A DNA stretch of 64,000 nucleotides, from positions 44,781,402-44,845,401 of the forward strand of contig OV121086.1 in assembly GCA_921293015.1 (NCBI GenBank), read 5' to 3'. How positions within the stretch are numbered: the stretch's first letter is position 1; each line of letters starts with the position of its first letter. A program made the position numbers and the translations under genes. Positions 1 through 64,000 of this stretch are shown in pieces. The DNA is from Phorcus lineatus. Taxonomy: Eukaryota > Mollusca > Gastropoda > Trochida > Trochidae. The notes beneath the pieces were generated by a model, which was not told where the DNA came from, searched no databases, and worked only from the letters and a program-made list of their open reading frames with translations.

Positions 1-331
1 ATTTTTGCATTTTGACGAATATTATCAAGTCACCTGTTCATTATTTCTTCCTAAGGAAGGTTGTAAGATTTATATATTATATTTTTCATTTTTCATTTGC
101 TTTAAACATGTATCTTGAATGAAGGGTAGATGACTGTTTAAAACATAAGAAGGACTTGTTTTCTTCTTAATCATGTTGCTATCATGCTTTGTAAAAATGA
201 AATTAACGAAATCCTAGGCGTGGGAAGCTTTTTTTATAACAGAAATATATTAGTGTTCAGGAGTTTTAAATCAGAAAACGATGTTAAATCGACTGTATTA
301 CTTGCTATAACTCTCGTCTCTTTTTTTTCAG
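1..331. other. Intron sequence upstream of the first visible transporter exon
   Basis: No coding exon is convincing here. A polypyrimidine tract and AG directly precede base 332, so this is probably the 3' part of an intron of the transporter gene. Confidence 0.5.
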
Positions 332-3300
332 ACACACCTTTATTACAATCCACACAAAAAGGAGAAAGTGATAGTGGACCAATTGTGAAACCTGGATTAT
401 TTCAACTGATGAAGATACCGTAAGCCTAAAGAATATTAATCATGCCATTAATATTGGAAGAGCAGACTTGGAAATCAATTTTACCACAATGATCTTACTG
501 ATATTGATTTAATTGAAATAACTTTGGAGAAGTATGATAGACTATCCTACATTATGTACACGTCTAATAATCATTTTATATTATTTCAGGGCCCTGGTTG
601 AGATTGCGGTGTCGATGTTCTGTCTGAAGATTGTGCGTTACTGTATGTACATGTGGCTGCCTATGTATCTCCTTCAGCATGTGAGTTGTCCTAGCAAATT
701 TCTAGCGATTATCATGATGTAATAAACTATGATTGTATGAGATGTATAATTGACGGTTAATAACATAGGAGACCAATTGTACCTTGTTTATGGGATGTTA
801 GAAATGTTATAAGTTTTGGTTTTTTTTAGCAAGAACTAAAAAATTGCAAAAGGTAACAAAAATTGTACAAAGGCCATGGCGGTTTAGAATTTAAAATTGT
901 TGTTCCTGTAGACATGTAGACAGGTGATATTGAATGATTTACTATTTAAGTCTAAATCTCAAGAGCTAAATCCCCTAGAGCTGAAATTTTTTGTAAACAT
1001 CATTTGACCAATCAGGACTAAATAAAAATCACAGGGTTTCAACCAAGAATTTTTTTTTGTCTGCCAGGGACTATAACTTCTAAAAGATCTATCAATATTG
1101 TTAATCTTTATACCTGTTGAGTTGCAAAGCCACTTTGCACTATCTTGTAAGTTGTGGTTATTTTGGGGCATTTTTGTCTTTGGGATGTTCATAAACGCTG
1201 TCACATCTTGTTTTGCAGTTAAACTACTCTAAGAGCCTAGCTGGTGTATGTTCAACAACCTTTGAAGTTGGTGGAGTGGTTGGCAGTGCTCTGATGGGTA
1301 TAGTACTTGACAGGTTAGAAATGCAGGCATTAATTGTAACTATTGCTGTATGCAATGTCATGTAAAAATTGATGAAAAATGAGTGTAAATTACATATTAA
1401 GTTACTGCGATATATAAATTTGCTTTTTTTCCTAAAGTCATATGGCACACGTCTGGGTGTAATAATAACTTTATCATTGATTCTAATTCATTTGAATGAC
1501 AGGAAAACATTCACAATATGATCTGCTTATCTTAGGACTGGCCGCGACAGTGACCACACAAACAATTGTTAATGATGCACAGACTAATAAATAAGGGTAC
1601 TCACTCACCAACAGTTGTTGCCAGAGTAATATGTGTTATGTCTCACCCAGTTGATACTGAAGTGATATATGACTGATTAATTATGCTGCCCATTCTGAAA
1701 GGATGATATTGCAGTGATGGATCATATCGATATATTTTCTACAGTAGATCAAGGACCTCTTGCTCTGAAGCAGATTATGCTTAGCATTTGCTACCTCTTT
1801 TACGAAGTATTAAGATGAAGAGAGTAAGTCTCCCAATGCAATTATAGAAAGTATTTAAGTTTCCATTTTCAGGAGGTTTTCAACAGCTGTGATGGTAGTC
1901 TGGCAGAAGATTTATTGTGACAGCTCTTTTTACACAATGTTTGTTTTCTAGATTTCTCTTGTCTTTTTGACTGATGAACTGTAAACCTAATCTTATAAAT
2001 TGTTCGTGTTTGTCCATTGCAGATATTTCCCGGGCAGGTCCCTGGTGGGCACTTCCATCTCAATACTGTTGTCCACTGTAGCGCTGATACTCTTCATGTG
2101 TACTAGCTCATGGGGCAAGGTCGCCAACTCTATCTGCATGTTCATGGCCGGAGCATTCAATGCAGGACCTGACACTATTTTAGGTCGAGTACTTTTTATC
2201 CTACTGGCTTTTAACTCTAAGCTAATGCAGAAGCATCAATATTTGGCAAGAGCGTGTTCAAAAGTTATTTTAAGAATCCTTTAAAATTAACGTTTATGAT
2301 AAGAACTACTGTAAAATCATTTATTTTCGAGGGGTGTTATTTTCGCGCAAACATAAAAAATGACTGATTCGCGGGGTTTAATTTTCGCGCATATCGACTA
2401 AGCAATATAAAAAATTTAGTGAGAAAAACTACATGCACCGTGCAGAAAAGAAACTAGTAGTAATTTACAATGAAAACAATAATATTTATTCAAAAGTCAA
2501 CGATAAAAATTTTATTTATTGTCATTAAACGTCTTCAAGTTTTGAAGTGGTAACGATATCTGTCGCCAAGCTTTCCCGGAAGTAAACATTCGGAACGAAT
2601 TAGTTTGATCTTTAACTCCCAACAATAGTGTTTGAATGATGTGAATCCTCGAGATCTCGTTCAAAGAAATATCATACCGAACCGAAAATATATTTAAAAC
2701 GAGGGTCCTGTACCGCAATACGCTCCGAATCGAAGCTCAAGCGTACTGCAATCAAAACAATAGGACACGCATATTGGCGATCAAGAGTGGATTCCGTCAG
2801 GCCGGATTATTGTGATGATTGTGTTTGCACAATAAACAACGTGCATATCGGCGTACACGCTTGTGAGAGCTCTAATTAGTGACTCGTCATTAATGAACAC
2901 ACCAAACAATCCTGTGAGTAATATAATGTGTCAACCAAATTATTTGTCTGTTATTGGTTTTCTTCACGTTCATGACCATAATATTTCGCGACGTTTTATT
3001 ATTCGCGCATTATGACTTTGCGCGAAAAGCGCGAAAATTAAACCCCCGCAAAATATTATGATTTTACAGTATTCTAAATATTGCTACTAAGTTATCAAAA
3101 CACCATTTAACTCTTTGGCAATGTAAAAAAGCAAGACGTTTTCCAGAGGGTGTTATAACATTATCCAATTTATCTTTGTCTGACATGTCCAAAGATGTCT
3201 TCTGATATCAACCACAAACTCTTTTGTTTAGGCCATGATAATATTATGTACATGAGTGAATGTGAAACAAATGAGTACCTCCTTGCCAAGCTGGTTTCTT

Positions 3301-4058
3301 CTGCTGCTATTTGTTTGTAAAAATTCTGCACTTTAGGTCAATTAAATAAAGAGATTCAATTTCTTCTTTTCAGGAGGAGCAATTCCTCTAGAGCTTGGTG
3401 AGAGGGACAATAAGAAGGCAGGAGCTGCCACAGTTGGACTTGTTAATGGTATTTTCGATTTTTCAGAGTCATTCCACCTGTTTTCTAAAAAAGCCTATGA
3501 AAATTATTTCAATGTATGAGAAATTAATCAGTTTATGTAGTGTAAAAAATTCCAAAAGTAACAGAGCCTAGTTGGGTGAGTAATTACTGTATATAGACGT
3601 TCATATATGTCAGTGATACCTGATTTTGAGGCAGTTATGTCCTTAAGAAGTACAAGAACTTCTTCTGAAGGAGCTAGCTTGATCCGAAATATAACAATTT
3701 CTAATATTATATCGAATGATTCGATGTTTACCTCAGTCATTTGTCTCATGATCATAAAACTGGTAGGTTTTAGATCTGAACACCACATAAAAATGGATAG
3801 AACTATTTTCATCCAATAATTGTTTGACATTTAAGTGCTCATTTTGACAGCTCAATCATATTTGTTCATGAAGGTTTTGGGAGTGTTGGAACATGCATCG
3901 AGGGACCAGTGATCGGAATAGTGTCAAGTGTGTACGGCTGGTCGGGAATGTTCTACATGATGATTGGTCTCTCTGGTCTCGGAGTCTTCTCCACATTCAG
4001 GGCTGCTCGTCTCTATCATAGGAAAAATGCAAGCACAGATTCTATAACTGTTGTGTAG
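332..4058 (+). CDS. MFS transporter, SLC37/OPA-like sugar-phosphate antiporter (C-terminal half; 5' end outside window)
   Basis: Six exons join in phase: 332-419, 590-680, 1219-1313, 2023-2183, 3374-3448, 3874-4058 (695 nt, about 231 residues, stop TAG). All junctions are GT-AG. The translation holds six hydrophobic helices, i.e. the C-terminal half of a 12-helix major facilitator protein. After the second helix it reads GIVLDRYFPGR, matching the MFS G-x3-D-R-x3-G-R loop motif, and later segments read NAGPDTILGGAIPLELGERD and GLVNGFGSVGT. The pattern (charged first helix ending in WLPMYLLQ, conserved GP and LVNG motifs) resembles glycerol-3-phosphate/glucose-6-phosphate exchangers, which swap an organophosphate for inorganic phosphate across ER or other membranes. 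Family membership is by resemblance only; the MFS fold is much surer than the substrate. The start exon and N-terminal helices lie left of the window. The tail is a short basic cytosolic end. Confidence 0.72.
2309..3069. mobile_element. MITE (761 bp) with TA target duplication, in a transporter intron
   Basis: The left end begins CTGTAAAATCAT and the right end is its inverse (ATGATTTTACAG). The repeats continue imperfectly inward through a TTAATTTTCGCGC-type motif present in opposite orientation at both ends (about 2369-2390 and 3025-3048). Both ends are flanked by TA (2307-2308 and 3070-3071). There is no transposase reading frame, so this is a non-autonomous element. TA duplication suggests mobilisation by a Tc1/mariner-like enzyme, an inference from the target site only. 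It lies between the exons ending at 2183 and starting at 3374. Confidence 0.8.
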
Positions 4059-5475
4059 TTGACATCCTCAGTAATCCAGATTGAAGATCTCCATACACAA
4101 GCCCTGGGCCCTCCAAATGTTTCAGGTCTCTGCGAGGGGCAAAACTTATGTGATTTTGGCTTACTGCTCTTAAAGAGTTTGGAATTTTCAATGTGGTAAT
4201 AGCAAATAACTGCATATGACATAAATGCTTGCAGTCCACTCTGATAGAGATCGAAGTGATGATGAATTTCCTGTAGGCAAATAATGTGAAAATACCAAAC
4301 ACTGTGAAATGTAACAACACAAAGGGAAGTATGCAAGTCCTGTTTTTTTCATGCATATCAGGAAATGGATCTTGTATACTTTTTTTCTGTTGGTCTTTTA
4401 ATCTAATTGTCTTGGTCATTTGAGAGTTTTCAATGGCATAATTGATCATGAAAGCCTGCCAAGCAGGCAATGTAGTCTCAGTAGAGCAGTTATCTATGCA
4501 TTTGAACATATCCCTAGTATCTGAGTATGTGTAGTTCTATCAGTTGGTAATGTTGTAATTATCTATTTAAATCAAGAACAGCTGATTATTACTGGAGGAT
4601 CAATTTCTAACTATTCTTAAAGGAAATGCTTTTTTATGGGGTTTTTTATGTTGCAACTTAATCTAAAGGAAATATGAATTTTTTTTAAGGATATTACAGG
4701 ATAAATCATTGAAATAATCTTGCAATCAATAGGGTAAACTCTCAAAGTCTAAAGTAAAGACTCTATACAGATGTTGACAAGTTTCAAAGTTTTTCTGTCT
4801 TCCTTACACATTGTTATGATTATCTCTTATCTGTTATCAATGGAATCATTACATTTTCAATTGCATTTATCTCATTGCTGCTTTCAGTAAATTTAAGATG
4901 ACTTAAAGGAAGGTTGAATTCAAGCTTATTTCACTTCCTGTTTTTTCAAGGCTATGACAAATTCATATGCTTTTCCAAGTACAGTATCTCCTTAAAAATC
5001 TTTTGTTGATAACTTGGTATCAAGGATGCATTCTCTTACTAAACCTTGAGCACAGCTAAAGAAATAACAGCTGCTGATTAAGTTCAATTTTGTGGGTTTT
5101 TGTTGGGTTTTGTTTTTTTAACTATTTTGCATTTTATGATTTATCAGTGGCCATACATAGAACTATTTTTATATATTTGAATATATTTGTATATTTTATC
5201 TATATATATGTGCTGTTAATATATACTTAGAATTTTGACAATGAAATTTTGGTAAAATTTGGTTTTTTATTGTATATCTACTGTCAGTCGTTGTGTTCAT
5301 TGCTTTTTATAATATCAATTTAATTTTCAGCACAAAACCAAAATTTTCTTGGCTGTCAGATATGTCATTTATTACCTAATGAATGTATGGTAGTACAGTG
5401 TGTTGAATCTTTTCATTTACCTAAAATATACAATAATTACATTATCTTGAATAAAGTATATATATTTTATGATTT
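4059..5475 (+). other. 3' UTR of the transporter gene with poly(A) signal
   Basis: AT-rich non-coding sequence follows the stop codon. A canonical AATAAA at 5450-5455 is the best cleavage signal. The minus-strand open frames at 4016-4509 have no splice or homology support and are treated as chance. Confidence 0.5.
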
Positions 5476-7154
5476 GAAAATAAGGTTTTAAAAACCAATA
5501 CTGATTTTTTTATTCATTTTAAAATTACACTCTGTAAAATGTTCTTTGGGTGATTATTTTCTTTGATTCACAAAATATTCATTAGAATTGCGAGCATTAA
5601 TCAATGTATTTCATTAACCTCCCATTGCACTCAAACTCAGAAGATCTTTATTACCATTTAATGGGAAACTTCTGCCTAAATATTTTATTATAATCATATC
5701 ATTTTGCACATGTAGATGTTTGCAGTATTATTTATACAACTAACAGTATGATTAAATTGTGTCAAAGAAAAAACTAAAATAATAATTGCAATAATTCATC
5801 AAGCAGATGTTATTTGTACAAGCCATGCTCAGTTTTTACAACTTCCAGTTAAAAATATAACTACGGATAAAGGTGGTTAAAGGTGCTTACTGCCGAAGTT
5901 TCAAAGCTGAAATCCTTAATTTCAGGACATTAATATGATAAGACCGCCCCTTTTTGTTTTGTGAAGACATTTTTGTTTTTATGTTTGCTTTGATGTCTTA
6001 TTTATTTAATAGAATAATAATTTAAACCATTTTCAACAACTTTGCAAATTGTACACCTATTCTGAAAGAAAATCATTTCTTCATTTTATTGTAACAATTT
6101 TCGAGTATTGGAGTGCTTAAATGTTTTAAAGTTTTATTTGAACTGTATATTCTCATTCTTCAATGTGAGAACAGGTTTAGAAATCTAAAACCGGATTATG
6201 ACATGTTGGAACTAACAGTAAAATATTACCAACATTGTTTTTGTTTACATAAGATTTGGAAACTCATCTAAGTTACAATAATTCTACACAGTCATCAAGG
6301 GGAAGTTAGGCAGTTCTGCAACATGGCATTAAAGAACCATAAAGCAGAAATAGGTTTACACATAAGCTTATGGTTCTTTGTCCTGGATTTTTTTTTTAAT
6401 TTTGAAACTGATTTTCTTTCACTCATTTTGAAATAAGTCAAAATTTTTAGTAGTATTTTCCTTCTTTTGATTATGTATCTCAGAGGCTCAATAATAATTG
6501 CATTTGATTTTATTTTGTTGCTTAATTATTTTAGTGTTTGTTAAGTTTAAGTTTGATAAATTTTTATCAAGCTACTCTGTTATTGAATTAACATTGTTTC
6601 TTCAATCAAAATACTTGCTTGAATAGTAGAAAATGAAAAAATAAATATTGAAATGAAGTCAGCCGATCTTATTTTTTTGTGAAACTGTCTTATTTACATT
6701 CAAAGGCCTTTTTCGAAAAATATATTTGCATTTATATCAAATGTATATCAAAGTATAGGATGAACCAAAGTTCAAGAAGGAAAGTGGATGTGAATTATCT
6801 GAGTCTACAAATGAATGAATATTGTCCCTTCAATTTCCAGTTCCAGTTCCAGTTCCCAGTTCCGAAGGATCAATTTAGATTCCATATAACAAGGTCTAAA
6901 TAACCTTTTAAAAATTCTTAAATAAGAAAGAAAGACGTGTAGTATCTGAAAAGAATCTGTCGTATAGTTTTTCTGCAATTGATCCGACAAATCCTGACCT
7001 TAAAAAATGAAAGTGGATGCTTTGCAGTACAAATAAAACTTTGTTGTCAAATATCGCGTTTTAATGCAGTATATACCATTGTAATATACAATACTTGACT
7101 GGCACTGCACTGCAAGCCTCACTATATCTAAATACATTGCGTTAAAACCCTTAG

Positions 7155-7312
7155 TTCACTAGTTCCAGCCGATGCTCGCAGATTTCACCGCAATACATAG
7201 CCACGTTGGTGTTGCGGTTTTTTCCCCTGCAATAATATCAGCTGCCGTGACATAAGTGAAATACTCTGGAAAGCGGCGTTAAACCCCAAGTCACCTCACC
7301 TCACCTCTAAAT
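7155..7312 (+). repeat. SINE-like dispersed repeat, copy 1
   Basis: Contains a core (tggtgttgc, then gcaataatatcagc, then ataagtgaaatactct) followed by a gcggcgttaaacc tail and CACCT repeats. The same order of words recurs at 37058-37160 and 37279-37405, showing this is a dispersed family. The tail type is familiar from molluscan short repeats. No coding capacity. Confidence 0.65.
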
Positions 7313-8188
7313 ATATTCTATATCACAACAAAATATCCAGCTCCATGTGAGATCATAATTCATCTTCATCAGAAGTCCAACTCCCCGTGTATTCCAAAAG
7401 TAATTTACCCTTACCTATATAGGGAACATGTTATTTACGCTTTGTACTTGTACTGATTATTAGTATGTTTCTCATGTAAAGGAGATATGGACAATATCGT
7501 CGCCATGTATGTAGAGCTTCACTCCCCACGCTTTATCGCACTTTATGAATGGGAAATAAACATTTGAGAAACTGGCCTGCAAAAAAAAGAAGTTGAGTTC
7601 AGTAGTAATTTGTACATGAAATAACATCTATGAAAAGAAACATTTCAATGCCTCCCAAAAATCGCGTTTCTATCAAGCAACAATTCAGCCTACACATTGA
7701 TAACATGCATGCAAATATTTAAAACCAAACAATATTTCCGATATTTTGATTGACACAGCGCCGTCTGACTCCCTCCGATGGAAAGAGGTCATTCGGTAAC
7801 CAATGCATTTGAACCAATTATAGTTCACCTTTAAGTGCATGTTTATAGAGACTGTGACTCTTTTCTAGGGTAGAAACATCGATCCATTAAATGACAACAA
7901 TTTCACCACTTCATTATAGGTGTATGCTAATGAAGAAGAGTCGATTAGTAATAGATCGATTCACAAACCATTCAACCAGCCACGGAGACCACAGGGCCTA
8001 CATGTACTTCATTCATACTAAACAATCTAATATACTAAGATGATAGTTAAAGAAGCTTTTCTTTTACGGTATTTTTTAAAAATGAAGTTAACAGGGCGTG
8101 TATGGTATTATACCATTAATTAAACACTCTGTATTTATCTTCAAAATGATTGTTTTATCATATATTCAATTATTATTTCTTATAAATA

Positions 8189-8907
8189 CCGTAAATCCTT
8201 AATCAAACGACTGCCTTGAATAGACGCTCTTTCACATAGATTTTTGGAAAACATAAACGCCTGTCTTAATTAAATGTCAGGAAAAACGAATTAAATTCTA
8301 CAAGTACTGCTCCAATACTATATTATCTCCGCCTAACAGCTGGGAAGGTTGTAAAGGAGAAGACGTAGATTCCATAGTATTTTCTTTTACCCTCGGAAGA
8401 TTCCTCCGTTGATAAACACTCATGTATAAATTTTCTTCGTGCAAGAACATGCGTAACATCTAGCACAAGTTAAACTTTAATTTGAAGTTTTATCTTTACT
8501 TAACAAACACTGGTGGGTAAATTAACGTCTGTACCATGCCGTATTTACAAATAATCGGTACGACATTCTTGACTCAATAAGCTTTTTGTTCCAAAGAGTC
8601 CCAAAGCTGTCTCGACAAGCGCCTACTTTGCAGTGACACAGAGTGTGTATTTTTGTGAGTATTTTTATGTGGCTTAAATAAGAGCCAAAATAGCATATGT
8701 CATGAGCTAGGTTTAAATCACCCGTCTACACGTGCATCTTTATATCTAAAATGTCAAAATTTTTAATGATTAACGAAAAACAGACATATAAATGTTAGGA
8801 AATCGAAATTCTTCGTCCAATTTACATCGATACTAGTAACATGGCCTACTTAACACTGCCACAGTGTTTTTTAAAAAGAAGAAGAACGATGAATTAAGGA
8901 TTTACGG
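8189..8907. mobile_element. MITE (719 bp) with TA target duplication
   Basis: Left end CCGTAAATCCTTAAT, right end its inverse ATTAAGGATTTACGG, flanked by TA at 8187-8188 and 8908-8909. There is no open frame for a transposase. It belongs to a different family from the 2309-3069 element because the terminal repeats do not match. Confidence 0.75.
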
Positions 8908-11900
8908 TATCTGATGAATTTCATTTCTGCAATAATTTCCAGTCTTGACTTCCTCTTTAGATCAATTGCTATTTAGTCCTGAGGCATAGGGGATGTTCAG
9001 ATGTTTGATACACTCCTTTTATAGATCGTCGTTAAGTGGTCTAAATGATAGCATTGGTTGACTCACATTTCGCTAATGAGTTCATATACTAACTTGTAAA
9101 CGTGACTTGGTTTACCTTACATTGATCACAGAACTACCTCAGTACAAGCTTATCAAAATAACAATTACATCAGATATACATGCTATTTAGTAAAAGGTTC
9201 ATATCGTTGCCATCGTTCTCTTCAACACGGCTAGCATTAGTTGTATGTAAGGGAAGGCAATCATTGTAACTTTGAGTCCAGCCTATCGAGACTTAAAAAT
9301 GGAATATCCACTTTGCTTGTGGTAGACCAAACTATCATGGGCCCGTCCTTCCGTCTATGAAATCTATGCACAGTTGAATACATTTTCGTCCTAAGAAGCA
9401 CTAGTTGCTCAAGAAAATTGAAATCTTGCATGAAGCTTCATCGTCTAATAAAGTCTATAAAAATGTAGATTTCCTAAGGTTACACCCCTAAAAAAGGGGT
9501 AACACAAGTCATTCCGAAAGACTGTTTGTCGACTACTTTTCAAAAGCGAAAGCCTTTTAAGGATGCTTTTTTTAGTAGATATTCTTCTTCTAATACATGT
9601 AATAGGAATTGAGTTTTTGATTTATGATAAGAGGCTACAGTTTCGATGTGTTGTCCCCTTTAACGGTGAGTAACAACAGGGTTGAATGTAATTTAGAGGA
9701 TATTGGATCATGTGGTCGTTTAACAAATCTTTATAAAAAAATCACCTTCATTCTGCGTCAACTCAATCAGAATAGTTCTCAAAGAAAGATGGCGACACTT
9801 CTGAGAAAGGTAATATGTCACCAGCATCGAGTTCTTGTGTCCTTCGCTTCAATCGGCGCAGTGAGTACATCTACACTTAGGAGATAATGGTAATAGGTAT
9901 TGCTGTTTTGATGTCCAATGAAATAAATTACATGTTATAAGTACATGTTCTCATTGTCTTTTACCTAATGCTCAATCAATACAAAGGTACGTATCGATTA
10001 GCGTGTGATGTCAATCCTAAAACATTTCTTACGAAATTAGTTTTTGGTCTATTAATTACTTTCACGATAGAATGATTTACAGTCTATCTAATGATTTATA
10101 TCTATAATGATATACATAAACGCAACTAAAATCGCAATAGCAAGTAGCTCAGTCGTACTGTAGATTTCCAAAGTCTGCTCCATATGCATAAATCCTGAAA
10201 ATGAAGTAGAGAAAGGGTTTATTGATTACAGTCTTCTCTGAGCAACTTCAGTATCAGAAGCATGATTAGATTTCTACACAGGCTGTTACCTTGTACAAAT
10301 CATCAGTGGAATAAATGCTAATGAAATATACATATCAACCAACCATTACTTGCCAAGTATTATTCTGAACACTGAAACCATTCGAAAGCTTGTTTTTTTT
10401 CTTTATCGACCCTTTACCAAAGGTTTATTGAACTGACCTGAGTTCGAATCCCGCTTGAGGTTAAGGTAACGTGCAAAAAAGCATGACAAAAATGTCAAAG
10501 GTCTAATTCGTATTTTATAAGATTGGCTAAGCAACTACAGTAGCACAGTAAACCTGTAATGCATATTCCTTCACTCCACAGTTTCATATTTCAGAATACA
10601 TTTACCAATTCCAGTTTGCAATGTAATAGAAAAGACGAATTTGTTTTCTTTTTAATATGAATATTCAATCTCCGGCATGAATTCTTAAAACACACATATA
10701 TATGCAACACCTTTATATCCATCATCATCTTGTAAGCATATCTTCTTTTCATATACAAACTATAGTGATGTTTATGTTAAAGGAAAATAGAGTATTTTGT
10801 TAGGGTCAAATATGTCAAACTTTTAAAACTGTGTTATTTCATCGAGAACATCTGGTTGTGTCTGAAAATAACCATTGTAATTCTTATCATTTCAGATAAG
10901 TAAACACCTTAAAGTCGTGATTCATGATCGAAAACATGACAATGGCCCGCGATAACGACGTATTTAATGAAGACACAAATAAAAATATGTCTTGGTAAAT
11001 GTTAAATAGATAACATAACTAGTAGATATGAAAAACGGACGTAAAATTTCGACTTCTTCACATCTGTAGCTGTTTTTTCAATGATAATTCAAAACAAGAA
11101 AATGTCATAATTTTGGCATTATGGAGATGAACACGCAAGTCCAACAATATGAGTGTAATGATAAGTATTTACAGTAACATTTATGAACCATACTCTGTCT
11201 CAAAATAAGGGCTTTGAACAAAGATCCCTTCCCTCATTTGTTAACATTAACATTTGTTTTTGTTCGTTTTTTTTAATTTCAGTTCACTTGTTTATAAAGT
11301 AAACATTCAGAGTGTCTGCGTGACATTCGATGATTTGCGTTATTTTCAGCCTTGTGACATTCATGTTACATTCTCATGTTTGTTATGAAGTCACCATGTA
11401 AATATCACATCCATTTGATGTAAGATATATAACAAGAAAAAAATCCTGATAATTTAAAACTATTTTCACTATAGATTTTTTCTTTGTTTGTTAGGCTACC
11501 TTGGAAACGTGCTATTTAGATTAGAAATAATGTGTTATTTCGATATAAAGATTGATGGGTTCGATGAAGGTCAAAATCAACATTTCATACCAATTATGCA
11601 TTCGCTGAGTTAAGTAGTGCAATTTATGCTTAATAGAAATCCATTTTAATCCACAGAGTTTTGTTTAAAACATCCAATGTTCACAGTAATTATACCAATA
11701 CCATCTCCAGTACGGTGATTGATTTTACTTTCATTGAGTGGCATTATGTGAACGCAGGTAACGTGTCATATGAAAATATGTTCTGTAATGGAAATATATT
11801 GATTTTCCGACAAAACATTAATTATTACTTTGATATAACATATCAAGCATTTCAGCGAAAGTTCGGGTAGATCGAGATAAAATACATATACATATACGTT

Positions 11901-12945
11901 GAGATTTCAAGTATCTAACGTGGTACGGGTACATCACATGCATGCCGCTGACTATATATCAGTGTTTGTTGTGCAAAATCCCAATTTTAAAAGCCACTGT
12001 TATTTCTTTTGTATTCTACTTTTAACATTTTGGAACTGCCTTTCAAAATACGTCATTTGTACTTGCAGTTACCTTCCCTATCTAAATTAGTAGATTTAAT
12101 TGTTCATAACATATTTCTTGCACTATTAAAGCTAGTGTGCCACTGTCTATTAACTTCATTTGCTCTCAACTTTTAGAATTGGATGACTTCTACCACATTC
12201 AGAGCATAAAGCATAAAACTAGTCCTTTAAAGGGAAACCCAATATATATATATAGAGAGAGAGAAAATGTTGTAAACCATTGCCTGAATATGCCTTCATT
12301 CTCGTCATTTGAAAAGTTCCACAAGTTCATACCATATTTCTAATCCGTTTAATATGGCATGCTATCGATCACATTCTTATAAGGCAATACGTTGTCAACT
12401 AAGTGCTTATAGTTTTACTTCATAGGCTTGAAGGACAAATAATAAATCAAGACTTACTATATAAGTAAACCCGGATGAAATTTGCCACATTCAATTTGTA
12501 CCACTCGTTTCTGACATGACAATGTTTGTTTGCAGTCACCATGTAAGATAACAATCAATATTGTTAATAGTTCTATAGTGTTTTCCACTCCGTATTGTTC
12601 CTTTGTATGTTTGCATTTATTTCGAGCCTATTTGACGAGCACTACCTTATCAGTGTTCCTCATCATTGCTGACGCGGTGTGAATTTTATTCGAGTTATTT
12701 GCATTAATATATCATACTGGTCAGACGGTCGTTGCAAAAATAATAAACTTTACACGAGGGTTAAACGCACTAGTGCACACCAATATTTCGTAAACACAAC
12801 GAATGCACAGATATTGCTTATCTCTCGATATTATTCAAGATCCTCACTAATGTAATTTATCCTTGTAAGTTATTAAACAAATATTTACGTCTTCAGGTAG
12901 AAAAGTTTATTTTTTAAAGACCGGAACTACGATATCGGAAATATA

Positions 12946-13881
12946 AAAGGCACTATAGTGCACGCTTTTACGGTTTAAATTGGCTATTTAAGGTTTACGT
13001 GGAGGACTTATATGCATTCACTTAAACTTTCTATCGATGCAATGAAATACTAAACATCTTTTACAATTTACCTGCAATCAACAATGAAAACGTTAAGACA
13101 GCCGCTGTCGGCTTTGACATATAAAAATCTATGGTTGTGCACAAAATGGATAGATTATTGACACTTGGAAACGGCTGAACTAGTACTGTGTGCAGCTATT
13201 GAATTTACCTTTAACTCTGAACTGAGAACAAATCATGAAATATGTTTTTTGAAAGCAATGTTGTAAATTAAGCGATTTGATAACACAGTATTAGCATTGT
13301 TATTAGATTGACCATAGCGGCTGCCGTAATCTAGGTTATGAGATGTCGAATTTATTAGACTTTACCAGTAATTCATTTCGTTCGGGATATACGGTCGGGG
13401 CTTTGAGAGAGCTATGATCACTTTTTGTTTATTACATATTATGGATAGTATTATAAGCGTATGATGCTTCAGACAAAAGTGCTACATCAAGAAACAAAAT
13501 CATTCCCTACACATTAAGAACTTAGGCACAGTCAACATTCCCTATCCTCATTTCACAAACTTCCAGTCAACAATGGTTTGGTTCGTATAAATGAACACAT
13601 GATTGAAAATTACTTTAATCATATGGTCTGTATAGTTCAAGAGCACCCACCATCGATTCCCGTTAATAGATACCTCTCTCAGGTGTGCTGGTCTGATGGT
13701 AATGAGTGAGCAGCAGCTATGTATAATGAATAGATCACTTGAACAATCAGCAGCACCGCCCGTGACAAAGCACATTTAGAAATAAATAACATCGCTTCGA
13801 CCGTAAATGCTCCTACGGAGGCCCGTCTCTGCCAAATGGTGGAGTAATGAAACATAAACAGCGTGCACTAGTGCCTTTAAA
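12946..13881. repeat. Possible inverted-repeat element
   Basis: An AAAGGCACTATAGTGCACGC word near 12946 recurs inverted and slightly changed near 13861-13881 (GCGTGCACTAGTGCCTTT). I see no clear target duplication and no transposase, so it may be a degraded non-autonomous transposon or a chance pair. Confidence 0.3.
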
Positions 13882-14454
13882 GATCGACTGAAATGACCCA
13901 TGGCAACTTTCGTGATTGATAAAATTTAAATATATCTGAATTAATATAGAAATAAATATGATTCAGTTGTTAAAGACACTAGTCTTACCATGGCTATCTT
14001 GTACATCATTTACTGTCAATGGTTGGTATAATTTTCAGTACTTCTTTGATAAAAACGAAAGTTGGAAAAAATATATTTTATTACATGTGTAAAACAATAA
14101 CCTAAAATCCTGTAGGAAAGGGAACGTTTAGAGTAAATACGGTATAGTGTTCACTGGGTCCCTCTGGAATCGATATATAGGAATGTCGCGTTGGAGAGAT
14201 AGCGATGTACATGTGTTTACCTACATTACATACTAAGCAGATAAAGAATGTCAGATTGAAGGTCGTTGACTGTTAATTTATATTATCGTTGGTGACTGAG
14301 GATTCAAGATGCTCACAAAAGAAAATCGCTAATATCTCGGTGGATAATTTTGGGAGGGTATAAGGGAGAAACCTCGTTCAGAGAAAATGGTTTTACAATA
14401 CGGTGAAACCTCCGACGACCGGCTTAAACTATGGAATCGTTGTTGGAAGGCCAG

Positions 14455-14565
14455 CTGTAATGATTGTCAATGTGGAGAATCCCAAGAGTACAAAGAGCTG
14501 ATGAGCACGTGGCGAGATTCGAACCTCAAAACCTTGGTTGACTATAAGCTTTCTCAATCCATTTG
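14455..14565 (-). repeat. tRNA-like (SINE head) fragment
   Basis: On the minus strand a GGTTCGAATCTCGCC box matches the RNA polymerase III B box, with a weak A-box-like stretch upstream. No cloverleaf with a 7-bp acceptor stem could be drawn, so this is more likely a SINE remnant than a working tRNA. Confidence 0.3.
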
Positions 14566-16740
14566 ATGTATACACAATGTCAAAAGTTTTGAGTGCATAA
14601 GTGCTGTAACATGAGAAAATCTCAGTCTTTAATTGATTATTTGTCAAATATTGAGATTTGAAAATATTTTCCAGAGTAAAAGTTGTTTTCATTTTCTAAA
14701 AGGCAAATTTAGTGTCTTGTTATTACATGGGAGCATTTTCTGTGATCAAAAAGATAAAGCTTTGTCGATTTCAGCAAAGTGAAAACGAAAACAGGTTTTC
14801 AAATGCTACATGTAAAACATAACAGCAATTTTATGTGAAAGCGAAACGGTTTCTTTTTACAAACTATCCATCGTAAAACATGAAGGAGGAATTCAATTCT
14901 GCAAGCAAAAAATCTTATCATGAGATTTGACCTTTTCAGATTCTCTTATGTATATTTCATGGTGATAAAGTAGTCCTGTGTTTGCATATGGCTTTGAGAC
15001 ACTGTATAAAGTTTAAATGAATCATTCATTCCGGGGTATTTAACCTTCTAAAATCGTTGTCTTCTAATGTAAAGGCTACTGTGATTATGACAGGTGTTCG
15101 TTATTCATAAAAGTATCCATTATGAAAGTTAGAAAAATGCGTCTAAGCGAACAGAAGAATGACATGGCTTTCAGCTTCGTAAGATGTTTCTATTGTTATT
15201 TTTCAGTTATTTATTACGTCAACATGTAGTCTACAGTCATAGGAAATTTTAAATAATCAATATGTAAAAGTATATAAATCACAGATCACAGTATCCGCTT
15301 CCGCTAAACCAATAGACTATATATAGGACTGCTAGACGCCATTTAGTCAACGTCGAGTGCACGAACTCGTTCGATTCTAATATAGTTTATAAAGAGGAAC
15401 AGGATATGGTTATATATATCTTATATACTTTTTAACATTGGATATTGTCTGTGTTGACATTGTCTTGTGTACAACGGATACAACAATCTAAATAAATTTA
15501 GTTCGAAAGGTCGTTGTCATGGTTACACTATTGTTGATGCAACTTTATCTAAATTATTAGATCCGATAAACAGAGATCCGTTGTGAAAAAAATGTGCATC
15601 CACCTTCCGGAAATCCGCGTCGACGTTAAATGTCCGGGTTCAAAATGAAATGTGCATGTAGTTATATATCGTTCTCTTCCTACAGAGTTTACTCAAAACA
15701 AACATTCCGAAAATAGCCTTAAATACGGTGGACAGACAATATCTTAGTAACTCCTGTTGGGAGAGAATGGTAGTGTATAAAAATATTATCAACGAGAATT
15801 CTAAACGTCATGTCATTAATACCATTTTTATGAATCGTACGTTGAAAGCATGTGCACATTCTGGACCAAATTTGACTGACATCGGATGATCTTAAGAAAT
15901 AATGTAAACATTTACACTTTAAACTACCTATTCCTCGAAAACTACGTTTTTTCGGAGTTTGAATAATGCACGACGTCATTGATGAGAAAGGACCGTTTAT
16001 AATATAATATACTAGTCGCGTCTATAGGGCCTATGTCATTTCTTTTCAAGGAAAGAGCTTTTAACGGCGCACTTACGGCAATGACTCGACAATCATTATT
16101 TTAAATGGCTTGATAATTTGGCAGACAATGGTATCTTTATTGGGGCTAGTTTTCATTATCTATCCATTTCCACTGGTAAATCAGAATAAAAAGCAATCAA
16201 TAAACGGTATCTTCAATATGCATATAAGTTTTAGTAAGGCAAATATATATTTGACTCATCAGAAATAGTTTTTATCTTAACGTAATCTTTGGAAATAAGC
16301 ATTTGTAATTTTTGCTTATTCATTTCTTATTCATTTTTAGGTATTTCGCTGTATTTCATATCGTATTTCATTGACAATTGGCAGGGCGGTAATATTCTTA
16401 GTGAAATTATTTAATTATATCCTAAACTTATTTATTGTATATCATAAATTGTATATCTTTAAATCCCATACTGGCATTCAGAAGTTGGTGTTCAGTGTAC
16501 AAGTAAAGAATAAATTAATAGATTGATTTCAAAATATATATGCAAGGGTATCAATCAATAAACTCTTTGGGTTTTTTCCCTTGAAGATTTATGAGTTACT
16601 GTGAAGGTTATTTATATAGAATAATGGTAAGCATAATTGGTTTCAGGATATGGACATGTATATCCTTAACCTAACCCAACCTAAACCTCGGCAAATCTTA
16701 GAGCGAACGTTCGAGCACCTTGCCTACCGAGCGAGATGAA

Positions 16741-16855
16741 ACAGCAACTATTGTGTGACGTCATCAGGTCATGTGACTTGCTTAGTGCAAGGTTGATTGT
16801 AGAACCGACAGTCATAGTGACAGTTCATAAGTGGTGATATAGACATATCGTGGAG
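16741..16855 (+). promoter_or_regulatory. Candidate promoter / 5' non-coding exon of TGR
   Basis: A perfect CRE, TGACGTCA, lies at 16756-16763, closely followed by GTCATGTGAC. A strong donor (GTGGAG|GTGAGT, cut after 16855) precedes the intron leading to the acceptor at 17976. The coding exon that begins at 17977 has non-coding sequence with an in-frame stop before its ATG, so at least one upstream non-coding exon is required. This is the best-placed candidate, but the transcription start is not visible. Confidence 0.35.
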
Positions 16856-18023
16856 GTGAGTGTGAGATATTTGACAGTTATGCATAAGTGTCTATTATTT
16901 TATTCATAAATTCTTTATTGAAGTGTATATTTTTGGCCAGGCGGCGGGGCATCGCCACCTCACGTGTCATCGGAATAAACCCAACTACGAGATCGTTGAA
17001 AATGTTATTTTGGTGGTGTGTTTTGCAAAAAATCCGGTGTGACAGTGGAATTTGCCCCAAATTTGTCAGAGACATGCTATCTTTTATACCGTAACAGTGT
17101 TAGAAGATTAGTAGAAAACAAATTTAGACCTCAGTGTTCCAAGATCACGTCGACATTCCCGCCAAACTTGTTAAAAATAAGTTGTCAGAGACCAGATTTT
17201 TTCGATATCATAACGTAATATCAGATAAGCGGATCCTAAGTGTCGTAATAGCAGATACGTTTTTCGAGATAGGTATTAGATCGGATGAGTAAGTGAAACT
17301 GTCATATTCTGGTCAGTTCAGATATGAAGCCGACAAGAGTTACTCCCCTTTGCCCTCTTGTCTTGTCAAATCCTTTAGGCCTACTGTAGTCTTTCTGTCT
17401 TAAGATTTAGACAACCCTCATTTTTTACCAGGAGATTGACAACACAATCTATCCAAGTCTCATATACTGGTGTTTAAATTTACACAAGAAAAACAATATG
17501 CCTATCAAAATATTCAGAAAAGTTATATCATGGTTGAGCTGAATAAGTATGTGAAGAAAGTACACAGGCCAACAGGGAGAAGGCTAGTTTGGATATTTGC
17601 CAAACGCTGTGTTGACAACATAAATATCAACCGTGTGATTGCATTTTTTCAAAACAAAGATAGAAAAACCTAACATTTTTAGCATGATTATGATAGATGC
17701 TTGATCTCTTAAAAAAATAACTTTAGAATGAGTGAGAAATATTGTTCCATGGAAAATAGATAAAAAAATTTACATTAGCCTGTGGCTAAATGATAAGATA
17801 TGGGGATAATGACATTGAAAAAAACTGCTAGTTGAAAGAAATACTTGTGTTTGGAGGTGTTATGACATTTTGTAGATGGGACGAAATGATTGCCTGTTCC
17901 TTATAATTTTTTAATTTCAAATACATGGATCTCATATTCAAGTGATTGAAATATTTGTTTGTCTTTTGATTTGCAGTAATAAGCAATTGAAGACAAGATT
18001 TTGGATTACCCTCGCTGGCAAAG

Positions 18024-32933
<14,910 letters not shown>

Positions 32934-33339
32934 TTTCCCTGTTGTCTTGTCTCCCTCTCTGTAACTCGTCTACTCTAGGAGTCAATGTCTGGGCTAAACA
33001 AACACTTGCTGGCTGAACTGAACATTCATTAAATATTTTTGAAGATTTGGCTTTGATACACACTTGCAGGATATTAATAATTCGTCTTCTTTGTTGAATT
33101 ATTTCAGTAACTGAACCTTTAATTGTTTTTTCTGTATAAATAAAAAGAATAAAGTTAAGTTTTTTACTTAAAAACTTGAAAATTACCAGTGGTATGTATA
33201 ACGGTTCCAAGATATGTAGTAAATAAAGCCAGCACAGTGGGTAGTGATATGTGTAAACCTTGGACAGATTCTGAAGATGTTTAGATGTGAGAGGGGGACG
33301 GCAACAGGTTGTTAGTTCTCTGGTGTGCAGATAGAGGGT

Positions 33340-33422
33340 GCTAGTGTGGCACTGTATGATGGCCGACATCGTAAACCCTTCCCGAGGGAGATTAGGTCTG
33401 ATCGCTCTGTCTAGACACCAGC
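33340..33422 (+). promoter_or_regulatory. SECIS element (type II) in the TGR 3' UTR
   Basis: Core ATGA at 33356-33359 pairs across from TGA at 33399-33401, forming the non-Watson-Crick quartet. Thirteen nucleotides after the 5' UGA come the conserved apical adenines (AAA at 33373-33375). A mini-hairpin CCCT-tcccg-AGGG (33376-33388) follows the adenines, the mark of form 2. Helix I is formed by GCTAGTGT (33340-33347) with ACACCAGC (33415-33422), 7 of 8 pairs. Helix II (GGCC with GGTC, then ATC with GAT) has internal mismatches. Position and motif order agree with the selenoprotein call. Confidence 0.85.
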
Positions 33423-36275
33423 TTGGGATTTGTACTGCATACAGATCCACCAGTCAGTTTACAGGCCTGTTCAGAATGTTTAAGTGCTCATGAGAGTTCA
33501 CTGTTGTGAACAGGCAATGGATGTTTTTTATTCTGTTTGTAGCAGGTAGGCTTCTAATTCAACCTGTATATCTATATCTTTCAATTAAACCAGGAAAGTG
33601 ATATTAAATAAATGCTTTCGCTGCCAATGATAATTTTGATTTGAAGTTAGATATGTGTTAAAAACTTTAAAAAACTAAAAAACATTTTTGACTCCCGAAA
33701 AAAAGAAATGAATGAAACTTTGATTTCCATTCAATGATTGCATATTAGGTAGAGTATATATTAACACTCCTTTACATGGATTTATTTATTTTCTTTATCC
33801 ACTACCTCTTAAACCTCACTTTGGAACTGATGTGGATCTGTTTGCCTTTTTGACTTGATCTGTTGACGCCGCTACGGCAGGTGTTCGGATCAGTCTGTAC
33901 AGCCTAGTTTAATCTTCATGTTTTGTATATAGAGTTGCATGTTGTGGTGAGAGGATTGTATGCACCTGGACCCACTTGCCCAGACTTGCTTAGCCTAAAG
34001 TGACTTCAATTAAGACTAGGGGTAAGGGTACCTTCACACAAAAGAGGCTCTTGGCAGTTTTGGTCCTTGACCCACATGCTTGTATCCTTTGGGGTTGAAT
34101 TCTCAACTAACTTATTCCAGCTAGGATTACAGGTTTCACAAAATGCAAAGCTTCAGTTTTATTGCAAGATTTCACCTCTTCTTCCTGGAGGCCACAATAT
34201 AGATGATGACCTTGAAAGTGATGTTAAACTCCTTATCACTTCATCTAACCAGGCAGCCATTTTGAATATGAAAGAAGGACCGCTCTGACAAATATGATTG
34301 TAATTTGGAGTATTGACTTAGCACTAAGAGGCTTTTGGCAAGTGGGTCCTAAAATATGAATTATTTGTGAAATTGTTCTACAGATTGTCAAATTTGTACA
34401 AGTGATTGTTGAGAAGAGGTGTGACAGTATAAACTGAATGTGTAAATTTTAAGTAATTCATTCGTAAATATACGATACATCTAGACATTTGCCATTTTCA
34501 TACATACAGACCGAAATTCAGTTGTTTCATATTTGACATTAGAAGATAATTTTTTAGAATAAAGTTTGTCCATATTTAAACAACCGGCACTATACTGGCT
34601 GTTAAATTCTGCTCATTCAGCAAACCTTTCATGATATGTAGTGAAATATATCGTTATATGATATGATGCATATCTTGTATTGGAATTATTGTATAGTCAC
34701 ACCTCTTGTATTGATCGGTATTACCTTTGAAGTCTTCATTACCTTCTGAGCTTGAGTCAACAATGTTATTGAAATTGAAAGCATTACTTTTCATTAGAAT
34801 TACATCAACTACTATTAGTTATGTTTCTTGTAGTTTACAGTGAAATGAAACATGGTTTCGATGTTGATGTGAACTGAAATGGATTTGAGGGTGATCAAAC
34901 TCCTATTATTTGTCAGCAGCCTTTTTTTTTTTATTATTATGGTTAGTATTTGCAAGGATTTTAGGACTTCAAGATTGTTTTTACCTTGAAATTTTTTATA
35001 AATGTTGATTTTTTTTTCAATTTTATTTAGTCAATACACTTCTGTATGAAAAACCCTGATCAGCTAAGCTTGTCATTCAAAGAATGTGTTATTATTATCT
35101 GCAAAGGTAGTTGAGGGTTGATACCTTATCTTTTGTTACTCCCTTGTTTATGGTTATAAGCTCTAAGCTGTTGTATTTCCCTTGATTTTGTACATTTATA
35201 CTTTAGTCAACAGGCAATGTATACCCATTGTGGTGCTATGTAAAGGTCAATTTCATCCAGTTACACGGTTCACAATACTACAGTGGTAGATTTCAAAACT
35301 AATAGAAAATGGTAGAATTGTAATAAATAAACTCTGTACATCCAAGAAAAATGGCTCTGTGCAAAATGATGAAGAATTAAAGTGCTCACGTTAATCTGCA
35401 TGTTTTTTGTATTTTATGCCAACAGAAAATGTTTGGGGATTAGAAATTGAAAACAAAAACACAGCAGACAGCAAAGAAAGATGTGTGCATGAGGTTGTAT
35501 TTCAAAATAACTCTTATAAAATAGAGCCATTGGCTCTGTAGTTCACTAGGCTATCTTAAAATTTTTGTACAAATGGTCACCAATTTGGAGCAACAGAATA
35601 ACCAATATATATTTTATTCCACATGGGCTATGGAGAAAGGTTACAACTTTCTAGGCTTTTTGCACATGAAGAAGATGAAAATAGTTGTTTAGGGTGTGTC
35701 CCATGTGACCTCTATAAGTTGTCACAGGGTCACCAAATCTATAAATTGAAACCTGTTAGGTCAAGGAGTCTGTACACAAGATTTCAGATTTCTTGAGCAA
35801 ATGGTTCTGAAGAGGAATTCAAAATAGTAAAAAGATTATAGAAGGTGCATTCCAGAAACCCCGCCACATGTCTAATGGGCCTTTCAGGCCAGATGAGCTA
35901 AAAATTTAAAGATGATTTCTATTGACCCCTTACATTTTATCAGGTAAATTCTAGGTTTTAGAACAGAATATAGCATTGCTCATCCTTATTTGTCTTTTAT
36001 CCCCTATTTTGGACTTGAGTGAGACTTTATACCCTAAAACATCGCCCTCGAGGCCTTTTGCCGATCCCAGCACTAGCTCCATTGATCCTTGAGGCATTTC
36101 CCCCATCTTTTATTTGCTTGCTATTCATCCTACAGATGTTCTACTGGACACTGAATATATATATAAGCATATGAAGGCTGAAACATATCACTGAAGAGGG
36201 CTTAGCATTCACCCCTGATTTGCTTAGCAGAATGATTATAGTGAGCCCTTGATGGAGACTGGTGCAAGTGCTGCC
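33423..36275. other. TGR 3' UTR continuation and intergenic sequence
   Basis: Possible poly(A) signals AATAAA occur at 33607-33612, 34558-34563 and 35322-35327. The first is the nearest after the SECIS and would suffice for a working selenoprotein mRNA. A stretch near 35690-35900, including GGGCCTTTCAGGCCAGATGAG, looks like a dispersed repeat. No gene is supported here. Confidence 0.45.
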
Positions 36276-36851
36276 TTGTTGGGGGAGGTGGATGTCCTTC
36301 TGAAACTATCTTTTATTTCTTTTATTTGTTGGGGGAGGTGGATGTCCTTCTGAAACTATCTTTTATTTCTTTTATTTGTTGGGGGAGGTGGATGTCCTTC
36401 TGAAACTATCTTTTATTTCTTTTATTTGTTGGGGGAGGTGGATGTCCTTCTGAAACTATCTTTTATTTGTTTTATTTGTTGGGGGAGCTGGATGTCCTTC
36501 TGAAACTATCTTTTATTTGTTGGGGGAGGTGGATGTCCTTCTGAAACTATCTTTTATTTGTTGGGGGAGGTGGATGTCCTTCTGAAACTATCTTTTATTT
36601 GTTTTATTTGTTGGGGGAGGTGGATGTCCTTCTGAAACTATCTTTTATTTGTTTTATTTGTTGGGGGAGATGGATGTCCTTCTGAAACTATCTTTTATTT
36701 GTTTTATTTGTTGGGGGAGGTGGATGTCCTTCTGAAACTATCTTTTATTTGTTTTATTTGTTGGGGGAGATGGATGTCCTTCTGAAACTATCTTTTATTT
36801 GTTTTATTTGTTGGGGGAGATGGATGTCCTTCTGAAACTATCTTTTATTTG
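36276..36851. repeat. Minisatellite, 12 copies of a 50/41-bp unit
   Basis: The GGGGGAGGTGGATGTCCTTC word starts at 36281, 36331, 36381, 36431, 36481, 36522, 36563, 36613, 36663, 36713, 36763 and 36813. Ten spacings are 50 or 41 bp depending on whether one TTTTATTTG-type segment is present once or twice. Copies are almost identical: single changes such as GAGG to GAGA or GAGC, and TTTC to TTTG, mark subtypes. This implies recent amplification. No reading frame runs through it. Confidence 0.97.
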
Positions 36852-37057
36852 AAAACAATTGTCTGTTGCAAGATCGAAACCACTGCCACCAAGGAATTGC
36901 CTGAACAGCATTAGTCACTGAAGGACATCACACAAGTATCAGAGTATACTTCTTCGTCTGTTAAGATATTCGGGTCACCGCGGGAGCACAGCAGCACTGA
37001 AACTGGTGCAGTGGTAAACGCATTCAGCCTTGGATAAAGATTTGAGAACTGTTCTAG

Positions 37058-37160
37058 CCACAATGGTGTTGCAAATTTCTCCCCACAATAATATTAGCAG
37101 CGGCGATATAAGTGAAATACTCTTATCACCCAAATCACCTAAAACCCAAATCACCCCAAC
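37058..37160 (+). repeat. SINE-like dispersed repeat, copy 2 (partial)
   Basis: Shares AGCCAC.ATGGTGTTGC, CAATAATATTAGC and ATAAGTGAAATACTCT in the same order as 7190-7290, then CACCCAAATCACC repeats. Confidence 0.55.
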
Positions 37161-37278
37161 TTGCCTCAAGCAATCTGGGGTTTAATTCCTGCCAGGGCCT
37201 CAGCAAGTTTGTCAGCAGTAGAAAACTGTTCTCCAGGTTTGGATGCAATGCTACACTGAATTTAAGTGCAGTACCGCC

Positions 37279-37405
37279 CATGGTTTGCTAGTTCCAGGAT
37301 ATGTTTGCAGATTTCATCGCAATGCATACTCACAAGGATGTTGCAATTTTACAGCAAGCCGTGATATGATCATGAAAGCCGTGTTAAACCAAAAAACCTC
37401 ACCTG
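37279..37405 (+). repeat. SINE-like dispersed repeat, copy 3
   Basis: Matches the upstream part of the 7155-7312 copy (TAGTTCCAG..GCAGATTTCA.CGCAAT) and ends in GCCGTGTTAAACC then CCTCACCT. More diverged than copy 1. Confidence 0.55.
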
Positions 37406-37429
37406 ACCAACAGATAGTGAAATGATGTA

Positions 37430-37991
37430 ATCCAATCTTTTTGATTTATTAACAAATCATCAAAAACATAGAGGATTATCACAGAATCGCAATTCACTCA
37501 CAGATCATAACTTTCAACCTTAGCAAGCATACAACCCAACAATGGTAGAAATATTTTGTTCTGGCTAAAGATATCCCTTTACCTACATGCATGCAGTATT
37601 CAGCTGTCACCATTTACTTTCCAAATGAATTTATCAAATAAATATGAACAAGCTTATAATACAAATGTGAAAAATAGAGAAAAAAAATTCCTAAAGGAAT
37701 TTAGAATAACATTGTCTTCTGATCACATATTATGGTAACAAAGGTCAAGAAACAATTTTGTCTCTTGGGTGGACAGTAGTACATTCACCTGCAAAATCAT
37801 TCAACATAACAACCTTGGTGAGTCTATCATTGGGAAACTATCCTTTCTGCAATGAATACTATAATATTTACCTGGACAAACAGTAATAACAGCCTATTGA
37901 TGGGACTATCATTAGGAGACTATTGTTTCTTCGACGGATTGTTTCATATTTACCTAGAACAGCAAATATAGCATCCTAGGAGGGACTAACA
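37430..37991 (-). other. 3' UTR of the RNase H fusion gene
   Basis: AT-rich non-coding sequence after the stop. TTTATT at 37445-37450 reads AATAAA on the minus strand and is a suitable poly(A) signal. Confidence 0.4.
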
Positions 37992-40900
37992 TTATGAAAC
38001 TGTTTTGTTCCTCGGATCATACTCCTTTGGAATAAGTGGATTCCGGAACAAGAGCTTCTTGGTTTTCTTTGCTTTCTCATCAGCTGCCGGAACTATTTTC
38101 CTGAACTGTTCAACCTGTGATCGAGAGAGGTGGTCGGCAGCTTGGTTGCGTACACGGTTCACGTAATGTGCCCTCAGATGGATGTTGTACTTGCGAGACA
38201 TCTCCATTAAGATCTCATACAGCTTCTTGAACCGTTTGATTGTTTCAATGTCATATACATCTGACGCTGCCAAATTAACAAGTTTCACAGCATGCTGATT
38301 GTCAGACCAACAGAGGACTTTCTTATTGACAAACTTGTGTTTCCATGTGTAGCAAGAGGCAATAAGGGCGTAAAACTCATAGAAACACGAGTCGAAAGTG
38401 TTTTTCGAAATTCCATTTTGCTTGACCCGAAAATGCTCTGGCCATGATTCCGAAATCCAACGTACACGCTCATCAGTGTTTGTAAGAAGGTAGGCGCCAA
38501 ATCCCAGCCTGGAGGCATCAACAAATATCTGGTGGTCGGGGCTGAAGTCCTCAATAATGGGTTGGTAGTGGTTGTGTGATGCAACGTACTTAGCAAGTCT
38601 TCGAATACGTTCAGTTGCCAGACTGTTATCAGACTCTAGAAGCCGCAGCATCTGAAAAGAAGTTGTAAAAGATGAAACAAATTTTGGGACCTATTTTGAG
38701 TTTAACCATGCATATTTCAAGAAACAAAATGTATTTTCAAATATACAAAGTATGTTAATCCTTATTGTAGAAAGTTGCTGAAATTTCTGAATAATTCTTG
38801 TTTACTAGGATCTTGCACAAACAGATTTTAGATACATTATCAACACAATAAGCAACCTCTCCCTACTAACCCACTCTAACCATGTTTTACTCGTGGAATT
38901 ATTAGTGCCCCATTCACACAGCTTTCACTATGTGATAAACCCAAGAACTTTTAATGCAAAAATATTTCATGTCTCGCTCTTTTTTAATCATCAAGTGACA
39001 TTAAAGTTAACTGTTTCATGTACAAGACTGTCTTTTTATTACATATGGTGGCAAGCGACCCTAAAAAAGCTTATCAGTTTTAAAGTTGCAGAATTAATTT
39101 TTTTTTTTTATCAGAATATCCATATATCCATACTGATTCAATTAAATTTCATGGTTATCCATCTTGATAAGCACCACTCTTTCTAATTTTATAACTGTCC
39201 AGGAAGCTTAATAAGGCAAATACAGTCATTGTTTCTCAGAAAAAGGTTAGAAGTTTTAGGTATTTAGTTAAATTTTTTTTTAAATCATGAAAACTTTCGT
39301 CTATTTTATTCTATTCAAAATTAAATTGTTGAAATAATCCTTGTAACAAATGACGTTTCTATTCTTTAAAAGTTGTGTATCACTGTCATTTTCTAGTTAG
39401 GTTATCTTTTGCAAGCAATGAACGCTGGTGGTTTAAATGGGTGATTGATAAGCGGTGATCCCAACAGAAAGAAAGATTGAAATAAAATCAAATGCATTTA
39501 TTTTCAACATAGTCCCTCATTATTGCGAATTTTATGAGGGGGCAACTTGAATTTGTTAGTATTAATTTTCCTATCCTGCATCCTAGATTGGACGCTGCAT
39601 TGTCCCTTTGTGTTTAAACCATATCATAATGAATTGCTTTTAATGTAAGACACAGATACATAATGACAATCTGAGACTTAATTTGGTCCATTTTCTGATA
39701 AAACAATCTGCATTAGCCTAACCAGTCATAACCAAAACACTTTCAGCAAATGTATTGAAAGTTGATGATAGAGTACGAAGATTATCGGCGTGATGCTCAG
39801 TTTTCCAATTGTAACTCACTACTTATTAATCACCCCTCAATTTACACTGAGTCAATAAACGTCTTTTTATACATTTTATAATTACAGTTTGAACATCAAA
39901 ATTTCACAAAAAATACAGCAATTCCAGCAAATTAACGAAATCTTGCTACAGAACAAACACATTCAGACATGTTTCTGACATTGATACAAAAAGATGAAAA
40001 TACTCTGAGCCTGCAAGCCTAAAGTCATAATTCAGGTGGAGAGACTATCACACTTCTCACCTTCAGCTTTATACAAGCAAGGAGACACACAGCATAGTGA
40101 GAACTGTGAAGGGTTGGAGCGACAGCGCTCACTGAGAATATGGACGGCCAGGGCACTGTAAGTTCTGACTTCCATCCCCCAATCCCTTGGTCAGTCTTGT
40201 ATCGACTGGACACAAACTTGTACATCTGAGGCTGGGCACTGACCAGTTTCTGTTTGTCCACTATAGTGTCCAGCATGCTCAGAACATGGCTCTTTGTCAC
40301 TGGGTTCAAGCATTGCTTGTCCATATCCCAGTGGAGAACTCCAACACTCTGGAAAAAAGGATTGATTACTTATCAACAGGGAGAGGTTTTTTAATAAAAC
40401 TGAAAATGATACTCGTGATTTCAAGAAATAATGTTTGAAACAATTCTATTAAACAGATTTGGAATTGTACACTTTTAATCTTCATAGCTAAAATAAAAAG
40501 TCTGAACCTTTACCAGGGATTAGGAAAGGCAGGGGCCATGGGCCATTTTGCACATTGGATGAAAAAATGGCCCATTTAAATTTGAAATTTTACCATTGCT
40601 ACTAAGGGGAATGATCCATTCAAAATTCTGAAAATGACTAAAATCTCTAAAAATGGCCCATTGTCAAAGGTGTCTTTCCCAATCCCTGATTTACTTTCAA
40701 CAACAATGACCTTCAATCTCAACTCTCTTTTTTTTGTCACAGACCCAAGATGAAGTGTTCAGTCTTTCAAACCTGATAAAGCCCTGGTTAGCATAAGCAT
40801 GGCCTTACTCACGCCAGCTCCAATAACTACCTAGTTCAGACCCTGTGGAATTTTTCCAACTTTTCTGTGCTTGCCATCCTGGAGCTAAATTGCAACACAT

Positions 40901-42540
40901 CTTGATATTCCAATAAGAACTCTTATGAGAATTGTAATTTTTTGCCGGAAAGAGAGCACGCAAATCACTGATTTTGGCAGGTGAGCAGCAAGTCCTATGA
41001 ATTAGCTAGCTACAGACTAGCGCAACTTAAAGTCATGAGAGGAAAGTGATCATAGTATCGAGGGCATTATTACTTACATGATAGAGTTGACAGGCAAGAA
41101 GGTAAGCATTTTCCTCGGCCTGGCTGATGCAGGTGTGAGTACCAGTGAAGTTCATCTGGTGCGGCCATCTTACATGAAGTCGTGCCTTCCAGTAGGCGCC
41201 ATTCAGTCGTGGAATGTACTCAATATGAGGCTCAATAATCTGACCACTCACAACAAAGGGTTTCAATAGATCTAGGACAATCTTCTTTGGGTTACAATAT
41301 TTTTTCTTCAAAGTGTCAACTGCAAAAACAGATACAAGACAGAGTTCAATTTACATTGTTTGTAAATAGGATTTTTTCGAATAATACAATTTCAGAGTTA
41401 TAAACTAGTGTATGGTTCTGTAGACGCCAATTTAAGTATGTCTTCCCATATTAAAAAAATCTTAACTTTCTGTATAAACAGTTATCAAAGATCCTCAATA
41501 CCCTTTTTCACAAACTCGTATTCCGGCCAGGGTTTACATCACACTTTGGTATGTGCGTAGATGTCTAGTTATATGCTGGACTACTGTAGTGCTAGACACG
41601 TCAAGATGAAATCACGTATTAATATAAGTTTGACAATTTACTAAGGGTTTCGTTATAAAATTTATGTTGCTCAATACTGCATTAGTCTACCTTCAACCAC
41701 TCTCTAAAATACAGATAGCATTATAATAGTAATAGCTTTCTTATACCGCGCATATATCCATGACAAGGCATGCTCAAAGGGCCATGAGTATTATTACCCT
41801 GGAGGGATAGTACTTTCGGTGCTGCCGATTAACAAGCGCTCCGCGCGACCATATAGGTTCATACTTCCCCCTTGTTCAAGTCCCCATTTGTACAGCTGGG
41901 TGAACCGAGTGCAAAGTGGATGAAGTGTCTTGCCCAGGGACACAACACAGGATGAGACCCAAGTCACAAATTTTTGGTGTCTCCACTGGGATTCCAACCC
42001 GGGTCTCTGGCGTGAGACTCAGAGGCTAGAAAGCTAACCACTACACCACTGTGCTCCACAGAACGAATTTTCAAAATTAAACGAACTAGGCTTAGAATAT
42101 GATTCGCATTCATAGTCTAATTGGTTATTGTTTTATGTTCTTTATCAAGGTAGTCATGAACAGTCTAACTGGTACGTCCTGCTTCATGATAGTACTAAAT
42201 AGTAGTGGATTAAATAGGAGCCTTTGATGAAGTCTAGATCCTAATTCAGCAAGTATAGATTTGACTGCATCCACATGATATTAAGAGCCCAAAAGAAAAA
42301 AAGAACATTATGGATGAAGGAACAGTAGATTATTTCATGTACTAAATTTTAGTCTTTAGTCTAACCTTCATGTTCACTTGGAACTTCGAAAATCCTGGTA
42401 GTTTTGGAAGTGGTCCGGAAATATCTCACTGTCACGTTAACCTTTACATTGAATTTATGAAAATTGATATTCACTGGACGAGACCGTAGGTTTGAACTTA
42501 TTTGTTTAGAGATCAAAAGTGGTAATCGCTTGTCAAACAT
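37992..42540 (-). CDS. Mitochondrial-leader, dsRBD-like, retroelement RNase H fusion protein
   Basis: Four minus-strand exons join in phase: 42540-42366, 41319-41078, 40348-40061, 38651-37992 (1365 nt, 454 residues), all GT-AG. Residues 1-45 are rich in Arg/Lys/Ser and almost free of acids (VRYFRTTSK), like a mitochondrial presequence. Exon 2 encodes a dsRBD-like stretch (WKARLHVRWP, then QAEENAYLLACQLYH); exon 3 encodes a second (WKSELTVPWP, then HYAVCLLACIKLK). The first recalls the divergent dsRBD of DHX30. Exon 4 is an RNase H fold: FVDASRLGFGAYL (D280), YEFYAL (E327), WSDNQHAV (D352) and NQAADHLSR (D408), so the catalytic set is complete. SDNxxAV and ADHLSR are typical of RNase H in DIRS-like retrotransposons rather than host RNase H1. 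There is no reverse transcriptase, recombinase or terminal repeat nearby, and the splice acceptor falls just before the domain, so this looks like a host gene that captured it. Function (for example hybrid processing in mitochondria) is inference. Confidence 0.72.
41735..42059 (-). repeat. Full-length tRNA-derived SINE
   Basis: On the minus strand the head reads GTGGTGTAGTGGTTAGC (A box) and later GGGTTGGAATCCC (B box, one change from GTTCGAATC). The body includes CCCTGGGCAAGACACTTCATC, a word common to invertebrate SINEs, and ends ATATGCGCGGTATAAGAAAGC. It lies in intron 1 of the RNase H fusion gene. The head is close to a tRNA but the element as a whole is a SINE, so I do not call a tRNA gene. 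Confidence 0.8.
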
Positions 42541-43274
42541 GACAAAACATTCCAGACGGTTTCCTCAACCACCGGCCGCCATGATTGTTGTTTATGTCAC
42601 GTGACCGTTTATGACCTATGACCCCTCAATGTACACGCCCACTTTCCTGGACCTTATAATTCATCAATTTCTCTCGCTTATATCTATGAATTGTTTAAAT
42701 TTCAGCTATAACAGATAACATAGGTGGAATAAGAAATATCCAAACCACATGTTTGCAAAAAGACTTACACTGAGTGCTATGATAACTTTCTAATTACAGA
42801 AATTACTGTTATATATATTTTAATATAATTGATTCGACGATATTCAAGTTGTAAGAGATTTATCTAATTTCACGCATCACACATGAACTCGTAAAAACAC
42901 TATGTCGCTTAGTTACATCAGAAATTACAACATTTCGTGAAAGTTCTCCGCATTTCTGTCCGTACATGCAGAGTCCGAGGTTAACCGTGTACGTACTCCA
43001 CGTCAACTACTATTTTTAGCACACCGGAATCTGATTGTGAGTTGCACAAGCATTACGAGGCTCCTGACTATATACAAAGCCGTTGCGAATTGCTGACATA
43101 CACATTTGGCGAAAGATTAACTCTGTGACTAAAGGTAAAAATTTATCATTATATTACTATATAAATGAAACAGTTATAAACAGTTGTATTTAATGGAACG
43201 TAATATAGATCACGGAAGTGTTCAGACGTGACCATAACTTGACTCGACTCTCCATATATATATAACTTTACAAT
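42541..43274. promoter_or_regulatory. Divergent (bidirectional) promoter region
   Basis: The start codons of the minus-strand RNase H fusion (42540) and plus-strand RBR ligase (43275) are only 734 bp apart, head to head. The 10-bp palindrome GTCACGTGAC (42596-42605) contains an E-box. Two short upstream ATGs precede the minus-strand start: a six-codon uORF at 42582-42565 and one at 42550-42533 that overlaps the main ATG out of frame. Transcription starts are not determined. Confidence 0.5.
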
Positions 43275-44910
43275 ATGATGTCGGCGACCAACGTTAATTC
43301 TACCCCGGCCCGGGGCCGAGATGGGCGTCCACCCACCCTTTTCACCGTTAACGTTACCAATATGAGTGACGTTGAGGCTAGAGAAGCTTTGGATGTGTTG
43401 GATATTTCAGAATGGGCGACAGCATTAGAGTCCGTCAACCTGTCGCTCAATAAAAAGCGACGTTGGGACACTCTATACTATCTGAAAAGTGACATTGAAA
43501 AACAACAGTTTAAAGAGGAGAACTTTCACGTGCATGTTGTGGAGAGACTATGGATGAACAGACGTGCCAACTGTGAAGAGATTACAAGCAACGCTGACCT
43601 GAAGAGCAATTTTGGGAGTTCGGTATTCTTTGAACCTGACTCTCTGCTTTATCAACCTAAACCAGAGGCAAAACATGAAAGGCCACGTGTGCATTTTGGA
43701 AGAAAAGATTTTCGTAAAACCACAAAGAAAGATAGTAAAGTAAAAAAGAAGAAAGAAGCCAAGGTTGGTGAAGTTGCGGAGGAAAGCGCGGATACTCAAC
43801 ATCCAGAGCTAAGAGTGGAAGTTGTAGGTCCAACGGATCAGTGTATTAATCCCCCAACGACGTTGACGTCACGACGCCGGAGAGAGCGTGTTCAACGAAT
43901 AAAAGATGCAGGTAAATAAAGTTTTTCATGTCAATTGTGGCTTTACTCTTATTGCTAATATTTGATATCATGAGAATGAATGAATAGTCTGTATAATGAC
44001 ATGTATCAATCCCAAAGATCACTGTATCACTATGTTTGATATCACCACAGGTTAATGATTTTCTGTTTATTCTTTCAGTTGTTTCACGTGTAAGCCCTTA
44101 TTACAAGAATCTGCTCAATAACTCGTCCAATCAACATACCTCAAATAGCTGGGGTGTTAACGATTGGGGTGATGACTGGGGATCCGTACCAGCGCAGAGG
44201 GCTGATATCGAGAGAAAACCGAAGCCAAAAACAGTTCCAGAGTCTTCCAAACCATCGTTAGTTCAGTGGGATTCAGACTCATATTTGACCTTTGACCCCG
44301 CGGAGGAGGAGGAAGAGGAGGAGGAGTATCTCAACGCGTGTAAAGAATACGTGATTGAATATGCACTATCATTTCAGGATTTCATTTTCTCCGCCCCCCA
44401 AAAACGGGGGAAGAGAAGAAAACCAAAGAAGGATAAGACTGAACCCCTCTCACACAAGGGGAAAATCGTGTACAAGCCAAAGCTTAGTCAGGATACGCCA
44501 TCAGAGACTGCACTCGAAGAACCAGAAACTGTTTCTTCAGAACCGGGAAAGTTTGAAATGGACGTTAACTTAAAAAAGGAGGACATTTCTATAAAATCAC
44601 TGACTCAGCTCTTTGGAGAGCGTTATATGGAATGTGAGTGCCGTCCAAGACGATTTCTGCTGGACTTCACAAGGTCTGTTCGAGAAGTCCCGCACTGGCT
44701 GCACTGGCCTGTGATTTATAAATATCGTTCTTCCAGACGAGGTCGCTCTTACCGAACTATTTTGAAGAAGGATCGTCAGGACGTGAAGACAGCCGGATAC
44801 TTGGTTCTCGAGGAGAAACAAGATGGACGCTTTAGGTAAGGAGATACCTTTCCAATGAAAACTGATATGTCAATTAATTCTTAAAAAATACGCCTTTCAT
44901 TCATTCATTC

Positions 44911-44984
<74 letters not shown>

Positions 44985-47900
44985 TTTTTTATTTAGTTAT
45001 TTATCTATCTATTCAATTACTTATTCTATTTATTTTTCCTAATCACTGCAGCTTGGGTCTCGAAACTGACGCGAAAATTGATGTTCAGATGTTGAAAAGG
45101 AGGCTCGCTGTTCCCGATGTATCGCCAAAACAGATCACTGAAACCTTATGCGATGTTCTTTCGAAAAATATTGAGAAGAAGTGAGTTTGTACGAATTTCA
45201 AAATCGTACTTTTCGAATGTTCTTTATTGCATCATGTAGGATGATAATCGACACGGTGGGGTCTTAAATGCCGTAGTGTTTGGACAATGCATGGTAGGCC
45301 TTAATTGAATATGAATAAATTAAAAAAAGAAACCATAGCGAAATCAAATTTGATAGATTTACTTTAGAAGGATTTGCAAATATTTGTAACTACTACAAGG
45401 TTACTAGGTTTCTAGGTTACTATAATATAATTTTAAAAATACCGAACCAAAACAGCCAATAGAATATCACACGATGATATGTATTTATTGCACATCAGAA
45501 AATAAAATATAATGTTTTGTTGATTGATATGTCATAATTACCGATACATATCGTAAAAATGCAAATTTTTCGTTTAGTGACCCAGTGTTTTATTGTTACA
45601 AATATTATCAAACCTTCACAACAGTTGAAATATATCTTTAAGATAGTCGTTTTTACCTCTATCTCAGGGTTATAGCGAAGTATGCGGATATTGTGGCAAG
45701 GCAGTCTGGAAAAGCGTTCAAAATATTGAGGAATAAACTCAACTGGCCGGAAGCTGATTCCTACTTTCCGAATCCATTTCCGGAAGTCCCAAATATGTCA
45801 GAAAGAGAGCGGGTACGTTCTGGTTAGCCGTCAAATGCAAATTCATATATTTATGACACTCTTACTCTCGATAACCCCACGATTGTTTCTCATAAAAGAG
45901 CCACTCCGTGATTTTCATAACATATTATTTTCCTTTGATACGAACTTAAATGTCATATGTGGTGATATAAAATCAAAACATCTTAAACTTTCATGTCCAA
46001 AAGACATATATACAAATACTGGTTTTCGATGAAAATCTTAAAAACAGCTTTATAAATGCACAGAGGTGTACATATCACGTCCCATATACATGGATACTAG
46101 TTATATATCCTAACAAACACTATCAACTCCTAATTGTCCTCCTGACTGTTTTAGATTAGTCTCCAAAATATTTGACGCGCGTGACTGTCCAGTTTTCGAT
46201 CATAATTGCGACGTTCTACCTTCATATTGTCACTGTACAAAACAAATTAGCTTTAAAATGTTTCTTTTTGGTAACATTCGATACTTCGCGATCGAATGAC
46301 ACCACTGATTAAATTTGGCATATATGACTCCAACAAGTCACGGAGTGGCTCTTTAAGAAGGGTGTTGAATATCAAATGAAATTATGAGGTGAGATTCCTC
46401 TCTGTTTGATAAACCATAACGTTGAGCGGAGAGTACTTGCTGATTGCTCAATTAGTTCGACATTGAAAATATCTAGCAGATCATCGATATGCTGTTCATC
46501 AATGAAGACGACATTAATTCCATACACTAAATCCTATCAGGATTAATGTTAGATATATTCTCTTAATTTTCTGCGCCTGATATGATTTATTTCATGAATA
46601 AAATGAGTCTTGATATTAAGGAACCATATCTATTTATATAGCCACCGACAGAGGAATTGGATATTCCTGAATGTTGCAACATCTGTTTTGCTGACATCGA
46701 TGTGACGTCATCTGATTCGCGGGGCCTCGCTCTGAACAAGTGTGGACACTGGTTTTGTATTGCTTGCTGGAAAAATCACGTGACTGCGTGTGCGAAAAAT
46801 GGATCGACCAAAATTATGTGCCCTGTAAGTTTCAACTATAGAAGATTGATTAGAATATTAACTTTATCTAGCGAATACTCACTGAAAACATGTTTAATGT
46901 GTGTTTAAAGTAACGGAACAGTCGTTAGAAATTCGTCAATCCTTCTTAAATGACTACTTCTTTTTTACATGAACCACAACATCAATGTCAAGTAAAACAA
47001 TAAAGCCAGATGAAATAAAATAAACAACATGTTCCTTAGATGTCAAAGGTAATGCATAGCTAAAGGTATAGTTCGGAGAAATAACGTATACTGTGAACAT
47101 TATTTCAACTTGGGCATATATCCGTTATCACTCGTTCCTCTTTGGGAAAGTATCGGGGAATAAATCGAGGGTAACAATCGCTACGGGGTTGACGCGCATT
47201 ACATCCAGATATTCAAACACAAGTCTTTGAAGCATATTATAATTTAACGAGCTGCTTGTGAAGATTATCTTTCTGATATTTAAATAATTGTTTACGACTT
47301 CAGGAGTTCGAGTGCAAGGTGCGAGTTGATGAAGGAACTCTGATATCACTGTTGACCTTGGACGACCTCAGAGTGTACAGATCAAGAATGGATGACATCA
47401 CTATTAGCACTTCCGGGTCCAAACTCTACTGCCCGAGACCCGGATGTGAACGCATTGTATCTCTATATGAAGGTACTTTTCAGAAAATCTAGTAGTAGTT
47501 CTCAAACAATATGTTACATTACAAGGGAGATAAGAAATTGTTCTTGTTTAAGATATAAAGGTATCTTCAACAGCTGCACGCATTCCTAGTGCAGCTGTTT
47601 TTAGCAATCTTTTCCATTTTATGCACAACCGACCGTTACGATTAATGATAAACCTCAGTGCTAACTTTCTCATTATGGATTACAGGTCAATTATGAAGAA
47701 TGAAAGTACTAATATTTAATTGCATCGATGGAAAGCTCTATGAGTGCCAGTATCCTCTTTTGCCCTAATAGCAATTTTGAAAGCGAAATTGTCTGCTATA
47801 ATGTCTTCGAATCTTGAAAACCCGGTGATCTATACCGAGTTCACGTCCCTTTTTGTTTATTACCTGAGGAGTACAATGTAAAAATATGGCATTCTCAATA

Positions 47901-50827
47901 ATTTCAGAAGATCTCCCTAATTATTTTTGTCCAGTTTAACATTCGAGTCCCAAAAAAATGGCCAGAAAACGACAAGCCTGTCTTGTGACGGCCTGCTACA
48001 GTGAATTCACGAACGAATTTGATACATAGCATCACAAACACAGAAATTGGTGAACTCACAATAAAATATTTTTAAACATATACAAATATCGAGTTTTTAT
48101 TACAAAATGGGTAAAACTTCAAAATACGATCTCTTTCAGAGAGCCGAGAGACGGGCTGTGTGAGTTGTAAGTGCGGTGCAGAGTTTTGTATCAAGTGTCT
48201 TGGACATGCGCATTGGCCGGCAGACTGCTGTCATTTGAGACGATACCAAGAAAACCAGAGACGATATGGTAGGTTTTACAACGGCTTATTGACGAATAAA
48301 TATATTTCTCATCCTTGTCTCATCGTTCTGTAATATATAATTCTATATGCCTAGAAAATCAAATAGGGTTACCTGATATCAACCGCCTATCCTCCAACTA
48401 TAATGACCCACATAACCATGCTGATAACTTCAGTAAACGTGAATGGTCTTCCGAATCGGATATTCCAATTAAGGGTTGATTGTTTCCACCAGTCCGCTCT
48501 TTCATTATGCTGAACTCTTGTCTCAAAATAACTTTTTCTTTGGCCCGAACTTCAGATTATTTATGTTTAAGTCTTTGATACTTGACATGTTTCTCTTGTG
48601 ATGGGACCTCATCATGAGGTCATATGTGTTTGAACTTGTGACCTTGACCTTGACCCTGGGAGAATATCCTAAAAAGTTTGACCTTTGGCATAACTTTGGA
48701 GTAGTCAATACTTTTCCATCTTGCTTGTTGAGAACTTTCAAGTTATATTATTTTCAAATGATATTATCGTTTAAACTTGTGACCATGAACTTTAATTTAG
48801 GATCATTTCACGACAATTTTTCCTGGGTCATCATAGTAACTTTCGGTTAGTCATTGATTAGACTTGTGATGTAAATGAGGTCATAATGTTGGCCTCGGTG
48901 TTGCAAGTAGAGAGTTTAGCGTTTGGTATTGTGTATGCAAATAGAAAGTTTAGTGTTTGGTATTGTGTATGCAAATAGAAAGTTTAGTGTTTGGTATTGT
49001 GTATGCAACTAGAGGTGATTGTGAGCACCTGCACCATTTTCCAATCTACCTGAAACAACTCTGAACACTTGTCCTTTAGAAACTTGCTACTCTAGGTTTA
49101 AGAGAAGTAAAAGTAGGAGGTTACAAATACCGTGAAGGAGGTTTAATGCAATGATTTTATTGAAGGCACTTTGTCATAGGAAAAGCTTCAGTATACGGAT
49201 TTTAGCAATAACTGAGAGTAATGCCTTTACAAGGAACGCAACTAACCCCAACCTCTCTGCAGGTGACGAAGACGTGATGTCTTGGGATATTGGCGCGAAA
49301 TCAGTGATGAAGGGAAAGCGTTGCCCTGAGTGCAACTACTTTATCGAGAAGAACCAGGGCTGTCCCATGATGTCATGCGTTTGTGGGCACGAGTTCTGTT
49401 GGCAGTGCATGAAACCAGCCAACGGCCACGGATACTCGCCAGACTGTTATGCTAAGTCCGACAACTCCGGAACAAAGGTAATGCCCTTTTGATATTTCTT
49501 ACGTTTGTAGACGATCTTTTCAATCATTTAAGTTTTTCATTTTTGATGTTTCACGTTTGTCTTATTTTTTTCTTTAAACAACACTGTCTACTTATCTATC
49601 CACCGTGCCAGCGTTCCTTCGAATCTCTCCTCAACAAACCTTTTGAGAATGGTTATGTAGACCATCGTTTCGGGAGTAACTAGTTAATTCAACGTCCTTT
49701 TATTTTCACCTAAAATTATGACGCCATTTTCTGTCTTGCAGAACATACAGGAGGTGTTCATCGAGGATCTGAACAAACACCCTCAGTCAAGGTCAAGGAC
49801 ATATATCATCGCTCTGACCCGTCGTCATCGACAAAATCACCGGCAGAGGGAGATGCTGGAACGCTTTGTACCGAAGATGAAGAAAGAACTACAGGTAATT
49901 TGTCTTTTGTTTCTTATCTCCCAACAATTCATCGATTTCTCTTCATATCATACACAAGGCTTCTATAAAAAAAAGAAACAGGACCATGTAGAAATTTGAT
50001 GACCTTTCAGGGTTTTCGCAGGTCAAAACTCGAAATTTCAATTTCAAGTTTACAAAACAAATCTATTGGGAAACGCGAGGCCAAGTTGATTTTCCCTTTA
50101 AAACTTACTGAATATTCTTTGTGCACAGAGGCTTGTTGGAAGACAGATTCTGCTGAATAAACGCGGTGTTGTACCGACAACTAAGAAGACGACCCATCTT
50201 GAGGAAATGTGTCACCTGCTTGTTGAGGTGGAAACCAGGGAGGGAATGCACCTACTTGATTGGGGTCTCGCTCTCATCTCAGAGGTAAATATGTCGCACA
50301 TAAAACTGTTTATGAAAATAAACGTAATACAACTATACAATTATTTCTTAAAGTTATGCATCAATTCGACAAGTGAATTTTGTCTTTGAAATTATTATCT
50401 TAACAAATGATGTCAATCTTCTCTCAGCTGCATCACGTGATCGAGTACAGCGCTGTCTTGATTGACATCCACCATGACGACCATCGCCTTGGTAACACAG
50501 GAAAACTCGCAAGTACTCTTGTGTTTCTCGTTGAACGAATGGAAGAGGTAAGTTGACTTGGCATAAAATGTAAATGTTACATATTGTGAAAATAAAGGAT
50601 CTTCGTCAAAATAATCTTGATCGTTTCAATAAATGTCATATTTTACAGGTTAATATGCAATAGTTTACAGGTTTAACTGGATTGTCTTACAGGTTTATCA
50701 GTTAGGACTCCATCAGGACATGTCGAGTGTTCCCGCCAAGCTGATGAAACATGCAAACATCGCAGTGGAGATCCTGTCTAGGTTAAAAGCCCTCACCAAG
50801 TATTATCCTAAAGACCTGGATGCATGA
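43275..50827 (+). CDS. RBR-type (RING1-IBR-Rcat) E3 ubiquitin ligase
   Basis: Twelve exons join in phase: 43275-43911, 44079-44835, 45052-45180, 45668-45812, 46642-46824, 47304-47472, 48140-48268, 49263-49477, 49742-49894, 50129-50284, 50428-50547, 50693-50827 (2928 nt, 975 residues). RING1 begins near 568 (CNIC, later CGHWFCIACW). The IBR follows (LYCPRPGC, later CKCGAEFCIKC, about 650-700). Rcat spans about 735-780: CPEC, then NQGCPMMSC with C750 at the site of the catalytic cysteine of Ariadne/Parkin-type ligases, then CGHEFCWQC. RBR enzymes pass ubiquitin from E2 to this cysteine before the substrate. The N-terminal 560 residues hold a lysine-rich region, a WGVNDWGDDWG motif (237-247) and an acidic Glu run; I do not recognise a named domain. 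The C-terminal 185 residues are helical and unlike the standard Ariadne domain to my eye. The start may be ATG 43275 or the adjacent ATG 43278. Confidence 0.9.
44897..44986. repeat. ATTC / ATCT microsatellite
   Basis: Three to four ATTC units followed by about 18 uninterrupted ATCT units within intron 2 of the RBR ligase gene. Confidence 0.97.
48630..48660. promoter_or_regulatory. Three contiguous TGACCT-type half-sites
   Basis: TGTGACCTTGACCTTGACCC contains three hormone-receptor half-sites (AGGTCA on the other strand) spaced one base apart, in an intron of the RBR gene. The surrounding sequence resembles a dispersed molluscan repeat, so it may be repeat-derived rather than a working enhancer. 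Confidence 0.25.
48903..49012. repeat. Tandem repeat, 34-bp unit x 3.2
   Basis: Units start at 48903, 48937 and 48971, with a partial fourth at 49005. The last two full units are identical; the first differs at about three positions. Intronic, RBR gene. Confidence 0.95.
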
Positions 50828-53130
50828 TTTGGAACTTTGAAAACTGTAAGATAGCAACAATATGGTGTATTCCTCTATGGGCAAACACCAGAAAGGTTAA
50901 CAATGCACATGGCCAAGAAGGAAAAAGACTTGTGACATTGTATGGAAAGGTGCTTAGTTAAGGTATTCTCTATGTTATTATGTGGAGCAGTGCCCTGTCT
51001 CATTTAACTCCTAACCAGCCAAAAGAACATGAATGAATGAATGACTATTGACCTCAGACTTTGTCAACCTTTTAAAATTTGGTAATCTCAGTGACCAACG
51101 GCATTAAGGAAGCGGAATTATGGAAGACCTGATTCATATTTGTGGAGGATGTTGAAGTGTAACCCACGTGTCCAGGGAAAGCGATCTCCAAGTGCCGACA
51201 TCGAAAACTGTCATGTTGCCTTTGTTTATCTAAACACCTAACATTTGATAGTGGTTTTGATGGGCAGCACACAATCACCAGAGCATTTTCGCAGTATTGA
51301 TTGGTGTACTTACTTTGACAATCACATTTTAGTGATAATTGGGACATTTTTACATAGTCTTTCATGCACCATATGAGGGGTGTTATATGTATGATATTTT
51401 AGTATTCAGTTGACATATTTTTTGTGCTATGAATGATGTTTCATGCGCCTTTATTGCCTTCCAATGAGGCTGAACTAATAATGGTGCTAATCCTATCTCT
51501 CCAAGACGGTAAAAGTGCAATAACTGTACCTATGGTTTCAATTCTTATCAGAATATTGGGTAATTTTGATAAGAGAGATGTATCCATGGAAGGAATGGCT
51601 GCTACTGACAAAAGAGAATTGTCTTTGAGGAATTTAATGTATTAGTGGCGATTTTGACGATTTGAGTGGTTGTGCTGAAATTGTCAATGCATTATTCTGC
51701 TTCCAAACATTTTGAATGAAATTGTGTTCCTATTTTAAAACTTGAATAGTTTGGAAAATATGAAATATTGCTTGCAAACTTTGAGAATGGAGATGGTATT
51801 TCCTGATCAGAGGAACGGTGTAAATGCCGAGGTGTAAATGTAGCCTACGTATAATACATCTGCCTGCAAGTTTGACTGACCATGAACAAAACCTCTCAGG
51901 ATATTCATGTTCAAGTCCTCAGGAAATTCCTAAACTATGTGGTTGTTATGGATGTTTATGTATATACCATTATCAAAGTAAAACTATTTGAAATCACTCT
52001 TTGCTGGCTTTATTTTAAATCTTTATAGTTGAAAAAAAGATTAATATTCTATGGATAGTTCAGTTGACTGCATCAGTTGATGTTCAGCAGGAACTGACAC
52101 GAGGATTCACTGAATAGTTAACTTGCCTCATAGCTGGATCATCTACAAGAGCTGGGTGATTCCATGTCATGCACTAAAACTTTGGAAATGGGCTTTTCTT
52201 CAAACATCCATACCATGTGGCACTAAATCTTATTTAGAGGTATTTAACCTTCAAGCGATGTATTTTGACGATTTTTTATTGATCACGGTAATAATGCAAA
52301 GAGCTTTCAACTCGCACTAGTTAACTAGATGCACAAATAATGTTCATAATTACTTCATCACTTAAATCAAAGAGACCTGTCCGAAAGCTAAATTAAACAG
52401 AAAATCATTTACCTGCAATGATGTCGATATCAGTCGTTAGTTGTCCACCTTGGAAACTCTCCTTATTAATCATGATTGTCCTGATAATACAATATCCCCT
52501 CCACTCAAACACTCAAATATTGGCGGAGCAGTGCACCTATCATCTACCCTCAAATCACCGTTTTTAGTTACCATAAATGAGATTCTCAGATTTTAAGAAC
52601 ATTGTCTTTGTTGGATGGAAATTGGATCTGTAAATTTCACAGAATAAGGTTATGGAAGGCGTGCACAAGATTAGAAATAAAAAGGCTAACCCTTTTTATA
52701 AGAATTTTACAGAAATTCAAACGAGTCCAAGTTTATGTCTGTAGCACAGTAAGCATAATATGAACTTTATAATCAACTAGTAACCTCTGTTTGAGATGGC
52801 TTGTAATAGACAGCAAGTCTGCCAGGTGCAACTTCACCTCTATCACTATGCATGATTTCTCTAATTGCATAACTATGCGCAAAATGGCCTTTAAGGGAGT
52901 GCAAGAAGAATGAATGTATGAAATTATATTTTAAATGTTTTCACTTATTTTCTAATGTTTTAAACATTTCTAAGTAAATATGTGTTAGTGTGTTGCTTTG
53001 TGAGTGACTATGACGGAGTAAATTGGTTACTTATTTTAAGAAGGATATATGATATGGTTGCATTTAGTTTTCCATTTTGCATTCTGATTTAAGAAATATG
53101 TAATGGAGTGATCCCCAGGACGAGTTTATG
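50828..53130. other. RBR ligase 3' UTR and intergenic sequence
   Basis: No further exons found. AATAAA-like signals occur, for example near 51977-52030 and AATAAAA near 52676. The open frames in this stretch have no splice sites or recognisable motifs. Confidence 0.45.
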
Positions 53131-53133
53131 GAT

Positions 53134-53794
53134 TGAGACCTAGGGACGATAACAGTAGTAAAGAGATACAAGTTTTTTTAAACTCTTAAGCTCTAATTTT
53201 CTCTCATTAAGCTCTCAATATTTTTTGCTATTGTTTAGCAACAGTTGGCAAAAAATTTATATTTCTTTCATAAAATGTATATCTCAAAGAAATTGTGAAT
53301 AACTTCTACAGAATATGTCTCTCGAGTACTTTCAGGTTTCTTGTCCCCTTCTGATAAAACATTTTTTTGGGTACACCTTTGCTCACGCAGTTGATTTTAC
53401 AAAAATGAGATCAATTAATAACTTCTTTTTTAGGATAAACGTGTTTGGAAAATAAACTACCTATTTTTCAATCAATGAAATAGAGTTATGAAAGAGATTA
53501 GCAGCATAGGATATTTACAGTTTAAGCTTGTTATACAGTAATTGTTTTGAAGCTAGTTTGATTAAAAAACAAAGTTCCAATTTATTTTAGGAAAAAAAGT
53601 TGCCTCTGCAATATTCTGTCTATTTCTTTATTGTTACTTTTATTGCTGAATAGAATACAAGCGAATGCAACATAGGCGACAGTTAGTTGTTCTAATTTCA
53701 ACCGGAATGAAGGTCAGTTAATTCTACAAGACACCGTACAAAGTTCCATACTAGTAATATTTTATCTTTTCAGGAATAATTAATAAATGTCATT
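53134..53794. repeat. Older spacer of the tandem array (unit 1)
   Basis: Aligns with 58367-59016 through words such as ACTCTTAAGCTCT, TTGCGCACGCAGTTGATTTTA-like and GTTATGAAAGAGATTAGCAG, with many substitutions and small indels. It is clearly more diverged than the gene-bearing units that follow. Confidence 0.8.
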
Positions 53795-54012
53795 AAAACA
53801 TCTCATGTCCAAACATTAGTTTATCATCTTAGCTAGAAAATTAACCTTACATTTGCCCAAAGTGAAGCCATGAGTTGTGTTCATGACACAAAAGTCAGTT
53901 AGTCACAGATTTAAAAAGTGCCAGAGAGCAAACAAAAAACAAATCATGTCGATGTATCAAACAACTCATTTATACAAAAACAATCATCATGACGATTACA
54001 GAGAGCAACATT

Positions 54013-57000
54013 TCAGTAGTCCAAGATGACGTTCTCTGCGGGGTAGAAGCCATACTTCTTAGGAGCACCAACTCTGCTCTGGTACCAGCCAAAAGCCATT
54101 CCTCTTATGTCCATTGGAAACTTCTGCTTCACTTGCATTCCTGTAGGCAAAGTCATAACCGTAAATTTATGCATAGAGAAAATATTTCAGATACAAGAAA
54201 CCTTATAAAGCTTTAAAAAGCTGACACTGTTCTTGGACCATACAGGAATTACATATCTAGTCTGATAGCTTATATGAAAAAATATCCTCAAAGATCACAT
54301 TGTTCCATCAAAAGGTTTTGTGATCTTTTGAGATGCAATAATTTGTATCTATTGTCAAGGTCCCAAAGGGTTAAAACTGACCATGATGACCTTTCCGTTG
54401 GTCAGTAACAAAGGGTATTCACACAATGTAGAAAAATACAATGCATTTACTCACCCTGTTTGAGTCGAAGGTGCTCTGGATGGGTTGCTTTGAACGGGGA
54501 GACAACTCTTACATAGACATTGTCCATGAATCTGACATCATCATCAGAGCCTTTAAGCAGTCCTGCAGCTGGGGGCGCAAAATGTATTTTCACAATCTTA
54601 GTTTCAACAGTTGTAGTGTACTACATACAAGTGTCATTTACCTGTTTTATTTAATTATAAGTCATTCATATAACCAGTCACGGATAAGAAAAGTGAGTGT
54701 AAGAAGTTCACGAAAACGTTTATTGATGGGAATGTTTCTATCTATGAGTTATTGGTAATGAATGGGACCATTGCTAAGTTACACACCAATTGAGGTATCA
54801 GATTGCTTGACATCAGAGGTACATTTGACAGAGAGTAAACCAGTTGAAACCCACTGTCTGCGAGGTGTCCTTGTTGAGCCGACAGTATCTACGATGTTCT
54901 GAGCCATTTTCATATCCACAATCTGAGCCTTCTGAGCACTTTCTGTTTCAGAGGCCCTCATCAGAGGCGTGGGCAGCTTCTCTAGAAAGCCAAATCTTTT
55001 GTGCCAGGCCTGCAGTTGAACAGAATGATTAGAGGAAAATCAGACATAACATTTTAATTCATTATCGCTAAGAGGCTTTTATCTAATAGGTCCCAGAAGA
55101 AATTATTCTCACCTGCACATCTGGGTAGATGTATGTCCGAGAAGTTTTGTCAAAGGTGGTGTTGACAATATCAGCCATTTCAACAATGATCTCATCTAGC
55201 TTTGCCTGTAATGGTTCACACCTGAAAAACAGTCATAGTTCAATAGAAACAATTACTAAATTAGAATGAGAAATTTATAAAGTATCAATGATATCCAACA
55301 GATATTTGTTTATAACATTAAGGGCATTCAAAATATTTCAATGAAACTGATTCATGAAATGAATTGTGAAATAGTTTAAGCTTGAAAGAAAAGAACAGAG
55401 TTTTTTTACATCCAGTTCATGAGTATTCTACCTGGTAGAGCTTTCTGAAGATCTCAGATCGGTGAGAACTACAAAGTCTCTAAGACAGGAGACGAGAGTC
55501 TAAGACAGGAGACGAGAGTCTCAATCTGACTTTCATGGAAGTCGCAGGCTTCTTGACATGCAAGCTCAGACCTCTGAGAAGGGGCAAGGGCATAAAGAAA
55601 AGAATTGAAAGAAAGAGAAACAAAAAGTAATGGAAATAAAGGACAAATGAATTTAAATTGAAACTATTCTAAGAAAAGAAAATGAAAGAATGAAGAAGGC
55701 ATGATCAGAGACCAATAATAAAAAAACACAGTTATATGCAAAATATTACACAGGCAAACTGAATCACAGAACTCAAAATGCCCTAACAGTCAGTCGCATG
55801 TCATCCAGAGAGCCACTGCAGGCAACAATTGCTTGTTTCACCTCTCACCTGCAGGAGTTTGCCGATGAGCTGCTGTTCTTCTTTCATCATCTCTTCATAC
55901 TGGAGCTTCAGCTGATGTTTCTTCTCATTCTGCTTTCTCACTTTCACTTCCAGTCTCTGCAGTTTTTCTGCCTTCTCCTTCCTCAATCGGTGATGTTTTT
56001 CATTTGTGTCCTGCAGTTCCTCTTGCAGCTTCACGATTCTATTCTGGTACTCAGAACAACCAGCCAGGCTCTTGATACTCTTCTGTTGTTCATGTGAGAG
56101 TAGGCAACAGAAAACAGACACATGGGAAAATCTGGCCAATACAATACATTAAAAAAATCATTTAAGACTCTGCCATAGGAACTAAATATAACGTTAATGT
56201 TTTCAGATTAAAACTGCTTTCCTGAAGTTTCAAATGGAAGTAACTTTTAATTCTAAAATCGATTTTGGACATTCTGTCAGACTGAGACTTACCTCCTTTA
56301 TTTCCTGAAGAGTTTTTAAACAACCCATGTGCTGCTTCCTGAGAGAATCCAACTCACGACATTGGCTCTCGTGTTTAGAAACAATGTCCTGACAAGTGGT
56401 CAATCTAAAACAGGTAGGAAACAAAATCAATTTTCATAATTTGTTACTTGTCAAAAGTGATATGCTTTATTGCACTTTCTGAAGTTCTTTAAAGTTTTTG
56501 ACAACATGCATTATAATATTTGTTGACTGTGACTTGCTATAACTGACAAATGCTCTCTATCTAAAATGAATGGTACTTGTCTGGTTCAAAAAGTGAAGTT
56601 CAACTTTAAGTTGTTGTCAACTTACTTGTTTATCATTCCAAGTGGCCCGTTCTTTGACTTCAGCTCGTAGGACTTTGTAAGGACATCGTAGGCCTCTTGT
56701 TCAGTAGAGGTGATAAACGTGTTGGCAAACTCAAAGAAATGACAACTACTTTCTGCAAAAGATAAAGTAATCCAGATATTGTCCAGCGACATTAACACTG
56801 AGGGTGTCAAAACTACAATAAAATCATCTTCATATGGAAAATACATCTACTATTCCTAGCAAGAATTCCCAAACTATGAGCATGAGGACGATACCAATAT
56901 TTTCTTCTGGCTTGTTGGTTAGATCAGTCGCTATTTCATTTGTTTATTAATAAATGACAATAAACGAATACAAACATTTCAGGTAAGGGCTACAATACAT

Positions 57001-57844
57001 AATATAATCCTGAGAAGGAAAGGGAGATGCCAGCTTTAAAAATTAATTGTGCGTTAAACTTTGATACAAACTAGATAAGACAGATTACCCTGATCACTGA
57101 AGCCAGCAAGTTTCTTCTTCATATCACAAGTCCATTGCAAGAGATTTTCTCCAAACTGCTGGTTGATACCGACCCTTGACTTGAAGAAGTCTGTCCAGAA
57201 ACCAGAAGATTGATCTCTGCAACATAGATTGTATTCAACACCGCTCTGGGAAATATTTATTGCTTTATCACATTGTACGCTTTGGAGATTAATTATGCGC
57301 ACGATAAGTTTATTTGACATAATTCACTTTGATAATACAAATTTATTAATTGAACGTTTTTGGCATAATCAGGACAACAAGGCAGCCTTTGCCTATAGTC
57401 TATAGGTTCTAAGCATGAACAACAATTACAAAGAGGTAATGAATAACGAAATATTTTTTGAAGATTGAAAGTTAAGTAGGTTGTGTAAAAACTAGGGGTT
57501 TATCTATCAGAAAACCATTGTAGATAAAAGTGACTAACTTAGGTGTACCTACCCAAGCACATTAATTAGAGTATCACGACAAAGAATTCTATGTTTCAAC
57601 TTTCAGTGTCAAAATTGTGGTGATTTGAAACTAAGGGTCGGACATACCTACAAAACGGAACGCAATCTCTTGGTGCCATTCTTCTATTGAAAATGGCTTC
57701 CAACGAATTTGATCAGTAATAGTCCAAACTTAAACTTCAAATGCCAATTTTAGAAAACGTAGCACTGTCAGCTCAATAATTGATTACTTACAGATTCTTT
57801 GTCTTATGAAGTCGTTGGAAATCTGCAAGAGGGAGAGTATTCAT
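54013..57844 (-). pseudogene. Coiled-coil/F-BAR-like protein with SH3-like end, copy 1, frameshifted
   Basis: Ten minus-strand exons: 57844-57792, 57216-57089, 56752-56626, 56404-56293, 56082-55849, 55573-55432, 55221-55113, 55009-54787, 54562-54455, 54140-54013. Exon 6 carries a perfect 20-bp tandem duplication (TAAGACAGGAGACGAGAGTC at 55481-55500 and 55501-55520). Twenty is not a multiple of three, so the frame shifts and meets TAG at 55471-55469. The product would stop near residue 260, keeping the coiled coil but losing the helical tail and SH3-like domain. All splice sites remain intact, so the lesion is young; a truncated protein could still be made. An assembly or sequencing error in a near-identical tandem repeat is an alternative explanation. 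Confidence 0.75.
55481..55520. repeat. 20-bp tandem duplication that breaks the copy 1 frame
   Basis: Two exact copies of a 20-bp unit. Copy 2 of the gene has this unit once (around 61094-61113), and the single-unit version gives a continuous frame, so the single form is ancestral. Confidence 0.95.
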
Positions 57845-57849
57845 ATCTA

Positions 57850-58060
57850 GAATAGGAGTTGAATGCAAAATCGTTTAGAAAAAGTCAGAGGATTCGTTTA
57901 GCGTCGACTAGGTTCGGTTGCCAAGCGGATGTGATGGAAGACAGAAGCGTGACGTCATATGCATTATGACATCACAGACTTTTGACTGGTTCCCGTCTTA
58001 TTGTACGTGCTCTCGTTACACCCTTCTAAAAGGTTGTAACTAAGAGCAGGGATCCAGTCA
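57850..58060 (-). promoter_or_regulatory. Candidate promoter of copy 1 with CRE
   Basis: A perfect TGACGTCA palindrome lies at 57950-57957, about 106 bp upstream of the ATG, with a TGACATCA variant near 57967-57974. The same pair occurs upstream of copy 2. Transcription start unknown. Confidence 0.4.
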
Positions 58061-59016
58061 ATTGACATACATTCGGAAAAGATCGGTATTGCAAACAAAG
58101 GTGACCAAAATCAGTAATTTGGTGACACCATTGTGGAGGGCCGCTTTTGTTCAATCAAAAAAATCTCACTTCAAATAAAATCAATCTTTTGCTAAGGGCT
58201 GATTGTTTGGAGTAAAACGGATGTGTATAATGTTCATACTCGGTGTTTGGATAACAGAAAAAACGAGTTTTCACTAACGTTCAGTTCAAAAGAAATTGAG
58301 AGTGATCTCCCTTGACTGGCGGCTACACTAAACTTTTGTACTCAAAGTGAAAACATTCATGCGTTCGAGACCAAGGGATGACAACAATATTTAAAGGGGT
58401 TTTTTAACTCTTAAGCTCTCATTTTCTCTCAATAAGCTCTCATGTTTTTTCTATTGTTTTGACAAAGTTGGCAAAAATTAAATATTTCTTTTATAAAATA
58501 TATCATATCTCAATGAGAGATATCTAATTGTGCAATATGTCTTTCGTGTACTTTCATGTTTCTTGTCCCCTGTTAATAAAACCTTTTTGAGTGCATCATT
58601 GCGCACGCAGTTGATTTTATAAAATAAGATCAATTATTAATAACTCCTATTTGTAGGATATATGTGTTTATACAATGAACTACCTATTTCCAATCGATGA
58701 AATAGAGTTATGAAAGAGATTAGCAGCCTATAATATGTAGGTAGGATATTTACAGTTTAAGCTTGTTATACAGTAATTGTTTTCTAATAACATTTGAAGA
58801 TAGTTTGGTTATAAAATAAACGTTCCAAAATAATTTAGAAAATTATAGTATAGTTTTCTGCCCATTTCCTTACTGTTACTTTTATTGCTGAATAGCAAAC
58901 ACGCAAATGCAACAAAGGCGACGGTTAGTAGTTCTTGTTTCAACGAGAATGTAGGTCAGTTGATTTGACAGGACACCGTAGTTCATTACTAGTAATATTT
59001 CATCTTTTCAGGAACA

Positions 59017-59405
59017 ATTTTCAGCCTGACATGATATTTTAGTAGCACCTATCAATTGGAGATGCGGAAACTCATATGCTCACTAATGAAAAGTCCTTAA
59101 TATCTTGGACCTGGAAGTGATGAACTGATCACCGCACACCTTCTCTATCTGGCGTAGGGATACACAAACGTTGCAGGCTGACTGCCATGCATGCTTTCTT
59201 TCAAACAGATATTCTGATTCCCATGCCTAATATAACTTTTCAGTTGGGGATAAAACAGAATCCAACCACCCCGTGCTCTCTGAAGTGGGAACTCTTTGGC
59301 CCCCGTTCACAAAAACCCATGCATACTGAGACCATGAATGAGAATGTATTCTTTGTTATGAATCGCCTCTGTCATAATTCATCCCACTGTAGGACCAAAT
59401 TGTCA
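59017..59405. other. About 390-bp segment present only in spacer 2
   Basis: The spacer before copy 2 aligns with the earlier spacer on both sides, but this block is absent from the equivalent point near 53780. It has no terminal repeats that I can see and no convincing coding exon. It is either an insertion here or a deletion there. Confidence 0.65.
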
Positions 59406-59625
59406 TAAAAACATCTCATGTCCAAACATTGGTTTATCATCTTAGCTAGAAAGTTAACCTTACATTTGCCCAAAGTGAAGCCATGAGTTGTGTTCATGAC
59501 ACAAAAGTTAGTTAGTCACAGATTTAAAAAGTGCCAGAGAGCAAACAAAAAACAAATCAAGCAGATGTATCCAACAACTTATTTATACAAAAACAATCAT
59601 CATGACGAGTACAGAGAGCAACATT

Positions 59626-62600
59626 TCAGTAGTCCAAGATGACGTTCTCTGCGGGGTAGAAGCCATACTTCTTAGGAGCACCAACTCTGCTCTGGTACCA
59701 GCCAAAAGCCATTCCTCTGATGTCCATTGGAAACTTCTGCTTCACTTGCATTCCTGTAGGCAAAGTCATAACCGTATATTTATGCATAGAGAAAATATTT
59801 CAGATACAAGAAACCTTATAAAGCTTTAGAAAGCTGACACTGTTCTTGGACCATACAGGAATTACATATCTAGTCTGATAGCTTATATGAAAAAATATCC
59901 TCAAAGATCACATTGTTCCATCAAAAGGTTTTGTGATCTTTTGAGATGCAATAATTTGTATCTATTGTCAAGGTCCCAAACGGTTAAAACTGACCATGAT
60001 GACCTCTCCGTTGGTCAGTAACTAAGGGTATTCACACAATGTAGAAAAATACAGTGCATTTACTCACCCTGTTTGAGTCGAAGGTGCTCTGGATGGGTTG
60101 CTTTGAACGGGGAGACAACTCTTACATAGACATTGTCCATGAATCTGACATCATCATCAGAGCCTTTAAGCAGTCCTGCAGCTGGGGGCGCAAAATGTAT
60201 TTTCACAATCTTAGTTTCAACAGTTGTAGTGTACTACATACAAGTGTCATTTACCTGTTTTATTTAATTATAAGTCATTCATATAACCAGTCACGGATAA
60301 GAAAAGTGAGTGTAAGAAGTTCACGAAAACGTTTATTGATGGGAATGTTTCTATCTATGAGTTATTGGTAATGAATGGGACCATTGCTAAGTTACACACC
60401 AATTGAGGTATCAGATTGCTTGACATCAGAGGTACATTTGACAGAGAGTAAACCAGTTGAAACCCACTGTCTGCGAGGTGTCCTTGTTGAGCCGACAGTA
60501 TCTACGATGTTCTGAGCCATTTTCATATCCACAATCTGAGCCTTCTGAGCACTTTCTGTTTCAGAGGCCCTCATCAGAGGCGTGGGCAGCTTCTCTAGAA
60601 AGCCAAATCTTTTGTGCCAGGCCTGCAGTTGAACAGAATGATTAGAGGAAAATCAGACATAACATTTTAATTCATTATCGCTAAGAGGCTTTTATCTAAT
60701 AGGTCCCAGAAGAAATTATTCTCACCTGCACATCTGGGTAGATGTATGTCCGAGAAGTTTTGTCAAAGGTGGTGTTGACAATATCAGCCATTTCAACAAT
60801 GATCTCATCTAGCTTTGCCTGTAATGGTTCACACCTGAAAAACAGTCATAGTTCAATAGAAACAATTACTAAATTAGAATGAGAAATTTATAAAGTATCA
60901 ATGATATCCAACAGATATTTGTTTATAACATTAAGGGCATTCAAAATATTTCAATGAAACTGATTCATGAAATGAATTGTGAAATAGTTTAAGCTTGAAA
61001 GAAAAGAACAGAGTTTTTTTACATCCAGTTCATGAGTATTCTACCTGGTAGAGCTTTCTGAAGATCTCAGATCGGTGAGAACTACAAAGTCTCTAAGACA
61101 GGAGACGAGAGTCTCAATCTGACTTTCATGGAAGTCGCAGGCTTCTTGACATGCAAGCTCAGACCTCTGAGAAGGGGCAAGGGCATAAAGAAAAGAATTG
61201 AAAGAAAGAGAAACAAAAAGTAATGGAAATAAAGGACAAATGAATTTAAATTGAAACTATTCTAAGAAAAGAAAATGAAAGAATGAAGAAGGCATGATCA
61301 GAGACCAATAATAAAAAAACACAGTTATATGCAAAATATTACACAGGCAAACTGAATCACAGAACTCAAAATGCCCTAACAGTCAGTCGCATGTCATCCA
61401 GAGAGCCACTGCAGGCAACAATTGCTTGTTTCACCTCTCACCTGCAGGAGTTTGCCGATGAGCTGCTGTTCTTCTTTCATCATCTCTTCATACGGGAGCT
61501 TCAGCTGATGTTTCTTCTCATTCTGCTTTCTCACTTTCACTTCCAGTCTCTGCAGTTTTTCTGCCTTCTCCTTCCTCAATCGGTGATGTTTTTCATTTGT
61601 GTCCTGCAGTTCCTCTTGCAGCTTCACGATTCTATTCTGGTACTCAGAACAACCAGCCAGGCTCTTGATACTCTTCTGTTGTTCATGTGAGAGTAGGCAA
61701 CAGAAAACAGACACATGGGAAAATCTGGCCAATACAATACATTAAAAAAATCATTTAAGACTCTGCCATAGGAACTAAATATAACGTTAATGTTTTCAGA
61801 TTAAAACTGCTTTCCTGAAGTTTCAAATGGAAGTAACTTTTAATTCTAAAATCGATTTTGGACATTCTGTCAGACTGAGACTTACATCCTTTATTTCCTG
61901 AAGAGTTTTTAAACAACCCATGTGCTGCTTCCTGAGAGAATCCAACTCACGACATTGGCTCTCGTGTTTAGAAACAATGTCCTGACAAGTGGTCAATCTA
62001 AAACAGGTAGGAAACAAAATCAATTTTCATAATTTGTTACTTGTCAAAAGTGATATGCTTTATTGCACTTTCTGAAGTTCTTTAAAGTTTTTGACAACAT
62101 GCATTATAATATTTGTTGACTGTGACTTGCTATAACTGACAAATGCTCTCTATCTAAAATGAATGGTACTTGTCTGGTTCAAAAAGTGAAGTTCAACTTT
62201 AAGTTGTTGTCAACTTACTTGTTTATCATTCCAAGTGGCCCGTTCTTTGACTTCAGCTCGTAGGACTTTGTAAGGACATCGTAGGCCTCTTGTTCAGTAG
62301 AGGTGATAAACGTGTTGGCAAACTCAAAGAAATGACAACTACTTTCTGCAAAAGATAAAGTAATCCAGATATTGTCCAGCGACATTAACACTGAGGGTGT
62401 CAAAACTACAATAAAATCATCTTCATATGGAAAATACATCTACTATTCCTAGCAAGAATTCCCAAACTATGAGCATGAGGACGATACCAATATTTTCTTC
62501 TGGCTTGTTGGTTAGATCAGTCGCTATTTCATTTGTTTATTAATAAATGACAATAAACGAATACAAACATTTCAGGTAAGGGCTACAATACATAATATAA

Positions 62601-63437
62601 TCCTGAGAAGGAAAGGGAGATGCCAGCTTTAAAAATTAATTGTGCGTTAAACTTTGATACAAACTAGATAAGACAGATTACCCTGATCACTGAAGCCAGC
62701 AAGTTTCTTCTTCATATCACAAGTCCATTGCAAGAGATTTTCTCCAAACTGCTGGTTGATACCGACCCTTGACTTGAAGAAGTCTGTCCAGAAACCAGAA
62801 GATTGATCTCTGCAACATAGATTGTATTCAACACCGCTCTGGGAAATATTTATTGCTTTATCACATTGTACGCTTTGGAGATTAATTATGCGCACGATAA
62901 GTTTATTTGACATAATTCACTTTGATAATACAAATTTATTAATTGAACGTTTTTGGCATAATCAGGACAACAAGGCAGCCTTTGCCTATAGTCTATAGGT
63001 TCTAAGCATGAACAACAATTACAAAGAGGTAATGAATAACGAAATATTTTTTGAAGATTGAAAGTTAAGTAGGTTGTGTAAAAACTAGGGGTTTATCTAT
63101 CAGAAAACCATTGTAGATAAAAGTGACTAACTTAGGTGTACCTACCCAAGCACATTAATTAGAGTATCACGACAAAGAATTCTATGTTTCAACTTTCAGT
63201 GTCAAAATTGTGGTGATTTGAAACTAAGGGTCGGACATACCTACAAAACGGAACGCAATCTCTTGGTGCCATTCTTCTATTGAAAATGGCTTCCAACGAA
63301 TTTGATCAGTAATAGTCCAAACTCAAACTTCAAATGCCAATTTTAGAAAACGTAGCACTGTCAGCTCAATAATTGATTACTTACAGATTCTTTGTCTTAT
63401 GAAGTCGTTGGAAATCTGCAAGAGGGAGAGTATTCAT
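59626..63437 (-). CDS. Coiled-coil/F-BAR-like protein with C-terminal SH3-like domain, copy 2 (intact)
   Basis: Ten exons in phase: 63437-63385, 62809-62682, 62345-62219, 61997-61886, 61675-61442, 61166-61045, 60834-60726, 60622-60400, 60175-60068, 59753-59626 (1344 nt, 447 residues, TGA stop). The N-terminus (SSGFWTDFFKSRVGINQQFG) recalls the start of an F-BAR domain. Residues about 60-220 are strongly helical, with heptad-rich KLQEELQDTNEKHHRLRKEK. The last 60 residues (VSPFKATHPEHLRLKQGMQV, later GFYPAENVILDY) have the ALYDF-like start, loop and YPxNYV-like end of an SH3 fold with an enlarged n-Src loop and GWYQSR where GWW is usual. F-BAR plus SH3 proteins (PSTPIP, nostrin) link curved membrane to actin; the assignment is by layout and is tentative. 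Compared with copy 1, KLQYEE is KLPYEE, and the base before the exon 4 donor is T instead of G (Glu to Asp), which weakens that splice site. Confidence 0.7.
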
Positions 63438-63442
63438 ATCTA

Positions 63443-63653
63443 GAATAGGAGTTGAATGCAAAATCGTTTAGAAAAAGTCAGAGGATTCGTTTAGCGTCGA
63501 CTAGGTTCGGTTGCCAAGCGGATGTGATGGAAGACAGAAGCGTGACGTCATATGCATTATGACATCACAGACTTTTGACTGGTTCCCGTCTTATTGTACG
63601 TGCTCTCGTTACACCCTTCTAAAAGGTTGTAACTAAGAGCAGGGATCCAGTCA
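63443..63653 (-). promoter_or_regulatory. Candidate promoter of copy 2 with CRE
   Basis: TGACGTCA at 63543-63550 stands at the same distance from the ATG as in copy 1; the whole upstream block is identical between copies as far as I can read. Confidence 0.4.
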
Positions 63654-64000
63654 ATTGACATACATTCGGAAAAGATCGGTATTGCAAACAAAGGTGACCA
63701 AAATCAGTAATTTGGTGACACCATTGTGGAGGGCCGCTTTTGTTCAATCAAAAAAATCTCACTTCAAATAAAATCAATCTTTTGCTAAGGGCTGATTGTT
63801 TGGAGTAAAACGGATGTGTATAATGTTCATACTCGGTGTTTGGATAACAGAAAAAACGAGTTTTCACTAACGTTCAGTTCAAAAGAAATTGAGAGTGATC
63901 TCCCTTGACTGGCGGCTACACTAAACTTTTGTACTCAAAGTGAAAACATTCATGCGTTCGAGACCAAGGGATGACAACAATATTTAAAGGGGTTTTTTAA

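Follow-up and report, generated by a model that had tools for sequence, protein, structure and literature searches.

The question raised by this locus is whether an RNase H domain of retroelement type, read on the minus strand of a 64,000-nucleotide stretch of the Phorcus lineatus genome (the window), belongs to a host gene, and what the product of such a gene might do. Four minus-strand exons (42540..37992) join into one open frame of 454 aa; the three introns between them have GT-AG borders and lie in phases 1, 0 and 0 (Table 1). When the proteins of relatives were compared with the window by tblastn, they matched exons 2, 3 and 4, and the matches ended near the proposed splice sites. The initial annotation, which had described four exons in phase and a basic leader, agrees with this model on both points. 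Scanned against Pfam and NCBIfam, the window protein yielded matches below the cut-offs only, and Rfam and tRNA scans were empty.

Table 1. Features of the predicted gene, with positions in the window
Feature	Position	Strand	Content
Exon 1	42366..42540	-	start codon, basic leader, R-x-[FLI]-x-x-[TSG] at aa 39-44, conserved RIFEVP at aa 49-54
Exon 2	41078..41319	-	dsRBD-fold domain 1, about aa 59-139
Exon 3	40061..40348	-	dsRBD-fold domain 2, aa 140-235; C-terminal extension continues into exon 4 by alignment
Exon 4	37992..38651	-	last part of the dsRBD2 extension (aa 236-248), then linker, RNase H, basic tail and stop codon
RNase H domain	38121..38549	-	aa 270-412; acids D280, E327, D352, D408; kin are tyrosine-recombinase retrotransposons
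Conserved basic tail KAKKTKKLLFRNPL	38034..38075	-	aa 428-441, C-terminal to RNase H

Of 3316 candidates searched with the joined protein, 12 matched at E<=1, with 8.8e-119 as the lowest E-value. In nine of these (P0001-P0009) the RNase H follows the dsRBD-like part as it does in the window, in three of them (P0005, P0006 and P0009) without the leader or part of dsRBD1, and the other three (P0010-P0012) consist of RNase H alone. The eight relatives with a species name come from six gastropods (Gigantopelta, Haliotis, Patella, Littorina, Nucella and Babylonia) and two bivalves (Potamilus and Mytilus), and they are annotated as 'uncharacterized' or 'hypothetical', a few being named after the RNase H domain. 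A profile search in which 7995 candidates were scored gave 12 matches, made up of seven of the earlier proteins, four additional RNase H-bearing pieces (P0013-P0016, of which P0014 belongs to Haliotis rubra) and P0017, a protein of a retroelement; it missed P0004, P0006, P0009, P0011 and P0012. A profile of the leader and dsRBDs (294 aa), run against 3010 candidates, recovered three known proteins and nothing new, and missed rows of its own alignment. Because both profile searches missed known members, the lists of homologues are incomplete, and absence from other phyla does not follow from them.

Overall, the aligned rows are 33-45% identical to the window protein. The four acids that the initial annotation had picked out, D280, E327, D352 and D408, lie where it placed them and are invariant in 13/13 aligned rows, as are TWKHKF (T337-F342) and the tail residues KKxKxLxFxxP. 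A His stands ten residues before D408 in 14 of the 15 gene rows; the window species has Tyr at this place (398) and His one place earlier. The initial annotation had suggested looking for the same domain order in other molluscs, and had tied its claim to a conserved orthologue in related species; the nine same-order relatives, of which the eight named ones come from gastropods and bivalves, provide both. As judged from this conservation, the predicted gene is a real, old nuclear gene of gastropods and bivalves at least, and we regard it as close to certain that the gene is a fusion, conserved and with an RNase H of retroelement type.

In order to place the RNase H, exon 4 was compared with its own genome (957.8 Mb). 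Scoring 150 of 277 candidates gave at least 144 matches at E<=0.01. One is the gene itself, and the best of the others, element L010, has 40% identity (E 5.8e-15). Exon 4 is single copy among the candidates scored. Most of the related element frames listed have no internal stop. L010 encodes a reverse transcriptase (RT) with RNase H (RVT_1) and a tyrosine recombinase (PF00589, 1.8e-8), together with a GDSL-like hydrolase whose match stays below the cut-off (PF13472, 1.4e-5); the same layout has been described for amphibian Ngaro elements (PMC9210276). By pattern search, the RNase H tail motif is present in 20 of the 25 element loci read, of which 17/20 also have the recombinase motif and 12/20 the hydrolase motif. 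Both ADxLSR and the tail SRxQxxxFRxxxPxA, which follows the last aspartate, are common to the gene and the tyrosine-recombinase (YR) elements.

In a tree of 36 rows, the 15 gene domains form one clade (100/100, stem 2.93), and this clade together with the YR rows is split from three LINE rows (100/100), with the bootstrap still moving. Since LINE rows are the sole outgroup, the tree shows YR rather than LINE kinship and nothing beyond; its rows include neither Ty3/Gypsy nor RNase H1, and the position of the gene clade among the YR rows is not fixed by it. P0012, P0014 and the near-copies L011, L012 and L014 were left out of the tree, as were five of 20 fetched loci in which the pattern search showed no tail motif (L015, L019, L020, L021 and L030). 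Mean profile scores are 70.3 bits for elements with the hydrolase motif, 74.2 for those without it and 11.7 for LINEs. The initial annotation had called the RNase H 'DIRS-type'; its tyrosine-recombinase kinship stands, but the name is too exact, because the domain scores alike against hydrolase-bearing (Ngaro-like) and other YR elements. With similar bit scores and an unsettled fork in the tree, assignment to either DIRS1 or Ngaro was rejected. Ten residues before the last Asp, 8/9 YR rows of the hydrolase group have Tyr, and 8/8 of the others have His, as does P0017. From the genome ranking, the common tail and P0017, compared without Ty3/Gypsy rows, the nearest genomic kin of the RNase H are, at the level of sequence, tyrosine-recombinase retrotransposons of DIRS/Ngaro order.

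The claim that no other part of a retroelement accompanies the domain was borne out for the frames compared. At E<=0.01, the RNase H was the sole match in the window to the RT of P0017; from L010, the frames for RT, recombinase and hydrolase likewise found the RNase H alone, and the recombinase frames of L024, L025 and L028 found nothing beyond it. A mobile element of this kind would have an RT and a tyrosine recombinase and multiple copies; by these comparisons the window holds neither enzyme, and exon 4 is single copy. An unrelated reverse-transcriptase ORF (RVT_1) lies at 23759-24313 of the window.

The AlphaFold model of the Haliotis orthologue contains two a-b-b-b-a (dsRBD) folds and one RNase H fold, in line with the two dsRBD-like segments and the RNase H domain of the initial annotation. 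Among 177,635 PDB sequences, the first match of the whole-protein profile is 2db2 (KIAA0890; E 2.3e-4), which we take to be the first dsRBD of DHX30. The same structure comes first with the profile of dsRBD1 alone (E 1.1e-4, with one prokaryotic Argonaute also present at 0.85) and with that of dsRBD2 alone (E 4.5e-3), and the two domains match one another by hhalign with a probability of 96.9. The dsRBD2 match extends through GLLxxxNxL, which is encoded by the first codons of exon 4, the profile segment kLKllglLdkkNnL aligning with FKGWGLLGPRNEL of 2db2. The RNase H had been taken for a whole exon behind a clean acceptor. This is not the case, because the start of exon 4 aligns to the end of a DHX30-like dsRBD; the dsRBD2 match carries on through the first 13 codons, and a clean retroelement capsule was rejected. 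By alignment, host-like sequence gives way to retroelement-like sequence within exon 4, at a seam somewhere from about aa 249 to 269.

In Foldseek, the top match of the tandem is the dsRBDs of MLE (E 2.5e-6), above 2db2, so that DHX30 as the exact source is unsettled; the VIA list was filled by the RNase H part and is uninformative on the dsRBDs. Pfam matches to these domains are weak, the best being DSRM_2 at 0.043 and Dicer_dimer at 0.18, each in one of eight rows. In classical dsRBDs, helix 2 begins with a pair of lysines, within the motif KKxAK. This pair is absent from both domains in 10/10 rows, leaving classical dsRNA binding unsupported and making it doubtful that the enzyme is directed to dsRNA, as was first proposed; the missing pair makes RNA binding itself uncertain, and the failure of Pfam to recognise the dsRBDs counts against the reading given below. 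The pair of dsRBD folds may recognise hybrids, other kinds of RNA or partners. We infer that the N-terminus derives from DHX30-class tandem dsRBDs, with the helicase absent.

The leader contains R-x-[FLI]-x-x-[TSG], which is presumably an MIP motif, at a matching place in five of seven leaders, four of which have it exactly ten residues before [RK][IV][FL][ED]VP; in Patella the spacing is 13 residues. The Potamilus leader has the motif elsewhere and three acids in its first 45 residues, and the Mytilus leader has no motif and four acids in the same stretch. These acids count against a mitochondrial reading, as does the rate at which shuffled leaders yield the motif by chance, 13-25% per leader. 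In composition and motif, the predicted leader is consistent with mitochondrial targeting.

The history that best joins these parts is an apparently single origin, in which a DHX30-class tandem-dsRBD N-terminus was fused to the RNase H of a YR retrotransposon. The leader would direct the protein into mitochondria, the dsRBD-fold pair would hold the enzyme at RNA-containing sites, and the two-metal RNase H would cut the RNA strand of RNA-DNA hybrids, whether R-loops, primers or transcript hybrids; the product would work like RNase H1 with other parts. We give this reading as a whole, a mollusc mitochondrial RNase H that acts on RNA-DNA hybrids and uses the dsRBD-fold pair as its placing module, a probability of about 0.53. 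A more far-reaching version, put forward tentatively and with the odds against it, is that, in an ancestor common to gastropods and bivalves, a copy of DHX30 exchanged its helicase for the RNase H of a YR element, giving molluscs a second, retrotransposon-born mitochondrial RNase H that would police hybrids on mtDNA.

Other accounts of the origin have to be weighed against this history. That the splice model arose by chance over a decayed retrotransposon is barely credible; the RNase H does have retroelement kin, but the nine relatives of the same order, the single copy, the intact frame and the invariant acids all speak against decay, and a decayed element or chance gene model is ruled out by the orthologues. 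The RNase H may have come from a Ty3/Gypsy element and not from a YR element. PF17917, whose model we suspect of leaning to Ty3/Gypsy, fits gene members at best at 1.1e-6, P0017 at 0.02 and L010 not at all at 0.01; precomputed annotations of the relatives list PF17917 or PF17919, and P0016 scores above the cut-off of PF17917. If the model does lean in this way, a Gypsy source is possible, as the gene members fit it better than YR proteins do. Close kinship between Ty3/Gypsy and DIRS1-like elements in their RT and RNase H has also been described, and DIRS1-like elements have been reported before from two molluscs (PMC3266345). We consider such a source quite improbable, however, since YR elements give the top genomic matches and share with the gene the tail that follows the last aspartate. 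It is less improbable, though still unlikely, that a different dsRBD protein, whether DHX9/MLE-like or not, supplied the dsRBDs and that the likeness to DHX30 is convergence. The Foldseek ranking of MLE and the modest E-values of 2db2 would fit with this; against it, 2db2 is the best PDB sequence match of all three profiles, and the dsRBD2 match runs through the GLLxxxNxL end. DHX30 is itself a protein of mitochondrial RNA granules. Its N-terminus carries dsRBD1 and dsRBD2, and one of its forms is mitochondrial (PMC8140440).

With regard to function, the same fusion could act in the cytosol or nucleus against YR elements, by binding their RNA or cutting their RNA-DNA intermediates. Domesticated retroelement domains that restrain their relatives are known, related elements are abundant in this genome by the count of matches given above, and 33-45% identity is a level that an arms race could give. 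Five of the seven leaders nevertheless favour mitochondria by composition and motif, and the active site and tail are fixed across gastropods and bivalves; we regard a role of this kind as unlikely. To the idea that the RNase H fold was kept as a hybrid- or protein-binding module that does not cut, we attach a similarly low likelihood. The active site could have been retained for metal or hybrid binding, and the Tyr in place of His at 398 in the window copy is in its favour and counts against the mitochondrial RNase H that we prefer. This Tyr need not mean lost activity, because eight of the nine YR rows of the hydrolase group have it too. When catalysis is lost, active-site acids normally drift, but here all four have stayed the same in every aligned row.

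In the open-licence literature searched, we found no description of this gene or of a fusion between dsRBDs and the RNase H of a YR retroelement. Other retroelement genes are known to have been domesticated, but among the papers searched none described an RNase H of YR kinship that is conserved, apparently active and joined to helicase-type dsRBDs. With this gene, the re-invention of a nucleic-acid enzyme from mobile-element sequence can be put to the test, and the handling of RNA-DNA hybrids in molluscan mitochondria can be approached. If the full proposal is true, molluscs would have re-invented the RNase H1 plan to police hybrids on their mtDNA.

The predicted protein resembles several known systems in part. 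With the RT-RNase H of DIRS/Ngaro-order elements such as L010 it has in common ADxLSR and the tail motif, but the gene has no RT or recombinase in the window, is spliced to host-like exons and is single copy. The LAP2alpha domain of TMPO and ZNF451, described as a DIRS1-like GAG captured in mammals (PMC4495291), is similar in that DIRS-order sequence was captured in the large last exon of a host gene; there a GAG-like ORF was taken up, whereas in molluscs it is an RNase H enzyme domain. DHX30 has the N-terminal tandem dsRBDs and, with 2db2 taken as its dsRBD1, would provide the best solved match by sequence, but the mollusc protein has an RNase H instead of the helicase core (no DExH helicase was matched in the 454 aa by Pfam at E<=10) and does not have the helix 2 lysine pair. 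The closest parallel in plan is RNase H1, with a leader, a nucleic-acid-binding module, a linker and an RNase H in that order, and with the RNase H fold and D-E-D-D acids that are also found in the mollusc protein. It is not a member of the RNase H1 family, because the hybrid-binding domain (PF01693) was not matched by Pfam at E<=10 in the window protein or at E<=1 in 11 rows. RNase H1 follows the same plan with a different binding domain (PMC9181182), in whose place the mollusc protein has two dsRBD folds, and the mollusc RNase H is nearest to YR retrotransposons of its own genome. The layout is best read as convergent with that of RNase H1.

The RING/IBR gene lies head to head with the fusion gene, which joins two dsRBD folds to an RNase H domain, and contains ORFs at 43266 and 44000, a RING at 46642 and an IBR at 49136. 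About 0.7 kb separates the ATG of the fusion gene from the first in-frame ATG of the ORF at 43266, the putative start of this neighbour, and this spacing suggests that the two genes share a promoter region. Within intron 1 of the fusion gene, the stretch at 41901-42080 looks like a SINE and is tRNA-like by eye; ARAGORN called no tRNA there, and no further copy was found in the window at E<=1e-5.

Features of the window around the fusion gene
Feature	Position	Strand	Remark
Reverse-transcriptase ORFs	23489-25061	+	kind other than the fusion gene's retroelement kin
RVT_1 match in these ORFs	23759-24313	+	
Pyridine nucleotide-disulphide oxidoreductase exon	26273-26761	+	within region 26273-32738
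Array, 50-base unit	36276-36851		about 12 copies; past 3' end of fusion gene
RING/IBR gene	43266-49492	+	head to head with fusion gene

The oxidoreductase exon is followed on the + strand by further pieces up to 32738, which by eye look thioredoxin-reductase-like. A direct duplication of about 4.6 kb (53785-58407 and 59397-64000; 99.1% identity, 5.6 kb apart) is also present, its second copy reaching the window end. Tyrosine-recombinase (YR) retrotransposons are the nearest kin of the fusion gene's RNase H in the Phorcus lineatus genome, and those at loci L010, L012-L014, L016-L018, L027, L029, L031 and L032 have open RT-RNase H frames as well as recombinase and hydrolase motifs.
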